From NCBI RefSeq assembly GCF_002754245.1, contig NZ_PEEX01000001.1, forward strand, positions 2,584,001 to 2,648,000: a stretch of DNA of 64,000 nt. Reading direction: 5' to 3'. The position numbers and the translations under genes were made by a program. Positions within the stretch are counted from its first letter, which is position 1. Every line of letters begins with the position of its first letter. A model generated the notes under the pieces. It saw only the letters and a program-made list of their open reading frames with translations. It had not been told where the DNA came from and searched no databases. This document shows positions 1 to 64,000 of the stretch, piece after piece. Source of the DNA: Chryseobacterium sp. 52 (GTDB taxonomy: Bacteria > Bacteroidota > Bacteroidia > Flavobacteriales > Weeksellaceae).

Positions 1-129
1 CTTTTTGATTTCTGCGGCATCCTTTGGTCTTTGCATCCATAATGCAAATTCCCCCAACTGGCGGTACAGCTGTTTTTGCCGTTTTTCTTCGGGGAGTTGG
101 ATGGTGCCCGATAGGGTAAGTGATTTCAT
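1..129 (-). CDS. 5' part of an unidentified gene in the PRTRC cluster
   Basis: An ATG at 129 (reverse strand) opens a frame that runs off the left edge; 43 codons are visible. The peptide begins MKSLTLSGTIQLPEEKRQKQ and is basic and helical-looking, with no motif I recognise. It follows PRTRC protein C by 29 bases on the same strand, so it is most likely a further member of the same leftward operon. I cannot name its product, and the coding call rests on the open frame and the operon position. Confidence 0.55.
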   Translation of the reverse strand, partial: MKSLTLSGTIQLPEEKRQKQLYRQLGEFALWMQRPKDAAEIKK

Positions 130-158
130 TATACATTGTTTTGATTTTTAGGTAATTA

Positions 159-386
159 TTATCCTTTTGTTCCCATTACGCTCTCAAAGCGTATTTCAAC
201 CCTGTCATCTTTGATTTTGGGTTTTGATATGGTGGCAGTAGTCAAAATCGGGTATTTGCCCGAAAAGAAATTCAGCACTGTCTCTGCGCTCCAATTAGGT
301 TCGGGGTCGGTGAGTGTAATTTCCTGTCCGTTATCGTTAACGATAAATATTCTTTCTAATGCGGTGGCTAGTAACATGGTTTTCAA
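159..386 (-). CDS. PRTRC system protein C
   Basis: A 75-residue protein ending in VMGTKG, the signature C-terminus of PRTRC protein C, with the internal segment LTTATISKPKIKDDRVEIRF also typical. PRTRC genes (ParB-, ThiF- and E2-related plus proteins A-F) are a conserved plasmid/ICE cluster whose molecular role is unknown. It lies 8 bases downstream of the protein E gene on the same strand, so the two are probably co-transcribed. A start three codons later (377) is equally possible. The family call is from recalled similarity. Confidence 0.8.
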   Translation of the reverse strand: MKTMLLATALERIFIVNDNGQEITLTDPEPNWSAETVLNFFSGKYPILTTATISKPKIKDDRVEIRFESVMGTKG

Positions 387-394
387 TTTTAGGG

Positions 395-928
395 TTAAAC
401 ATTTTCGGGACTGCTGAAAAGACTAGGGGCAAAAAAGCCCTCGTAAACTTCATTCTTTTTGCGTATCTGCTCGGTGTATTCGGGATATTCCGAGGCCTTC
501 GGCATGGCAGTCCATGCTTCCTTATACCTGCCTTCTTTTTCAAGCTGCTCGGCTTTACTGATGGCATCTTTGTATTTTTTGTCTTTTGCCTCTTTTTCTT
601 TTTTCTCCCTGTCGGTTTTTTCCCTTTCCATTGCCGACTGTTTTCGGGCTTCTTCTAATTGTACCATAAAACCCTCCATATTGACCATAAGTCCTGATGC
701 AGTCTCTAATGGCATGGTAATTTTCTCAAAAAATTCGATGTCCAGTTTCTCGGCTGTCCCTCTCAATATCAAAGGGGGTATGGAATTTTTTGCAGTATCG
801 GTACACTGTTCATTTTCGAGCCATGCCAAAACGACCCAATTGTTTTCTGTTCCTTTTTTGACGGTGATTTGAAAATCCCCTGTAATATTCATTTGCTCTA
901 TCTGCCTGAAAAAATTAATCGTTTCCAT
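395..928 (-). CDS. PRTRC system protein E
   Basis: A 177-residue protein starting METINFFRQIEQMNITGDFQ. The N-terminal ~90 residues form the conserved PRTRC E domain, with phrases such as IPPLILRGTAEKLDIEFF. Residues ~95-135 are a highly charged coiled-coil segment rich in Glu and Lys, followed by a short tail. It is placed between the DUF932 gene and PRTRC C, the usual neighbourhood on Bacteroidetes mobile elements. Function is unknown; involvement in element maintenance is inferred only from context. Confidence 0.8.
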   Translation of the reverse strand: METINFFRQIEQMNITGDFQITVKKGTENNWVVLAWLENEQCTDTAKNSIPPLILRGTAEKLDIEFFEKITMPLETASGLMVNMEGFMVQLEEARKQSAMEREKTDREKKEKEAKDKKYKDAISKAEQLEKEGRYKEAWTAMPKASEYPEYTEQIRKKNEVYEGFFAPSLFSSPENV

Positions 929-1045
929 AATTCTGTATTTTTAAAATTGGTTTCTTGTTGTCATTGTCACTTTGTAACCATTCCTATGGTCATTGGTTTG
1001 GATTTGTAAGGCAACCGCCTTACGACGGTCGCCAGTAGTTAGTAT

Positions 1046-2119
1046 TTAATTAAAGCAGAGCGCATCGGCTCCGATTTTAGCAAATGATGTGCATAGGTCA
1101 AATGCTTTTTGCGCCTTTCCCTGTGCCGTTCCGCCCATGACAATCGATTGTAGTTTGGCCTCATTGTCTTTGTACGTGCGTACATTCTGATAGTAGCCCG
1201 TCACGGCATTGTATGCCCCAAACAAAGTTCCTTTGGTGGTTTCCATTTGTTGTGTATCGGAAAGCATGGCGTATGCAAAGGCATCCTCTACGGTGTTTTT
1301 GAAGACTGTAGATATTTCATCGTCATTACCTTTGTACAGATGCTCCAAAGTTTCCTTATTGGGACAGAGTGCCAATTGGATAAGGCGTTTTACCTCTTTG
1401 TCATTAACGTTCACTTTTGCCCATTGGTTAAAAATTCCTTCTAATTCTGTAGTCATTTTATTGGCCAGTCCCATTACCTTATGGGCATCCTCCAGACGTT
1501 GTTTTGCGCCTGCTGTATGTTTGATGCGTACCACATTGGACATACTGCGAAGTGAAGCGTTAAGGGTATTTTGGCAGACAATACGGATAGGGGTAAATGC
1601 TGCGGTAATACTTCCGCTACCATCGTGGGAAGTGGTCAGAAAAATGTACTTTTCGGTGATGTCATCCCCATTGCCTACACGGATATAGTCAGGCAGTTTG
1701 GCCGTAATAAAAATACGCTCGCCATTTCCCAAAGCCCCTGCGGTCTCATACAGGATGCCATCGCCACCACCTACAATGGCATCAAAGAATGAAAAGGCTT
1801 CCCTGTTTTGTACAATATGGTAGTCTTTACCAACTACACCGAGTGCTGTGTTGTTGTCGGTACGCAGTGTTGCAAAATTGTTAGGTAGCAGAATATGATC
1901 AGGTTCTATAATTTCGCCCTCATTTCCAATGGTCATTGCATAACCTTGGGTGAACAACGGGGCTTTTATCACTTCGTAGTCCAGTCCTGCAAACTTAATT
2001 GCTTCCTCGCTTGTTGGGTAATCTTCTACGATTTGCCCCAAACCGTGCCATGCTTTCTCCTGTACACTGAAAAATGAGTATTTTCCTGTTCTGTCGTTGA
2101 AATTTAAATTGTGTGCCAT
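1046..2119 (-). CDS. DUF932 (phage/plasmid-like TIGR03299) protein
   Basis: A 357-residue protein whose start contains KAWHGLGQIVEDYPTSEEAI and continues with the YEV, TDNNTALGVVGKDY and FTPIRIVCQNTLNAS blocks typical of the DUF932/TIGR03299 family. Members are found on plasmids, phages and conjugative elements, often beside SSB, as here; the biochemical role is not established. Length matches the family and the frame is intact. It is separated from PRTRC E by about 117 bases and from ssb by about 50 bases, all leftward, suggesting one operon starting at or before ssb. Confidence 0.85.
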   Translation of the reverse strand: MAHNLNFNDRTGKYSFFSVQEKAWHGLGQIVEDYPTSEEAIKFAGLDYEVIKAPLFTQGYAMTIGNEGEIIEPDHILLPNNFATLRTDNNTALGVVGKDYHIVQNREAFSFFDAIVGGGDGILYETAGALGNGERIFITAKLPDYIRVGNGDDITEKYIFLTTSHDGSGSITAAFTPIRIVCQNTLNASLRSMSNVVRIKHTAGAKQRLEDAHKVMGLANKMTTELEGIFNQWAKVNVNDKEVKRLIQLALCPNKETLEHLYKGNDDEISTVFKNTVEDAFAYAMLSDTQQMETTKGTLFGAYNAVTGYYQNVRTYKDNEAKLQSIVMGGTAQGKAQKAFDLCTSFAKIGADALCFN

Positions 2120-2170
2120 GATATTGAATTTTAAGTGTTTTGTATTGAATTGGTTTTTGAAATGATGGTA

Positions 2171-2566
2171 TTAAAAAGGGAGGTCGTCATTTTCAGGACT
2201 TCCACCTTGTGCACTGTGGTTATCGTGTACGGTTGCCGTGTCCAGCTCTTCTTTTTTGCTTCCCCTTTTTAGGATTTTAAACTGTGAGGTGTGAAAATTG
2301 ATTCTTGCTTTCGGTTCACCGTCTTGCCCTGCCCATGCTCTCGCACTTGCCCATCCTGTAAGTTCTACTAATGTTCCCTGTGTGAGTACTGGAACTACTT
2401 TGGGTGACTGCCAAAATGAGCAATCGATGTATTCGGTGAGTTTTACCCATACTCCTGCCTTGTTTTTGTAGCTGTCATTTACTGCGATAGAGAAGTTGAC
2501 TACCTGTCTTTCGTCTTTCAGGGTAGCAGCTACTGCGTTTCCTGTTAATCTTCCAATGATGTTCAT
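2171..2566 (-). CDS. ssb: Single-stranded DNA-binding protein
   Basis: A 131-residue OB-fold SSB: it starts MNIIGRLTGNAVAATLKDER, has the ISVNDSYKN-like beta segment (here FSIAVNDSYKNKAG) and the QGTLVELTGWASARAW strand. It ends in the canonical acidic tail ENDDLPF that recruits replication and repair partners. It is shorter than typical chromosomal SSBs and is embedded in the PRTRC block, so it is most likely the mobile element's own copy, protecting single-stranded DNA during transfer or replication. It appears to be the first gene of the leftward operon. Confidence 0.92.
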   Translation of the reverse strand: MNIIGRLTGNAVAATLKDERQVVNFSIAVNDSYKNKAGVWVKLTEYIDCSFWQSPKVVPVLTQGTLVELTGWASARAWAGQDGEPKARINFHTSQFKILKRGSKKEELDTATVHDNHSAQGGSPENDDLPF

Positions 2567-3213
2567 GTCTTTAGATTTTAATTGTTATACCCTATTGTTA
2601 GCTGTTCTTTTCTTCCTGTCCGCCCTGCCTTTCGCCTAAATTTTTTTCAAAAGAAAAAACGGAAAAAAAGAAAGCAGACAACTACAGCGGGCAATTGTGA
2701 AAACCAGAAGGAAACGGAATAATTGGAGGGGACCCATTTATGGGGAGGAAACCGTTTATGCTGTAGTCTTTTGGTGGGAATAGGGTAGGCTGACCGCATT
2801 ACCTTGGCTGCCTTTTTGTCCGTTTCGTATGAAAAATATTTTACCCAACCCCTAATGTCTTTCTATTCTGATTTTCCATAGGATAGACAGAAGTAAGTGA
2901 ACTGCAATTATGTCATTGTAATAATGAAGCTTATAAGGTGGCAGGCCTAGATTTTAGTGAAATTGGGAAGCAATAAAAATAATTTTTTTGCTAAAGCCAC
3001 AATATGAATAGAAGGAGCATATTAATCCGTGAATGCATTGTATAGGATGTATGCAGTTCTGGTGTATAACAAGGGTTGGAATCTACTGTTGGAAAACAGT
3101 TAAACTACCGCAGTCAATTGTAAAAATAGAGCACTCTTTAACTATATTTACCTTCAATGATGAGAACTAAAGTTGATTAAAGTATAATGAAACTTCCTCG
3201 AAAGGGGATATCC
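2567..3213. other. Intergenic region between ICE backbone and cargo
   Basis: About 650 bases with no convincing reading frame on either strand. The left part (to about 2860) is richer in G and C, like the PRTRC block. The right part becomes strongly A+T-rich, like the cargo that follows. The compositional step near 2880 may mark the join between backbone and cargo. I see no long repeat or RNA structure I can support. Confidence 0.5.
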
Positions 3214-3241
3214 TTGGTCTATCAATAAGTTCTTATCTTTA
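3214..3241 (+). promoter_or_regulatory. Candidate promoter for the protease-STAND/MBL operon
   Basis: A TTG at 3214-3216 and TATCTTTA at 3234-3241 are separated by 17 bases. They resemble the Bacteroidetes -33 (TTTG) and -7 (TAnnTTTG) elements, with one mismatch in the -7. Transcription would start about 35 bases before the ATG at 3283. Inferred from sequence only. Confidence 0.35.
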
Positions 3242-3282
3242 AGTTCTCAATTAAATATGTCTAATTAAAGCTTTCATCAGAT

Positions 3283-6200
3283 ATGGATCAGGAGAATGAT
3301 CAACTATTAACCCTACTTTCCGTGCGATTGGTCAATATTCAAACCGCACAAACCGCAGGATCAGGAATCATATATTCGCATCCTACTTTACAGCAACAAG
3401 TTTATATCCTTACCGCTGCCCATTGCCTTTTTGAGGATCAGGATAATTTTGAGATACCAATGGAAGCAATAGAGTTATATTTCTTTAATGCGGAAAAACA
3501 GATTTACGAGACCTTAGTACATAAAATAAATTATAATCTAGTTTCGGCAGATATTGATCATGATGTGGCCGTTTTAGTCTTGAATTTGACTGAAGTCGAG
3601 TCTATTACAGGGAAATTGCCAACGGTCAACATGATCTTAAATAGAAATGCTCATACACAATTCGTTGCCAAAGGATTTCCAAGTGCCACTCGTGGAAAGG
3701 AAATTGTTTTTATCAGTCCCAGTTGGGTACAGCAGTTACCAGGTAAGGAACAGTTTCAACTACATATCAACCAAGATTTTAGTGACGCATATAATAGTAT
3801 TTACAGAATAGATGGCTTTTCAGGAGCTGGAATCTTTTTGTATGATCATCAACAGGTCTATCTATATGGGATATTTACCAGGTTCCTGGATGCAGGCAAG
3901 ATGGTATATTGCCAACCTTTGACTCAGTTCGAATCGATTATAAATGCAAATTATCTACCCCCCTTTTCATATACTTTCTTTGGAGCATATGGTGTATCTT
4001 CTGAATTTTTCCTTGCTAATGCAAAGAAATCAATTAAAGGGCTTGGGCCAAGATTTAATGCTGAACTTAATTTTCAGTTGCCTATATCTTTTTATTTTAA
4101 TGCTATCGCGAAGGATAGTTCATTTAAACAGATGTTGACTAAAATAGTGAATAATCAACTTACGGCATCTCTTTATGGTGCTGGAGGAGCCGACATGGAA
4201 GGAATTGAAGCACGCTACAATGAGCTTAATGATAGAATTAGAGGCTGGTATGATTCGATTACCTGGAGAACGGACGAACAGATTGTCATTAAAGACATTA
4301 TAGAAAAAATTAACCACTTTGAGACGGATGCTCAAAACAAACGAACAGAATTTTATCAAAAAAGACAGGAAAAAATCCAAGAGCAAGGTACGAACAGGAA
4401 GCAAAGCTATTATCCTGAGCCCTATGCTAGCGAAATCTCCCATCTCGGTCAAATGCTTAATAGTTTGTCAACTTTCACAGAAGCGTGTGATCAATGTCAT
4501 ATTGCGCTTTCAAATTATCCAGTATTGCTTATAAAAGGAGGTGCGGGTGCTGGAAAGTCCCACCTTTTGGGAGATATCTTGCAGAAAAGAAATGCAGAAG
4601 GTTTTCCTTCAGTACTCCTTCTTGGACAACTTTTTACTCCAGGGCAATCTGTATGGGATAATGTCCTTAATCAACTTGGACTGAGTTGCACCAGACAGGA
4701 ATTCCTGTCTACCCTCAATAGCATTGGTGAGCAGATTGGAACGCGAGTATTAATTATGGTCGATGCAATTAATGAAGGGGCTGGAAAAAAGCTCTGGCAT
4801 GATGCCATTGAAGGATTTATCCATGATTGCTTAGAATATCCTTCTATAGGTTTGGTAATCTCCATAAGAACAACATATTGGAAATCTATTATTCCGGAAA
4901 CACTTAATATGGAAAATCTGATTACTCAAACAGAGCATCATGGTTTTAAAGGAAATGAATACGAAGCAGTGAAGTTATTTTGCGAATTTTATGGGATACA
5001 GCAACCTAATTTTCCTCTCCTTAATCCCGAATATTCCAACCCATTATTTCTACATTTGATCTGCAAAGGAATCCAAGGGTCTACTCCAAAGATTTTTCCG
5101 CAGGGATTTCAAGGAATCACAAAGGTTTTTGGGTATTACCTGAAAGCAGTTAAAAATAAGCTGATTCAAAAACGGGATATTTATGAATATGCACCGAAAC
5201 TACTCATTAATGCATTAAATAGTTTTGCAAAGCATTGCTTTGAAAAAGACCGTAGATCAATGTCACTCTCAGAGGCTATTAAGCTTTTCGATGAACAGTA
5301 TTCTGGCTTTCCTCATCTTATTGGAGACCTAATCGAAGAGAGTGTACTTATAAGATCACTTTCGCGAGAATATGATTTTGAAGGAAAAGCTTATGAGGAA
5401 GAACAAGTCTATTTTGCTTATGAGCGTTTTGGAGACTTTTATATAGCGGGTGAGCTCATTAAGGATATCAAAACTAAGGAAGAAGCCCTTAAGAAGTTTG
5501 AAAAGGATGAACCACTTGGAAAGTTGATCGAGGATGGAGGATGGTACAATTCCGGAACACTCGAAGCGCTAGCAGTATTATTGCCGGAGAAATTTGATAT
5601 AGAGATATTCGAAGTGTATAATTGGGTATTTAAAGAAGAAAAAAAGAACCACCTATATAATGACCATTCTATACCTCATTGGTATTTGAACAGTCTAAGG
5701 TGGAGAACACTTGAGAGTATAGACAATAAGAAATTTATTAAGTGGGTGAAGACCACTAAGCAGTTTCGAATCAGCAATGAAGAATACTTTAATTTTCTCT
5801 ATGAAATGAGTGCTATTGAGGGGCACCCATTTAATAGTGATCGTATGACAGACATGTTCTTACGCTTTCCAATGCCAGAACGGGATGGGTTTATTCAGCA
5901 GTATTTTCTCTACTATAGTGGCAAGGATGATTCGGGGACGGCTATGCCTATTAATCGTCTTATAGATTGGGCGTGGCGGCCAGATATATCCAAACAGACG
6001 TCAAAGGAGACTGCAAGACTCGTCGCACAGGCACTTTGCTGGATACTCGGATCGACACATACTGCGCTCAGAGATCAGGCAACAAAGGCTATGGTAAATC
6101 TTCTTCAGGATCAAATACCTGCGTTGATTGAAGTATTCATAAAGTTAGTAAAGATCGATGATATCTATATTACAGAAAGACTCTGTGCAGTGGCATATGG

Positions 6201-8019
6201 TTGTGCCTTACGAGCCAAAAATACAGTAGATTTGCATCATCTTGCTCAAATAGTTTATGATAATATATTTAGAGATGAAAATCCCCCTACACATATATTA
6301 ATAAGGGATTATTGTCGTCATATTATTGAGCTTGCTATATATAAGGGAATTTCACTTGATATGCCGGTCCAAAATTTTAGACCACCTTATAATGCAAAGC
6401 TTCCCGAGCGATATCCTACAGAGGAAGAGCTGGAAGTTTTCAAAATAGGAAAGGATGAAAAAGGAGAGGTGGGGAATATTGCCCAGGCAAATAGCAAGGC
6501 TATTTTTTCAATATTAGGATGGGATTTTGGAAGATATACTATAGATTCTGCTGTACGAAATTTTGAATCCGTCCAGTTTAGCTTTGAAAATGATATTGAG
6601 GATTTTAGAAGAGGCTTGCGAAGAGGAGGAAAGGGAGCGTTTAAAAATGTGAAAGCATGTTATCCCATGTATGCTAAACCAAGAAGGAAACTAAGCGAAT
6701 ATAGTTTTGAAAATAAAGAAATAATTCAGAAATATTGGAATGGCGTCGATGAACTTTGGGAAATTTTTGAACAACGATTTATAAAACTGTTAAGTGATGA
6801 ACAAAAGTCCTTTTATCAAGAAAAACTTTTGCCTTATTGGGACCTCCAGATTAAAAACCAAAAAGATCGAGATCTTGAACTCAAGAGTAAACCTATTAAA
6901 ATCTGGATTGCCAAACGGGTATTTGAGCTTGGGTATGATGGGAAAGTCCACGGTTCATTTGATGGAAATAGGGACAGTTATGAAAGGAATGAAACCGCAA
7001 AGATTGAGCGTATCGGCAAAAAATATCAGTGGATTGCATTTTACCAAATTTTGGGAGTCCTCGCTGACAATTATAAGGTAAGGGATCTGTATGGTAGCGA
7101 TACTAAGAGTAGGTTTTATAATGGTCCGTGGGATGTTACTTATAGAGATATTGATCCATCTTTTACCTCTAGGATAGATCGTAATAAATACCCGGAGGAT
7201 GATTTTGGTATTGTGGAAGATAATCCTGAATGGTATTTGCCACCACGGTATATGCATTGGAATAAGCTACATGCAGATTGGGCGGATACAACAGCTGATC
7301 TTCCGAATTATGCTGAATGTATACAGAGAACAGACCAAAAAGGAGAAGAGTGGGTATATCTCTACTCATCTCATACATGGAAAGCACCAAAGGCGGTTGG
7401 CGAGAGTAGATCCCATTTTGATAGAAAGGAAATTTGGTTTATGTTTCAAAGCTTTTTGGTCCCCAAAGATAAATACCAAAGAACTGTTAAATGGTTACAG
7501 AATCAAGAGTTTCATGGTCGATGGCTACCAGAGGCATATGAGGTGAGTAATTTGGTGGCAAGAGAAGCTTACTGGTCTCCTTTGAGCAAACAATATGGGA
7601 AAGAACATGGTACATGGCGCACTTTAGAGGATTCTAATTTAAAAGTTATGTTGACATCTCTCGAGGCCATTGGCAGTTTAGAAGGTGACGATTCTGGAGC
7701 ACATTTCCATTATAAAATCCCAAATAAAAAAATGTTTGACAAGCTTGAATTCAGGTATGCGGATCATGATGGCGAACTTTTGGGGCCAACAGGGGAAGTA
7801 TTGTTTAGCAATATAAGCCCTTTAGGCCCTATGATCAGAAAAGATACGCTTGAAAAATTTCTAAGTGAAAACAACCTAGAGATTATTTGGACATTACTCG
7901 GAGAGAAAAATGCATTCTACAATAGAGAATTGGGACAGGATATTCGAAAATCTTTAAGTGGTGTTTTCGGTATGGAGGACAGAGAATTAAAAGGAACAAT
8001 TAAAATTACAGACTGGTAA
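3283..8019 (+). CDS. Trypsin-like protease / STAND NTPase fusion (type 1 AVAST-like)
   Basis: A 1578-residue cytosolic protein with no signal peptide. Residues ~10-230 form a trypsin-like serine protease with a complete triad: His47 in TAAHC, Asp94 in HDVAVL and Ser180 in GFSGAG. A P-loop NTPase follows, with Walker A GGAGAGKS (419-426) and Walker B ending VDAINE (Asp494). The remaining ~1000 residues are helical and repeat-like, probably a sensor region. N-terminal effector, STAND NTPase and long C-terminal sensor is the layout of Avs proteins, which bind conserved phage proteins, oligomerise and activate the effector. The start is the first ATG, 36 bases after a candidate promoter. The stop overlaps the next ATG by one base, so translation is coupled. 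Assignment to AVAST type 1 is from recalled architecture, not a search; the ligand is unknown. Confidence 0.8.
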   Translation: MDQENDQLLTLLSVRLVNIQTAQTAGSGIIYSHPTLQQQVYILTAAHCLFEDQDNFEIPMEAIELYFFNAEKQIYETLVHKINYNLVSADIDHDVAVLVLNLTEVESITGKLPTVNMILNRNAHTQFVAKGFPSATRGKEIVFISPSWVQQLPGKEQFQLHINQDFSDAYNSIYRIDGFSGAGIFLYDHQQVYLYGIFTRFLDAGKMVYCQPLTQFESIINANYLPPFSYTFFGAYGVSSEFFLANAKKSIKGLGPRFNAELNFQLPISFYFNAIAKDSSFKQMLTKIVNNQLTASLYGAGGADMEGIEARYNELNDRIRGWYDSITWRTDEQIVIKDIIEKINHFETDAQNKRTEFYQKRQEKIQEQGTNRKQSYYPEPYASEISHLGQMLNSLSTFTEACDQCHIALSNYPVLLIKGGAGAGKSHLLGDILQKRNAEGFPSVLLLGQLFTPGQSVWDNVLNQLGLSCTRQEFLSTLNSIGEQIGTRVLIMVDAINEGAGKKLWHDAIEGFIHDCLEYPSIGLVISIRTTYWKSIIPETLNMENLITQTEHHGFKGNEYEAVKLFCEFYGIQQPNFPLLNPEYSNPLFLHLICKGIQGSTPKIFPQGFQGITKVFGYYLKAVKNKLIQKRDIYEYAPKLLINALNSFAKHCFEKDRRSMSLSEAIKLFDEQYSGFPHLIGDLIEESVLIRSLSREYDFEGKAYEEEQVYFAYERFGDFYIAGELIKDIKTKEEALKKFEKDEPLGKLIEDGGWYNSGTLEALAVLLPEKFDIEIFEVYNWVFKEEKKNHLYNDHSIPHWYLNSLRWRTLESIDNKKFIKWVKTTKQFRISNEEYFNFLYEMSAIEGHPFNSDRMTDMFLRFPMPERDGFIQQYFLYYSGKDDSGTAMPINRLIDWAWRPDISKQTSKETARLVAQALCWILGSTHTALRDQATKAMVNLLQDQIPALIEVFIKLVKIDDIYITERLCAVAYGCALRAKNTVDLHHLAQIVYDNIFRDENPPTHILIRDYCRHIIELAIYKGISLDMPVQNFRPPYNAKLPERYPTEEELEVFKIGKDEKGEVGNIAQANSKAIFSILGWDFGRYTIDSAVRNFESVQFSFENDIEDFRRGLRRGGKGAFKNVKACYPMYAKPRRKLSEYSFENKEIIQKYWNGVDELWEIFEQRFIKLLSDEQKSFYQEKLLPYWDLQIKNQKDRDLELKSKPIKIWIAKRVFELGYDGKVHGSFDGNRDSYERNETAKIERIGKKYQWIAFYQILGVLADNYKVRDLYGSDTKSRFYNGPWDVTYRDIDPSFTSRIDRNKYPEDDFGIVEDNPEWYLPPRYMHWNKLHADWADTTADLPNYAECIQRTDQKGEEWVYLYSSHTWKAPKAVGESRSHFDRKEIWFMFQSFLVPKDKYQRTVKWLQNQEFHGRWLPEAYEVSNLVAREAYWSPLSKQYGKEHGTWRTLEDSNLKVMLTSLEAIGSLEGDDSGAHFHYKIPNKKMFDKLEFRYADHDGELLGPTGEVLFSNISPLGPMIRKDTLEKFLSENNLEIIWTLLGEKNAFYNRELGQDIRKSLSGVFGMEDRELKGTIKITDW

Positions 8020-9098
8020 TGAAATTATTTTGTTACAACGCAGGCTGCGGTGATGCTTTTAGAATTGAATTTAAAGGTAAAAGTGGAATAATCCGGCATA
8101 TACTATTAGACGCAGGCTACGAGAGAACCTTTCGCAATGTTCTTTCTAAAGATCTCAATGTAATCAAAAAACAAGGCCAGAATATTGATCTTTGTATTGC
8201 CACACATATTCATGATGATCATATTGGAGGGCTAAAGAGTTTGGTTAATGCAATAAATACTAATCGGGCAGATGATATGATTTTGCAATGGTGGTACAAC
8301 CCACCAAGAATAACTAATCTGAAGCTAAAGTCTTCAGAAGTAGAAAGCGTTGCCCAGAGCATCAGCCAGGCAGATGTAATAACCAGATACCTTAGTACGA
8401 AGTGTGTTTTAACCAAAGCTCCAATTGTCAGTAGTCCCCATCCATATCATCTGGATGGGATGGATATCTATATATTATCGCCAAATGAGCGAAGTCTTAA
8501 CAAATTGATTGATAAGTACCGTGATCCAAAAATAGCAATCGAGCCCATTGAAGATGACAAGGCCAGTCAAGCAATAGCCACAAAAACCAGAGACTACCAT
8601 ATTCCAGTAGGAGATTTCAATTTTCAAAAATGGAAGGAGGATAGAAATATAGAAAATGGAAGCAGCATAGCACTACTTACTAAATACGATGGGAAAACTA
8701 TTTTATGGCTAGCTGATGCGCATCCCAGTGTCGTGGTAGAGAGCCTTAAATCGTTAGGTTATTCCAATATCAATCCTCTTGAATGCGATTATGTTAAAAT
8801 AGCCCATCATGGAAGTTTAGGAAACAATAGCAGTGAATTATACCAAATGATTAAGTGCCAGAGATATATCCTCAGCAGTGATGGCTATAACCTTCATGGA
8901 CTACCAATGAAAGCATGTTTAGCCCAGATAGTTACAAACCCAGGAAGGTCAATCAATGATCATTATAGTTTTTACTTCACTGCTAGTGATGATGTCTTGA
9001 GGACTATATTTGAGGTTGATGGAGATAACGTCTACAAAAAGTTCAATTTTGAGATTATCTATCCAATTGATGGAAATGGCATGAGCATTCAATTTTGA
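8019..9098 (+). CDS. Metallo-beta-lactamase-fold hydrolase partner of the STAND protein
   Basis: A 359-residue protein overlapping the previous gene by one base. It has the metal-binding signature HIHDDH (His63, His65, Asp67, His68), a later WLADAH segment (around residue 230) and HHGS (263-266), as in the ComEC/Rec2-like branch of the metallo-beta-lactamase fold. All ligands look intact, so it is probably an active phosphodiesterase or nuclease. Metallo-beta-lactamase genes accompany protease-STAND genes in AVAST type 1 systems as I recall them, which is the main reason for the functional call. No signal peptide is seen, so it should act in the cytosol. Confidence 0.8.
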   Translation: MKLFCYNAGCGDAFRIEFKGKSGIIRHILLDAGYERTFRNVLSKDLNVIKKQGQNIDLCIATHIHDDHIGGLKSLVNAINTNRADDMILQWWYNPPRITNLKLKSSEVESVAQSISQADVITRYLSTKCVLTKAPIVSSPHPYHLDGMDIYILSPNERSLNKLIDKYRDPKIAIEPIEDDKASQAIATKTRDYHIPVGDFNFQKWKEDRNIENGSSIALLTKYDGKTILWLADAHPSVVVESLKSLGYSNINPLECDYVKIAHHGSLGNNSSELYQMIKCQRYILSSDGYNLHGLPMKACLAQIVTNPGRSINDHYSFYFTASDDVLRTIFEVDGDNVYKKFNFEIIYPIDGNGMSIQF

Positions 9099-9180
9099 TA
9101 GGAATATAAAAGCAATAGAAAACTTCCAAGGAATTAATATTGAAAACCAACATTTGATTTTAGGTTTAAGAGAATAATGC

Positions 9181-9282
9181 TGTAGTCTTGATAGCAAAGT
9201 CAAGTTGGAGTTGGTTACTAATAGGTTTTGGACATTTCAGGAAGATAACGGCCAATGGAAAATACTTAACCTGGTTGAATAG
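9181..9282 (+). pseudogene. C-terminal fragment of an unidentified gene
   Basis: An open stretch without a start codon, following a TAA, ends in the protein-like sequence NRFWTFQEDNGQWKILNLVE and a TAG at 9280. The aromatic-rich W-x-F...NGQW pattern looks like a genuine domain end rather than random translation. I cannot name the family. It lies among other decayed frames between the defence module and 10741. Confidence 0.35.
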
Positions 9283-9334
9283 TAGATATTCCAACGAAAG
9301 TAATTTATTTAGATGTTATTTGGTTTATAAACAC

Positions 9335-9679
9335 ATGGAAAAATCTGAAGAAAAATTTTGATTTTGGTTTTTTGAAAACCAGGATCATGTGTACGCAAAT
9401 ATTGAGAATAAAAGTTTTCAGCAAGAAATATTTGATAGCCGTAAAACGAAATTAAATGCTATCGATGAAAACCTAATTTTTGAATTTAGTCCCATTCATG
9501 AGAATGGAGTTAGGGAATTTTCAATCTCGGCAGATGGCATGACGGAGTCATTTGCGAATGTAAGGAAGTTGATAAAGTTGAGTCCCAATTTAGAAAACTG
9601 GAAGTTTAATGCTTTTAGACAGCGAGTGCCGAATGACAATTATATAGTCAAACCATTAGAAAAGGAAAGTATGATGTGA
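9335..9679 (+). pseudogene. Small conserved gene interrupted by a Trp-to-stop change
   Basis: An ATG at 9335 reads MEKSEEKF, then TGA (9359-9361), then FWFFENQDHVYANIE and on to 9679 in the same frame. The opening resembles flavobacterial proteins starting KFWxWF, so the TGA is most simply a mutated TGG (Trp). A GTG at 9389 could in principle restart a 96-residue product. The downstream part contains SPNLENWKFNAFRQRVP, a recognisable motif of an uncharacterised Bacteroidetes family, and then diverges into a short tail. I treat it as a dying gene. Confidence 0.5.
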
Positions 9680-9831
9680 CAGAATTCGTTTTCTTTCTAG
9701 TTGAACAAAAATTGGCAGATTTTATTACAGAATAGTTAAAGAATTAGTTATCAAAAAAAATAACCAATAAAATAATTCTATCAAACCATTATTTTACTAT
9801 CTTTAGTAGAGATATAAAAGCAAAAATTTAA

Positions 9832-10319
9832 CAGTCCTGTAAAAGTTTATATCTAGATACTGATATTAATGCTTCAGTTGAGACAAATTTGGAAGAATTG
9901 AAAAAACTTAATCCTGGAATTGCTCCGGCCTCTTTGACAGAGTTTGGTGCAAAAATCGATACTGCTTATTCGAAAATAGCAGGAAAGGAATTATCAATTG
10001 TGGGCAAATATTCACAATGGGGAATAGATCGAGACAGCATTGAAGCAATTATAGAGAATGTGGACTACACAGAATGTAAAAAATATTTAAAAGATCATCA
10101 ATACAGAATTATTCTTGCAATTGGTATGGTGTACTTCGATATATCATATGCAGAAAAAGTTTAGATAAAGTTGCTGCTGACTTACAAGTGCAAGCCACGT
10201 CATACGGCATTAGATTCTCATTTAAAAGAGAAGTTAGCAAAGACCTAAAAAAAATTACAAAAGGTTATTATCAGATTTTAGTTTGGAGGACAACAGGAAT
10301 TGATGATTTGAAATTATAG
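9832..10319 (+). pseudogene. Unidentified gene broken by a one-base deletion in an A-run
   Basis: The frame from 9832 has no ATG and continues to TAG at 10162 through the sequence NPGIAPASLTEFGAKIDTAY. At 10154-10158 (GAAAAAGT) a one-base shift leads into a second long frame, LDKVAADLQVQATSYGIRFS, ending at TAG 10317. Restoring one A joins them into a protein of about 160 residues. Both the 5' start and the internal frame are damaged. No family recognised. Confidence 0.5.
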
Positions 10320-10740
10320 CTATTGCTGACTGGGGCATTCGACAAAAGTAGCCACTTGTTTTCGCTCATTGGAGCCTGCTTTTTAGGCCTACACTATTCA
10401 CCAGGTGTTGCGGCAAAATGGCCATTCGGCTCATTTTCATTTTAAGCAGTTTTATATTTCTCCGAGGCGTGAGCAGATTAATATAGTTGTTTTGCGTAGA
10501 AATACTGAATTGGGGATGAGCTAATAGCCTTAAAATCGAAAACTATAAATCTTTTACTGAAGTAATTTTGATCGGGAGCATTTTATGTAAATCGGAGCCT
10601 AAATTCTGTTTTTAAGATACGATCAAGACTAGATGGTAAAAAACGGGGTGTACAGTTTGGAATGAGAATCACTGCAGATCTTTAACGAAATACCCAGCGA
10701 TGTGGTAAACAAGATATTTTATTTTAAAAATTTATAACCT
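10320..10740. other. Non-coding gap with probable element debris
   Basis: About 420 bases with no frame I can support. The first half (10330-10520) is noticeably richer in G and C than its neighbours and contains several short G+C-rich palindromic words such as AGGCCT, unlike ordinary spacer. It may be debris of another mobile element, but I recognise no transposase or terminal repeat in it. Confidence 0.3.
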
Positions 10741-12045
10741 ATGAATAACCCATTTGAAACCTTACTAGATGAAGTCATTACGAATGATTTTGGAGAAATC
10801 AGATTTAAGAATGCTGAACTTGAGATATTGAAAGTTGATGATTTTATAAAAAAGATTATTGATTTACATCTACGATCAACAAATCAAAAACCAATCATCA
10901 AATTAGAGAATTCCATTTCCATTGAAGATTCCCAAAAGCTGTATCGTCGAATGATTACGATATTTATGGCAACTTCTCAATATTTAGATTTAACAACAAG
11001 AATAGAATTACTGGATAAAATCATTACTCAGATTTATAAAAGAGGCAGCATAGAAGGATTTGAATCCGTTTTTCTCACGACATTGGAAGGTTGTCGCAAT
11101 GAGGTGGATGATAAAACTATAGAGTATTATTTCAATAAATTTGCTGTTTTCAACTGGCCTATGAATACAGGAGGTGGATTTAAAACCAGTTATTTTCTAG
11201 ACAGAAACTTTGCTGAATTAAATGCGATTCAGCCAGACTTTAAGATAGAATTCGAGAAATTAAAATATAATCTGAATTCATATTCTTCTTTTAAAGATAA
11301 ACTTCTTGCAAAGCGTGCTCAATACTACGGAATTTCTAAGTCAGAGTGTGTTGGATGGGCGATGGCGACTGGAATAGCTGTAGCTGCAGTATTTAAAGCG
11401 CCAAGATCAGCTGGCGCTACGGCAGGTGAAGTTATAGGCAATATTTTTTGTCCAGAAGATAAAGCCGAAGAGGACAAGCAGAAAGAAAAACCTGCAGATA
11501 AAGCTAAAGATAAGGGTAAGGAGAAAGCTAAGGAGAAGGAAGAACAAGAAAAAGAAAATGAAGATTTCATTGAAGTTGAAGTAGTAAAGGAAGACGCAAA
11601 AGAGGGTGGATGTATTTCACCATATGCTAATGATTTTCTAATATCAGATCCGTATGGTTCGATTATAAAGAGTGAGAAGCTTCATTCCGCTATCCCATAT
11701 GGTAAAGGTTTAAATAAGTATTTTGAGAAGAAAGATAATTTGTATCAATTTTTGAATTTGCCTAGAGTTGAGTTTAATTATGGAAAAATAAACACCAAAA
11801 AGTTGGGTTTTTTAAATAATTCTGAAAATTTCAAAAAAAGCATTTCAGATTTATTCGAATCACACAAATTAGAAATAAAGCCAGATTTAAAAAAAATGCA
11901 GTTACCCAAAAAAACTACTCAAAAAATAGATAAGCAGGACACATACACCAATTTTGGCAAAGATCACATGAAACCTGAAAAGATCGAAGTGCCAAAGGAT
12001 GTACCTGCCGATTTAACTATTGGGAAATTGGGAAAAGGAAAATAA
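10741..12045 (+). CDS. Uncharacterised island protein with a Lys/Glu-rich linker
   Basis: A 434-residue protein with an intact ATG-initiated frame, preceded by an A+T-rich leader. Residues ~1-200 are mainly helical. Residues ~205-235 are small and hydrophobic (GWAMATGIAVAAVFKAPRSA), possibly a membrane-interacting segment. Residues ~240-275 are a low-complexity run of Lys, Glu and Asp. The C-terminal ~150 residues are basic and Pro/Lys-rich. I do not recognise the family. It lies between the AVAST-like module and a DUF6236-like gene inside the element end, so a cargo or defence role is possible but unproven. Confidence 0.7.
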   Translation: MNNPFETLLDEVITNDFGEIRFKNAELEILKVDDFIKKIIDLHLRSTNQKPIIKLENSISIEDSQKLYRRMITIFMATSQYLDLTTRIELLDKIITQIYKRGSIEGFESVFLTTLEGCRNEVDDKTIEYYFNKFAVFNWPMNTGGGFKTSYFLDRNFAELNAIQPDFKIEFEKLKYNLNSYSSFKDKLLAKRAQYYGISKSECVGWAMATGIAVAAVFKAPRSAGATAGEVIGNIFCPEDKAEEDKQKEKPADKAKDKGKEKAKEKEEQEKENEDFIEVEVVKEDAKEGGCISPYANDFLISDPYGSIIKSEKLHSAIPYGKGLNKYFEKKDNLYQFLNLPRVEFNYGKINTKKLGFLNNSENFKKSISDLFESHKLEIKPDLKKMQLPKKTTQKIDKQDTYTNFGKDHMKPEKIEVPKDVPADLTIGKLGKGK

Positions 12046-12213
12046 TACAGCAATATTAATTAATATATGCCACCAACATTCTAATGAAGTGCCAATGAAA
12101 TACCTTATTATATTCGAAACAGCTGATTCACTGGAAACTCCACTATGACTTTTTAATTAAATTTTAATATATAAATCAATTTTTGTATTTGAATTATAAA
12201 TCTCTCTCAAAAA

Positions 12214-13245
12214 ATGGAAAGAACACTCTTATATTATCCGACTATTGATATTCCAAATATGAAATGGTTATACAGTAGCATATTTTACTCTGATAAAGTT
12301 TCTTCAATTGTGCCTTTTCATAACATTGATGATAGGCGTTTCCCTGACAATCTAAAATACTTGGTTGATCAGGAACAATATAAGCCGATTTTTATAGAAA
12401 GGCTTTTAAGTTCATATACTGTCGAATTTAGGGAGTTTGAAGAATTCTTTATTTCAACTACAAGCTCTGACGAATTTAAAAAGACTTTAAATAATGAAAG
12501 TAGTCTCTCTTATAATCAATATGATACACTTTATGGTGGAAAAATGACCCATAGAATTAATCAATATATGAGAGAAACAGGGCTCATTAAAAGTGTCAAT
12601 GGAGATATTTATGTTACAGATGAAGTCGTCTCGCTGTTTTATATGAGTTTGTTAGCACAGTATGTCACAAAGATAATTAAAGACGACTATATTATCCCTT
12701 CTACTGACGACAGGAGATATCAAGATATTGGTTTTAATAGCTCTCAACAGAAAGAACCTGTTATGAATTTTATCATGGAGAATTGTTTACCGACTCCTGT
12801 TGAAAATACGCCTATAAAAAATATTATTAAATTTAAAAAGGAGAGAAGGGATGAACTTTTAGAGTTTCGGAAGTATTTGAGCAGAGTGCAGGAAAAAATC
12901 AGAAAGGCAACAGAAGAAGAAGAGATAAGAGCAATTCAAATGGACACATCCGAAAATATTGAAAAAGGAATAAATGATTTAAGTAGACTTTGCCAAGAAA
13001 ATAGTATTAAGACATTTTTTACTTCTTTTGAAAGTCTTCTAAAGTTAGACAGTCCTAAACTTTTTAAAACACTAACTTTAAGTGGTGCAATAACAACTCC
13101 ATTGTATCCTATACTGGGAGTTATTTCAGGTTTAATTGGTGTGAGCGGAGGAATTGCATCTTCATATTTTTCAAATAGGCGTGAAATTGATAAATCAGAA
13201 CTTGCATATCTATTTAAAGCAAGACAAGAAGGTATAATAAATTAA
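12214..13245 (+). CDS. DUF6236-like protein with a C-terminal membrane hairpin
   Basis: A 343-residue protein starting MERTLLYYPTIDIPNMKWLY, with DKVSSIVPF soon after. This LYYP...W...YSD...SIVP opening is how I remember the DUF6236 family, whose function is unknown and which often sits in variable or defence-rich islands. Residues ~285-320 (ITTPLYPILGVISGLIGVSG) are hydrophobic and glycine-rich, consistent with membrane contact. It is 168 bases downstream of the 10741 gene on the same strand and is followed by a hairpin terminator. It is the last intact gene before the putative attachment site. Confidence 0.65.
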   Translation: MERTLLYYPTIDIPNMKWLYSSIFYSDKVSSIVPFHNIDDRRFPDNLKYLVDQEQYKPIFIERLLSSYTVEFREFEEFFISTTSSDEFKKTLNNESSLSYNQYDTLYGGKMTHRINQYMRETGLIKSVNGDIYVTDEVVSLFYMSLLAQYVTKIIKDDYIIPSTDDRRYQDIGFNSSQQKEPVMNFIMENCLPTPVENTPIKNIIKFKKERRDELLEFRKYLSRVQEKIRKATEEEEIRAIQMDTSENIEKGINDLSRLCQENSIKTFFTSFESLLKLDSPKLFKTLTLSGAITTPLYPILGVISGLIGVSGGIASSYFSNRREIDKSELAYLFKARQEGIIN

Positions 13246-13315
13246 GTGCGGCCAAAAGTGGTTTGGTAAGAATTGAGCGGACTTGGGGAATTTCAACTTT
13301 ACTATTAATTATGGA

Positions 13316-13351
13316 AATTTTTATGACCTCTGTTTTAAAGTCATAAAAATT
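13316..13351 (+). terminator. Hairpin terminator after the DUF6236-like gene
   Basis: AATTTTTATGAC (13316-13327) is the exact reverse complement of GTCATAAAAATT (13340-13351), with a 12-base loop. It lies 70 bases past the stop codon. The stem is A+T-rich, but a perfect 12-bp arm is unlikely by chance here. Confidence 0.5.
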
Positions 13352-13492
13352 GCACTTTCACCCTTTAACTTCTCATTTTTTAACAAAAAGTTGTAAATTT
13401 ACAAATAGAAATTAAAGGGTTCTTTGTTTCAAGTTGTAAGAATTTTGCAGAAATAATTAGATTTTTATTGGTTGGATAATTTAGCTAAAGTT

Positions 13493-13509
13493 GTGGCAAT
13501 ATCGTGGCA
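13493..13509 (+). repeat. Two GTGGCA words one helical turn apart beside the attachment site
   Basis: GTGGCA occurs at 13493-13498 and 13504-13509, 11 bases apart and about 50 bases from the tRNA fragment. Closely spaced repeats at an element end could be recombinase arm-type sites. The repeat is short, so the interpretation is tentative. Confidence 0.25.
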
Positions 13510-13556
13510 CTTTTGCATCCATATAATAAAAGTAGCATAAATAGAGCATTTATAAG

Positions 13557-13583
13557 GGAGGTTCGAATCCCTCTCTCTCCGCA
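13557..13583 (+). other. Attachment-site copy: 3' end of a tRNA-Ser gene
   Basis: The core GGTTCGAATCCCTC at 13559-13572 is a T-arm half with the invariant TTCGAAT loop. It is followed directly by TCTCTCCGC, a 3' acceptor strand as in serine tRNAs beginning GGAGAGA. No 5' half, anticodon arm or variable arm precedes it, and the upstream T-stem strand pairs imperfectly, so this is only a 3' fragment. Such fragments are made when an element integrates into a tRNA 3' end. Orientation implies the intact tRNA is to the left, outside the window, with the element between. Confidence 0.65.
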
Positions 13584-13590
13584 ATCAATA

Positions 13591-13629
13591 CCCAATTTTA
13601 CACCCAAAAATGTAAGATTGGGTTTTTTT
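13591..13629 (+). terminator. Intrinsic terminator displaced from the tRNA-Ser gene
   Basis: Stem arms 13591-13602 and 13611-13622 pair over 12 positions (one G-T), with an 8-base loop, followed by seven T residues (13623-13629). It begins 8 bases after the tRNA fragment, where the native terminator of the tRNA gene would be expected. This supports the tRNA reading and places host chromosome to its right. Confidence 0.75.
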
Positions 13630-13637
13630 ATTTCCGT

Positions 13638-13886
13638 TTATAGAAAATTTAAAGGACTTGGGCTTGCCTTTTTATCAACATCTGTAATGTGGTATAAATC
13701 ACTGTAGTTCTAATGTCATTAGAAGCTGAAAATCCTTGTAATACTCGATCTATACCGCTTTTTATGAGATGCGTGGCGTACACTTATGTAATGTCTACTT
13801 TCCTCATGGCTTCTTTTAAGATTAATTGTACGCTTTTTCCACTGTATCGTGTGCTATTTGAAACCCTCCAGCAAAAATAATTTCGG
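13638..13886 (-). pseudogene. Decayed tyrosine recombinase (XerD/phage-integrase type)
   Basis: On the reverse strand, frames can be chained into the C-terminal catalytic part of a tyrosine recombinase. They run LFLLEGF near 13885, then YSGKSVQLILKEAMRKVDIT (complement of about 13787-13846), then YATHLIKSGID, then IRTTVIYT and finally HITDVDKKASPSPLNFL with a stop at 13638. YATHL and the nucleophile-containing IYTHI are family hallmarks. The H-x-L-R-H segment is lost by a deletion, and at least three other frame breaks are present, so it is inactive. It ends 9 bases from the tRNA terminator. Confidence 0.65.
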
Positions 13887-14173
13887 TTTATATACGGTAT
13901 AATATTCTCTTAGGAGTACTCAAAATTTATCTCACAAAGCAATCATATACTGTCTATTGCCTTTAATGGTATATCCTAAATTACTTTACTATTCATGAAA
14001 GTTTTTTATTAAGTATCTAATTCATAAATAAAGAATTATATTAGCGACAAATCTAACGAAATGCGGATATAGGTTTTTTTTCACAGAGTTCTTATATCTT
14101 TTGTTTCGTGAAAAATAATTTTAGACGTCATTTTGTATAACCAAAAAACGAAAAATATTAATTAAAAAAAACT

Positions 14174-15286
14174 ATGAACTCAACCGAAGTAATAAATAAG
14201 ACAAAATGGTTTTCGAAATTTTCATTATCTTTTTTAGCCATTGTTGGTACTATAAATACTGCTCTTTTTATAATCTCACCTCTTTTACCTTATAAACTTT
14301 CACAGCTTATACTCCCTGTAGGATTCTTTGCCCTGGGATTGGCAATACTATTTTCAATTGGTTTTTCTTTTTATTGGCACAAAAAAGAAAATAACGGAAC
14401 TTTTAATTCTATAAAATGTATTTCTTGGCTTTCAACATTGTTGCGGTATTGGATTGCATTTCTCCTATTGGATTTTGGCTTTCAAAAAATATTTGAAGTT
14501 AATTTTAATTATTCGTATCACATAAATGATTCTTTATCAGGCGCATTAACGGGGCCGGAATTAACTTGGAAATATTATGGATTTTCTTACGGACTTTCTG
14601 TAATTGTGGCATTTTTTCAAATAATTGGTAGTATTCTTTTGTTGTTTAAACGTACACTTTTATTAGGTATTACAATACTTCTACCTGTAATGCTGAACAT
14701 TGTTTTGATTAATATTTTTTATGGTATTGGACCAATTACATTATTTACATCTATTCTCATAACATTAGGCTTAGTTAATCTGTTTTTACAGCAAAAAGTT
14801 AATATAATAAGCTTCTTTAATGAACATAAAAATAAACTACCATCAATTGGTAATAATTTTTCACGCTCAATCGCCCGTGTATTATGTATTCTAATCCCTT
14901 TATTATTTATTATTTACTATAATTATGATGTTCATCTTTCAAAAAAATATTTTGGAAAATGGAAAGTCACATCAATGACACGTAATGGAAAATTGGTTAA
15001 AGAAGATCAATGGCAACAAGATGATTTGGCTTGGAAAACAATCTATATTGAAGAAAGAGGGAAAATGTATTATTGTCCAAATCCATATATGTATGTAGAT
15101 AGTACTTCAATATTTATGAAATACCATCACGATGATAAAGATCAGAATTTTAAGGTAATATCTTATGAAAAGAACCCGAATAAACCTGATACAATTCCTG
15201 TTCAGATTAACAATTTTAGAAATGAATCAATGCAATGGAAAATGATTTTAGACAAGGACACTATTCAAATGGAATTAAAGAAATAA
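14174..15286 (+). CDS. DoxX-like membrane protein with a lipocalin-like C-terminal domain
   Basis: A 370-residue protein. Residues ~15-255 contain about seven hydrophobic segments, and the RYWIAFLLLDFGFQKIF stretch resembles the DoxX/DoxD helix bundle. Residues ~265-370 are soluble, beginning KYFGKWKVTSMTRNGK, like small lipocalin-type lipid-binding domains of Bacteroidetes. A TATCTTTT element lies about 80 bases upstream at the end of a 290-base stretch that otherwise holds nothing I can identify. It converges on the DUF3817 gene. Substrate is unknown; redox or membrane-stress roles are only inferred from DoxX homology. Confidence 0.6.
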   Translation: MNSTEVINKTKWFSKFSLSFLAIVGTINTALFIISPLLPYKLSQLILPVGFFALGLAILFSIGFSFYWHKKENNGTFNSIKCISWLSTLLRYWIAFLLLDFGFQKIFEVNFNYSYHINDSLSGALTGPELTWKYYGFSYGLSVIVAFFQIIGSILLLFKRTLLLGITILLPVMLNIVLINIFYGIGPITLFTSILITLGLVNLFLQQKVNIISFFNEHKNKLPSIGNNFSRSIARVLCILIPLLFIIYYNYDVHLSKKYFGKWKVTSMTRNGKLVKEDQWQQDDLAWKTIYIEERGKMYYCPNPYMYVDSTSIFMKYHHDDKDQNFKVISYEKNPNKPDTIPVQINNFRNESMQWKMILDKDTIQMELKK

Positions 15287-15406
15287 AATCTTTAACAAAA
15301 AACGAAGCTTAACAATCGTTTGGCGAGATTGCGGATTTTGTTGTTAATTCATGTTTACACTTCGCAAGAAATTTTATCTTTCAAATCAAGATCAAACTAA
15401 ACTCAA

Positions 15407-15469
15407 CAAAGTTATTCCCGTAAAATTTTAGAACTGTTATGGCTCTAAAATTTTACGGGAATAACTTTG
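15407..15469. terminator. Perfect 26-bp hairpin between convergent genes
   Basis: Positions 15407-15432 and 15444-15469 are exact reverse complements, with an 11-base loop. The structure sits between the convergent genes at 14174 and 15511 and could stop transcription from both sides. Its length and perfect pairing are unusual for a simple terminator. Confidence 0.7.
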
Positions 15470-15510
15470 AAAAATATTTTCTAATTAATAGGGGAAAGCC
15501 TATTTCGTTT

Positions 15511-15792
15511 TTATGAATACTCTTTTTTGAGACTTTTATCCAGTATAAATGGGACAAATGGGAGTACAGAAGCTATTAAATACAAGATAATTCTTTTAAA
15601 ATTCCATTTGTATTTTATGGCGGCTAGCAGGAGCGCTATCAGAAATACGAGAAACAAAACGCCATGGATCCATCCAAAATATTTTACCCCTTCCGGTATA
15701 TTAAAAAAGTATTTTAAAGGCATTGCAATGAAGAGTAGAATCAGATATGAAAGACCTTCAATTAAAGCTGTTTTACGGTATATATTGATCAT
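15511..15792 (-). CDS. DUF3817 small integral membrane protein
   Basis: A 93-residue protein with three hydrophobic helices. It contains ALIEGLSYLILLF, AMPLKYFF and GWIHGVLFL, which are the conserved E-G-x-S, P-L-K-Y and H-G signatures of DUF3817. Family members are small inner-membrane proteins, sometimes fused to transporters; no activity is established. Length is normal for the family. It is a single-gene unit converging on the DoxX-like gene. Confidence 0.85.
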   Translation of the reverse strand: MINIYRKTALIEGLSYLILLFIAMPLKYFFNIPEGVKYFGWIHGVLFLVFLIALLLAAIKYKWNFKRIILYLIASVLPFVPFILDKSLKKEYS

Positions 15793-16094
15793 CTGAATAA
15801 TTATGCTGTCAAAAGATTATTTTTAAACAATAATAACTTATTCCAATGAAATGGACAACTGTAGAATTCTGTTGCCGGAATGATCAGGGTTATTTTACTT
15901 CAATGAAGAACGGCATTGATGAAATTGTTCCTGCGAGAAATCATCATCAAAAAATCTACGCTGAATATATTTATTTATCTTGAATGTAACAACAGAAAAC
16001 TTTTATTTGATGATTAAAATTTAGTTAGAAAGGTTGTTTGATGGAACTTTTAGATTCATATCCTAAAATAAGATCAATGAACATTTACAAGAAA

Positions 16095-16115
16095 GTTTCG
16101 AATCCCTTTCTCCGC
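16095..16115 (+). other. Degenerate tRNA 3'-end-like fragment
   Basis: GTTTCGAATCCCTTTC followed by TCCGC resembles the fragment at 13557-13583, but is shorter by several bases in the acceptor strand and lacks a proper T-stem. It may be an old, decayed attachment-site copy. No tRNA 5' half is present. Confidence 0.3.
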
Positions 16116-16234
16116 TGAGAAGTAAGTAGAGAAGTTGCAGGAAAAGGTTGGAATGATCAATCCTGGTAGCCTGCGAGGCGGTTTTTATTTGATTTAAGCA
16201 ATGCTCACTAAAAGACGCTTTCAATATTTTATAG

Positions 16235-16357
16235 TATATTTGCAACTTATTTTTAATGGTATCGCAAAAAGATAAAAAGGCATTAGGTGCCCGGCAATAA
16301 TCCTCCACATCTCCGCTGAAAAAACTAATTCCATTAGAATGTTAATGGAACTTTTTT
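16235..16357 (+). other. Decayed tRNA-Ser-like locus with promoter and terminator
   Basis: TATATTTG at 16235-16242 matches the -7 consensus. About 60 bases later comes AATCCTCCACATCTCCGC (16299-16316), like the T-arm 3' strand and acceptor end of a serine tRNA starting GGAGAT. A terminator follows: TTCCATTA (16329-16336) pairs with TAATGGAA (16343-16350), then six T. The central part does not fold into D and anticodon arms, and the T-loop is damaged. The layout of promoter, tRNA end and terminator suggests a dead tRNA gene or a recombination scar. Confidence 0.35.
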
Positions 16358-16476
16358 ATGCAAAAAAGTCACGGATACAGGATGTAACTTTTTCGAAAGC
16401 AAATGGGGAGTAGGATCTGACAATATCTGGAGATGGGTGGGGATATTTTGTTTTTAAAACATTTTGCGAAAATTTA

Positions 16477-16649
16477 TTTTAACGCAAAAGCTTATGAAAA
16501 ATGATATAGAGTTGGAGAAAAGCAAAGGACGCAGCATAGCTGCTGCTGAAGCGTACGGATAAAACGCAGGCTTAGTCAAATCAATGCAATTGATTCCCTC
16601 TTTGCATCCTTTACAATATGCAGGAACAGAATCAAACTTTGCGTTAAAA
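16477..16649. repeat. 12-bp inverted repeats bounding about 150 bases
   Basis: TTTTAACGCAAA (16477-16488) and TTTGCGTTAAAA (16638-16649) are exact reverse complements. The interior contains a GCAGCATAGCTGCTGC palindrome. The unit resembles small non-coding repeat elements found between flavobacterial genes. No target duplication is obvious, so it may be a decayed miniature element or a processed-RNA hairpin. Confidence 0.4.
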
Positions 16650-16941
16650 AAAAATGAATTCTGAGAACTTTAAAAAAAATTAGTGTTGAAATGCAATCGA
16701 AACTCTGAACCGAAGAACTCGCATTCAATACCGTATAGGTTTTAGAATTTTCAGTGATCAGAAATTATTTCTAGCAGAAGATTCCAGTCCTGAACTTTTG
16801 GTTCTTTTGGTTCAAGAAAAAAGCACACCTTACAAAATCACACGCCACAAAAAGTGCATCCATGGGTTGCAGAAGAAGAATCTTATGATAAGATTCTAAT
16901 AATTTGATCATTGAATATAATGACAAAGAAGAAGGAAAGAA

Positions 16942-18525
16942 ATGAATACTAATTTTAAACATCTACTAGCCCGGAAATCTATTTATATAGCCGCTTTATC
17001 AGCCTGTTTCATTGCGGTAGTTGCTTTTGCGGTGCTGAGTTTCCTCATTACCCGGGACAGCCGGAAGAATAATGAAGGATTTGCAAAGAAAACCTTTTTC
17101 CAGAAATATGAAACGCTGGAAAAAGAATTCAGAAATATAGAAGAATATCAGTATCTGCTGCGTGCCCTTATCCGGAAAGACGGGTTGAAAAACTATAAAG
17201 AATACTCTTCTGTCTTAAATAACATGAACAGGAAAGGAAGCCTGTTGCCTTACAGCTGGTATTCTTACTACGATGCTGTTTCCGGGAAGTCTGTAAGCAG
17301 CAGTCCGCTGTCAGACGTACTTACAAAGAAAACAAAAGATGAGAAATACACCAAAATAAAAAACAACAGATCCGGACATTTCAGTGACTTCCTGACCACC
17401 CGCAAAGACACTACCTATTGGGTTAGCTACGACTCGCTGGTTCTGCCTAAGAAGAATATACTGTATTACGGGTCTGCCGTAAGTCTGGATGACCTTCATG
17501 AATACTTTGTCAATATAGATAAAAGCTTAAACAACTATGCCTATGTTTTCACCAAAGAAGGGATCTGCATTACCCATCCCGAAAAGAAATATTTAGGTGA
17601 AAATATTTTTGATTTTACAGATATCAAACCTCAGGATACTTTATGCAGTACCACAAAATCAGGATATACAGAAGGAATCGGAACTTCCGAGTATCTGAAT
17701 CTGGAAGTAACACGCTTTATAAAACCCTTAAAAACAGATAATTTTGACGGCTATGCAGTAGTAAACCACGTGAATTTCATTATTGATGAAAGTGTCAATA
17801 CAACAAAAACCTATACCGTCTATATCTTTCTGGCGGCTTTATTTCTTATTGTTACCGTTTTTATTTTATTTCAGCGATCGACCAATTTAGCCTTTCAGGA
17901 GAAAGAAAAAATGCAGTCTGAAAAGAATCTGCTGCTTATTGAGAATGAAAAAATGCATAGAGAAGAAGCCTTGAACCAGCTTCAGCAGCTTAAAAACAAT
18001 ATCAACCCCCATTTTCTTTTCAATTCGCTGAATTCTCTTTATATGCTTATTGGGATTAACAGGGAAAATGCACGGAAATTTACCATGAATCTTTCTAAGA
18101 TTTACAGGTACCTTATTGTGCCTCCCAAAGAAAGTATAGTTCCTGTGGCGCAGGAAATTAGTTTTATTCAGCAGTATATGCAGCTTCTGAAAAGCAGGTT
18201 TAATGAAGAACTTACCTTTGATCTCATCATCAGTCATCCGGAAAGTCTGGACAAAAAGATTCCGTATCTATCCCTTCAGATGCTGGTGGAAAATGCTATA
18301 AAACACAATATTGCCACTATAGATCACCCTCTGGAGATTATCATTGCCGTTGAAGACCACGGAATTGTCGTAAAGAACACCTGGCAGCCAAAGACGGAAA
18401 CGGTACAGGGAGAGAAGTTCGGGCTTGATTATTTGAATCAAATTTATGACTATTTTAAAAATAATTCTCTTAATATTTCAGTAGATGGTGAATACTTTAC
18501 ATGTTTTCTGCCATTATTAGAGTAA
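16942..18525 (+). CDS. LytS/YehU-type sensor histidine kinase with extracellular Cache-like domain
   Basis: A 527-residue membrane kinase. TM1 is at ~17-36 and TM2 at ~292-312; between them is a ~250-residue periplasmic region of dCache type (e.g. WYSYYDAVSGKSV, GICITHPEKKYLG). After a short coiled coil, the His_kinase domain has NINPHFLFNSLNSL with phospho-acceptor His357, then an ATP-binding domain with VENAIKHN. This family pairs with LytTR response regulators; the one at 25968 is the evident partner, separated from it by the protease/SusC/SusD operon. It probably senses a periplasmic ligand and controls that operon (inference). Confidence 0.88.
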   Translation: MNTNFKHLLARKSIYIAALSACFIAVVAFAVLSFLITRDSRKNNEGFAKKTFFQKYETLEKEFRNIEEYQYLLRALIRKDGLKNYKEYSSVLNNMNRKGSLLPYSWYSYYDAVSGKSVSSSPLSDVLTKKTKDEKYTKIKNNRSGHFSDFLTTRKDTTYWVSYDSLVLPKKNILYYGSAVSLDDLHEYFVNIDKSLNNYAYVFTKEGICITHPEKKYLGENIFDFTDIKPQDTLCSTTKSGYTEGIGTSEYLNLEVTRFIKPLKTDNFDGYAVVNHVNFIIDESVNTTKTYTVYIFLAALFLIVTVFILFQRSTNLAFQEKEKMQSEKNLLLIENEKMHREEALNQLQQLKNNINPHFLFNSLNSLYMLIGINRENARKFTMNLSKIYRYLIVPPKESIVPVAQEISFIQQYMQLLKSRFNEELTFDLIISHPESLDKKIPYLSLQMLVENAIKHNIATIDHPLEIIIAVEDHGIVVKNTWQPKTETVQGEKFGLDYLNQIYDYFKNNSLNISVDGEYFTCFLPLLE

Positions 18526-18575
18526 AAATGAAATCCACTCACTCCCAAAATAACACCTTTCACTCCCTAATACTC

Positions 18576-18604
18576 TTGAGATGATCTCTTTACCTATAGT
18601 TTTG
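18576..18604 (+). promoter_or_regulatory. Promoter of the metalloprotease-SusC-SusD operon
   Basis: TTG (18576-18578) and TAGTTTTG (18597-18604), the latter an exact TAnnTTTG match, are 18 bases apart. This is close to the spacing of Bacteroidetes -33/-7 promoters. Transcription would begin near 18611, about 25 bases before the ATG at 18637. Confidence 0.6.
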
Positions 18605-18636
18605 CGGGTTGAAACTAGGATATCTAATAATTTGGA

Positions 18637-21225
18637 ATGAATCGGACTATTTTAATGAAGAATTACAGACTGGCTCTGTACCTGGGACTTGCACTGGCCT
18701 CACCGGCAGTCCTTGCACAGAAAAAAGATACAGTAAAGACAGATAAAGAAAAATCGGAGAAAGCAGACATTTCATCGAAAAAAACAAAGAAAATTGAAGA
18801 CCTGATCAAAAAAGGAACCTATAAAAAAGGCCTTTTCAATACCATTCAGGTCAGAACAGATGTTTATTTTGAAATTCCCGACAGTTTGATGGGACGTCAG
18901 TTTTTGGTAGTCAATAAACTGTCTCAGGTACCCATGCAGGTTAATGAAGCAGGGTTAAACAAAGGAATGAATTATGAAAATAAAGTCATTTCCTTTCACC
19001 GGGATGCAGTAGCTAAAAAAGTGTGGGTTAAAACAATCGTTCCACAGGTATCATCCCCAAAAAATGATGCCATTACAAAATCTGTAAAAGATAATTTTTC
19101 AGAGTCTGTGATTGAAGTTTTTGATATTGAAGCCCAAAACAATGATTCTACCTCTGTAGCCATTAAAGTCAATAAAATTTTTGATGGAAATCAGAAAAGC
19201 TTTAATGATGTTTTGGCTAATGTAGGTCTTGGAGGGTCTGTAAAATCAAGCCTTTCATATATCGAAAGTGTAAAAACCTTTCCTCAGAATCTGGTGGTAA
19301 AATCCCAACTCACGACAAGTGTTAATGAAGGAGGTGTAGATCTTCCCGTAACCCTTGGAGTAACCAGTAATCTGGTATTGCTTTCCAAAATACCAATGAA
19401 TCCGAGAGTAGGGGATTCAAGAGTCGGTTTTTTCAGTGAAAAACACTGGGCATTCAATGACCGTCAGCAGAAAATGGATGAAAAGCAGTTTATCACCAGA
19501 TGGCGCCTTGAACCTAAAGAGGAAGACAGAGAAAAATATATAAAAGGTGAATTAGTAGAACCTAAAAAACAGATCGTTTATTATATAGATCCTTCCACTC
19601 CGAAACAATGGCGTGAGAAAATCATAGCAGGAGTCTACGACTGGCAGGCCGCTTTTGAACAGGCTGGTTTTAAAAATGCTGTGATTGCAAAAATGCCGGA
19701 TGAAAAAGATGAAGACTTTGATATTGACGATGTAAGATATTCAGTAATCACGTATGCTGCCTCACCTAAGGCCAATGCGATGGGGCCTTCGGTAGTGGAT
19801 CCGAGAAGCGGAGAAATCATCGAATCGGATATTATCTGGTGGCATAACGTGATGACTTCTCTTCAGGAATGGATGAGAATTCAGACCGGACCTATAGATC
19901 CGAAAGCCAGAGGAAATAAATTCAGTGATGAGCATATGGGCGAGGCGATCCGTTTTGTGTCATCTCATGAAGTAGGACATACTTTTGGACTGAAGCATAA
20001 TATGGGAGCTTCATTTGCATTCCCTGTAGAATCACTCCGTTCAAAAGAATTTACGGATAAAATGGGCGGAACAGCTCCCTCTATTATGGATTATGCGCGT
20101 TACAATTATGTTGCCCAGCCGGAAGATGGTGTTACTGCAATCACGCCAAAGATAGGAGTATATGATAAATATGCTATCGAATGGGGCTACCGTTGGTATC
20201 CGGATGAAATGACGGAGAAAAAAGCTTTGAAAAATTTAATAGAGAAAAATGAAGATGATCCTTTGTATTTCTATGGAGAGCAGCAGAACTTTTTAGAAAC
20301 CATTGATCCGCGTTCACAGTCAGAAGATTTAGGAGATGATGCCATGAAAGCAGGTGAGTATGGGATAAAAAATCTGAAAATTGTTACAAACAACCTTTTA
20401 ACATGGACATATGAAGAAGGAAAACCATATACGGATGCAGGAAAGCTTTATTTAGGAGTAATCGGACAGTGGGATCTGTATACAGGTCATGTGATGGCGA
20501 ACGTAGGAGGAATTTACCTGAATAATACAGTCTTTGGAAATAAGAAAAAAGCATATGAACCGGTCCCTGCCGAAACCCAGAGAAGAGCAGTAGATTATCT
20601 GATTAAAAATGTAATTAACCTTCCGGAATGGTTGTTTTTTAACCCGATTACAGAGAAAACCTATCCTGTTAAAAACTCTCCGATAGGACCTTTCGAGCAA
20701 ACGCCGTATACCCTGGCAAGAGGGATGCAGTATGGAAATATATATTCCCTGTTTGTAGATGACCGACTGCTGAGATTGATTGAAAATGAATTAAAACATG
20801 AAGTGTCAGGTTCAAAAGAAGAAATCTATACCGTAGAGAATTTATTTGACCAGGTAAGAGGTGCTATTTTCCATAAAAAAGGAAGTCTGACGATTCTTGA
20901 AAAGATGACCCAGAAAAACTATGTGGATGCCCTGATCGTTTCGGTAAATAAATTATTTGAAAAAACGGCAGTCAAAGCATTGAAGGTTGAAAATACACTG
21001 AACATCCCGATGATATGTAATTTCCATGAGCATGAAGAAGATCATACCCTTAGAAATATCAACTATTCATCCATGAAAAGAGTTTCTGAAGTCACTACTT
21101 ATAAAAGAGCAGAACTACAGAAAGTATTGAACCTATTGAATAAAAGTAAAAACAAAGGAGATGAAGCTTCCAGGGCGCATTATGCAGACTTGATCATCCG
21201 AATTAAAGAGGCTTTAAATAAATAA
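18637..21225 (+). CDS. Secreted zinc-dependent metalloprotease (DUF5117/DUF4953 met-zincin)
   Basis: An 862-residue exported protein. A signal peptide begins at Met7 (MKNYRLALYLG) and ends near VLAQ, so a start at 18655 is as likely as 18637. Residues ~60-330 correspond to the DUF5118/DUF5117 region. The catalytic met-zincin domain has the complete motif HEVGHTFGLKH (zinc ligands His444, His448 and His454; base Glu445) and SIMDYARYN as the Met-turn. It opens an operon with SusC (6 bases downstream) and SusD, an arrangement suggesting outer-membrane uptake of peptides it releases. The specific substrate is unknown. Confidence 0.88.
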   Translation: MNRTILMKNYRLALYLGLALASPAVLAQKKDTVKTDKEKSEKADISSKKTKKIEDLIKKGTYKKGLFNTIQVRTDVYFEIPDSLMGRQFLVVNKLSQVPMQVNEAGLNKGMNYENKVISFHRDAVAKKVWVKTIVPQVSSPKNDAITKSVKDNFSESVIEVFDIEAQNNDSTSVAIKVNKIFDGNQKSFNDVLANVGLGGSVKSSLSYIESVKTFPQNLVVKSQLTTSVNEGGVDLPVTLGVTSNLVLLSKIPMNPRVGDSRVGFFSEKHWAFNDRQQKMDEKQFITRWRLEPKEEDREKYIKGELVEPKKQIVYYIDPSTPKQWREKIIAGVYDWQAAFEQAGFKNAVIAKMPDEKDEDFDIDDVRYSVITYAASPKANAMGPSVVDPRSGEIIESDIIWWHNVMTSLQEWMRIQTGPIDPKARGNKFSDEHMGEAIRFVSSHEVGHTFGLKHNMGASFAFPVESLRSKEFTDKMGGTAPSIMDYARYNYVAQPEDGVTAITPKIGVYDKYAIEWGYRWYPDEMTEKKALKNLIEKNEDDPLYFYGEQQNFLETIDPRSQSEDLGDDAMKAGEYGIKNLKIVTNNLLTWTYEEGKPYTDAGKLYLGVIGQWDLYTGHVMANVGGIYLNNTVFGNKKKAYEPVPAETQRRAVDYLIKNVINLPEWLFFNPITEKTYPVKNSPIGPFEQTPYTLARGMQYGNIYSLFVDDRLLRLIENELKHEVSGSKEEIYTVENLFDQVRGAIFHKKGSLTILEKMTQKNYVDALIVSVNKLFEKTAVKALKVENTLNIPMICNFHEHEEDHTLRNINYSSMKRVSEVTTYKRAELQKVLNLLNKSKNKGDEASRAHYADLIIRIKEALNK

Positions 21226-21231
21226 TCAGCT

Positions 21232-24200
21232 ATGAAAAAAACTCTAATCCTTTTACCTCTTTTGGCGGCTCAGATTGCATTTGCCCAGGAAAAGAAAACC
21301 ATTACAGGAAAAATAGAAGACGGAAATACATCCGCTATGATTTCCGGAGCATCTGTAAAGATAGAAACACAGTCCGTTTCTACAAAGACCGACCTGGTAG
21401 GAATTATTGAAAGTGTATCGGTAGGTACAGTGACCGACAGTAACGGAAAATTTATCCTGGAACTTCCTGCAGACACCAAGTCTGTGCTGGTAAGTTATCC
21501 GGGCTATGAGTCCAGGGTCATTCAGATCAGTGAAGGCCAGACCAATTATACAGTAAGACTGATCCCTGAGGTATCAGATAAAAATAAAATCCAGGAAGTT
21601 ATCATTACCGGCTATCAGAAAATCGAAAAGCGTAAGCAGACTTCTGCCGTTGCCACGGTGAAGATGGATAATATCAACCAGGCTGGTGTAGCCAGTGTAG
21701 ACCAGATGCTTTCGGGGCAGGTTGCAGGGGTTGTGGTGACGCCACAAACCGGATCTCCTGGAGGTCCGGCAAAGATCAGAATCAGAGGAACAGCTTCTCT
21801 TTCAGGTCCGCAGGATCCGTTATGGGTAGTAGACGGTCTTCCGTTAGAAGGAAATGATGTCCCTAATTTCAGCGATAAAGACAATATAGATCAGCTTCAG
21901 AATTTTTCTATCGCAGGTTTAAATCCTAATGATATTGAGGATATTACCATTTTAAAAGATGCTGCGGCTACCGCTATTTATGGAGCCAGAGCTGCCAATG
22001 GGGTGATCTCTATTACCACTAAAAAAGGGAAAAAAGGAACCATGAGAATCAATTTCTCAGCCGATACCTTTGTAACATCACGTCCGGATTTTAACAAGCT
22101 TAACCTTCTGAATGCTTCCGAAAAAGTGGATTTGGAATTAATGCTTGCAAGCCGTGCTGACCTGACCTATCGTGCAGATAAAGGGGAAGTAATGAGAATT
22201 CTAATGAAAAACGGACAGCTGGATGACTATAGAAACGGAGGTTTGGGAGCATTGAATAGCATTACCCGTCAGCAGCTGGATGGTTTAAGAAGCAACAATA
22301 CCGATTGGGGGAAACTTCTTTATAGAAACGCGATCAATAAGCAGTATGGAGTAAGCATCTCAGGAGGGAGCGACCGTTCAGATTATTATTTCTCATTAGG
22401 AGCTTATGATGAAGAAGGTACAACCATCGGGACGGGTTTTAAACGATATAACCTGACTTTAAAAAATAATTATAAACTAAGTGATAAGTTAAGTGCAGGG
22501 ATCTCTGTTTTTGGAACACAAAGTGAGCGTGAATCATTTGTGACAGACGCAGATGCCTCCATTAATCCTATCAATTATTCAAGAAACGCTAATCCTTACC
22601 TGAGTCCGTACAATCCGGACGGAAGCTACAGATATGATCAGGATATTGATGGTTTTTCCGACCGATATATTCCTTTCAATTTTGTGGAAGAAAGGGAAAA
22701 TACAAGTTATACGCTGAAGAACCGTTCATTAAAAGCCATATTCGATTTAGAATATAAAATAACAAAAGACCTGAAGATTACTTCTCAGTTGGGGATGCAG
22801 TATGACAGCAACAAAACAGAGAAATTTGCCGCTCAGAATACCTACTTCACCAGAAAAATGAGAGAAGGAACCCGTTATTATAAAGATGGGGCATTCCGTT
22901 ATTTCCTGCCTGACGGAGGGATAAAACAGAACTGGGATAACGAATTTTTCCAATACAACTGGAAATTGCAGGCAGCGTACAGCACAAAAATCAATTCAAG
23001 ACATGAAATTGATTTGATGGCCGGAACAGAAATCCGTAAAACGGAAGATAATACGACCTTAACCAGAGCTTTCGGTTATGACGATACAACAAGAAAAGCC
23101 ACAGCCATCGTTTTCCCAAATTCAAACGATGCTTCGGACAGAAGATATGAAACTTACCGTGAAATGCCACCGGTTGAGAATGCATATGCTTCCATGTTTG
23201 CGACAGCTTCTTATACTTTTGATCAGAAATATACATTTTTCGGAAGTGTAAGATATGACGGAACCAATTTATTCGGGGTCAATAAAAAATATAAATACCT
23301 GCCGATATGGGCAGTTTCAGGTTCATGGTTGGTAACGAAAGAGAACTTCATGAAAAACCTTACGGCTATTTCTAACCTAAGGCTAAGAGCTTCTTACGGT
23401 CTTCAGGGAAATATAGACCGTAATACTTCACCGTTCTTTATCGGTGAATATTATGATACGACGATTCTTCCGGGGTCTAAAGAGAATATCATCAATGTCA
23501 TCAGCCCTCCAAATGATAAACTGCGCTGGGAAAAAACTACCAATGTCAACTTTGGTCTTGACCTGGGAATGCTAAAGAACCGTATTAGCTTTACAGCGGA
23601 CATCTACAGCAGAAAAGGAACAGACATGATCAGTATGAAAGAAACACCGCTTGAAACCGGTTTTGAATATACGATGATGAACTGGGGAAGTTTGACCAAT
23701 AAAGGTTTTGAACTGGCTTTATCTACGAGAAACATCGACAAAGAAAATTTCAAATGGAGCACTACGATTAACTTTGCACACAACAAGAGCAATGTTCTTA
23801 GTGAACAGCCCCGTAACAACGCTTTACTTCCTTCAAGAGAAGGACTTCCTGTAAATGCTGTTTTTGCATTGAAAACTGCAGGAATGGATGAAAACGGAAA
23901 TCCAATGTTCTGGAAAGGAAATGAAAAAGTATCAGCCGTAGACTTCTTCAAACTGTATGATGTGTACGCAGATTTCCTTCCGGGTCAGCTTGTGGATACA
24001 AAACTCTCCAATGAAGAACTTAGAAACCTTTTCACTTATGTAGGAGACAGAGATCCTAAGTTTACAGGAGGAATTATCAATACATTTAAAGTACACAACT
24101 TTGATATGACTATTTCTGCTGCTTTCAGCTTCAAGCAGACGGTGATGAGTTCGCCATCTTACCGTGGAATGGATCTGGACAGAGGAAGAAATTATACAAA

Positions 24201-24561
24201 AGATATCTACGAGGCCGGAACTAGACTTCCGGGAATTACCAGTCCTGATATGGAAAGCAATCCGGGATGGATGGCCAACAAGTGGTTTGCCGATAACCGT
24301 TCCAATGCCTACAACTTACTGGATGTGTGGGCAAAAGAGATCAGCTATGTAAGAATCAGCAGCATCCGTTTAGGCTATACACTCCCTAAAGAGTTTACCA
24401 ATCCTATGGGAATCAGCAGTCTGAGACTAAGTATTGAAGGACGTAACCTGTTTGTGTTCAGTAATGGATATAAAGGATACTTTGATCCGGAAACCTATGG
24501 GAATATCTATGCACAACCCATTGCGAAGTCCGTTACAGTAGGATTTAATATTTCTTTTTAA
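21232..24561 (+). CDS. SusC/RagA-family TonB-dependent outer-membrane transporter
   Basis: A 1109-residue protein with a signal peptide (MKKTLILLPLLAAQIAFA). A carboxypeptidase-regulatory-like beta domain follows (residues ~25-110), then the plug domain with the SusC hallmarks QVAGVVVTPQTGSPGG, IRGTASLSG, DPLWVVDGLP and ILKDAAATAIYGARAANGVI. The rest is a large beta-barrel ending in an aromatic residue (VGFNISF). It imports large nutrients through the outer membrane with energy from TonB, capped by the SusD protein encoded next. The adjacent metalloprotease points to peptide or protein breakdown products as cargo. Confidence 0.95.
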   Translation: MKKTLILLPLLAAQIAFAQEKKTITGKIEDGNTSAMISGASVKIETQSVSTKTDLVGIIESVSVGTVTDSNGKFILELPADTKSVLVSYPGYESRVIQISEGQTNYTVRLIPEVSDKNKIQEVIITGYQKIEKRKQTSAVATVKMDNINQAGVASVDQMLSGQVAGVVVTPQTGSPGGPAKIRIRGTASLSGPQDPLWVVDGLPLEGNDVPNFSDKDNIDQLQNFSIAGLNPNDIEDITILKDAAATAIYGARAANGVISITTKKGKKGTMRINFSADTFVTSRPDFNKLNLLNASEKVDLELMLASRADLTYRADKGEVMRILMKNGQLDDYRNGGLGALNSITRQQLDGLRSNNTDWGKLLYRNAINKQYGVSISGGSDRSDYYFSLGAYDEEGTTIGTGFKRYNLTLKNNYKLSDKLSAGISVFGTQSERESFVTDADASINPINYSRNANPYLSPYNPDGSYRYDQDIDGFSDRYIPFNFVEERENTSYTLKNRSLKAIFDLEYKITKDLKITSQLGMQYDSNKTEKFAAQNTYFTRKMREGTRYYKDGAFRYFLPDGGIKQNWDNEFFQYNWKLQAAYSTKINSRHEIDLMAGTEIRKTEDNTTLTRAFGYDDTTRKATAIVFPNSNDASDRRYETYREMPPVENAYASMFATASYTFDQKYTFFGSVRYDGTNLFGVNKKYKYLPIWAVSGSWLVTKENFMKNLTAISNLRLRASYGLQGNIDRNTSPFFIGEYYDTTILPGSKENIINVISPPNDKLRWEKTTNVNFGLDLGMLKNRISFTADIYSRKGTDMISMKETPLETGFEYTMMNWGSLTNKGFELALSTRNIDKENFKWSTTINFAHNKSNVLSEQPRNNALLPSREGLPVNAVFALKTAGMDENGNPMFWKGNEKVSAVDFFKLYDVYADFLPGQLVDTKLSNEELRNLFTYVGDRDPKFTGGIINTFKVHNFDMTISAAFSFKQTVMSSPSYRGMDLDRGRNYTKDIYEAGTRLPGITSPDMESNPGWMANKWFADNRSNAYNLLDVWAKEISYVRISSIRLGYTLPKEFTNPMGISSLRLSIEGRNLFVFSNGYKGYFDPETYGNIYAQPIAKSVTVGFNISF

Positions 24562-24573
24562 AACTTGATAAAA

Positions 24574-25893
24574 ATGAGAAAAATTACAACAATCATTGCG
24601 ATCGCAGCACTAAGCCTTTCCAGTATCGGATGTGACCGCTTTTTAGATATACAGCCTGAAGGGAAAATTATCCCTGTCAGCGTGGAGGATTACCGTAAAG
24701 TACTTACATCAGCGTATTCAAAATATCCGCTCCATAAATCTTTAACTGCTCTGCGTACAGATGAGATGAATATCGATGAAAATGTAAATGAATTTAATAT
24801 CTACCGTGAAATTGCGATGTGGAAAGATTCAAATACAGATCAGGCAACGGCAGAATTTCCGTGGGTAAGTTTTTATTCTGTGAATTTTTATCTGAATCAG
24901 ATCATCAATGAAGGAAGCAAGACCATGGCAGATTCTCCTGAAAAAAAGCAGATTCTTGCAGAAGCCTATGCGCTTCGTGCCTATTTGTATTTTGATATGG
25001 TGAACCTATACGGGAAACCTTACAACAGTGCTACAGCAGCTACAGACAGAGGAGTGCCTATCAGTCTTGAAATTGATCTTGAACAGGTACTGAAACCTTC
25101 TTCTGTACAGGAAGTCTATGACCAGGTGAATGCTGATATTGCAAAGGCAGAAGGACTTCTGATAGAGGAGAAGCAGCCATCCGGCATCAATTACAGGTTC
25201 TCAAAGGTGGCTTTGAAAGCATTTCAGGCGAGAACTGCTCTTTACCAGGGCGACTGGAACAAGGCTTTAAACTTTTCAGAACAGGTGATGATGGTTAAAG
25301 GAGATTTAAGTAATTTAAATACGGCGACTACGGCGCCTAACCATTTTGCTTCAGTAGAATCCATCATGGCTTTGGACAATGCATTTAACATCGCGGTGCA
25401 GAATGTTTCCTTTGCCTCTACAGAGCTGACCTCAAAATATAATACGGTTACAGACAAAAGGTTTGGGCTTTATTTTGAAAAGAATGGCAGCAAATACAAA
25501 GTCATCAAAGGGGGAACCACAGATTTCAGAGTATCTTTCAGAAGTGCGGAGATGTATTTTATAAAATCTGAGGCCTTATTAAAACTGAACAGACTGAGTG
25601 AAGCTAAAGATACATTGCTTAAAGTTTTAAAGAACAGATACACTCCGGAAGGGTATACGGCAGTTCAAAACCAGATCAGTCCAATGAATACTACAGAATT
25701 CATGACTTTTATACTGGATGAAAGATTCAGAGAATTTGCATTGGAAGGACACCGTTGGTTCGATTTAAGAAGAGCCAATCAGAAAAAAATTATTCATAAT
25801 GTGAATGGTACAGAATATATTCTTCAGCAGAATGATGTGAGATATACCATAGAATTTCCTATGAGTGCCAAGAAGAATAATCCCCTTTTATAA
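24574..25893 (+). CDS. SusD/RagB-family nutrient-binding lipoprotein
   Basis: A 439-residue protein. I chose the ATG at 24574 over an upstream TTG (24565), since it gives a clean lipoprotein signal (MRKITTIIAIAALSLSSIGC, lipid-modified Cys20). The helical TPR-like body shows SusD features: EAYALRAYLYFDMVNLYGKP, RGVPISL and the C-terminal FILDERFREFALEGHRWFDLRR. It is smaller than many SusD proteins but complete. It would sit on the cell surface as the lid of the SusC transporter. The operon ends just after it at a terminator. Confidence 0.94.
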   Translation: MRKITTIIAIAALSLSSIGCDRFLDIQPEGKIIPVSVEDYRKVLTSAYSKYPLHKSLTALRTDEMNIDENVNEFNIYREIAMWKDSNTDQATAEFPWVSFYSVNFYLNQIINEGSKTMADSPEKKQILAEAYALRAYLYFDMVNLYGKPYNSATAATDRGVPISLEIDLEQVLKPSSVQEVYDQVNADIAKAEGLLIEEKQPSGINYRFSKVALKAFQARTALYQGDWNKALNFSEQVMMVKGDLSNLNTATTAPNHFASVESIMALDNAFNIAVQNVSFASTELTSKYNTVTDKRFGLYFEKNGSKYKVIKGGTTDFRVSFRSAEMYFIKSEALLKLNRLSEAKDTLLKVLKNRYTPEGYTAVQNQISPMNTTEFMTFILDERFREFALEGHRWFDLRRANQKKIIHNVNGTEYILQQNDVRYTIEFPMSAKKNNPLL

Positions 25894-25915
25894 CATTTCA
25901 TATTAACAACCCCTG

Positions 25916-25951
25916 AAACCGCTTGAACATAATAGTTTTAGCGGTTTTTTT
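25916..25951 (+). terminator. Rho-independent terminator of the SusCD operon
   Basis: AAACCGC (25916-25922) pairs with GCGGTTT (25941-25947) and leads directly into a T-run ending at 25951. It lies 23 bases after the SusD stop codon. Confidence 0.6.
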
Positions 25952-25952
25952 G

Positions 25953-25960
25953 TACTTTTG
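25953..25960 (+). promoter_or_regulatory. -7 promoter element of the LytTR regulator gene
   Basis: TACTTTTG is an exact TAnnTTTG match, 7 bases before the ATG at 25968. It abuts the preceding terminator, so the regulator appears to have its own promoter with almost no leader. No clear -33 TTG is visible because the position falls in the terminator stem. Confidence 0.5.
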
Positions 25961-25967
25961 TACCGTT

Positions 25968-26732
25968 ATGAAAATTGCCATTATAGAAGATGAATTGCTG
26001 GCTGTTAATTATCTCAAAAATCTATTGGATAAACAAAGCATCGTTCCTGTTACAGAGACGGTGGTGCTGCGTTCAAAAAAACAGGCAATAGATTTTTTCG
26101 AAAACAATTCGGCAGATCTTATCTTTATGGATATTCATCTTGGGGACGGAATGAGCCTGGAAATTTTTGAATATGCAGAACTTTTCACGCCCATTATTTT
26201 TATTACCGCTTTTGATGAATATGCCATGAGGGTTTTCAGGCATTTTACCATAGACTATCTTCTGAAACCTTTTGAAGAAGATGATCTGCATAAAGCATTG
26301 CAAAAATTCATCTCCATAAGATCCAATTTTGATCCGGAGCCTGTCTTAAAATCTATTTCTACCTTACGCCAGGCCGATGATTCTGAAAAGATGAAACGTT
26401 TTATGGTGAGAGAAGGAAACAAACTGAAGTCAATAGACGAACAGGAGACCGCTTATTTTTTTGCGTCCGGAAAATACCTTTTCCTGACCACAATGGATAA
26501 CCGGACCTACATTTATGACGATACAATCAAAGACATCATCCACAAATTAAATCCGGAGCTTTTTTTCAAAATTAACCGCAAATTTATCATCAATAAAAAT
26601 GCTGTCGTTGAAATTATCAAACATTCCAGCCAAAAGATAGAATTAAAACTTTCCCCGGCCCCTGAAATTAATTCCGATGTATTTATCAGCAAAAGACAAA
26701 TTACTGAATGGTTGAACTGGCTGAAAAGCTGA
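25968..26732 (+). CDS. LytTR-family response regulator
   Basis: A 254-residue regulator. I start it at ATG 25968 (MKIAIIEDELLAVNYL), because the frame upstream overlaps the terminator and promoter. The receiver domain has the acidic pair in IEDE, phospho-acceptor Asp55 in FMDIHLGDG and Lys in LLKPF. The C-terminal ~100 residues are a LytTR DNA-binding domain (e.g. FFKINRKFIINKNAV). Its natural partner is the LytS-type kinase at 16942. The operon between them is the likely target, but this is inferred from position only. Confidence 0.92.
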   Translation: MKIAIIEDELLAVNYLKNLLDKQSIVPVTETVVLRSKKQAIDFFENNSADLIFMDIHLGDGMSLEIFEYAELFTPIIFITAFDEYAMRVFRHFTIDYLLKPFEEDDLHKALQKFISIRSNFDPEPVLKSISTLRQADDSEKMKRFMVREGNKLKSIDEQETAYFFASGKYLFLTTMDNRTYIYDDTIKDIIHKLNPELFFKINRKFIINKNAVVEIIKHSSQKIELKLSPAPEINSDVFISKRQITEWLNWLKS

Positions 26733-26874
26733 TTTATTTTTTGATGATCCTCTTTACTGCAATCATATAATTGATAAATGCAGGCGATTCATTTAAAAAA
26801 AATCAGACATTTGGAGTGATAGAAAATAAGCAGTCTGAAAAGATATTTGAATTGATCATACACAAAACAGAAAT

Positions 26875-27969
26875 ATGAAAATGCCCGACAAAGTAAATCC
26901 ATACCAATCTGTAATTACAAAAACAGACTTTGGAACGCTGACAACATTAGCTGTAGAAAATGGTGTTTCGGCACACGGAAGTATTTCATTCAGCGAAAAA
27001 ACTCTTTTAGCCAATTATGTTTACCATAAAAACGGAACATATCAATTGGTATACACAATTATTGATACAGATGGAAGTGAAGAAAGTTTTGCAGAAAATG
27101 ACGGGATTTTACCAACTTTATTTTTAAGTCCGGATCAGGAAAATTATGTGTCATTTGTTCCTTATCATCCCGATAAAGAATCAGAAATCAGTGTTCCTGT
27201 CTTTAACCGGGAAAATAATGAATTACCAAAAGGGAACCGACCTTTTACAGGGAAATTTATTGGGACAGCCAATCAGTTTTCAATTTTTTATGATATTGAT
27301 CTCTGGTCCGAAACAAAACCGGACAAAATGCTTTCTATAGAGTTTAAAAATGAGGCCATAAAAAAGAAGCACAATATAAAGGTGGCTCTTCCGAGAAACA
27401 ATAAAATATTTGTTAAAAACAACGAAATTCATTTATTGGCCAATGATAATAACGTCTGGCTGCATAGGCAGATCGATGAATTGGGAAATTTAATGCGTGA
27501 GAGAATTATCCATGCCGGCAAAGAGTGGTTTTGGGAAATACTTAGTTTGTCTTTTGATGAAAATTCATATATTCTTTGTGAAGAAAACGGGAAAATATCA
27601 GTGGAAGTGATCTCACCGGATCTTCAGTGCACCTCTGCAGATATAGCAGATATACAAAATGAATTTTTCAATACCTGGCAACCGGTAAGAATTGCGGAAA
27701 ATACTTTTGTAACCCATTTTAACGGAGAGTTTGGAAATGGTTGGTTCACCATAAAAGATGATAAGCTTTTAGAATTATTTTACAGCAAAGATGAAAAAGG
27801 ATATAAAAACTTAATGACCAATGAGGTTTTACAAATGGATAAGGAGAATTTAATTATTGCCAATATAACCAAAACCGTTGAAAATAAATATGCTGTTATC
27901 TTTTATCCGTTGGCTGACCGGGAAACCAAAAATAAAGAATTGCTCATTTTAAACCGCGAGATACAATAA
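26875..27969 (+). CDS. Uncharacterised protein, predominantly beta
   Basis: A 364-residue intact frame without signal peptide or membrane segment. The sequence alternates short beta-like strands (e.g. FGNGWFTIKDDKLLELFYSK, ILCEENGKISVEVIS) in a way that suggests repeated blades or a beta-rich fold, but I cannot match it to a family. A start at Met3 (26881) is also possible. It is a single gene between the LytTR regulator and an S41 peptidase, with no evident operon. Confidence 0.65.
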   Translation: MKMPDKVNPYQSVITKTDFGTLTTLAVENGVSAHGSISFSEKTLLANYVYHKNGTYQLVYTIIDTDGSEESFAENDGILPTLFLSPDQENYVSFVPYHPDKESEISVPVFNRENNELPKGNRPFTGKFIGTANQFSIFYDIDLWSETKPDKMLSIEFKNEAIKKKHNIKVALPRNNKIFVKNNEIHLLANDNNVWLHRQIDELGNLMRERIIHAGKEWFWEILSLSFDENSYILCEENGKISVEVISPDLQCTSADIADIQNEFFNTWQPVRIAENTFVTHFNGEFGNGWFTIKDDKLLELFYSKDEKGYKNLMTNEVLQMDKENLIIANITKTVENKYAVIFYPLADRETKNKELLILNREIQ

Positions 27970-28120
27970 GAATAATCAGTATCCTTAAAGAATAACAATG
28001 TCAATGCTATTTTAGCCATTGGAAGTAATGATTCTGCTATTGAAAGGCTCATTTTGTCTGTGGTATAAAATATTGATGAAATATATTATCTTTATCCCCA
28101 TCTCAATTGATCAATATATA

Positions 28121-29101
28121 ATGAATAGATTTTACGTTCTCATCACTGGTTTCTTGCTCCTTATTTATACCAATACCAATGCACAGACCGACAGTGTCAA
28201 AAACTACGTAATCAGTGCTCTTGATCTGATGAAGGCCAAATCAGTCAATAAACATCGCGTCAACTGGGACTCACTGTATATAGATTCCCGCAAAAAAGCT
28301 GAAAATATTCATACCATCAGAGAAACCTATCCGCTTATAAAAAATATACTCGGAGCTCTGAAAGATTCCCATTCCAATCTTTTTCCACCCGAACTGGTTC
28401 AGGCCTATACACTCGGTTACAGAGCTATAGGTCAGGAATTCCCTGTTATTGAATCAAAAATGACTGAAAATGGAATCGCATATATTAAACTTCCGGGCTT
28501 TGCCTGTTATCATTTTGCAGAATGGGACGAGTTCGTTACTACTTTCTATAAAAAAATTGAAAACCTCAATGCCCAAAAACCAAAAGGCTGGATCCTGGAT
28601 CTCAGAGAAAATGGTGGCGGAATGTTTTATCCCATGCTGGCAGCTCTGTCTCCCATGTTGGATAAGCAGAAAGTGATTGGTACAGTAGATGCGGAAGGAG
28701 AATATGCATTTTTTGACTATAATCGCAACGGAAATCTGTTTGAAGGCAAGCAGCTTGTTCATCATTTTACTATCAAAAAACTTCCTAAACCTATAACAAA
28801 GCCTATTGTCGTGATGGTGACCAAGAAAACATCAAGCTCGGGCGAGTTCTCTACCATTGCATTTGCCGGACAGAAAAATGTCACGGTTATTGGGCAGAAT
28901 ACCATGGGACTTACTTCAGGAAATCAGGAATACAAACTTTCTGATGGAGCATTTCTGGTTCTCACTACGGGAAATGTCGTAGACAGGAACAAAAAAGAAT
29001 ACGCTAAAGTAGGAGAGGGCTTTTCTCCTCAGGTGCAGTTAAAAGACCTTTCCGATGCTGGATATATGAAAGCAGCATCGGACATATTGCTGAAAAAATA
29101 A
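28121..29101 (+). CDS. S41-family (C-terminal-processing-like) peptidase, exported
   Basis: A 326-residue protein. I set the start at ATG 28121 because MNRFYVLITGFLLLIYTN...NAQ makes a clear signal peptide, while the frame upstream (from 28019) does not look protein-like. The S41 core has WILDLRENGGG, VMVTKKTSSSGEFSTIAFAG with the nucleophile Ser in SSSGE, and TMGLTSGN. No PDZ domain is evident, so it belongs to the short Tsp/CtpA-like peptidases of Bacteroidetes. It probably acts in the periplasm or at the surface. It ends just before a strong hairpin shared with the convergent PEBP gene. Confidence 0.87.
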   Translation: MNRFYVLITGFLLLIYTNTNAQTDSVKNYVISALDLMKAKSVNKHRVNWDSLYIDSRKKAENIHTIRETYPLIKNILGALKDSHSNLFPPELVQAYTLGYRAIGQEFPVIESKMTENGIAYIKLPGFACYHFAEWDEFVTTFYKKIENLNAQKPKGWILDLRENGGGMFYPMLAALSPMLDKQKVIGTVDAEGEYAFFDYNRNGNLFEGKQLVHHFTIKKLPKPITKPIVVMVTKKTSSSGEFSTIAFAGQKNVTVIGQNTMGLTSGNQEYKLSDGAFLVLTTGNVVDRNKKEYAKVGEGFSPQVQLKDLSDAGYMKAASDILLKK

Positions 29102-29120
29102 TCTTTATATTTTTATAAAT

Positions 29121-29163
29121 AATTTTGATTGCGCGAAGTCGAAGACTTCGCGCAATCAAAATT
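29121..29163. terminator. Bidirectional hairpin with GAAGTC-gaa-GACTTC tip
   Basis: A perfect 20-bp stem (29121-29140 with 29144-29163) and a three-base loop. It lies between the convergent S41 and PEBP genes, touching the last base of the PEBP stop codon. It would terminate both transcripts. The GAAGTC...GACTTC tip recurs at 31610 and 41783. Confidence 0.75.
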
Positions 29164-29711
29164 CACCTCTTATAATAAGCAATAATACTGGCTTTAGCTA
29201 AGGTCTGACTCCAAAGATTAAAACCTGCAATCGGTGGGGTAGTATTCTCGGAAAGTCCCAGTTTATCAGTTTTTAAAGCATAAACAGTAATGATGTATCG
29301 GTGGGATCCGTGTCCTTCAGGTGGGCAGGGGCCACCAAACCCTTTGATTCCATAATCTGTGATACTCTGTATAGATCCCTTTGGAAGTAAATTCAGTTTG
29401 GCGTCTCCCGCATTGGTTGCTAATTCGTTGGTACCGGCAGGGATATCAAATACCACCCAGTGCCAAAATCCGCTGCCTGTAGGCGCATCAGGGTCATACA
29501 TCGTTATTGCAAAACTTTTTGTTCCTTCCGGTGCGTTTTTCCAGGATAATTGAGGTGACCTGTTATCCCCCGAACAGCCGAATCCGTTGAACTCCTGTAT
29601 TTTTGTTGCTTCTCCACCAAGATCCTTGCTTGATAACGTAAATGTTTTTTGTCCGTAGACTACCGTGGAGAATAGTAAAGACAAAACTAAAATTAAATTT
29701 GCTTTTTTCAT
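29163..29711 (-). CDS. YbhB/YbcL-family (PEBP, Raf-kinase-inhibitor-like) protein, exported
   Basis: A 182-residue protein with a signal peptide (MKKANLILVLSLLFSTVVYG). It has the PEBP signatures YDPDAPTGSGFWHWVVFDIP and GPCPPEGHGSHRYIITVYAL, which line the small anion-binding pocket. Length is normal. Bacterial members are periplasmic or cytosolic, with poorly defined roles, often as peptidase inhibitors. It is preceded by an AraC regulator 72 bases upstream on the same strand, which may control it. Confidence 0.93.
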   Translation of the reverse strand: MKKANLILVLSLLFSTVVYGQKTFTLSSKDLGGEATKIQEFNGFGCSGDNRSPQLSWKNAPEGTKSFAITMYDPDAPTGSGFWHWVVFDIPAGTNELATNAGDAKLNLLPKGSIQSITDYGIKGFGGPCPPEGHGSHRYIITVYALKTDKLGLSENTTPPIAGFNLWSQTLAKASIIAYYKR

Positions 29712-29783
29712 TGTATTAAAACTTTAAGCAAAATTAACCTGGATTTTCCTCAATAACTTTAGCGAAATGTCCAAAAACTGTTG

Positions 29784-30662
29784 CTAAATGTCCAAATTTT
29801 TATGGTGCTGTTTAGGGGTGGTTCCATACTTGGATTTATAAGCCTGAATGAAACTTGATAAATTCTCATAGCCGGCTTCATAATAAATTTCAGTAGAATT
29901 TTTCTGGCCCTGATCGAGCAGGTGATGAGCATGTTCCAGTCTTTTATTTTGAAACCACTTCATAGGAGATTCAGAATAGTGCTTCTCAAACTCTCTTTTA
30001 AAAGTAGATATACTCATACCACACAAAAAAGCCAGTTCATGAAGTGATAATTTACTTAACTGATTACTTTCTACAGTGCGAATAAATTTCTGGGTACTGT
30101 CACTATTTTTTATAGTCAGTGAATATAAAAATCCCGTTCCGTATGTCGCTGCCAGATATAGCACAATTTCCTCAAGTTTTACTTCAAGAAGCTTTTGCTG
30201 GACGCTTTTTGAAAGTTTGGAAATATCCACTAAGCTGTGGACGAAACGATATAGAAAATCATCATAATCAAGCGCATGAACCGGTTTGTAATCGATAGAC
30301 TCACTTGGGATAATTTCGTTTTTTCTTAGGAATTTTAATAAAATATCGCTGGTGAAAAACAGCAGAACACTTCTGTAATTGCTCTTTTCTGAAAGCTTTT
30401 CGGTCATCAGGCAATGCCCCGATTTCATAATAAGGAACCTTGACTGATCGATGGCTACAGAAGAATTATCAAAAACAACCTCTTTGGTGCCCTCCATTAA
30501 GAAACTGAATGCATTTTGATTTAAAATAATCTGCTGCCTAGATATTTCCTGTGAGCTGTGATAATCGAAAATCTGCACAGATTGCTGCTGTAATTTAAGT
30601 TCTTCAGGAAGGGTGATTGTTTTCATTTTGGTTCCGTTTGGTTTTATCTGTAAAAATGCCAT
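29784..30662 (-). CDS. AraC-family transcriptional regulator
   Basis: A 292-residue regulator. The N-terminal ~180 residues are a cupin-like sensing domain (QQIILNQNAFSFLMEGTKEV). The C-terminal ~100 residues are the double HTH of AraC/XylS, with LSLHELAFLCGMSISTFKRE and YEAGYENLSSFIQAYKSKYG followed by TPKQH. A start at Met13 (about 30626) is also plausible. It lies between hxlR-like and PEBP genes, all leftward, and could regulate PEBP. Confidence 0.9.
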   Translation of the reverse strand: MAFLQIKPNGTKMKTITLPEELKLQQQSVQIFDYHSSQEISRQQIILNQNAFSFLMEGTKEVVFDNSSVAIDQSRFLIMKSGHCLMTEKLSEKSNYRSVLLFFTSDILLKFLRKNEIIPSESIDYKPVHALDYDDFLYRFVHSLVDISKLSKSVQQKLLEVKLEEIVLYLAATYGTGFLYSLTIKNSDSTQKFIRTVESNQLSKLSLHELAFLCGMSISTFKREFEKHYSESPMKWFQNKRLEHAHHLLDQGQKNSTEIYYEAGYENLSSFIQAYKSKYGTTPKQHHKNLDI

Positions 30663-30679
30663 TTAAAACGGGTACTGAG

Positions 30680-31036
30680 CTATTCCCCGCTGATGATCTT
30701 TTTCCTGTGATTGATTCCCCATTTATTCATGGCCAGAACAACCTCAAATAAGGTTTGGCTGTATTCGGTTAATTCATACTCAACGGTAACAGGTTTGGTA
30801 TCGCATACTTTCCGGCTGACCAGTCCGTTTATTTCCAGTTCCTGTAATTCTTTTGATAAAATCCGCGGACTGATACCGGCTTCTCTTGAAAGCTCATTAA
30901 ACTTCTTTTTACCGTCACGAAGGACAAAGATTAAAACCAGTTTCCATTTGCCCCCAACCACATCCAAAGTATCCTGAATGGCTAGCTTTGCCTGTTTACA
31001 GGATCCATCCGTGTGTTTTATTGCTGTTTCTTCCAT
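30680..31036 (-). CDS. HxlR-family winged-helix regulator
   Basis: A 118-residue protein with the HxlR hallmarks: a Cys near the start (GSCKQAKL), DVVGGKWKLVLIFVLRDGKK, FNELSREAGISPRILSKEL and VEYELTEYSQTL. Family members often sense aldehydes, disulfide stress or quinones. It is divergent from a DoxX-family gene with a 97-base shared control region. HxlR-DoxX divergent pairs are common, with the regulator controlling the membrane protein. Confidence 0.93.
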   Translation of the reverse strand: MEETAIKHTDGSCKQAKLAIQDTLDVVGGKWKLVLIFVLRDGKKKFNELSREAGISPRILSKELQELEINGLVSRKVCDTKPVTVEYELTEYSQTLFEVVLAMNKWGINHRKKIISGE

Positions 31037-31041
31037 GATAC

Positions 31042-31109
31042 TTACATTTATGTAACTACTATCCTTTATGTAATTAGTAACAAATCTACAACAATGATTG
31101 TTAATTTTG
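31042..31109 (+). promoter_or_regulatory. Operator repeats and promoter between hxlR-like and doxX-like genes
   Basis: TTTATGTAACTA (31047-31058) and TTTATGTAATTA (31065-31076) are near-identical and 18 bases apart. The first also forms the inverted repeat TTACA-tttA-TGTAA (31042-31055). A -7 element TAATTTTG (exact consensus) lies at 31102-31109, 24 bases before the doxX-like ATG. The repeats are good candidates for HxlR binding, which would give autoregulation and control of the divergent gene. Confidence 0.5.
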
Positions 31110-31133
31110 CAAACATATTCTAAAATTTAAAAT

Positions 31134-31529
31134 ATGAAGAGTAAAGGGAGAAAAGTTATGTACTGGCTGCTAACGGTAATTGTAGCCATTGTTTTTGTGG
31201 GAAGTGCAATGGCAAAGTTGATGAGCAGCGAGCAGTCCAAAGAAATGGTAACAACATTAGGCGGCGAAAGGCATGTCGTGATATTGGGGATATTGGAATT
31301 GTTCATTGCAGGTCTCTGGATTTTTTCAAGAACAGCTATTGTGGGAGCTTTATTAGCTATTGCTTATTTGGGAGGGGCAACCGCAGTTCATTTTGTAAGT
31401 AATCAGCCAGTGATAATACCTGTGATTCTTCAGGTTATCGTTTGGATTGCTGTATTCTATCGTTTTCCTGAATTGTGGCAACGTCTTTTTCCGGAGATGG
31501 AAAAAAGGGATATTAAATCTGTATTATAA
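31134..31529 (+). CDS. DoxX-like four-helix membrane protein
   Basis: A 131-residue protein with four hydrophobic helices (~10-28, ~48-66, ~72-90 and ~96-115). It opens with WLLTVIVAIVFVGSAMAKLM, typical of DoxX-like family proteins. Its probable role is in redox or small-molecule stress at the inner membrane; the substrate is unknown. It is controlled by the divergent HxlR-type regulator on positional evidence and followed by a hairpin at 31610. Confidence 0.88.
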   Translation: MKSKGRKVMYWLLTVIVAIVFVGSAMAKLMSSEQSKEMVTTLGGERHVVILGILELFIAGLWIFSRTAIVGALLAIAYLGGATAVHFVSNQPVIIPVILQVIVWIAVFYRFPELWQRLFPEMEKRDIKSVL

Positions 31530-31609
31530 GCCTGTCAGCTTGCAGTTATAGTATGAAAACCCGTAATAGCAGGTTTTTATAGTGTTAAAATGTAATGCTT
31601 CATTTAAAG

Positions 31610-31636
31610 CTGCCTGAAGTCTCAGACTTCGGGCAG
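31610..31636 (+). terminator. Hairpin with GAAGTC-tca-GACTTC tip after the doxX-like gene
   Basis: CTGCCTGAAGTC (31610-31621) pairs with GACTTCGGGCAG (31625-31636) over 12 positions with one G-T pair and a three-base loop. It shares its tip with the hairpins at 29121 and 41783. Confidence 0.55.
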
Positions 31637-32260
31637 CCTGTTATTATAGAAGGAGCAATTTTGATCCTGTCTCAAATCATAAATATCAAAAGCCAGAACA
31701 GGGAAATTCAGACCAATTGAACTCTAAAATTAGCTTCATTACCCATCAGCTTGACAGATAAATTATCTCCTTAAAAATGATAGAATATATTCCGGAAAAC
31801 AACTGCTGGCAACACCATCCGGATTGAAAAAACAAGATTCGTCTTAAGGGTTGGAGAGCGTTTTTATGATTTTCTATTTTTTGTAAATTATTGATTTATA
31901 GTATTTTGTTTTCTTGAAATTTAATATTGAGATTTTACTCAGGTGCGAATCGTAGAACTACGACAATTTTTCAAATAATCACTAATTCATTTGCCTGTGA
32001 TTTTTTTATATGATAAATTTCAATACCAAATTATAGAAAACTTATGAAAAAAAACCAAATCGATCAAACACTGCTGCTGATAAGCAGTTAAAGAAGAGTT
32101 TTATTGTAAATAGCTCTTGCCGAACCCTCTCAGAACAGTAAAAAGTATACTTGCAAAGGAGACCGATGCATATTATCTACTGTTTTTATGAGCAGAATGG
32201 TCTCATCTTTCTAAGGAAGAAATTCCAGTTTACATCCACACTACCGAAAAAAAGTATACC
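31637..32260. other. Long leader before the VgrG gene
   Basis: About 620 bases without a supported gene. It contains a short hairpin CGTAGaaCTACG (31951-31962) and a strongly A+T-rich stretch before vgrG. A long 5' leader or distant promoter for the secretion island is possible, but I find no convincing -33/-7 pair or riboswitch. Confidence 0.4.
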
Positions 32261-34348
32261 ATGTTTCAAGAAGAAAAGAATCTGTCTAAGAAGGGACTGG
32301 ATTCGTCTAAAATAGATATAGCAGGAACTATTGGGGAAGCAGCCCAGATTAAAGATTCCCAAAAGATAGCATCACAAATAAAAACCGTAAGTGATACGGC
32401 TCAAAGCTTTATGAATAAGCCTTTGCAGCAAAATGCCCCAACGGTTGTCGAAAATAAAGTATGGGCAAAACAACCCACCTCAAACATTTTTAACGCCGCA
32501 GCAATACCGGAAAATGCTATTGCAGGAATAAACCGGGTAGTTAAACTTGAAATTTTTGTTGAAGGGAAACAGATCAAATTTTTCAAACATTTTAAACTCG
32601 TTCAAAGCGCAGTTAAACACCATGAATTTGATCTCACCCTTGCTCACGATACCCTTGGAAGCGCTGAAAATCATAACCTGGAAGAAGCCCAGAGCTTTCT
32701 GGGAAAAAGAATTACCGTTGTCTTCAAATATAAAGACGTAGAAGAAGGCCCTGAGAGAAACTTTGTAGGAGTCATTACGCAGGTTGGATTTGATCAGGAT
32801 AAAGGAAGCCTCGGAAATATCATCCTTACAGGTTATAGTCCTACCAAGCTGCTGGATTCTGCTCCTCATACCCAAAGCTTTGGAGGGAAGCAGGAAATAA
32901 GCCTTAACAATATTGCTGACCACGTCATAAAAGAAGGCCTGGGAGCCAGCAAATTTGATGTCAGAGTAGACTCGCAATATGGAAATATTTCCTATAGCTC
33001 TCAGTATGATGAAACCCATTACAATTATTTGTCAAGAATGGCTGAGGCCTATGGAGAACAGTTTTTTTATGACGGTGAAGTGCTGCATTTCGGAAAACTG
33101 CCCCCTCAGCAAAAACCTGTAAAACTTATTTACGGAAGCAGCGTAGCTGATGTCAAGATCAAAATGAAAGCCCAGCATGTGAAACCTTCTTTTTACGGAT
33201 ATAACAGCAGTAAAAATGAAAAACTAACTACAGGAAGTTCAAAAATTAACCATACCTCAGATATTGCCAGGCGGGCTTACGAGATCTCAGAAAAGACATT
33301 TATAACTCCATCATTGAGCATAGCCCCCATAAAGGCATCCAAAGTAATGGACATTGATGCATCTCAGAAAGGAGCCGCAGGAAGTAATTCGGTGGATGTT
33401 TTTACGACTTCCGGAACGACTTCGGTTCCTTTTCTATATCCGGGATGTACTGCTGATATCGAAATGCGTAAACCAGACACTAATGAAACCTCTTATTTTA
33501 CAAAACTCATGATGACAGAAGTTAGCCATGAGGTAGATGCAAGAGGATATTATACAGGAACTTTTGAAGCCATTGCTGCCGATACCGGATTTATGCCGAG
33601 ACCAGACTTCCATTATCCTAAAGCAGAGCCACAATTTGCAAAGATCATTTCAAATACAGACCCTTTAAACCAGGGACGTGTGCAGGTACAGTTCGACTGG
33701 CAGAATGGTCCTGATACCACAGAATTTATCCGGGTAATGACTCCCGATGGAGGAAGCAGCGATAAAGTAAGTAAAAACCGGGGATTTATGGCCATCCCTG
33801 AAGTAGATGACCAGATAATGATCAATTTTGTCCACCAGCATCCGGACCGTCCTTTTGTAATGGGCGGAATGTTTCATGGTGGAGCAGGAGGCGGAGGCGG
33901 ACAGGGCAATAACATCAAAAGCCTTAGCAGTAAAAGCGGTCATACCGTAAGTCTTGACGATGCCGGTGCCATAACAATAAGAGACAAATCAGGAGGAAAT
34001 GTAATCACAGTAGATGGTACGAATACCATTTCCGCAGTAGCCAGTAAGAAAATTTCACTGGACAACGGAAAATCATCAATTGTTATTGAAGATGAAACGA
34101 TTACCATTCATGCTAAAAATATTAATATCGTGGCTGATACCATTGTTTCTATGGGAAGTGGTAAAGCAGGAATAGAATTGAGTTCAAAAGAGAATGTCGC
34201 AGCTTTAAGCGGGGTTACAGTCACGACCTCCGGAAGCAAAGAAGTTCAGATTACCGGAAAAGAAACAAGCATCAGTGGAAACAAAATTTCGATGAGCGGA
34301 GAGGGGGAAACGATAATTACAGGCGGTTTAGTAAAACTGAATTCATAA
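32261..34348 (+). CDS. vgrG: Type VI secretion spike protein VgrG
   Basis: A 695-residue VgrG. After a low-complexity N-terminus (~1-90), the gp27-like region runs to ~430 (VVKLEIFVEGKQIKFFKHFK, YLSRMAEAYGEQFFYDGEVL). The gp5 OB-fold follows (DPLNQGRVQVQFDW, FMAIPEVDDQIMINFVHQHP, RPFVMGGMFHGGAGGGGG), and then a repetitive beta-helix needle to the C-terminus. It forms the tip of the contractile T6SS and carries effectors out of the cell. Its stop overlaps the next gene (TAATG), so it opens the effector operon. No tube, sheath or membrane-complex genes are in the window. Confidence 0.93.
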   Translation: MFQEEKNLSKKGLDSSKIDIAGTIGEAAQIKDSQKIASQIKTVSDTAQSFMNKPLQQNAPTVVENKVWAKQPTSNIFNAAAIPENAIAGINRVVKLEIFVEGKQIKFFKHFKLVQSAVKHHEFDLTLAHDTLGSAENHNLEEAQSFLGKRITVVFKYKDVEEGPERNFVGVITQVGFDQDKGSLGNIILTGYSPTKLLDSAPHTQSFGGKQEISLNNIADHVIKEGLGASKFDVRVDSQYGNISYSSQYDETHYNYLSRMAEAYGEQFFYDGEVLHFGKLPPQQKPVKLIYGSSVADVKIKMKAQHVKPSFYGYNSSKNEKLTTGSSKINHTSDIARRAYEISEKTFITPSLSIAPIKASKVMDIDASQKGAAGSNSVDVFTTSGTTSVPFLYPGCTADIEMRKPDTNETSYFTKLMMTEVSHEVDARGYYTGTFEAIAADTGFMPRPDFHYPKAEPQFAKIISNTDPLNQGRVQVQFDWQNGPDTTEFIRVMTPDGGSSDKVSKNRGFMAIPEVDDQIMINFVHQHPDRPFVMGGMFHGGAGGGGGQGNNIKSLSSKSGHTVSLDDAGAITIRDKSGGNVITVDGTNTISAVASKKISLDNGKSSIVIEDETITIHAKNINIVADTIVSMGSGKAGIELSSKENVAALSGVTVTTSGSKEVQITGKETSISGNKISMSGEGETIITGGLVKLNS

Positions 34349-35742
34349 TGATGGATACCTCTTCAATAGCACAGGAATATTATAAACTTAAAGATTTATG
34401 GTCTGCCGCCGAAAAAAAACCGTCATGGAAACTGGCTGTTTGGGTAGCACAGTATGCAGATGTGGAAATCATCGATAAGTTTATGCAGATTGAACAGTCT
34501 CCCGTAGGAGAATCCGATGATATTTTTTTTCGTTTCGAGACAGAATATAAAGGAGACAGACCATTGTTTGAAGAACAGTTATGGAATGAATTTCTGACAT
34601 GGTTTACCCCACATCCCGAAAAAGGTAAAGACCTTCACCGGGCACTTTGGGAGAATAAGATGATAAAAGAACCCTTTGCTCCGGATAACCAGTTACCAGC
34701 CAATGCAGACAGTCTGTTTAGTGAACTGGAACGCCTTAAGAGCAGCATCACAGATCAGAGTGATCACTTTTATTTCTGTCTGTATTTTCCCCTGGCGGTC
34801 CAGAACAAACAGAATATTGCACACTGGTTTCAACAGGTCATTGAAACAGTTCCGGATGATCTTCGTCTTGTAACAATGGATCTCGCGGAAGAAAGACGTA
34901 TTGAATTACAGGGTAAAAAGAACAGTGAGCCTCTTTACCACTACTTATATCCAAAACTCAAAATGGCAGAAGCCATTAAAAATGAGATGTATAAAGCAAG
35001 TGACAGCTATAATACCGTAGATCCCGATGCCAGATTCAGGAAACAGGTTATTGTAGTCATGGACTCTACAACAAAGAAAATACAAAACCGAACGAATACA
35101 GAAGTAAAACGCCTTTTGGATATCACAAAGGAAATTGGCACTGTATCTTCAAAAATTGCAGGTTTACTGGTTGCTTCACAAGCTTATTTTGCCATACAAA
35201 ACACTAAAAAAAGCGAAGAATATACAGATAAAGCCCTTGAAGAATCCTCAAAAGCAATGGAAGATGATGATGCAACAGGTTATCCGGTATGGAAATCCTG
35301 TATGCTTCTAAAAGCAGCTTTACTATACGGAAACAAAAAAAGGGATGCTGCCTTATTGATGTATCAGGACTTATCAGAAAAAGCATCCAAACGTCAGGAT
35401 GTATATTATATGATGGAAGCCAATAGGTTGATAGCCCATATTTATTATGAAAAAAATGACTTGCAGAAGGCCTTTGAGAATGTACTGTTTTCATTGGCAG
35501 CCGGAGCTTATTTGGATATCAGTGTAAGAAGACAGTCTACTTTTTTACATGCAGCATTTATGGCCCTTTATTTAGGCGGACAGATCAAAACAGCCGAAGA
35601 AGTAAAGGAAATAAAACTGCAGCTGGCAGATTGGTTAGGGGACGACTGGGAAATCTTATTATCTCAGGCTGGCGTTGATTCGGCTTCGTTAAAAATGGAA
35701 CAGTCAGTTTGGAAAGAGCAATTATCAAAATTTAAAAACTAA
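34348..35742 (+). CDS. Helical repeat protein between VgrG and Rhs, candidate T6SS effector adaptor
   Basis: A 464-residue cytosolic protein that overlaps the vgrG stop by one base and ends 3 bases before the Rhs gene. The C-terminal half carries TPR-like helical pairs (e.g. KSCMLLKAALLYGNKKRDAA, MEANRLIAHIYYEKNDLQKA). The N-terminal half is helical and acidic, with WLGDDWE-type aromatic clusters near the end. I recognise no catalytic motif. Genes in this position usually encode chaperones or adaptors that load the effector on VgrG, and that is the most likely role here, inferred from position alone. Confidence 0.7.
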   Translation: MMDTSSIAQEYYKLKDLWSAAEKKPSWKLAVWVAQYADVEIIDKFMQIEQSPVGESDDIFFRFETEYKGDRPLFEEQLWNEFLTWFTPHPEKGKDLHRALWENKMIKEPFAPDNQLPANADSLFSELERLKSSITDQSDHFYFCLYFPLAVQNKQNIAHWFQQVIETVPDDLRLVTMDLAEERRIELQGKKNSEPLYHYLYPKLKMAEAIKNEMYKASDSYNTVDPDARFRKQVIVVMDSTTKKIQNRTNTEVKRLLDITKEIGTVSSKIAGLLVASQAYFAIQNTKKSEEYTDKALEESSKAMEDDDATGYPVWKSCMLLKAALLYGNKKRDAALLMYQDLSEKASKRQDVYYMMEANRLIAHIYYEKNDLQKAFENVLFSLAAGAYLDISVRRQSTFLHAAFMALYLGGQIKTAEEVKEIKLQLADWLGDDWEILLSQAGVDSASLKMEQSVWKEQLSKFKN

Positions 35743-35745
35743 CCT

Positions 35746-38700
35746 ATGTCAGATTTAATAGGAAAAGTAGCAACATCACCAGCCCCCAGGAGAGGATTTG
35801 GTGAACTTTTTGGAGAAGCCAAAAACAAACTGGATCATTTACAGAAAGATATGGCCAGCATTTTACCGGCCATGCCGGGTATGCCTGTAGGAAAATATTT
35901 TGATCTTGCGATTGGTATCGATTTTCACGAAACCATTTTCCCGCCAATGCCTTTATTGCCGGTACCCCATATCGGGATGGTTTTTGATATTATGAGTGCC
36001 ATAATGAACGCCATTTCAAGTGTATTGCCTGAGCCTCCCGCTCCTCCTGCAGATGGTTCTGAACCACCTACGAGCTTAACTTCTATTTGCACGGCGATTG
36101 TAAACGGGATGAAACCGTCTGTTCAGGTTCATGGACAATGGGTTGCTAATGCAGGGACGGGAATTCAGCATTTACCGGGGATTTTCTTACATATTCCCTT
36201 TCCTGTAGTAAAACCTATTGCAAGCTCTGAAATGTTTCTGGGAAGCAGCACGGTTTTAGCAGATGGCGGACCATGCAGCACCCAGTTTCACCTTGCGTTG
36301 TCATGTAATCTGATAGGAATTCCGGCACCTTTCCGGATTACAAAGCCAAAACCAAAGGTAGCTTTAATGGCGCCCACTTCCATGCTGTTAATTATTACAT
36401 CAGCCGGGAAACCTGTGCTCGCAGGTGGCCCGCCAACCATCGATCTTTTTCAGCTGGCCATGAGCCTGGGATTAAAAGGAATGGGAAAATTATGGAAAAA
36501 GGCAGGGAATAAACTACAGGACTTCATCCACAGAATTGAACCCAAAAACCCCAAACTGGCAAAAGTTTTACAACCCGTAAAATGCCGTCTGTTTGGTGAA
36601 CCTGTAGATGCAGCTACCGGAAGAGTATATTCTACAAATACCGATATTGAACTGCCGGGACCAATCCCTTTTATATGGCAACGTACCTACTACAGTGATG
36701 CTGAAGCAAACGGACCTTTAGGTTTTAACTGGCATCACAGTTATAATATGGGGCTTTATGATTTAGGAAATGATTTCGCTTCCTTACGTTTGTCAGACGG
36801 GAGGGAAACGGTAGTTCCGCTGATAGATCTCGGAGAAAAATATTTTAACAGACAAGAACAGTTAACCTTTAGTAAAGATGAAAAGGGGTATTTATTAACA
36901 GATTCTAATAAATTACAATATCGATTTAATGGGGCATTGAATCAGGAAGGCTACAGAATGCTTTCTTCAATAGCTACAGCAGATGGATTTAAAATAAGTT
37001 TAGACTATCATTCCAACGGTTGTTTAAAGAAAATAACAGACAGTACGGGCAAAATAATAAAGGTAGAAAATGATTCTGATTACCGAATTACCCGTTTATA
37101 TACTGTTGCCGAAAACAGGGAGATCACCTATATCCAATACAGATATGATGAATCGGGAAACATGGTCTATAATAAAGACGTAATCGGTGCAGAAAAACAT
37201 TTCCGGTATCATGGCCATTTGCTAGTTCAGCTTACGAACCAAACCGGCCAGAATTTTTATTGGGAATATGAAGGAGCAGGAGATGATGCAAAATGTATCC
37301 ATACCTGGGGAGATGGAGGTGTGCTTGAATATTTTACAGAATATAATCCGGGACACACCATTACCCGAAACAGTTTAGGTTTTACCGCAGAATATTTTTA
37401 TGATGAACGCAAACTGATCTATAAGATAATAGACGAAAACGGAGGAATTACCCATCAGAAATACAATCAGTATCAGGATCTTGAGCTAATCATTAATGCG
37501 GAAGGCTTAACACAAAAATACCTGTATACTGAAAACGGGTTATTGAAAACGGTAGAAAACGAAAATAACGGTCAGAGCCAGTTTCAATATGATGATGCTT
37601 TTAATTTAATCAAAATGACGAGTCCCGGCGGTGCAGAAATAGAATGGACCTATGACGAATTCCACCGGATTGTACAAAAGAAGCTTCCTTCAGGTGAAAA
37701 GCTGTACTATCAGTATGAAGATATGCACCTCAGAACAATTACAGACAATAAAAAACGGGCCGTCCACTTCTTCTATGATCAGTCGCATCATCTGGTACAG
37801 ATGATTTATCCCAATGAAACCTATAGCAAATGGGATTATGATGAATCGGGAAATGTAACAAGTGAGCGTGATCCAAGGGGGAATTTAACGTTTTATAAGT
37901 ACGATGATGCCGGAAATGTGATCTACTTAAAAGAAGCTGACGGAAACGAGCATTATTTCGAATATGATACCTCGTACAATATTATTCATGCGAAGGATGA
38001 CTTACATGATGTACGGTTCAGGTATGGCAGTTTAGGGATTTTACTGAGCCGGACACAGAACAACCGTACCGTGAAATTCGGATATGATGCGGAATTACAG
38101 TTAAAAAGTATCAGCAATGAAAAAGGTGAAGTATATCGCTTTGCGCTGGACGGAGTAGGTGATGTGATCAGTGAATGGGGATTTGACGGATTGCACCGTC
38201 AGTATGAACGGGATGCAATAGGCAGAGTGAAAAAAGTAGTCCGCCCGGACAACCGCTGGACAGAATATGACTATGATGGCATTGGAAATATCATTGCCGA
38301 ACAGCACAGTGACCTTTCATTTACAGGATACATTTACAATAAAGACGGATTTTTAATCGGTGGACTCAATCAGGATATCAGCATAAAAATACAGCGCGGA
38401 AAAGATGGCCGCATCATTAAAGAACAACAGGGGCAGCATTGGATAAGTAAAACGGTTGATAAGGAAAAGAACTCTTTATTGACACAGAGCTCATTAGGAG
38501 CAGATATTACCAGCCAGTATGATCATTTCGGACAACTCAATACATTAGAAAGTGGTAGCTGGAAAGCCCAATGGCAATACGATGCCACAGGACTTGAAAT
38601 ACAGCGCGATCTTACCGGCGGTATTAGTCAGGTCACAGAACATGATCAGCAGGGCAGAGTGGTTCGTCGAAGCATCAACAGTCATAATGTGGAGAAAAAC

Positions 38701-40077
38701 CGGACACGGTATATGTGGGGAACTGCGAACCGCTTACTGAAAACTGTCAATGAAATCACCGGAACCAATGCCAGTTTCAATTATGACGCATGGGATAATC
38801 TGGTAAGTGGAACCTATCAAAGCCGTCAGGAGACTGAAACCATTTATAAAGCTCCGGATGCCATAGGTAACCTTTTTGAAACCCCAAATCAAACTGATAG
38901 AAGCTATGGCCCGGGAGGAAAACTGCTGACCGATATACGGTATAATTATTACTACGATGCAGAAGGAAACCTGATTTTTAAAGAATTCAGAAAAAGTACC
39001 CAACGGGCAGCTATTTCCTCTTCCACCGTAGAGCACAAATATGGAATCAGCCTGATGGGAAGCGGTGTTGGCTGGCAGTATGAATGGAAAGGAAACGGAA
39101 TGCTTGCCAAGGTAATATTGCCACAGGGGGGAGAAGTCAGTTTTGCATATGATCCTTTGGGACGACGTATTGCCAAACAGTATAAAAATAAAGTGACCCG
39201 CTGGGTATGGGATGGAAATGTCCCTTTACATGAATGGCAGTATGACGGGGAATTCCCACCAAAGCTGAGTATTGATGAAAAAAATAATATAGAGGAAGCT
39301 TCTGAATCTGCCGAAAATGTAATAACTTGGCTGTATCAGGAGGGAAGCTTTGTGCCCTGTGGGAAAATTGTTGGAGAGGAGGAGTTTAGCATTATCAGCG
39401 ATTATTTAGGAACACCAACGCATGCTTACGATCATGAAGGCGTTCTTCTCTGGGAAAGGGAGCTAGATGTATATGGTTCTCTGCGAAAAGGGGATAATGA
39501 ATTTGTTCCGTTTTTGTATCAGGGGCAATATGTGGATGCAGAAACAGGATTAGCTTATAACCGCTTTCGGTATTATGATAATGAGAGTGGGAATTATATC
39601 AGTCAGGATCCGATTGGGCTGAATGGAGGTTTTGAATTTTATAGTTATGTTTCTAACGTTAATGTGGAATTGGATCCCTTTGGTGAAGCAGTACAAAGAG
39701 GAATAGATGCAAAGGAATGGATGAAACCAGGAGCAATGAGAGAACATCATACCATTCCTCAGGAGATGTTAAAAAATGAAGATTTTGTTAATCGTTTAGA
39801 GGAGTTAGGAATAAAAAAACCTAAGGTATATGTGGATAGACAGATTGTCAGAATTGACAATGTTTTTCATGATACATTACATGAAGGTGCAGGAGGGGGT
39901 GTATGGAATGAAACATTTAAAGACTGGTTTGAAGAGAATAGACGTTTTTCTAAAAAAAGTTTACAAAAACAGATCCGTAAAATGATGCATGACTTTAATG
40001 TTCCAATGAGATCACGAAACTTTGCACGAAAATATAAAAGAAAAGATAAAAAGAAATTTAAACCAAGACATCATTAA
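35746..40077 (+). CDS. PAAR-like/Rhs polymorphic toxin (T6SS effector)
   Basis: A 1443-residue protein. Residues ~1-250 are a PAAR-like spike-tip region (HGQWVANAGTG, GPCSTQF, AGGPPTIDLF). A DUF6531-type start of the Rhs cage follows at ~285 (PVDAATGRVYSTNTDIELPG), then many YD repeats to ~1250. The Rhs core end has YDNESGNYISQDPIGLNGG and the cleavage-site-like DPFG (1310-1313). The last 130 residues are the variable toxin, with HHTIPQE (His1334, His1335) and HDTLHEGAGGGVWN (His1375, His1379, Trp1387). This His pattern suggests an HNH/endonuclease-VII-like nuclease (inference). A basic tail rich in Lys and Arg ends the protein. Confidence 0.9.
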   Translation: MSDLIGKVATSPAPRRGFGELFGEAKNKLDHLQKDMASILPAMPGMPVGKYFDLAIGIDFHETIFPPMPLLPVPHIGMVFDIMSAIMNAISSVLPEPPAPPADGSEPPTSLTSICTAIVNGMKPSVQVHGQWVANAGTGIQHLPGIFLHIPFPVVKPIASSEMFLGSSTVLADGGPCSTQFHLALSCNLIGIPAPFRITKPKPKVALMAPTSMLLIITSAGKPVLAGGPPTIDLFQLAMSLGLKGMGKLWKKAGNKLQDFIHRIEPKNPKLAKVLQPVKCRLFGEPVDAATGRVYSTNTDIELPGPIPFIWQRTYYSDAEANGPLGFNWHHSYNMGLYDLGNDFASLRLSDGRETVVPLIDLGEKYFNRQEQLTFSKDEKGYLLTDSNKLQYRFNGALNQEGYRMLSSIATADGFKISLDYHSNGCLKKITDSTGKIIKVENDSDYRITRLYTVAENREITYIQYRYDESGNMVYNKDVIGAEKHFRYHGHLLVQLTNQTGQNFYWEYEGAGDDAKCIHTWGDGGVLEYFTEYNPGHTITRNSLGFTAEYFYDERKLIYKIIDENGGITHQKYNQYQDLELIINAEGLTQKYLYTENGLLKTVENENNGQSQFQYDDAFNLIKMTSPGGAEIEWTYDEFHRIVQKKLPSGEKLYYQYEDMHLRTITDNKKRAVHFFYDQSHHLVQMIYPNETYSKWDYDESGNVTSERDPRGNLTFYKYDDAGNVIYLKEADGNEHYFEYDTSYNIIHAKDDLHDVRFRYGSLGILLSRTQNNRTVKFGYDAELQLKSISNEKGEVYRFALDGVGDVISEWGFDGLHRQYERDAIGRVKKVVRPDNRWTEYDYDGIGNIIAEQHSDLSFTGYIYNKDGFLIGGLNQDISIKIQRGKDGRIIKEQQGQHWISKTVDKEKNSLLTQSSLGADITSQYDHFGQLNTLESGSWKAQWQYDATGLEIQRDLTGGISQVTEHDQQGRVVRRSINSHNVEKNRTRYMWGTANRLLKTVNEITGTNASFNYDAWDNLVSGTYQSRQETETIYKAPDAIGNLFETPNQTDRSYGPGGKLLTDIRYNYYYDAEGNLIFKEFRKSTQRAAISSSTVEHKYGISLMGSGVGWQYEWKGNGMLAKVILPQGGEVSFAYDPLGRRIAKQYKNKVTRWVWDGNVPLHEWQYDGEFPPKLSIDEKNNIEEASESAENVITWLYQEGSFVPCGKIVGEEEFSIISDYLGTPTHAYDHEGVLLWERELDVYGSLRKGDNEFVPFLYQGQYVDAETGLAYNRFRYYDNESGNYISQDPIGLNGGFEFYSYVSNVNVELDPFGEAVQRGIDAKEWMKPGAMREHHTIPQEMLKNEDFVNRLEELGIKKPKVYVDRQIVRIDNVFHDTLHEGAGGGVWNETFKDWFEENRRFSKKSLQKQIRKMMHDFNVPMRSRNFARKYKRKDKKKFKPRHH

Positions 40078-40078
40078 T

Positions 40079-40666
40079 ATGGAATTTTATTTAATCAGAA
40101 ATAAGAAAGCTCCGTGGGGAGATTATGGTAATGTTCTTTTATATGGGTTTATTTCCAAAGAAGTAAATGAAATAGTTGTAGAGAGAGTAGGCCCTTTTAT
40201 TCCCGCTATTTACTCATATAATAAATATATAGCTGTTATTGATAGTATAAAAGATGAAATTGAAGAAAGTCACTTAAATGGAGTGAAATTCATCAAATCA
40301 AAAAAGAAAAAAATAGTTAAAATAGATTGGCAAAATTGGTCTACGGATGAGAAAATCCCTGAAAAACCAAAATCCGGAGAGCCAGAAGATTTTATTTTTA
40401 AAGGAAAGAATGATGAGGTGCTTATCCATGCAACGGAAAATATTTGGGTTATTTCACCAGGCGATACAGCAAAAGGAATAATTGATAAAGATAAAAAGGT
40501 TGTTGGTGAATACAATCATATATCTTTGAATATTTCAGATTGGAATGGAGATGATGTATTTAGAACTCCTGAATTAGGACATGTTTTTTGTACAGAAAAC
40601 TTTAAAAATACCATTGATAATAAAATCGATTCATACTTAACTTTTATACCTATTTCATTGAAATAA
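40079..40666 (+). CDS. Putative immunity protein for the Rhs toxin
   Basis: A 195-residue cytosolic protein, read from the ATG at 40079 (MEFYLIRNKKAPWGDYGNVL), two bases after the Rhs stop. The frame extends upstream into the toxin gene, but that part is not expected to be used. It has HLNGVKFIKSKKKKIVKIDW and other features reminiscent of the Imm11/Imm43 (DUF1629-like) immunity families, as I recall them. Position directly after the toxin tip is the strongest evidence. It should bind and neutralise the C-terminal domain encoded just upstream. Confidence 0.7.
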   Translation: MEFYLIRNKKAPWGDYGNVLLYGFISKEVNEIVVERVGPFIPAIYSYNKYIAVIDSIKDEIEESHLNGVKFIKSKKKKIVKIDWQNWSTDEKIPEKPKSGEPEDFIFKGKNDEVLIHATENIWVISPGDTAKGIIDKDKKVVGEYNHISLNISDWNGDDVFRTPELGHVFCTENFKNTIDNKIDSYLTFIPISLK

Positions 40667-40716
40667 ATTTGATAATAAGATTTTTTTGTTAGAAATATAT
40701 CTATTATGAGCAGATT

Positions 40717-41358
40717 ATGAAAGACTTATTTTGCTTGTGGTCTAAACCTCAAAAAGGGGTTCCCATATTTTTAGAAGCAATACTAAAAGAGGAGTTTGAT
40801 ACTAAGGAGCCTATGGCTCCTAAAAACTATGAGTGGGCAAGTGTAAGGGGAAAGAAATACGCTAATTATCCGGATAGTCTTTGGCTTATTTGTAAAGAAA
40901 AGTTGCTTCTTTTTGATTATTATCCTTTTTTAAATGGTTTTATTGTTTCGAATTTATTTTTATCTGTAATAAACGAATTCATAAATTCCAATGATATTGA
41001 AACGGTATCCTTAAATGTAATTTCTAATAAAGGTGAAAAAATTACCGATAAAGAATATTTTTTTATGCGATTCATTGAAAAAGAATCAATTATAGACTAT
41101 GAAAATTCAAAATTTTTACTTGAAAAGGATGCAAATGTTGATTTTGTAAAAAAGATGGGATTTGGTATAAAAAAATTCGAAAAGCTTGAAATTAATAGTG
41201 TCGATAAAAATATTTTTATTCCTAATGACACAACTTTTTCAAAGTATATCTTTTGCTCTGAAATTGTAAAGGAAATTATGATTAGTAAGAGACTTTATGG
41301 TTTTGATTTTATTTATTATTTCGAATTACCAATGGTTTATAACGAAAGATATTTATAA
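40717..41358 (+). CDS. Second putative immunity protein (Imm11/Imm43-like)
   Basis: A 213-residue cytosolic protein, 50 bases after the first immunity gene. Composition is A+T-rich, like orphan toxin/immunity cassettes. The segment SNLFLSVINEFINSNDIETV and the overall layout resemble the Imm43/DUF1629-like immunity proteins, and it looks distantly like its neighbour. It may protect against a toxin tip no longer present or against kin with other tips. It is followed by a strong terminator. Confidence 0.6.
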   Translation: MKDLFCLWSKPQKGVPIFLEAILKEEFDTKEPMAPKNYEWASVRGKKYANYPDSLWLICKEKLLLFDYYPFLNGFIVSNLFLSVINEFINSNDIETVSLNVISNKGEKITDKEYFFMRFIEKESIIDYENSKFLLEKDANVDFVKKMGFGIKKFEKLEINSVDKNIFIPNDTTFSKYIFCSEIVKEIMISKRLYGFDFIYYFELPMVYNERYL

Positions 41359-41379
41359 AGAAATTAGATGCTTATTGAA

Positions 41380-41407
41380 AAAAAACTCCGAGTAATCGGA
41401 GTTTTTT
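41380..41407 (+). terminator. Intrinsic terminator of the Rhs/immunity operon
   Basis: AAAAAACTCCGA (41380-41391) and TCGGAGTTTTTT (41396-41407) pair perfectly around a GTAA loop, ending in a T-run. It begins 21 bases after the second immunity gene. Confidence 0.85.
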
Positions 41408-41469
41408 ATGATCAAAATTTAGTTTGATGATTAAAAACAGACTGTTTCTACAAAGAAGATAAGAAACCA

Positions 41470-41615
41470 CTGAATCTGCAGAAAATGTAATAACTTGGCT
41501 GTATCAGGAGGGAAGCTTTGTGCCCTGTGGGAAAATTGTTGGAGAGGAGGAGTTTAGCATTATCAGTGATTATTTAGCAAACACCCGGAATGCATATCAT
41601 CATATTTATAAGTAG
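41470..41615 (+). pseudogene. Orphan fragment of Rhs core, duplicated from the upstream Rhs gene
   Basis: Positions 41470-41578 repeat 39302-39410 of the Rhs gene with three mismatches in 109 bases, in the same orientation and frame (VITWLYQEGSFVPCGKIVGE). The copy has no start codon, diverges after the shared block with a one-base insertion and stops at TAG 41613. It is the 5' end of a displaced, degraded toxin tip. Recombination through such core copies is how Rhs genes exchange C-terminal toxins. Confidence 0.8.
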
Positions 41616-41656
41616 TGGAAAAGTTTGAAATAAGGATAAGGGTTAAAAAGGAGGAA

Positions 41657-41771
41657 ATGGATATTACTCCTAAAGTTTTAGATAAAGTAAGAGAATATGT
41701 ATGGAGCATTATATCTGTATAAACATAATGAGACCAATGAAATTATAGCTGGTTTTTGGCAGTATTCATAA
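41657..41771 (+). pseudogene. Frameshifted remnant after the orphan Rhs fragment
   Basis: An ATG at 41657 reads MDITPKVLDKVREYV. Near 41700 the protein-like reading moves to the next frame (YGALYLYKHNETNEIIAGFW) and stops at TAA 41769. It is too short to identify, but is plausibly what remains of the toxin tip or immunity gene that once followed the displaced Rhs core. Confidence 0.3.
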
Positions 41772-41782
41772 AAGACTACTTC

Positions 41783-41833
41783 AATTTTGAGGTTTCTGGC
41801 GAAGTCGTAGACTTCGCCAGAAACCTCAAAATT
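41783..41833. terminator. Perfect 24-bp hairpin with GAAGTC-gta-GACTTC tip
   Basis: Positions 41783-41806 and 41810-41833 are exact reverse complements around a three-base loop. The hairpin overlaps the stop codon of the Tet(X)-like gene by two bases. It probably ends that leftward transcript, and readthrough from the Rhs island. It shares tip and placement with the hairpin at 29121. Confidence 0.75.
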
Positions 41834-42953
41834 ATTTTACAATCAACTGCTCGAAAGAAAAACCAGGCTCACGCATCTCTATTTCGTTTCTGCTTGATGC
41901 AAGTTGTGCTTCACGGGCATACTTAAACATTTCCTCCTCATAGCTTTCAATAGCGGAATCCGGAGTTTCATAATTTCCGGAAATCAGTTTTTCAGATAAG
42001 ATCAGGGCGTCCATAAGGCCGGTATTCACTCCCTGACCCGCAAAAGGAGGCATCAGATGAGCTGCATCTCCAATGAGAGTTACCGGAAGAGGTCGGTTTT
42101 TTTTCCATGGTTGATCCAGTGAAAATTTTCTTGTTGGAAGGCTCCGGAAAGATGAGGTAGAACGAAATAAACCTTTGTAAAGCTCATCCCAGTCAGTAAA
42201 CCTCTCTAAAAGCAGCTTACGGATGATGTCCGTATCCTGAAAGCTTGCTCCATAATCTTCAGGTTGTTTAAAAATAACGCCATACATTAACGTACCATTG
42301 TTGTTGGGATTAACAATTAATAAATTACCTTCATAAGCAGCCATGAGTCTTTTACCATTGCATAATTGATAAAATTCAGGGCAGTTGACTTCAGGATTAG
42401 GAATATCTCCGTGAATAATGACCGTTCCGGTATTTTCTACTTCTGCATCCGTAACATAGGATCTTATTGTAGACATTCCGCCATTGGCTCCAATCACAAA
42501 ATCTGCTGTTGCCTGCGTGTTATTATCGAAACGTAAGAGCCATTTTCCATTAAGAACTTCAAGTCCAGTACATTTTCTGTCCCAGACTACTGTATCTTCA
42601 GCTAAGCTGTCCAGCAGCATTTTCCTTAGAATATTTCTATTGATTTCAGGATTGTCATATTGATTTTCAGAAGTAATAGGGTGGGTGAAGAACGGTTTTC
42701 CCTGTTCATCGGCCATGATAATTCCCATCGGTAAAGCCAAAGCATAATAACTTTCCAGCAAACCTGCCTTTTTCATGGCTTTCTGTCCGGAATCTTTATG
42801 TAAATCAAGCGTCCCACCCCAGATTCTGGTATGTGAGTCTTTATCTCTTTCGTAAACGGTTACCTCTGCACCATTTTGTTGTAATAATTTAGCCAGCATA
42901 AGACCAGCAGGCCCTGCACCGATGATGGCTGTTTTTTTATTTTTAAGTAACAT
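41832..42953 (-). CDS. Tet(X)-like FAD-dependent monooxygenase
   Basis: A 373-residue flavoprotein hydroxylase. The FAD-binding fold has GAGPAG (12-17), VYERDKD, the RIWGGTLDLHKDSGQKAMKK stretch and the second FAD motif GDAAHLMPPFAGQGVNTG (from about 295). These blocks, along with LALPMGI, NPEINRN and FYQLCNGKRLMA, follow the Tet(X) tetracycline-inactivating family closely over its full length as I remember it. It is clearly a diverged homologue rather than a Tet(X) allele. Whether it oxidises tetracyclines cannot be told from sequence. It is divergent from an AraC regulator that probably controls it. Confidence 0.85.
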   Translation of the reverse strand: MLLKNKKTAIIGAGPAGLMLAKLLQQNGAEVTVYERDKDSHTRIWGGTLDLHKDSGQKAMKKAGLLESYYALALPMGIIMADEQGKPFFTHPITSENQYDNPEINRNILRKMLLDSLAEDTVVWDRKCTGLEVLNGKWLLRFDNNTQATADFVIGANGGMSTIRSYVTDAEVENTGTVIIHGDIPNPEVNCPEFYQLCNGKRLMAAYEGNLLIVNPNNNGTLMYGVIFKQPEDYGASFQDTDIIRKLLLERFTDWDELYKGLFRSTSSFRSLPTRKFSLDQPWKKNRPLPVTLIGDAAHLMPPFAGQGVNTGLMDALILSEKLISGNYETPDSAIESYEEEMFKYAREAQLASSRNEIEMREPGFSFEQLIVK

Positions 42954-43046
42954 AATTTTGTGTTGTTGAATATTGATACAAAATTGAGGGTTGTTTTAGA
43001 GATAAAATAATTACATTAGACCTAAAAATAGTCGTAAAAGACTTTT

Positions 43047-44006
43047 ATGGAAAAAGACAATCCTACCATACCAAATGTTCTTAAAAATCTAGCCCATTCA
43101 TTGGGGGTAGAAATAGGGCACAGAACACTATGGATTCCCCCGAAATTTGGCCATGGATATTGTAGTGGTTTTATTTTTAATGAACATATCAGGATGCTTA
43201 TTAGTAATTACGAGCTGAACGAAGATGTCATACTTGAAAATCCGGATTTCAATACAGCTAAAAGAATGATCTTTTTTAAATTTCAGAATATCTTTCCTGA
43301 TACAGACCCATTATCAACAGAAAAACAGGTCAGAGGTATACCTTCCGTTTTAATTGCGACCAGCCGCATCAACACAGATCATATGATCTCTATTCACTCC
43401 AACACCTCTACCATCAACATTGAGATGGATGCAGATTACCTCAATGCATTATTTTATACATCAGAGAAATCACCCGTTCTGCAAAGTCTGCTTCAGAATA
43501 GCCATCCTTATCTTTTTGAGCAAATGATGCATCCTTCTTTGCAGAAAATTGTTGACGAAATTCTGTCCGAAACTATAGATGAAAACTTTGAGCTGTTTTT
43601 TCTGAGAATCAAGGCCGAAGAACTCATTTGCAGATTATTGATGGAACTGGAAAAGCGCGATGAAAAACGTCTTTATGTTTTAAATAGTCAGGATATAGGA
43701 ACCATTTATAAAGTGAGAGAACACATCCTTGAACATTTGGAAATTCCACCCGTTATTGGAAAACTGGCAGAGGAATCAGGGATGAGCCCCACTAAACTGA
43801 AACGTTTATTCAAACAGATTTTCGGGGACAGTATTTTTAGATATTACCAGCAATTCAGAATACAGAAAGCTTCTCTCCTGTTGAAAGAAAAAAAGTATTC
43901 TGTTTCAGAAGTAGGGTATATGTTAGGCTTTACCAACCTGAGCCATTTTTCAAAGATATTTCATGAGCATATTGGAATGAAGCCTAAACAGTATGCAATG
44001 ATGTAA
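43047..44006 (+). CDS. AraC-family regulator divergent from the Tet(X)-like gene
   Basis: A 319-residue regulator with an N-terminal ~210-residue sensing region. The C-terminal AraC double HTH has IGKLAEESGMSPTKLKRLFK, RYYQQFRIQKA and VSEVGYMLGFTNLSHFSKIF. It belongs to the longer-sensor AraC group common in Bacteroidetes. The 93-base divergent spacer with the monooxygenase gene suggests local control. Substrate or ligand is unknown. Confidence 0.88.
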   Translation: MEKDNPTIPNVLKNLAHSLGVEIGHRTLWIPPKFGHGYCSGFIFNEHIRMLISNYELNEDVILENPDFNTAKRMIFFKFQNIFPDTDPLSTEKQVRGIPSVLIATSRINTDHMISIHSNTSTINIEMDADYLNALFYTSEKSPVLQSLLQNSHPYLFEQMMHPSLQKIVDEILSETIDENFELFFLRIKAEELICRLLMELEKRDEKRLYVLNSQDIGTIYKVREHILEHLEIPPVIGKLAEESGMSPTKLKRLFKQIFGDSIFRYYQQFRIQKASLLLKEKKYSVSEVGYMLGFTNLSHFSKIFHEHIGMKPKQYAMM

Positions 44007-44096
44007 TAAATATCGGGCAAAAGGTGTCATATAGGCAACATCCTTTTTATTTTTAAAAACTTTAATAAATAGGCTCAGTTCATACTAAAACTTAAC

Positions 44097-44104
44097 TACT
44101 TTTG
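44097..44104 (+). promoter_or_regulatory. -7 promoter element of the serine hydrolase gene
   Basis: TACTTTTG is an exact TAnnTTTG match, 23 bases before the ATG at 44128. The -33 region (around 44071) has only a weak match (GTTC). Confidence 0.45.
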
Positions 44105-44127
44105 ACAAACTAATTTCCAAGAATAGA

Positions 44128-45930
44128 ATGAAGAACAAGGTTTCTCTTTATATCACGCTCATTATTGGAGCAATGGCAGTCCCGGTATCTGCTCAGACAA
44201 AGTCTCAGTTAAACAATGAAATTTCTAAAGTAGAAGCAGGATTAACGCCTGTAGTTCGTTTTCAGGGTGAACCACTCTGGACTATAGAATCCCGGATGAA
44301 GTATTACAATGTTCCCGGCGTCAGCATTGCGGTCATTAAAAACTTCAAAGTGATCTGGAGCAAGGCATACGGCTTTGCAGATGTAGAATCTAAAACTCCG
44401 GCCACTACCCAGACACTGTTTCAGGCCGGGTCTATGAGCAAACCAATGAGTGCTTATGCTGCATTGGCAGAAGTGGAAGCAGGGAAAATAGATCCGGATG
44501 CTGATGTGAATGCCTATTTGAAATCCTGGAAAATTCCGGAAAATGCATTCACAGAAAAGAAAAAAGTCAGTCTCAAAAATATAGTCAGTCATACAGCTGG
44601 TCTTACCGTAAGTGGATTCTTTGGGTATGAAGCAGGAAAACCTATTCCGACACTGGTTCAGCTGTTGAGTGGACAAAGTCCCTCCAATTCACCTGCCGTT
44701 TTTGTCGATAAACTTCCCGGAACATCTTACCGATACGGAGGCGGTGGATATTGTGTCATGCAGCAGATGCTTATCGACATAGAAGGAAAAGACTTTGTTA
44801 CCATTATGAATGAAAAAATACTTTTGCCGCTCAATATGAAAAAAAGTACTTTCATTCAGCCTCTGCCCGAAGCTCAGTCTCAATGGGCAGCTACGGCCTA
44901 CAGGGCGGATGGAACTAAAGTTCAGGGTAAATATCATACCTACCCAGAAATGGCCCCTGCCGGCCTGTGGACCACTGCTGAAGATTATGCAAAGTTTGTT
45001 ATTGATATTCAGAATACGCTGAGCAATAAAAGTCATATTGTGATTTCTCAAAAAATGGCAGAAGAATTTACGACACCTTTTATTGATCCGTTTATGGGAC
45101 TAGGGATCTTTCTTGAAAATAAAAACGGCCAGGTTTACTTCAGCCACGGAGGAGATAATGATGGCTTTTCCAACAAATTTGTTGGAAATAAAACCAGCGG
45201 TGACGGAATTGTTATTATGACCAACACCAACAAAATTCCATTTATTCAGGAACTGATCCGTTCCGTTGCATCAGTGTATGAATGGCCCAATTTTGTGGCT
45301 CCGGTCAATAAAATTTTACCTTTAAGTAAAGATGATTTTAGTAATATCGGGCGTTACAGGAATAATAAATACGGTTTTTATAAAATTTATCGTGAAAACG
45401 GAAAGTTAATGACTGTAAGCAATGCACAGACTCCGGCAGAATTGATTAAAATCGGAAAAGATCAGTACGCGCTGCGCAATGAAGAATTTACAGTACAGTT
45501 TGTAAAAAATATCAAAACAGGTAAAAAAGAGCTGGTAGAAGTCCTTTATGATAAGACCATTCAGTCGGAAAACGCACAGATGAATGATGATGAAAAAACA
45601 CCGTTAGAATTGATTCTGGACGGTAATTTTGAAAAAGGAACCGAGGCCTACCGTAAGGCCCGGGCTCAGGACAGCAGTCATAATTTCCTCTCTGAAAATT
45701 TTCTTAATAATACAGGGTACTCACTACTTCAGCAAAAAGACCTCACCAAAGCCATTGATATCTTCCGTTTGAATACTTTATTGTATCCTAAAAGCGAAAA
45801 TGCCTACGACAGCTTAGGAGAAGCCTATCTGAGTGCCGGGCAAAAAGATAAGGCCAGAGAAAGTTACCTTAAAGTGTTGGAAATAAACCCTAAAAACGGA
45901 AATGCCATCAGCGTTTTAAAAACATTATAG
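44128..45930 (+). CDS. Exported beta-lactamase-fold serine hydrolase with C-terminal TPR
   Basis: A 600-residue protein with a signal peptide (ending VPVSAQ). Residues ~50-385 are a class C beta-lactamase/esterase fold, with nucleophile S-x-x-K (Ser102-Met-Ser-Lys105), a Y-x-N position occupied by Tyr203-Gly-Gly, and a third motif HGG (340-342). Loss of Asn in Y-x-N is usual in the esterase/peptidase branch of this family. Residues ~500-600 contain TPR units (e.g. AYDSLGEAYLSAGQKDKARE). It is probably a periplasmic peptidase or esterase rather than an antibiotic-resistance enzyme. Confidence 0.88.
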   Translation: MKNKVSLYITLIIGAMAVPVSAQTKSQLNNEISKVEAGLTPVVRFQGEPLWTIESRMKYYNVPGVSIAVIKNFKVIWSKAYGFADVESKTPATTQTLFQAGSMSKPMSAYAALAEVEAGKIDPDADVNAYLKSWKIPENAFTEKKKVSLKNIVSHTAGLTVSGFFGYEAGKPIPTLVQLLSGQSPSNSPAVFVDKLPGTSYRYGGGGYCVMQQMLIDIEGKDFVTIMNEKILLPLNMKKSTFIQPLPEAQSQWAATAYRADGTKVQGKYHTYPEMAPAGLWTTAEDYAKFVIDIQNTLSNKSHIVISQKMAEEFTTPFIDPFMGLGIFLENKNGQVYFSHGGDNDGFSNKFVGNKTSGDGIVIMTNTNKIPFIQELIRSVASVYEWPNFVAPVNKILPLSKDDFSNIGRYRNNKYGFYKIYRENGKLMTVSNAQTPAELIKIGKDQYALRNEEFTVQFVKNIKTGKKELVEVLYDKTIQSENAQMNDDEKTPLELILDGNFEKGTEAYRKARAQDSSHNFLSENFLNNTGYSLLQQKDLTKAIDIFRLNTLLYPKSENAYDSLGEAYLSAGQKDKARESYLKVLEINPKNGNAISVLKTL

Positions 45931-46017
45931 TCAATCACTGCCTTCTCTATTGGAAGGCAGTTCCTGTTTGTACTCAGGAAAGTAAACCCTGAATTTCTAT
46001 GCGCTAAGAATTAAAAA

Positions 46018-46362
46018 ATGATTATGAGTAAAAAAGACCAATATGGCCTTGACTTTATCAAAATAATAGAAGGCGGAAATGTTGGATATAATTGCATCCG
46101 GAAAAACGGAATTGTAGATCAAAATAACCTGTTACAGTTTTTAACGTATTTGAATATATCAGGGACAGAAATTCTATTGCACGAAGTCAATTCTCACTTA
46201 AATAGTATCCCGGATCCCAATCCTTATGATTCAATGGTATTGGAGCATATAGATCTGCAAATTCATAGTCTGCGATTTATAATAGATAAACAGCCGGATA
46301 CATTTCCATTGGCAGACATAAGAGATTTACTTAAAGAATGGTTATCCTTTTTGCAATCTTAG
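46018..46362 (+). CDS. Small uncharacterised protein
   Basis: A 114-residue cytosolic protein; Met3 (46024, MSKKDQYGLDFIKIIEGGNV) is an equally good start. It is acidic and helical, with no motif I recognise. It is followed by a clear terminator and stands alone between the serine hydrolase and the signalling operon. Confidence 0.6.
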   Translation: MIMSKKDQYGLDFIKIIEGGNVGYNCIRKNGIVDQNNLLQFLTYLNISGTEILLHEVNSHLNSIPDPNPYDSMVLEHIDLQIHSLRFIIDKQPDTFPLADIRDLLKEWLSFLQS

Positions 46363-46381
46363 AATCTTTTTCAGAATTAAT

Positions 46382-46424
46382 AAAGCCTTCATCCCGTATC
46401 ACTTGTATAACAGATGAAGGCTTT
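46382..46424 (+). terminator. Intrinsic terminator before the signalling operon
   Basis: AAAGCCTTCATC (46382-46393) pairs perfectly with GATGAAGGCTTT (46413-46424) and continues into a T-run. It is 19 bases after the small gene. Confidence 0.8.
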
Positions 46425-46543
46425 TTTTTGAATATTATAACTTATAACTTAATATTATTCTTTAAAATTGATTTATAAGTTTATATGTGTGGTATGTGGG
46501 CATAAAATGATTAAAAAATAAATGTTTTTCAAAATTTTGTGAG

Positions 46544-46551
46544 TATTTTTG
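46544..46551 (+). promoter_or_regulatory. -7 promoter element of the signalling operon
   Basis: TATTTTTG is an exact TAnnTTTG match in a strongly A+T-rich stretch, 40 bases before the ATG at 46592. A TGTTTTT run about 20 bases upstream may serve as the -33. Confidence 0.45.
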
Positions 46552-46591
46552 GAACTAAATAAATACAAACTACTAAGTACTGATTCATTTT

Positions 46592-48067
46592 ATGATCTTA
46601 ATTGTTGATGATAACCAAAGTAATCTTTTTTCACTGAAGAAATTGCTGGAATCTAAAGATTTTCAGGTAGATACAGCCGCTTCGGGAGAAGAGGCATTAG
46701 GAAAAGCCTTAAAAAATAATTATGCACTGATTATTTTGGATGTACAGATGCCGGGGATGGATGGATTTGAAGTGGCTGAAACACTCGCAGACTACAGCAA
46801 GACAAAAGAAGTTCCCATTATATTTTTATCGGCAGTAAGTACTGAGAAAAAATTTATTACCCGGGGATATGCTTCAGGCGGAAAAGATTATGTGACGAAG
46901 CCGGTAGATCCTGAAATTCTGTTGCTTAAAGTTAAAACATTTTATAACCTTCAGGAGCAGAATCTTGCCATGAAAAAGACCCAGCAGAGTCTGGAGCTTG
47001 AGGTTAAAGGCAGACGGGAATCACAGGTTACCATGAAATCCCAGATCGATCATTTTCAGCTGATGCTGGAATCCCTGCCGCAGATTGCATTTACACTTAA
47101 TGAAGACGGAAATATAGAGTTTGTCAACCTTAAATGGTTTCAATACTCAGATACAGATGTGGATTTCCCTGAAGTTCATCCTGATGATCTCAATATCAGA
47201 GAGGAATTTGACCGTTGCAAAAAAAAGAACAAAGCACTCGAACTGGAGGTTAGAATAAAAAATGTAGATTCCGGAGATTACCGCTATCATCTTTTACGCA
47301 TAACGCCTGTGAATGACGGAAATGGTATTAAAAATTGGGTAGGAACCTTTACCGATATTGATGATCAGAAAAAAGTTGAAAAAGAAAAAGACGAATTTCT
47401 GAGCATTGCCAGCCATGAACTGAAAACACCACTCACCAGTATAAAAGCTTACGTTCAGCTGCTGGACCGTAAATTAAAACTCGATCAGCAAAGTGCAGAA
47501 GCCGGATTTATGATCAAAGTTCAGAGTCAGATTGAAAAACTGAATACGTTGATTACAGATCTTCTTGATGTTTCGAAAATAGAAAACGGTAAGCTTAAAA
47601 TCAACAGAAAACCCACGAGTCTTGAAAGTGTCATCAGCAACGCTGTTGAAACTATATTACAGACCCATGACGAAAATAAAGTAAGAATAGAGCGACACGG
47701 TATAAAGCCGGAGATTCTCATTCCCTTAGATGAAATACGCATAGAGCAGGTCCTGATCAATTTCCTGACCAACGCTATCAAATATTCTCCACAAAATAAC
47801 CAGGTCATCGTTACCACGTTTGTAGATGAAGAAAAACAGGAAGTAATAGTCAATGTTACAGATTTTGGAATAGGAATTCCTGATTTTAAACAGGAAGCTG
47901 TATTCCGCAAATTTTACCGGGTAGAAGAATCTTCACTGCAGTTCCAGGGAATGGGGATCGGACTGTTTATTTGTTCGGAAATCATCAAACAGCACTACGG
48001 AAACATCGGTGTATCAAGCAAAATAGGGGAAGGTTCTACGTTCTATTTCACTTTACCTTTAAATTAA
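46592..48067 (+). CDS. Receiver-PAS-histidine kinase
   Basis: A 491-residue soluble kinase. Residues 1-120 are a receiver (acid pair Asp6-Asp7, phospho-acceptor Asp50 in ILDVQMPGMDG, Lys in VTKPVD). Residues ~145-265 are a PAS domain (LPQIAFTLNEDGNIEFVNLK). HisKA has SIASHELKTPLTSI with His275, and HATPase_c has NFLTNAIKYSP and GMGIGLFICSEI. A receiver at the N-terminus implies it is driven by another phosphodonor, probably the large kinase encoded 5 bases after its stop. It opens the six-gene signalling operon. Confidence 0.93.
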   Translation: MILIVDDNQSNLFSLKKLLESKDFQVDTAASGEEALGKALKNNYALIILDVQMPGMDGFEVAETLADYSKTKEVPIIFLSAVSTEKKFITRGYASGGKDYVTKPVDPEILLLKVKTFYNLQEQNLAMKKTQQSLELEVKGRRESQVTMKSQIDHFQLMLESLPQIAFTLNEDGNIEFVNLKWFQYSDTDVDFPEVHPDDLNIREEFDRCKKKNKALELEVRIKNVDSGDYRYHLLRITPVNDGNGIKNWVGTFTDIDDQKKVEKEKDEFLSIASHELKTPLTSIKAYVQLLDRKLKLDQQSAEAGFMIKVQSQIEKLNTLITDLLDVSKIENGKLKINRKPTSLESVISNAVETILQTHDENKVRIERHGIKPEILIPLDEIRIEQVLINFLTNAIKYSPQNNQVIVTTFVDEEKQEVIVNVTDFGIGIPDFKQEAVFRKFYRVEESSLQFQGMGIGLFICSEIIKQHYGNIGVSSKIGEGSTFYFTLPLN

Positions 48068-48072
48068 TTCTT

Positions 48073-51000
48073 ATGCCAAAAAAAATAATCAGAAATCTTC
48101 AGTTTGGGGTAGGATTATCTTTACTGATCTTAATTGCAAGTTCCGTTGCATCCTATCTGAGTATTCAAAACCAGATGGATCATCGCGAAAGCCTCTCTAA
48201 AAGCCGGAAGTCAATAACTGCGGTAAAAGATGTTCTCGTTGCTTTATTAGATGCTGAAACAGGAAACAGAGGCTATCAGCTTACAGGAAAAGAAGCTTTT
48301 TTAGAGCCTTACAACCGAAGTTTAACCGAGTTTACCAAAGCTATAGAGCGGGCAAAAGTTTTAGATATTTCAGATAGAAATCAGGTTGAACGTTTAAATG
48401 CCTTAGAAAAAAATGTTGACAGTAATGTTGATAATTTAAAGCAGTTTGTACAGAACAGACGAAACGGTATTGTGATGACACAGCAGCAGATCTTGCTGAG
48501 TAAGAGCTATATGGACAAGTGCCGCCAGATCGTTTATGATTTTGTACAATATGAAGAAACCCAGCTTGAAATTAAAAATAAAGATCTCAACCGTTCATCA
48601 GGAACCACCGTTCTTTTTATTGTTCTTTCAGCAATAGCAGCGGTAGTCGTCACTGTTTTTTTCTATTTTAAACTAAGGGCAGACTTGATCCGCAGAGATA
48701 AACTGGAAAAAGAACTACGGACTAAAGATCTGGAAATCAGCAGACGGGTAAGTGCTATTCAGAAGATAGCCACCAGAGTTGCGAATGGAGATTACAGTCA
48801 GAAAGTAGTTGATAATTCGGAGGATGACCTTGGAGATCTGGTAGATTCATTAAATCATATGACCGATTCACTGGAGAAATCTTTTGATAAAATCAATAAA
48901 AGCGACTGGCGTCAGAAAGGTCTTGCCCTGCTGAATGAATCTTTAGTAGGAAACAAATCCGTGAAAGAAGTTTCTGATGAGTCTTTAAACCAGCTTGTAG
49001 GGTATGGAAAGTGCATCAACGGTGCTCTCTATTTATTTGATGAAGGAACACTGAAACTGAGTGCAGCTTTCGGTTTGGAAAGCACTATGAAAAAAACTTT
49101 CGAACCGGGAGAAGGAATGGTAGGGCAGGCCTTTACAAATGAAAAAATGCAGGTTTATAATAGCCTTCATGAAAATGATTTCGTAGCCAGTTTTGCCAGC
49201 AGCAGAATAAAAATTAACGGCATATTGTTAGCCCCAATTCATGCAGACGGACACAGCATCGGCGTAATCGAATTAGGCTCAGGTTCAGATTTTGATGAAG
49301 ATAGAATTAATTATTTTGATGAATGCAGCAGGAATATCGGAATCGCTTTAAATGCAGCAAAAGGCCGCGAAAAAGAACAGCAGCTATTGGAAGAAACCCA
49401 GGCTCAGTCAGAGGAACTTCAGGTACAGCATTCTGAACTTGAAAACCTGAATACCGAACTGGAAGCCCAAACCCAAAAATTACAGGCATCAGAAGAAGAG
49501 CTTAAAGTTCAGCAGGAAGAACTGATGCAGGCCAATGCCGAACTGGAAGAACGCTCAAGACTTCTGGAAGAAAGAAACCACATGATTGCCCAGAGAAACG
49601 GCGAGATCCAGAAAAAAGTAGAAGAACTTGCTTTAAGCACAAAATATAAATCTGAGTTTTTGGCCAATATGTCCCACGAACTGAGAACGCCATTGAATTC
49701 CATCCTTCTTCTTTCCAGATTAATGGCCGAAAACCCTGATGAAAACCTCAATGAAGATCAGGTAGAATCCGCCAAAGTGATTCAGAGCTCAGGAAGCAGC
49801 CTGCTCACCCTTATTGATGAGATTTTAGATCTCGCAAAAATAGAATCAGGTAAAATGACCCTTGAGTATCAGGATGTTGTTGTCAATGATGTGATCAGAG
49901 ACCTGAAAAGTCTGTTTAATCCAATTATTCAGGAAAAGAAAATCAAATTTGATATTCAGGTAGAAGAAGAGGTGGAAAAAATCATTGAGACAGACAGACT
50001 TCGCGTAGATCAGGTACTGCGAAACCTTTTGTCCAATGCCATCAAGTTTACGTCAGAAGGGGATATCAGCTTACATATTACAAAAGATACTGAAAACAAA
50101 GATTTCATTATTTTCAGTGTAAAAGATACAGGAATCGGGATTCCGGAAGAAAAGCAGGCCATCATTTTTGAAGCATTTCAACAGGCAGACGGTTCTACAC
50201 GCCGCAGATTTGGCGGTACAGGATTAGGGCTGTCCATAAGCCGTGAAATTGCAAGACTGCTTGGAGGAGAATTAACCCTGAAAAGTAAAGTCAATGAAGG
50301 AAGTGAATTCAGCCTCATTATCCCTGTAAAAGCACTTTCTGAAGCCGTTCAGCATGACAATGACCAACATTTGGTGGATATCATTCGTGAAGATGTTGAA
50401 GAAATTCAGAATATTTTAGAAGATACAGAAACCGTATTACACTTAGAAAACTTAGAAATTCCCGAAGATGTAGATGATGACCGTGACGGAATTACAGCAG
50501 AAGATAAAGTGATATTAATTGTAGAAGATGATATCAATTTTGCAAAAGCACTCCTCAAATATACCCGCATGAATCATTACAAAGGAGTAGTGGTTGTAAG
50601 GGGTGATTATGCTTTATCTGCAGCGGTTCAGTACCATCCGCAGGCTATTTTACTGGATGTTCAGCTGCCTGTAAAAGATGGCTGGAAGGTAATGGATGAG
50701 CTTAAAGCCAATTCTGCCACCAAACATATTCCGGTGCATATGATGTCCGTGCTTCAGCTTGAAAGAGAAAGTTTAATGAAAGGAGCTATTGATTTCATTA
50801 ATAAACCATTGGCTCTGGATAAAATGACCGACGTTTTCAAAAAAATTGAAGATGCCCTTCAGATGTCCCCGCAAAAGGTCTTAATTGTAGAGCACAATGC
50901 TAAACATGCCAAAGCGCTGTCCTACTATCTGAGCAATTTCAATATCTCTTTATCCGTAGAGAATAATGTAGAAGACAGTGTGAAAGCCCTGACTTCAGAC

Positions 51001-51678
51001 CATATTGATTGCGTGATTTTAGATGTTGGAGATTCAAAAAGCAGTGAGTACAAAGTTATTGAATCCATTAAAAGCTATGAAGGACTGGAAAATCTGCCGA
51101 TCATTATTTTTACAGAACACAGTTTATCCAAATCCGAAGAACTGAAGATCAAGCAGTATGCAGACTCCATTGTTGTAAAAACAGCGCATTCTTATGAAAG
51201 AATTTTAGATGAAGTCGGTTTATTCTTACATTTGGTGGAAGAAAAAAACAACTCTGTTGAGACGGCAAGGAACAAAGTTTTAGGATCACTGACGGAAGTT
51301 TTAAGCGGTAAAAAAATATTAATTACCGATGATGATGTCCGCAATATCTTCTCTTTGACCAAAGCCTTGGAAAAATATAAAGTTGAGGTGGTTGTCGCCA
51401 TGGATGGAAAACATGCCCTGGAGCAGATTAAAGAACATAAAGACATAGACGTTATTCTCATGGACATGATGATGCCGGAAATGGACGGGTATGAAACCAT
51501 AAAAGAGATCAGAAAGATGCCAATGTTCACAAGGCTGCCCATTATTGCAATCACAGCAAAATCCATGATCGGAGACCGTGAAAAATGCATTGTGGCAGGA
51601 GCTTCAGATTATATCTCAAAACCTGTAGATATTGATCAGTTATTGTCTTTACTGCGTGTATGGTTATATGAAAGTTAA
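48073..51678 (+). CDS. CHASE3-HAMP-GAF hybrid histidine kinase with three receivers
   Basis: A 1201-residue kinase read from ATG 48073, since the frame upstream overlaps the previous gene out of register. TM1 is at ~12-30, a CHASE3 domain at ~35-175 (DAETGNRGYQLTGKEAFLEP), TM2 at ~180-203, HAMP to ~260 and GAF to ~435. A long coiled coil (~438-515) follows, then HisKA with NMSHELRTPLNS (His535), HATPase_c to ~755, and receivers with Asp862, Asp984 and Asp1131. The middle receiver lacks the acid pair (VEHNAKHA) and looks degenerate. The GAF domain and coiled coil suggest a cytoplasmic signal too. A one-protein phosphorelay is likely. Confidence 0.93.
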   Translation: MPKKIIRNLQFGVGLSLLILIASSVASYLSIQNQMDHRESLSKSRKSITAVKDVLVALLDAETGNRGYQLTGKEAFLEPYNRSLTEFTKAIERAKVLDISDRNQVERLNALEKNVDSNVDNLKQFVQNRRNGIVMTQQQILLSKSYMDKCRQIVYDFVQYEETQLEIKNKDLNRSSGTTVLFIVLSAIAAVVVTVFFYFKLRADLIRRDKLEKELRTKDLEISRRVSAIQKIATRVANGDYSQKVVDNSEDDLGDLVDSLNHMTDSLEKSFDKINKSDWRQKGLALLNESLVGNKSVKEVSDESLNQLVGYGKCINGALYLFDEGTLKLSAAFGLESTMKKTFEPGEGMVGQAFTNEKMQVYNSLHENDFVASFASSRIKINGILLAPIHADGHSIGVIELGSGSDFDEDRINYFDECSRNIGIALNAAKGREKEQQLLEETQAQSEELQVQHSELENLNTELEAQTQKLQASEEELKVQQEELMQANAELEERSRLLEERNHMIAQRNGEIQKKVEELALSTKYKSEFLANMSHELRTPLNSILLLSRLMAENPDENLNEDQVESAKVIQSSGSSLLTLIDEILDLAKIESGKMTLEYQDVVVNDVIRDLKSLFNPIIQEKKIKFDIQVEEEVEKIIETDRLRVDQVLRNLLSNAIKFTSEGDISLHITKDTENKDFIIFSVKDTGIGIPEEKQAIIFEAFQQADGSTRRRFGGTGLGLSISREIARLLGGELTLKSKVNEGSEFSLIIPVKALSEAVQHDNDQHLVDIIREDVEEIQNILEDTETVLHLENLEIPEDVDDDRDGITAEDKVILIVEDDINFAKALLKYTRMNHYKGVVVVRGDYALSAAVQYHPQAILLDVQLPVKDGWKVMDELKANSATKHIPVHMMSVLQLERESLMKGAIDFINKPLALDKMTDVFKKIEDALQMSPQKVLIVEHNAKHAKALSYYLSNFNISLSVENNVEDSVKALTSDHIDCVILDVGDSKSSEYKVIESIKSYEGLENLPIIIFTEHSLSKSEELKIKQYADSIVVKTAHSYERILDEVGLFLHLVEEKNNSVETARNKVLGSLTEVLSGKKILITDDDVRNIFSLTKALEKYKVEVVVAMDGKHALEQIKEHKDIDVILMDMMMPEMDGYETIKEIRKMPMFTRLPIIAITAKSMIGDREKCIVAGASDYISKPVDIDQLLSLLRVWLYES

Positions 51679-52044
51679 ATGATGAAAAAGAAAATTTTGA
51701 TTGTGGACGATGATCCACGTAATATATTCGCGCTTAAACTGACACTGAAATCACGGGGATATCAGATTGAAAGCTGCACAATGGCTCAGGAAGCTATAGA
51801 GATTTTAAAAGAAAAACCTATAGATATTGTCCTGATGGATATGATGATGCCCGAAATGGATGGATATGAAGCCATTAAAATGATAAGAAATACACCGGCT
51901 ATCAGCCAGATTTCTGTGATTGCCGTTACCGCTCAGGCTATGCCGGAGGACCGTCAGAAATGTCTCGATGTAGGAGCTCAGGACTATGTGTCAAAACCCA
52001 TAGATGTTGATCAGTTAATTACCGCTATCGAAAAAATATCATAA
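51679..52044 (+). CDS. CheY-like single-domain response regulator
   Basis: A 121-residue stand-alone receiver starting the base after the kinase stop. It has an acid cluster in VDDDPRN, phospho-acceptor Asp54 in LMDMMMPEMDG, Thr in VTAQ and Lys in VSKPID. It is close in sequence to the last receiver of the kinase upstream, suggesting duplication. With no output domain, it probably acts by protein contact within this pathway. Confidence 0.93.
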   Translation: MMKKKILIVDDDPRNIFALKLTLKSRGYQIESCTMAQEAIEILKEKPIDIVLMDMMMPEMDGYEAIKMIRNTPAISQISVIAVTAQAMPEDRQKCLDVGAQDYVSKPIDVDQLITAIEKIS

Positions 52045-52875
52045 ATGTTGGAACCAAGTATCGTAAAAGATGAAGAAGTTGAATACTTGATAAAAGATGT
52101 TTATGAGATGTATGGGTATGATTTTTCAGAGTATAGCAGAGCTTCATTCAAACGCAGGGTAAACCGGATTTGCCTGATTGACAGATTTACCAGCTTTGCA
52201 GAGCTTCGGTATACCGTTATGAATGATCCGGAATATCTGAAACGTTTTGTAGAAGAAATCACGGTGAATGTTACCGAAATGTTCCGTGACCCGCTTTTCT
52301 TTAAAAAACTCAGAGAAAAGATTTTGCCGCAGTTGGGAACTTATCCGCTCATCAGGATTTGGGTGGCAGGTTGTTCCACAGGTGAAGAAGCCTATTCAAT
52401 GGCGATCCTGCTTAAAGAAGCCAATCTGTATCACAAATCACTGATTTACGGGACAGACTTGAATCCATCGGTTTTAGAAACTGCAAGGTCGGGCGTTTTT
52501 CCGCTGCAGCAGATGAAACTCTATTCCGAGAATTATATGCTGTCCGGAGGCAAAAAAGATTTTTCAGACTATTATACCGCCAATTATGACAGTGTGAAAT
52601 TTGATAAAAGTTTACAGGAAAAGCTCATATTATCTACTCATAATCTGGTTTCAGACAGTTCTTTCAACAGTTTCCAACTGATCATCTGCAGAAATGTACT
52701 GATCTATTTTGACAGGGAATTGCAGGAACGCGTCTTTAAGCTTTTTGATAACAGTCTTGAAAATCTCGGCTATCTGGCCTTAGGTTCAAAAGAGACTTTA
52801 AGATTTTCGAAACTGGACAAAGTATATCATCAGATTGATGATCAGCGGATCTGGAAGAAAACAGAGCATATGTAA
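52045..52875 (+). CDS. CheR-type protein-glutamate methyltransferase
   Basis: A 276-residue SAM-dependent methyltransferase immediately after the response regulator. The N-terminal helical CheR domain contains FVEEITVNVTEMFRDP. The catalytic fold has the SAM motif IWVAGCSTGEEAYSMAILLK and later LIICRNVLIYFDRELQERVF. It would methylate glutamates on a receptor; no methyl-accepting protein is encoded nearby, so the target may be the coiled-coil kinase at 48073 (inference). Length is normal for CheR. Confidence 0.93.
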   Translation: MLEPSIVKDEEVEYLIKDVYEMYGYDFSEYSRASFKRRVNRICLIDRFTSFAELRYTVMNDPEYLKRFVEEITVNVTEMFRDPLFFKKLREKILPQLGTYPLIRIWVAGCSTGEEAYSMAILLKEANLYHKSLIYGTDLNPSVLETARSGVFPLQQMKLYSENYMLSGGKKDFSDYYTANYDSVKFDKSLQEKLILSTHNLVSDSSFNSFQLIICRNVLIYFDRELQERVFKLFDNSLENLGYLALGSKETLRFSKLDKVYHQIDDQRIWKKTEHM

Positions 52876-52881
52876 AGAACC

Positions 52882-53454
52882 ATGGAAACAAAGAACACAA
52901 AGACCGAATTAGTCGTGATAGGAGGATCTGCGGGAAGCCTGCAGGTTATTCTTGAAATGCTTAAAAAATTAAAAGATGAGCTCAGTTTCCCCATTGTGCT
53001 GGTCGTTCATCGAAAAGCATCTTCCACCAATATTCTGCAGACTTTACTTCAGCAGTTTGTGGCTATGGAAGTCATTGAAATTGATGATAAAACGGAAATT
53101 CAAAACAATAAAATATATATAGTTCCTGCAGATTATCACCTGCTGTTCGAAAATAAAGAAATGATGTCCCTGGATTTTTCAGAGAAAATGAATTATTCGC
53201 GTCCCTCCATTGATGTCACCTTCAAATCTGCTTCAGAAGTGTATGGTGAAAACCTTGTAGGTGTATTACTGTCAGGAGCCAATGCCGATGGAGTAGAAGG
53301 TTTAGGATGTATCAAAAAAAATAAAGGACAAGTCTGGATTCAGGAACCGGAAACCGCGGAGGTAGATTATATGCCTAAACATGCAGTACAGGAAGTAGCC
53401 TATGATCTCATCATTACACCGGACAATTTAGCAGACTATATCAATCAACTCTAA
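52882..53454 (+). CDS. CheB-type methylesterase, catalytic domain only
   Basis: A 190-residue protein corresponding to the CheB catalytic domain without the N-terminal receiver of chemotaxis CheB. The triad can be placed at Ser16 (GGSAGS), His43 (VVHRKAS) and Asp136 (SGANADG), and all are present. It lies 6 bases after cheR. Methylation/demethylation pairs beside hybrid kinases are known from non-chemotaxis signalling and would give the pathway adaptation. Confidence 0.92.
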   Translation: METKNTKTELVVIGGSAGSLQVILEMLKKLKDELSFPIVLVVHRKASSTNILQTLLQQFVAMEVIEIDDKTEIQNNKIYIVPADYHLLFENKEMMSLDFSEKMNYSRPSIDVTFKSASEVYGENLVGVLLSGANADGVEGLGCIKKNKGQVWIQEPETAEVDYMPKHAVQEVAYDLIITPDNLADYINQL

Positions 53455-53496
53455 TTAATACAATAAAACAACCCTAAGATTTAAATAATAACTACT

Positions 53497-53862
53497 ATGA
53501 GTACAAAGAAAATTTTGATTTTTGATGATGATACAACTATTTTAGAGGTAATTACCATCATTTTCGAAGAGAATGGTTATCAGGTCGAAATTTCAGAAAC
53601 ATCTCATGATATATTGGAAAAAGTTTCACAGTGTCAGCCGGATGTTATTCTTATGGATAACTGGATCCCAAAAATTGGAGGCGTAGAGGCTACCAGACTT
53701 TTAAAAAGTCATGACGAGTTCAAATCCATTCCTGTCATTTATGTAACGGCCAATAATGATATTGTGAGACTGGCGGAAGAAGCTCAGGCTGACGATTACG
53801 TAGCAAAACCATTTAACCTTGATGATCTGGAAGATAAAGTGGCAAAATATTTAAAAGACTAA
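53497..53862 (+). CDS. CheY-like single-domain response regulator (divergent)
   Basis: A 121-residue receiver, last gene of the signalling operon. It has FDDDTT as acid pair, Asp54 in LMDNWIPKIGG and Lys in VAKPF. The segment after Asp54 reads NWIPKIGG rather than the usual MMPEMDG, so it is not a recent copy of the other receivers. It is followed by a bidirectional terminator. Confidence 0.92.
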   Translation: MSTKKILIFDDDTTILEVITIIFEENGYQVEISETSHDILEKVSQCQPDVILMDNWIPKIGGVEATRLLKSHDEFKSIPVIYVTANNDIVRLAEEAQADDYVAKPFNLDDLEDKVAKYLKD

Positions 53863-53892
53863 ATGTAAGCTAAACTGCGACTTAAATTTTTG

Positions 53893-53919
53893 GTTCCTTT
53901 TGTTTCAAAACAAAAGAAC
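53893..53919. repeat. GTTC-T-rich palindrome
   Basis: GTTCCTTTTGTTT (53893-53905) is nearly the reverse complement of AACAAAAGAAC (53909-53919), with one bulge. A related sequence (CTTTTGGTTCTTTTGGTTCA) occurs near 16795 without the complete pairing. It may be a small dispersed repeat. Confidence 0.4.
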
Positions 53920-53950
53920 ATTCTAATAAAATATAGACTTTACATGATAA

Positions 53951-53979
53951 AAAAATCCTTACAACAAGTAGGGATTTTT
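53951..53979. terminator. Bidirectional terminator after the signalling operon
   Basis: AAAAATCCTTAC (53951-53962) pairs with GTAGGGATTTTT (53968-53979) with one G-T pair and a 5-base loop, with A-run and T-run at the two ends. It sits between convergent genes. Confidence 0.75.
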
Positions 53980-53983
53980 GTCT

Positions 53984-54286
53984 TTAAACAATCCTTCTGA
54001 CAGGATGCCTGCTTACTTCCTCATAATGTCTGATCCTCTCACGGATAAGATCTGCAGAACATTTTCCGTGGTTAATTTCAGCAATTAAAGAAGATACAAA
54101 TAATTTCAGCAGCGAATCAGATAATATTTTGTTTGTAAATGTTGTGGCAATGATGGTCTTCTTGGAAACAATATTCTGAGCAAACGTATATTCGCCTTTC
54201 AGATCAATCTGTAAGCAAAACTGGTCTTTTATGCTGACTGATAGATACTGATGTATCAGGTCGATATTTTCTAATAGATTTTCCAT
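53984..54286 (-). CDS. Small uncharacterised protein
   Basis: A 100-residue frame on the reverse strand, starting MENLLENIDLIHQYLSVSIK. It is helical, with a basic C-terminus (HPVRRIV), and no motif I recognise. Base composition and the terminator directly beyond its stop support it as a real gene. Its position convergent to the signalling operon gives no functional hint. Confidence 0.6.
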   Translation of the reverse strand: MENLLENIDLIHQYLSVSIKDQFCLQIDLKGEYTFAQNIVSKKTIIATTFTNKILSDSLLKLFVSSLIAEINHGKCSADLIRERIRHYEEVSRHPVRRIV

Positions 54287-54579
54287 CTTGGTGTATGTAG
54301 AGTTTATACAATAATATTTATGCCATAATTGTTTTTTTTATCACATTTTAATTGACAATCAATGAGAAGTATGACTATCATTGAATATTTGAAAATAAAT
54401 TACACTAAAATTATTTTTTGTTATTAATAATTTAATTAAAATTAATTATTAGGTTTATTTTTTATCTTATTTATAATTAAATATGTTATTTATTATTAAT
54501 GTGTTAAAATAATTGCTTTGTTTTGAGTTTTATGTTAACTGATTATTTATCTTTATTGTTAACTTTAAAATCCACAATT

Positions 54580-55062
54580 ATGAGTACCAACAATCAAATC
54601 AGTATTGAAATACCTCAAAATGTATTAAATGATGTTTCCCAGAAACTTCAGGAATGCAAAACCTTATTGGCTCCATATCTTCAGGCCCTCACTGCAGAAC
54701 AGAGGAAAGCTCTTTTTAAAATGGGAGATAAAACGGTAGCTACTGTACAAAAAGTTAAAAATTATCTTGAAACGAATCCCGAATTTACTCCTGTTTACAT
54801 GGATAAAACAGAGTTTCTGAAAGATGAAGCAGTGGTTACAGGGCTTGATCCGCTCGGAAATTTAGCACATCAGTTGGCCACCGATATAGAAGATACAGTA
54901 ATGCTTGCAGGAAGTGAAGCTTTGGTAGCTTCTATGCTTTATTACGGAGCAACAAAAGAAGCTGCTTCAAAAGGCGTAGCTACAGCCAAACCTGTATACG
55001 AAGATTTGAAGCAAAGATTTACCAAAAAAGGCAGTAGAACATTCCCTTCCAAAGGACAATAA
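54580..55062 (+). CDS. Uncharacterised helical protein
   Basis: A 160-residue protein read from the ATG at 54580 (MSTNNQISIEIPQNVLNDVS); a longer frame begins at 54523, but that part looks like leader. The sequence is helical with LQALTAEQRKALFKMGDKTV and a small-residue-rich end (KEAASKGVATAKPVYEDLKQ). It resembles hypothetical proteins common in flavobacteria with no assigned function. It is preceded by about 230 very A+T-rich bases. Confidence 0.7.
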   Translation: MSTNNQISIEIPQNVLNDVSQKLQECKTLLAPYLQALTAEQRKALFKMGDKTVATVQKVKNYLETNPEFTPVYMDKTEFLKDEAVVTGLDPLGNLAHQLATDIEDTVMLAGSEALVASMLYYGATKEAASKGVATAKPVYEDLKQRFTKKGSRTFPSKGQ

Positions 55063-55079
55063 ACTTTAAAAAGTTAATA

Positions 55080-55250
55080 TTAGACTCTTTTTATATCAAA
55101 AGAGGTATAAACAGAATCTTTGTTGATGCTGAAAGTATAAACAAAGAGGCTAAAAGAGTCTTGCAGGATTCTCAGAATCATAAAATACAAACAAAAAGAA
55201 TTTCCAATGATACTTTTAGTAATCTGGAAAAATATATAAATATCTCGTAA
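55080..55250 (+). pseudogene. Start-less 56-codon frame after the helical protein gene
   Basis: The frame LDSFYIKRGINRIFVDAESI continues to SNLEKYINIS and TAA at 55248, without ATG, GTG or TTG at its beginning. The residue pattern looks protein-like. It may be a truncated gene, or a 3' piece reached by frameshifting from the gene ending at 55062, since the frame is open back into that gene's end. Confidence 0.35.
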
Positions 55251-55360
55251 GATACTCTTGTATGACTCAATAAAATAATTATTTAACCTGCGATTTAAAG
55301 TTTAATAACTTGCCTGAATAGATTCTTTTTTTCGCATATTTGTAAAAAAATGTAGGTATT

Positions 55361-55714
55361 ATGCAAAAAGAAAAACTTCGTACCATTAGAAAGAAAAAAG
55401 GTATAACACAGCAGCAAATCGCTGATATAATTGCAACCGATGTATCCAATTACAGCAGAAAAGAAAGTGGTGATGTGAAGATTATAAAGATTGAATGGGA
55501 GAAAATAGCTACATTCCTAGACGTTCCTGTGGAAGACATTTATGAAGAAGATGAAGTAAGAACAACTATTAATAATGAAAATAATGCTACTGGAGAAAAT
55601 TCAGGGCAATATAGTAATTATTACAATATTCCTAATTCTGTTATAGATAATCTTCAAGATTACATTACCCTTCTTAAGGAAGAGATCAAAAGTCTTAAAG
55701 AAAGAAAAAAATAA
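55361..55714 (+). CDS. XRE-family HTH regulator
   Basis: A 117-residue protein. Residues ~5-65 form an XRE HTH (LRTIRKKKGITQQQIADIIA, SNYSRKESG). A polar Asn-rich linker (NNENNATGENSGQYSN) leads to a C-terminal coiled coil (LQDYITLLKEEIKSLKERKK), probably for dimerisation. An element close to TAnnTTTG (CATATTTG) lies about 20 bases upstream. It is a stand-alone gene with an unknown regulon. Confidence 0.88.
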   Translation: MQKEKLRTIRKKKGITQQQIADIIATDVSNYSRKESGDVKIIKIEWEKIATFLDVPVEDIYEEDEVRTTINNENNATGENSGQYSNYYNIPNSVIDNLQDYITLLKEEIKSLKERKK

Positions 55715-55959
55715 GTATTCTATAGAAGTTTTTCAATAACTAAATTGAATTTTAAAATAATCTCTTTAAATAATATTTCCCCTATACATTTAGTAAAATA
55801 TTATTTAGAGAGATTATTCAATTTTAAATGGCGTGTTATTATTCTTTGTCATTTTCAATAATAGTACTTTTTATAGAATTAAAAATAAAGCATAATATTA
55901 TCTTGCGGCTCATTAAAAATATTGTACAATTTGATCGCTAAAATTTTTTGCAAATCATT

Positions 55960-56460
55960 ATGTTAAAAGATATCATTACCAAAGACCTGACGGTTATTTT
56001 CTGTGGAATTAATCCCGGTTTAAAATCGGCAGAAGACGGCCATCATTTTTCCGGAAGAAGCAACCGGTTTTGGAAAGTGCTGCATAAGGCTGGTTTTACA
56101 CCTTATGAAATTGAAGCCGTAAATGATACAGATATATTAGATTTCGGATACGGACTCACCACTGCGGTAGCAAGAGCAACATCCCGTGCTGACGAACTTT
56201 CAAAAGATGAATTTGATAGCTCCCTTGAACTGTTTAAAACAAAAATAACAGAGTTTCAACCCCGATATCTTGTATTTCTGGGTAAAGCAGCTTATAAGGC
56301 TTTCTTCAAAAAAAAGGAGATTTCATGGGGCCGGCAGCCTGAAGAATTCTGTGGTTCCCAGGTTTGGGTTTTGCCCAATACCAGCGGTTTAAACCGAGGA
56401 TTCAGCCTTGATGCTCTGGTTGAATCTTATGGAGCATTTTACAGAGAAATTCAAAGATAA
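55960..56460 (+). CDS. mug: Mug-type G/U mismatch DNA glycosylase
   Basis: A 166-residue member of the uracil-DNA-glycosylase superfamily, read from ATG 55960 rather than an upstream TTG. It has the Mug/TDG motif FCGINPGLKSAEDGHHFSGR, an LVFLGKAAY segment and the C-terminal NTSGLNRGF in place of the UDG His motif. It removes uracil or thymine opposite G from DNA. Length and motifs are complete. It is preceded by about 230 A+T-rich bases with no other gene. Confidence 0.9.
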   Translation: MLKDIITKDLTVIFCGINPGLKSAEDGHHFSGRSNRFWKVLHKAGFTPYEIEAVNDTDILDFGYGLTTAVARATSRADELSKDEFDSSLELFKTKITEFQPRYLVFLGKAAYKAFFKKKEISWGRQPEEFCGSQVWVLPNTSGLNRGFSLDALVESYGAFYREIQR

Positions 56461-56589
56461 TCAGATAAGATTCTGAAAGGATTGTGATTTCTATTTTTAG
56501 TGATAAAGTATACGGTCCATGAAAATCTTCTCTTCCAATTTTCAAATGTATCTCCCAGAATCCCTATTTTTGCCAAAACTATACTCTTC

Positions 56590-57756
56590 ATGAAGAATGT
56601 CCTGAGCTGGATATTAATTATATTTCTTACGGTTTCTCTTTTGCACAATTGTTTTAGCAACAGCGTTCAAAAGGAGATCAGAGAGAAAGCCTCATTCCTT
56701 GCTGAACTGAGGCTGTTATATTCTTCAGGAGATGCTTCAAAATGGCCGAAACCTATCTTGGATCCTGATGCCAGACCTTACTTTTCTGAAATTGGCCATC
56801 TGCCTGAAATTCAGTTCCGGTCAGACAATCCCTATTCTGAAGATAAAGCATTACTGGGGAAAACCCTTTTTTTCGATCCAAGACTTTCCAAATCCAATCA
56901 GATAGCGTGTGCCTCTTGCCATGATCCCGAACTGGGATGGTGTGACAACCGGACGTTCTCTTTCGGGCACGACAGGCAGCTTGGTACCCGGAATGCAATG
57001 AGTATTCTGAATGTTGCCTATGCCAGATCCTTATTCTGGGACGGACGGGCTGCATCTCTGGAAGAACAGACAGAAATGCCCATTCAGGATGTAAGAGAAA
57101 TGAATGGACATATCGATCTTGCAGCAGGAAAAATGGCAAAGATCAAGGGTTATGAAACACTATTTGAAAAAGCTTTTGGAGATAAAACCGTTTCAAAAGA
57201 CAGAATTTCCAAAGCTATAGCCGCTTTTGAAAGAACAGTGAAAAGCGGGACCTCCAAATTTGATCAGTTCATTGATGGAAAAGCTGATATCTATTCTAAT
57301 GATGAATTGATGGGACTGCATCTTTTCCGAACCAAAGCGCAGTGCATGAACTGCCACAGCTCCGGTTATTTTTCAAATAATCAGTTTGAAAATGTAGGAA
57401 CTTCTTCTTTAGGATCAAAAGAAGAAGATCTTGGCAGATATCTGGTGACCAAAAAACCTGAAGATGCCGGAAAATTCCGCGTGCCCGGGCTGCGTGAAGC
57501 CACAAGAACAGGCCCGTGGATGCATAATGGCTCTATGACAACCCTCACAGAAGTTATTCAGTTTTACAGCAGAGGAAATCCTGAACATTCTCAAAAACGG
57601 TCAACAGTTTATCAGGGAATCACACTTTCCTCTGAAAAGTCAGGGTTTGTAAGACTATTGGATCTTACTGTCGAAGAAATTGCCCAGCTGGAAGCATTTC
57701 TGAGAACTTTGTCTACAAAGTCCGAAAGAGTACTTCCTCCCGCACTGCCTCAATAG
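56590..57756 (+). CDS. Di-haem cytochrome-c peroxidase (MauG/CcpA family), exported
   Basis: A 388-residue protein read from ATG 56590 (MKNVLSWILIIFLTVSLLHN), which gives an export signal; the frame upstream is not needed. Haem sites are C-A-S-C-H (107-111) and C-M-N-C-H (252-256). Family blocks include LLGKTLFFDPRLSKSNQIAC, SILNVAYARSLFWDGRAASL and KFRVPGLREATRTGPWMHNG. It reduces hydrogen peroxide in the periplasm using cytochrome electrons, or belongs to the MauG-like branch; sequence alone does not decide. Confidence 0.93.
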   Translation: MKNVLSWILIIFLTVSLLHNCFSNSVQKEIREKASFLAELRLLYSSGDASKWPKPILDPDARPYFSEIGHLPEIQFRSDNPYSEDKALLGKTLFFDPRLSKSNQIACASCHDPELGWCDNRTFSFGHDRQLGTRNAMSILNVAYARSLFWDGRAASLEEQTEMPIQDVREMNGHIDLAAGKMAKIKGYETLFEKAFGDKTVSKDRISKAIAAFERTVKSGTSKFDQFIDGKADIYSNDELMGLHLFRTKAQCMNCHSSGYFSNNQFENVGTSSLGSKEEDLGRYLVTKKPEDAGKFRVPGLREATRTGPWMHNGSMTTLTEVIQFYSRGNPEHSQKRSTVYQGITLSSEKSGFVRLLDLTVEEIAQLEAFLRTLSTKSERVLPPALPQ

Positions 57757-57857
57757 AATAATACACTTCATCCGGTAATATTAAAGATTCATTCACTTAG
57801 AATGTAAAGCTTTTTTGCTACATTTATCTGTAAAGAATCAACAATACGTATCAACTC

Positions 57858-58646
57858 ATGAATATTGAACTTTTTTCAAAAAATGCTTTAGTAGGGGCAG
57901 CTACACAAGGAATAGGCCTTGGAATAGCTTTAGAACTGGCAAAATGCGGGGCAAACGTTACGGTAATGGCACGCAATGAAGCAAAACTTAAAAATATTGT
58001 GTCTCTGCTGCCCGTAATCAATCCTGATCAGAAACATCAGTATCTGGTGGCCGATTTTTCCAGTTTTGAAGACTACAGAAAAATCATTTCAGACTATTTC
58101 AAAAGCCATTCTATTGATATTCTTGTCAATAATACCAATGGACCGGAGCCGGGACTAGCGCTGAATAAAAATGTGGATGATTATCAAAAAGCATTTGATC
58201 TCCTTTTTAAAACAGTCTGCGAAACAACATTATTAGCTTTACCCCATATGATCCAGCAGAAAAACGGGCGTATCATCAATGTGTCTTCGTTATCTGTGAA
58301 AGAACCGATTAATAATTTATCTCTTTCAAATTCCATCCGTTCGGCAGTTATCGCCTGGGCAAAGACATTGTCCAATGAAGTGGCACAACATCAGATTACA
58401 ATCAATAATATTTTAACAGGATATTTTGATACAGAACGTATTCAGAATCTGATCAGTCATGAAGCTCAGCAGACAGGGAAATCTAAGGAGGAAATAAAAA
58501 AGGCAAGAGAAAATAAAATTCCAATGAAAAGACTGGGAAAAACTGAAGAATATGGCCATCTGGCAGCATTTCTTGCCTCAGAATATTCGTCTTACCTTAC
58601 AGGAACCAGTATTCCTTTGGATGGAGGATTGAATAATACGTATTAA
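57858..58646 (+). CDS. SDR-family oxidoreductase lacking the YxxxK pair
   Basis: A 262-residue short-chain dehydrogenase/reductase. The nucleotide-binding motif is AATQGIGLGIALELA, the NAG-like motif is VNNTNGPEPG, and RIINVSSLS supplies the catalytic Ser position. Where YxxxK is expected, the sequence reads NLSLSNSIRSAVIAWAKTL, so the Tyr and Lys are replaced. Related SDRs with an LSN...R pattern exist in many genomes and may have a different chemistry. It has its own leader with TACATTTA upstream. Confidence 0.88.
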   Translation: MNIELFSKNALVGAATQGIGLGIALELAKCGANVTVMARNEAKLKNIVSLLPVINPDQKHQYLVADFSSFEDYRKIISDYFKSHSIDILVNNTNGPEPGLALNKNVDDYQKAFDLLFKTVCETTLLALPHMIQQKNGRIINVSSLSVKEPINNLSLSNSIRSAVIAWAKTLSNEVAQHQITINNILTGYFDTERIQNLISHEAQQTGKSKEEIKKARENKIPMKRLGKTEEYGHLAAFLASEYSSYLTGTSIPLDGGLNNTY

Positions 58647-58699
58647 TACTATTAATACTTTAGATACATACTATCGTTAAAAAAAGCTGAATATAGAAA

Positions 58700-59272
58700 A
58701 TGAATTTTTTAATTAAATATGGTTTTTTGATATTACTTTTTCTTGTCTTTATTGACAAAACTCAATTGTATACTGATTTTAAAGCATCAAAGTCTAATCT
58801 GGTGGTTTTTCCTCTTTTACTGGGGCTTATGTTTTCGAATACAATATTGATTTATATTAATGAGTCGAAGAAAAAAATAAGCCATAAGACAACCAATTTA
58901 ATTTTAATCTCATTCGTTTGTATTTTTGGTATAAGTATGTATATCAACTATATTCAATCTAATAAGGAAATTGTTAATGAATATTATGTATCCCCGGATT
59001 CTCAACTAAAAACTGACGGCTACGAATTAAAATTATACAAAGACAAAACTTATGAAATAAATGAATATTGGCATGGAGAAAGTCAACATTATTTTGGAAG
59101 ATATACTTTTGATAATAATATTCTGATTTTGAATGATAAAGATATTGAAGACAAAACCAATACTCAGGTAACAGTAAAATATAAATTAAAAATAGCAACA
59201 AAAGACTTTGAACCATTTGAACAGGGATCTCCAAATTTAAAGCTCAGGAATAAGTCATATAGGACAAATTAA
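58700..59272 (+). CDS. Uncharacterised membrane protein with extracytoplasmic domain
   Basis: A 190-residue protein with three hydrophobic helices in the first ~95 residues. A soluble C-terminal domain (~100-190, e.g. GYELKLYKDKTYEINEYWHG) is likely beta-rich and outside the membrane. No family recognised. A+T-rich composition and the absence of neighbours in operon suggest a lineage-specific gene. Confidence 0.65.
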   Translation: MNFLIKYGFLILLFLVFIDKTQLYTDFKASKSNLVVFPLLLGLMFSNTILIYINESKKKISHKTTNLILISFVCIFGISMYINYIQSNKEIVNEYYVSPDSQLKTDGYELKLYKDKTYEINEYWHGESQHYFGRYTFDNNILILNDKDIEDKTNTQVTVKYKLKIATKDFEPFEQGSPNLKLRNKSYRTN

Positions 59273-59379
59273 ATTTAAAGCTACCATGAAAACCCTTATC
59301 ATCAGGACATTTCCTTTTAAATCCCAATGATTTTTTGTAGTTTCACTTTCTTTTAATAAAAATACCGTCACAATCCCCT

Positions 59380-60243
59380 ATGAAAAGAAACTTTATCAAC
59401 CAAAAAGAGCTATCTGATAAATTTTGGAATATTGAATGTTCAGGAAAAATACAGAAAATATCTTTTGGGAAAACCGGAACAAAAGGCCGGGAAACAGTTA
59501 AAGAATATGCAGATGAAAAAGAATGCCTTCAGGAATCAGAAAAACTGATTGCTCAGAAAATGAAAAAAGGCTATACTGAAATTCAGGAAAACGATGCAAT
59601 TCCCCAAAAAATTGAGCTTTCTGACAACGAAAAAGCAGATATTTATTTTTGGGAAGCCATTGACAAATCCAACAAATATAAAAAAGCCCACTGGAGCGAA
59701 TATGACATTGATGAACATATTGAGAATCTGACAGATCATTTATCCAGGTTTGGAAAAGACAGGATGATACTGTTTGAAAAAACACTTCAGGAAAAGTTAA
59801 GTGAACTTTATACCGCTGAAATTGCTGAACTTTCTATCATCCTGGAATGTGATTCCAAGCTGGAAAATGGAGTCTGTGTTTTTGATGACTATCTTTCTGA
59901 TGACGGATTTATTTATTTCAGATGCTGGCTGTTGTTGAAAGGAAAAGAATTTTTTGAAGATATAAAAGCTGATATTCAGTCATTGGTAAGTGGAAAGTAC
60001 AGCTTCGATATTGCTGATTGCTGGGCAGAAGGCTTGCTGTATGTTGCCGATGAAGCGTATGCCCAAAATCATGATGATGAAGAATCCATTATAAGAGATA
60101 CGGTTCATGAACTGTACCCTGAAAACGATTACGACGGTGCAGACCGCAGTATGGACCGTGAGCCGAAAGGAGGTGCAGATTTACATAAAATGTATCCGGA
60201 ACTGGTCGCAGAAATGTGTGAATTAAGAAGTAACGCTAAATAG
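59380..60243 (+). CDS. WGR- and DUF4240-domain protein
   Basis: A 287-residue cytosolic protein. Residues ~1-75 form a WGR domain (FWNIECSGKIQKISFGKTGT), found beside DNA-damage and regulatory proteins and thought to bind nucleic acid. Residues ~88-255 match DUF4240: FWEAIDKSNKYKKAHWSEYD, YLSDDGFIYFRCWLLLKGKE and FEDIKADIQS. A tail with TVHELYPENDYDG follows. The combination recurs in Bacteroidetes; the role is unknown. It is followed 50 bases later by an XRE regulator. Confidence 0.8.
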   Translation: MKRNFINQKELSDKFWNIECSGKIQKISFGKTGTKGRETVKEYADEKECLQESEKLIAQKMKKGYTEIQENDAIPQKIELSDNEKADIYFWEAIDKSNKYKKAHWSEYDIDEHIENLTDHLSRFGKDRMILFEKTLQEKLSELYTAEIAELSIILECDSKLENGVCVFDDYLSDDGFIYFRCWLLLKGKEFFEDIKADIQSLVSGKYSFDIADCWAEGLLYVADEAYAQNHDDEESIIRDTVHELYPENDYDGADRSMDREPKGGADLHKMYPELVAEMCELRSNAK

Positions 60244-60293
60244 TTAAAAAAGGTATTCTGTAGTAAAGTGTTAGAGTTCAAGGCTAAAAGAGA

Positions 60294-60833
60294 ATGAAAA
60301 ATACGGTTAAAGTTTTAAGAGAAAGAAAAAATATGACCCAGGCGGAACTTGCCGAAAGGTCAGGCCTTTCATTACGGACCGTACAGAGAATTGAAGCCGG
60401 AAATATTCCCAAAGGATTTACTTTAAAAGCCATTGCCGGAGCATTGGAAACAGAACCTGAAAACCTGATTTCTGCTGAAGATCGTCCAAATATTGACCGG
60501 GCAAAACTCATCAATCTCTCCGCTTTATCCGGCCTGATTATTCCGTATGGAGGAATTATATTCCCTTTAATTTTAACCTACAAAACAAAAGATCCTGTCA
60601 ATAGAGAGCTTGGGAAAAATATAGTGAGTATTCAAATTATTCTGGCAGGTATTGTCTCTGTTTTAATGATGATAAGTCCTTTTATTCAAAAAGCATTATC
60701 CGTAAAAATTCCCTTTTTTCTTATTTTTTTAATAGCATTTCTCTGCATTAAATTAATGGTTGTTATCAAAAACGGGATCTGTTTAAATAAAAACGGAGAC
60801 CTGTGTATAAAGTTGAAAACCAGTTTTCTATAA
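60294..60833 (+). CDS. XRE-family HTH regulator with C-terminal membrane helices
   Basis: A 179-residue protein. The N-terminal ~60 residues are an XRE HTH (VLRERKNMTQAELAERSGLS, LRTVQRIEAGNIPKGFTL). The C-terminal ~100 residues hold three hydrophobic helices. HTH proteins anchored by such helices are common in Bacteroidetes and often regulate neighbouring genes in response to membrane events. The target here is not evident. Confidence 0.9.
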   Translation: MKNTVKVLRERKNMTQAELAERSGLSLRTVQRIEAGNIPKGFTLKAIAGALETEPENLISAEDRPNIDRAKLINLSALSGLIIPYGGIIFPLILTYKTKDPVNRELGKNIVSIQIILAGIVSVLMMISPFIQKALSVKIPFFLIFLIAFLCIKLMVVIKNGICLNKNGDLCIKLKTSFL

Positions 60834-60900
60834 GTGAAGTCATGAAATTGACGTAAAGATGTCATATGGTTTTTGGGGCAAAATCAGATCATAATGCTGA

Positions 60901-61857
60901 ATGTTGCAAAAAAAAATCAACATGAAAGTCTTTAAGAAAATGGGGTTATCAGTTCTTGCCTTTATTGTATTGTCATTATTGGGCGGGTATTTCTATTTTG
61001 ATCAAAAGTTTACACCGCCGGAAAACAATCTGAACGTTTCCGGTGATGCCCAAAATATTCATATAGAATGGGATTCTATTGAGGGAAATCCTTATGCAGC
61101 AGTTCTCTTACCTGTCCGGCTCAAAGGAATCGACAGGATCTTTTATATGCAGCTGGATTCCGGTTCTCCAACGACCTTATTTTACAAAAAATCACTGGAA
61201 TCTATCAATGATAAATTTCAGAATCAATTTCAAATCAATACCAGGCAAAATCAGATATCCATGCAGTTCAGTATAGGCAATATGAAGGTAGCTTCTGATT
61301 TTGAATTATTGAATTATGGCCGGGCAATAAATTTTAACAAAATTAAAGATCATGATATTATTGGAACTATCGGAACAGATTTGCTGGAAAAACGCATCAT
61401 GATGCTGGATTTTAAAAATACGATATGTTCTTTCGTAGAAAATACCGATGAAAATAATTTTGAAACCCTTGAATTCAGAAAACGGAAAATTATGATTCCT
61501 GCAACAATAGGAAATCAAAAGCTTAAACTCCTGTACGATTCCGGAGCGAGTGGCTACGAACTGCTTACCGGCAAAAAAGAATGGGAAAAGTATAAAACTC
61601 CAAACACGACCATTAAAAAAGAAAAAGGAAATTCCTGGGGAAATATATTAACCGTTATTTCTGCACCGGCTGATCAGATGATGAATATCGGAAACCAAAA
61701 ACTGAAACTTTCCGAAGTGACTTACGTAGAAGGAACTTCGCAGATGCAGAACCTCCTGATGAAAACCTCCGGAATGCAGGGAATGATTGGAAATAAGCTT
61801 TTCCTAAATCATACCCTGATGATAGACTGTAAAAACAAAAAATTCAAGATAAAATAA
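60901..61857 (+). CDS. Retropepsin-like aspartic protease domain protein, membrane-anchored
   Basis: A 318-residue protein; Met8 (60922) is an equally likely start. A single N-terminal hydrophobic helix (~15-35) anchors it outside the inner membrane. Two D-S-G motifs, LDSGSPTTLFYK and YDSGASGYEL, each begin a retropepsin-like lobe, as in the aspartyl-protease/clan AA families. Both carry Ser rather than Thr after Asp, which is tolerated in the family. It is presumably a periplasmic aspartic peptidase; activity is unproven. Confidence 0.82.
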   Translation: MLQKKINMKVFKKMGLSVLAFIVLSLLGGYFYFDQKFTPPENNLNVSGDAQNIHIEWDSIEGNPYAAVLLPVRLKGIDRIFYMQLDSGSPTTLFYKKSLESINDKFQNQFQINTRQNQISMQFSIGNMKVASDFELLNYGRAINFNKIKDHDIIGTIGTDLLEKRIMMLDFKNTICSFVENTDENNFETLEFRKRKIMIPATIGNQKLKLLYDSGASGYELLTGKKEWEKYKTPNTTIKKEKGNSWGNILTVISAPADQMMNIGNQKLKLSEVTYVEGTSQMQNLLMKTSGMQGMIGNKLFLNHTLMIDCKNKKFKIK

Positions 61858-61892
61858 AAATTGCATGTAATAATGTACTGATGTCAGTTGTC

Positions 61893-61919
61893 ATACTATG
61901 TATTGAAATTACATAGTAT
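61893..61919 (+). promoter_or_regulatory. Perfect 10-bp inverted repeat abutting the DUF2723 start codon
   Basis: ATACTATGTA (61893-61902) and TACATAGTAT (61910-61919) are exact reverse complements around a 7-base spacer. The right arm ends at the base before the ATG at 61920. It could be a protein operator or a leader hairpin affecting translation. Confidence 0.45.
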
Positions 61920-64000
61920 ATGAAGAACTGGTCTTTTAAAAAATGGAACACCGTTGTAGGATGGGTGATTTTCATGATTGCATTGATTACGTATAGCTCC
62001 ACCATGGAACATGATCTGAGTTTCTGGGATTGTGGTGAATACATTTCCTCAGCAGTAAAGCTTGAAGTAACGCACGCTCCCGGAGCCGCTTTATTCCAGA
62101 TTGTGGGAGCGATAGCCAGTATATTTGCCTTCGGAAATGAGCAGAATTATGCCATTGTCATCAATGCGATGTCTGCATTGTTCAGTGCATTCACCATTCT
62201 GTTTCTCTTTTGGACCATCACCCATTTTGTAAGAAGACTCTTAAACAAAGATTTTGAAGAAGTAACGAAACACCAGGAAATCTCCATTCTATTTGCCGGA
62301 GCGGTAGGAGCGTTGTGTTTCACCTTTTCAGATACTTTCTGGTTTTCCGCGGTAGAAGGAGAAGTGTATTCTATGGCTTCAATGTTTATTGCATTGCTGT
62401 TGTGGCTGATTACTAAATGGGAGAATGAATATCTGACGAAAGACAGTGAAAGATGGGTCATCCTTATTTTCTTTGTATTAGGACTTTCCGTTGGGGTGCA
62501 TATGATGTGTATGCTCGCTGTTCCGGCGGTATGTCTGGTGTATTACGCAAGAAATTACAAATTTACCTGGAAAAACTTTATCTGGGCTAATGCAATCACG
62601 CTGGGAATTCTGATCATTGTTTTCAAACTGATCTTCCCACTGATTATGACGATGTTCGGAAGACTGGAAATATTCTTCGTGAACGGACTTGGACTGCCTT
62701 TCCACTCAGGAACAATAGCAGCTTTTGTTTTGATGGTGATGATCTCTTATTTCATCATTAAATATTCGAGAAGAGCTAAGAAAAATATTTACCAAACCGC
62801 TGCGCTATCCGTGGTGTATATGGTTATTGGTTTCTCATGCTGGATGGTAATTCCCGTAAGAGCAAATGCCAATCCGCCGATGAACCTTAATGATCCTGAT
62901 ACTGCAATTGGGATGCTGGATTATTACAACAGAGAACAATACGGTGACTGGCCAACAATCTACGGACAGAACTACACCGCTTTCCTGGATGCAAATGGAA
63001 TTGAAAAAAATGAAGACGGAAGCTTCAAGACAACAAAAACAGGGGAGATCTACGAAAAAGATGAGAAAACAGGAACTTACAGAAAAACCGGTGACAGATT
63101 CAACTATGTATTCACCAAATCTCAGGTAAGTCTAATGCCGAGAATGTTTAATGAAGATAAAGATGTAATGGCTAACTACATTTCTATGTACGGCGCTCCA
63201 GATTTTACCTTCAATTATGCAAACGAAGACGTAGCAGACAATCCTCAGGCCAAACAGATCTTTGATGAGCTTAGAGGAAAATATGAAGACAAATCCATTA
63301 CAGCAGCAGATTATCTGAAAGTTAAACCATACAATCTGATCAATGTTCAAAAGCCTTCTCTGGCTCAGAATATGGACTACTTCATTACATTTCAGAATGG
63401 TTATTATTTTGTAAGATACCTGATGTGGAACTTTGTCGGAAGACAGAACGACCTTGAAGGTAATATGGAAAACACAAAAGGAAACTGGATCTCCGGAATT
63501 TCTTTTATAGACAATGCTTTATTGGGGAATCAGGATAAAATGCCTGCTAAATTCCAGAACGAAAGTACGGTGAAATTCTTCTTTTTACCATTACTATTAG
63601 GATTAATTGGTTTCTTTTTCCAGTTAAACAGAGACTTTGGAAGATTTTATGCATTGCTTTCATTATTTATTTTAACCAGTGTAGGAATTGTTTTTTATAC
63701 CGGAGTAAAACCTTTTGAAGTAAGAGAAAGAGACTATGCGATGGTAGGTTCCTTTTATGCCTTTGCCATCTGGATTGGAATGGGAGCCGGAGCCATTTTA
63801 TGGTTCATCCAGTCTAAAGTAAAATCTAATGGAGCGAATATCGCATTAGGAGTCGTTTTATTAGGTGTTCCCTTAATGATGGGCTTCCAGAATTATACGC
63901 CACATGACCGAAGCAAAAAGTCCGCAGCACATGACTATGCCTACTCATTCCTGAAATCATTGCCGAAAGACGATATTATTTTTATCTACGGTGACAATGA
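61920..64000 (+). CDS. DUF2723-family multi-pass membrane protein (partial, 5' part)
   Basis: A frame open from ATG 61920 to the right edge (693 codons seen). It begins MKNWSFKKWNTVVGWVIFMI and has LSFWDCGEYISSAVKLEVTH and PGAALFQIVGA, the hallmark N-terminus of DUF2723. More than ten transmembrane helices follow, with a ~200-residue soluble insertion between them (about 330-510). DUF2723 proteins resemble protein O-mannosyltransferases, with the conserved acidic residue in the first loop (here D-C-G-E). In Bacteroidetes they are proposed to act in surface glycosylation. The C-terminal part lies outside the window. Confidence 0.92.
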   Translation, partial: MKNWSFKKWNTVVGWVIFMIALITYSSTMEHDLSFWDCGEYISSAVKLEVTHAPGAALFQIVGAIASIFAFGNEQNYAIVINAMSALFSAFTILFLFWTITHFVRRLLNKDFEEVTKHQEISILFAGAVGALCFTFSDTFWFSAVEGEVYSMASMFIALLLWLITKWENEYLTKDSERWVILIFFVLGLSVGVHMMCMLAVPAVCLVYYARNYKFTWKNFIWANAITLGILIIVFKLIFPLIMTMFGRLEIFFVNGLGLPFHSGTIAAFVLMVMISYFIIKYSRRAKKNIYQTAALSVVYMVIGFSCWMVIPVRANANPPMNLNDPDTAIGMLDYYNREQYGDWPTIYGQNYTAFLDANGIEKNEDGSFKTTKTGEIYEKDEKTGTYRKTGDRFNYVFTKSQVSLMPRMFNEDKDVMANYISMYGAPDFTFNYANEDVADNPQAKQIFDELRGKYEDKSITAADYLKVKPYNLINVQKPSLAQNMDYFITFQNGYYFVRYLMWNFVGRQNDLEGNMENTKGNWISGISFIDNALLGNQDKMPAKFQNESTVKFFFLPLLLGLIGFFFQLNRDFGRFYALLSLFILTSVGIVFYTGVKPFEVRERDYAMVGSFYAFAIWIGMGAGAILWFIQSKVKSNGANIALGVVLLGVPLMMGFQNYTPHDRSKKSAAHDYAYSFLKSLPKDDIIFIYGDN

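What the first reader, a model, noticed from the sequence alone, without database searches (positions are those of the whole stretch)
3283..9098. Two-gene protease-STAND plus metallo-beta-lactamase module resembling type 1 AVAST
Seen: an intact trypsin triad (His47, Asp94, Ser180), intact Walker A and B motifs, a ~1000-residue repeat-like C-terminus and a translationally coupled MBL gene with all metal ligands. Known: Avs proteins are STAND NTPases that recognise conserved phage proteins through C-terminal repeats, and protease-STAND with MBL is, as I recall, the type 1 layout. Inferred: this is a functional defence system at the end of a mobile element. The phage trigger and the protease target are open questions. 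The MBL could be the toxic nuclease released or activated by proteolysis.
Basis: partly seen in the sequence, partly recalled or inferred. Interest (0 to 1): 0.78.

Follow-up and report, generated by a model that had tools for sequence, protein, structure and literature searches.

The report
Type 2 AVAST with protease-nuclease cassette
This is a two-gene bacterial anti-virus alarm in which a virus-sensing protein carries a protease that probably switches on a partner DNA-cutting enzyme; the principle is known, but here it sits on a sensor family that usually carries other effectors.

Summary
In detail: ORF 3283-8019 (1578 aa) has an intact trypsin triad and Walker motifs and overlaps by one base a 359-aa metallo-beta-lactamase (MBL) gene with its metal ligands. 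The type 1 label is wrong. The sensor is Avs2 (type 2): NCBIfam Avs2 1376.7 bits, cut-off 1000; PADLOC Avs2 2362 bits, full length. No Avs1b or Avs1c match; the MBL scores 172.6 against an Avs1a cut-off of 420; gene order is reversed. The effector logic is that of type 1. Of 80 Avs2-like loci, 22 of 22 with trypsin have an adjacent MBL, against 0 of 39 scorable without; 18 truncated, 1 dropped. The MBL is modelled as a ComEC-like fold with two disordered loops, as in the gated pro-nucleases published in 2025 (PMC12799240). Most likely, phage sensing activates the protease, which cuts the loops and frees a DNase; this is inferred. New relative to that paper's main text: recurrent coupling to Avs2, nuclease downstream, and joint change of protease loops and nuclease cut sites in the window's lineage. 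It rides a conjugative element of about 100.8 kb.

The parts
3283..8019 (+). Avs2-family protease-STAND gene (1578 aa)
   Evidence: PADLOC Avs2 PDLC02163 2362.1 bits, residues 1-1578; NCBIfam NF041813 1376.7 bits, cut-off 1000
3283..3966 (+). N-terminal trypsin-like protease domain, residues 1-228; His47 at 3421-3423, Asp94 at 3562-3564, Ser180 at 3820-3822
   Evidence: triad conserved in 119 of 119; codons checked; weak Pfam trypsin matches under the cut-offs
3787..3807 (+). lineage-specific 5-residue insertion (169-173) and Arg175 next to the catalytic Ser, probably protease specificity loop
   Evidence: present in 14 of 51 compared proteases; link to the S1 pocket from recalled chymotrypsin numbering
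4537..4560 (+). Walker A, K425 at 4555-4557
4762..4776 (+). Walker B region DAINE, D494 to E498
5080..8016 (+). C-terminal Avs2 region, probable phage sensor
   Evidence: aligned with NF041813 (residues 251-1571) and with 9o4e; sensing inferred from other Avs
8017..8021 (+). TAATG stop-start overlap of the two genes
8019..9098 (+). MBL-fold gene (359 aa), probable gated pro-nuclease
8310..8378 (+). gating loop 1 of the MBL, residues 98-120 (disordered 102-114)
   Evidence: pLDDT under 50 at 102-114; [IV]-S at 109-110 in 86 of 122 homologues, window has E109-S110
8520..8654 (+). gating loop 2 of the MBL, residues 168-212 (disordered 183-186)
   Evidence: pLDDT under 50 at 183-186; [IV]-S at 182-183 in 100 of 122 homologues, window has A182-S183
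13560..13582 (+). right end (attR) of the integrated conjugative element: 23-base exact copy of the 3' end of tRNA-Ser(TGA)
395..928 (-). PRTRC system protein E gene of the same element
   Evidence: Pfam PRTRC_E 225.2 bits

Best explanation
A type 2 AVAST (Avs2) defence system in which a trypsin-like protease stands where other Avs2 proteins carry another N-terminal domain, with a separate gated MBL pro-nuclease gene directly downstream. Mechanism: (1) the Avs2 C-terminal region binds a conserved phage protein (inferred; large terminase is the reported target of other Avs2); (2) the NTPase oligomerises (inferred from other Avs); (3) the gathered protease domains become active (inferred from HamA-protease); (4) they cut one or both disordered loops by the MBL active site (loops: shown by prediction; cutting: inferred from HamM and Avs1a); (5) the freed ComEC-like MBL degrades DNA and stops the infected cell (inferred). 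In the window's lineage the protease specificity loops and the nuclease cut sites have probably changed together.
For: Avs2 family scores. MBL adjacent in 22 of 22 trypsin-Avs2 and 0 of 39 scorable other Avs2-like loci of an 80-locus scan, 18 truncated and 1 dropped; 0 of 10 further Avs2-like loci without trypsin. MBL downstream at -104 to +13 bases in 20 of 20 window-type loci. No third shared gene within 4 kb. Only the two loop segments are disordered in the model; ComEC-like fold. [IV]-S motif in both loops in 82 of 122 homologues. Distances of MBL and trypsin domain correlate, r = 0.84, 0 of 2000 permutations as high. Experiments on HamMAB and Avs1 in PMC12799240.
Against: No experiment on Avs2 of this type was found. 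The window's own MBL lacks Ile at both consensus positions (E109, A182), so the published Ile rule is not met there. An orphan MBL relative (43% identity) exists without an Avs2 within the 18 kb read. The association rests on few independent gains: 4 of 4 independent pairs agree, p = 0.125. The main text of PMC12799240 does not mention Avs2.
Confidence: 0.72

Rival explanations
1. The pair works by proteolysis, but the MBL is not a loop-gated DNase: the protease has other cell targets and the MBL hydrolyses another substrate, both acting side by side.
For: The window's MBL lacks the consensus Ile at both presumed cut sites; MBL folds serve many substrates, and phosphorylcholine esterase and RNase J also rank high in the structure list.
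Confidence: 0.15
2. The window's copy is partly decayed: the protease no longer matches the nuclease's cut sites.
For: E109 and A182 in place of I or V.
Against: No stop or frameshift; triad, Walker motifs and ligands intact; the same kind of change occurs across a lineage whose protease loops also differ (3 of 14 against 30 of 37 at 109; 6 of 14 against 34 of 37 at 182), which points to joint change.
Confidence: 0.07
3. It is a type 1 AVAST system (Avs1a-Avs1b-Avs1c), as first proposed.
For: Protease-STAND and MBL are the type 1 parts; the MBL has a sub-threshold Avs1a match (172.6 bits).
Against: Avs2 equivalog over cut-off; no Avs1b match at E <= 10 (PADLOC) or E <= 1 (NCBIfam); Avs1a cut-off 420 not reached; reverse order; no Avs1c match in the two small downstream ORFs.
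Confidence: 0.02
4. An ordinary single-gene Avs2 with an unrelated MBL gene beside it by chance.
For: The 39 scorable non-trypsin Avs2-like loci have no MBL.
Against: 22 of 22 trypsin-Avs2 loci have it, at close distance in 20 of 20 window-type loci; L046 and L051, inside the wider clade, lack both trypsin and MBL.
Confidence: 0.02

Closest known systems
AVAST type 2 (Avs2), NCBIfam NF041813, solved structure 9o4e
   Same: STAND NTPase and C-terminal region over most of the protein
   Different: 9o4e matches only from profile position 232 on; other Avs2-like proteins seen here have a D...QxK nuclease-like or other N-terminus and no MBL gene
AVAST type 1 (Avs1a-Avs1b-Avs1c)
   Same: trypsin-like protease fused to a STAND protein plus an MBL gene; mechanism shown for Erwinia Avs1 in PMC12799240
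   Different: other sensor, MBL upstream, third gene avs1c; window MBL below the Avs1a cut-off
Nuclease-protease pairs of Hachiman (HamMAB), Lamassu and DRT (PMC12799240)
   Same: N-terminal trypsin fused to a defence protein, separate ComEC-like MBL with two disordered loops
   Different: other sensors; nuclease 'typically upstream' in the paper, downstream here; Ile at the cut sites there, E109 and A182 here
L071 (Bacteroidia MAG) and L102 (Ignatzschineria cameli) Avs2 loci
   Same: Avs2 over cut-off (1276.5 and 1278.8 bits) with N-terminal trypsin and an MBL
   Different: Avs1b-like trypsin, Avs1a-like MBL (349.7 and 447.4 bits, cut-off 420), MBL upstream; other places on the Avs2 tree

Membership tests
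AVAST type 2 (Avs2) | Avs2 equivalog model NF041813 over its curated cut-off of 1000 bits | tested here: met
   1376.7 bits, residues 251-1571
AVAST type 2 (Avs2) | intact STAND NTPase motifs | tested here: met
   Walker A and B invariant in 32 aligned sequences
AVAST type 2 (Avs2) | recognition of phage large terminase (reported for Avs2 in PMC12724215, passage) | not testable with these tools
   needs phage assays
AVAST type 1 | Avs1a MBL over its cut-off of 420 bits | tested here: not met
   172.6 bits
AVAST type 1 | Avs1b protease-STAND model | tested here: not met
   no match listed at E <= 10 in PADLOC or E <= 1 in NCBIfam
AVAST type 1 | Avs1c gene beside the pair | tested here: not met
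   no Avs1c match for the two small downstream ORFs 9389-9679 and 9889-10164; no third gene shared with related loci
[quoted passage not shown]
Nuclease-protease pair (PMC12799240) | ComEC-like MBL with two disordered insertions at the active site | tested here: met
Nuclease-protease pair (PMC12799240) | conserved Ile cut site in each loop | tested here: inconclusive
   family: [IV]-S in both loops in 82 of 122; window: E109-S110 and A182-S183, other Ile nearby
Nuclease-protease pair (PMC12799240) | proteolysis turns the MBL into a DNase | not testable with these tools
   needs biochemistry
Nuclease-protease pair (PMC12799240) | nuclease gene typically upstream | tested here: not met
   downstream in the window and in 20 of 20 window-type loci; stated as typical, not as defining
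Lamassu (LmuA effectors) | protease/MBL effectors in a Lamassu system (LmuB partner, recalled) | tested here: not met
   both enzymes match LmuA models (80.7 and 254.6 bits), but the fused partner is Avs2 and no other PADLOC match was found among the 6 proteins scanned

The most novel reading that the evidence does not exclude
The protease-nuclease cassette is a plug-in that takes the place of the built-in effector of AVAST sensors in general: gained at least three times by Avs2 and also by an Avs4-like sensor. The window's lineage holds a re-keyed version, in which the protease specificity loops and the cut sites of the nuclease have changed together, so that its protease would not activate the Ile-type nucleases of sister lineages.
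Probability: 0.4. Interest if true: 0.65.

Novelty: new variant of a known kind. Interest (0 to 1): 0.5.

Why it matters
If true, the published gated-nuclease principle is not tied to type 1 AVAST: the cassette recurs on Avs2, and in one locus on an Avs4-like sensor. Because related Avs2 proteins with and without the cassette exist in one clade, what the cassette adds over another effector becomes testable. The joint change of protease loops and nuclease cut sites offers a natural lock-and-key series for asking how such pairs stay specific.

Tried and rejected
Type 1 membership was rejected on family scores, gene order and the missing Avs1c match. A Lamassu reading was rejected because the fused sensor is Avs2. 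A third module gene was sought in 20 related loci and the window and not found; the largest shared neighbour group, in 4 loci, includes integrases (3 of its 4 members scanned). Phage carriage: 9 Avs2 relatives in the viral collection, all matching from residue 208 or later; their N-termini were not read. Plasmid carriage: the 10 listed of 74 plasmid records match from residue 232 or later. A promoter and terminator scan was at chance level. Internal repeats of the C-terminal region were not found. A clean empty site of the element was not shown: congener G680 has a 21-base copy of the same end, and no tRNA was found in the stretch read.

Searches of the paper library for an Avs2 with this cassette. 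Among what they listed only PMC12799240 treats the cassette; its main text has no 'Avs2' or 'Avs4'.

Full report
What is there. ORF 3283-8019 encodes 1578 aa and ORF 8019-9098 encodes 359 aa, both on the + strand, sharing one base in TAATG. The first has His47, Asp94 and Ser180 in a trypsin-like domain, kept in 119 of 119 aligned relatives, and intact Walker motifs. The second has HIHDDH and the further ligands, nearly invariant in 122 aligned homologues.

What family. The large protein matches PADLOC Avs2 over its whole length (2362.1 bits) and the NCBIfam Avs2 equivalog at 1376.7 bits, cut-off 1000. No Avs1b match was listed. The MBL reaches 172.6 bits for Avs1a, cut-off 420, and its best PADLOC match is the LmuA-type MBL (254.6 bits). 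Three type 1 loci on plasmids have the order avs1a, a large protease gene (5733-5820 bases), avs1c. The window has the reverse order, and its two small downstream ORFs do not match Avs1c. It is Avs2 with a type-1-like effector pair. One Avs2 structure is solved, 9o4e; it matches from profile position 232 on, that is, without the protease.

Survey. They are Avs2 relatives by tblastn; I did not test each against the Avs2 cut-off. With HMMs for the trypsin, STAND, MBL and nuclease-like parts, 20 loci have the window-type trypsin, and all 20 have the MBL directly downstream, -104 to +13 bases by first-start ORFs. Two more, L071 and L102, have a divergent trypsin with the MBL upstream. I saw these by eye after the MBL hit had drawn attention to them; NCBIfam supports it by Avs1b matches to their first 195-221 residues. 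Of the remaining loci, 39 have at least 1.3 kb on both sides and no MBL; 18 are truncated; one (L099, split frame) was dropped. To guard against hidden trypsins I read 20 N-termini without seeing a trypsin motif; these include 18 of the 23 tree rows labelled 'other'. Of the other five, L081 and L105 have the nuclease-like domain in a separate frame and L050, L076 and L094 begin at a contig edge. In a separate sample of 395 genomes of the phylum, 11 have an Avs2-like match, 5 of them over the cut-off. The 10 other than the window have a D...QxK nuclease-like N-terminus (motif seen by eye; L016 and L018 gave no Pfam match), no trypsin and no MBL in the 14-19 kb read. The reverse search found MBL relatives in 4 of 395 genomes: the window's own, an Avs4-like trypsin locus (L112; NCBIfam Avs4 672.8 bits, under its cut-off of 1500), an LmuA-like trypsin locus (L113) and an orphan (L111).

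History. On a FastTree of the STAND part (86 rows) the window lies in a starred set of 8 trypsin rows. L071 and L102 join rows without trypsin elsewhere, with starred support, so trypsin was gained at least three times unless many losses are assumed; several branches are long and letter make-up is uneven. Inside the window's wider clade L046 and L051 have another N-terminus and no MBL, as if both had been lost or exchanged together. Independent pairs agree in 4 of 4, p = 0.125, too few to settle it. Over 51 pairs, distances of MBL and trypsin domain correlate (r = 0.84), as do MBL and STAND (0.82) and trypsin and STAND (0.89), 0 of 2000 permutations as high; the unit has travelled largely together.

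Against it. The window's own MBL has E109 and A182 and is one of the 18 with neither motif. It keeps S110, A112, S183 and A185. Similar changes run through its lineage, and there the protease differs too: a 5-residue insertion at 169-173, two residues fewer after 202, and R, Q, M, E or K at 175, against A, S, N or T in 35 of 37 others. Among 51 pairs, [IV] at 109 occurs in 3 of 14 long-loop and 30 of 37 short-loop pairs (Fisher p = 1.4e-4), at 182 in 6 of 14 and 34 of 37 (p = 5.2e-4); at control position 115 in 13 of 14 and 37 of 37 (p = 0.27). By recalled chymotrypsin numbering these loops flank the S1 pocket. This points to re-keyed specificity rather than decay, without proving it.

Setting. 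Conjugation genes TraG, TraJ and TraM, and PRTRC genes B, E and ThiF, lie to the left. A tRNA-Ser(TGA) gene and a tyrosine integrase lie at G000:C1:2496723-2498622, and a 23-base exact copy of the tRNA end lies at window 13560-13582. The element is thus about 100.8 kb, with the Avs2-MBL pair about 4.5 kb from its right end. Similarity to three congeners resumes at 13984, 15491 and 16184. Much of the element was not annotated, and no clean empty site was shown. Selected neighbours of five related loci were scanned: integrases by L031, L034 and L041, a relaxase by L033, TraG by L038. In the 395-genome sample none of the six congeners listed has an Avs2-like match, in keeping with recent gain.

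Trigger. Avs1-3 are reported to sense the large terminase subunit, and a Klebsiella Avs2 also Ksap1 (passages of PMC12724215, and PMC12931631). That this Avs2 does so is inference.

Verdict. A genuine, probably functional defence module: Avs2 by membership, working most likely like the known nuclease-protease pairs. It is a new variant of a known kind.

Noticed in passing
L112 (G262:C3), 7100-12971: MBL upstream of a 1621-aa protein with an N-terminal trypsin and an Avs4-like remainder (NCBIfam Avs4 672.8 bits, cut-off 1500; PADLOC Avs4 619.8): the cassette on a third AVAST sensor type.
   Followed up: partly
L119, Runella slithyformis plasmid pRUNSL03, 8947-14104: MBL upstream of a 1363-aa protein with trypsin, TPR and PIN-TPR-GreABC domains: possibly another host for the cassette.
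   Followed up: partly
L120, Haliscomenobacter hydrossis plasmid pHALHY01, 8977-14980: MBL homologue upstream of a 1655-aa protein with weak nSTAND/AAA matches, annotated as hypothetical.
   Followed up: partly
L111 (G122:C93), 8414-9484: Orphan relative of the window MBL (43% identity) with a shortened second loop and no Avs2 in the 18 kb read.
   Followed up: partly
L054, L056, L057, L062, L064, L065, N-termini: Avs2-like proteins with further N-terminal types; some show hydrophobic stretches suggestive of membrane segments; the two tested (L054, L056) had no Pfam match.
   Followed up: no
10741-13245: Two cargo genes between the Avs2-MBL pair and the element's end: a 434-aa protein without a family match over cut-off, and a DUF6236 protein.
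   Followed up: no
32261-40077: Outside the element: VgrG-like protein (Phage_base_V, Phage_GPD), a 464-aa gene without a match and a large RHS-repeat protein, like a secretion-system effector cassette.
   Followed up: no
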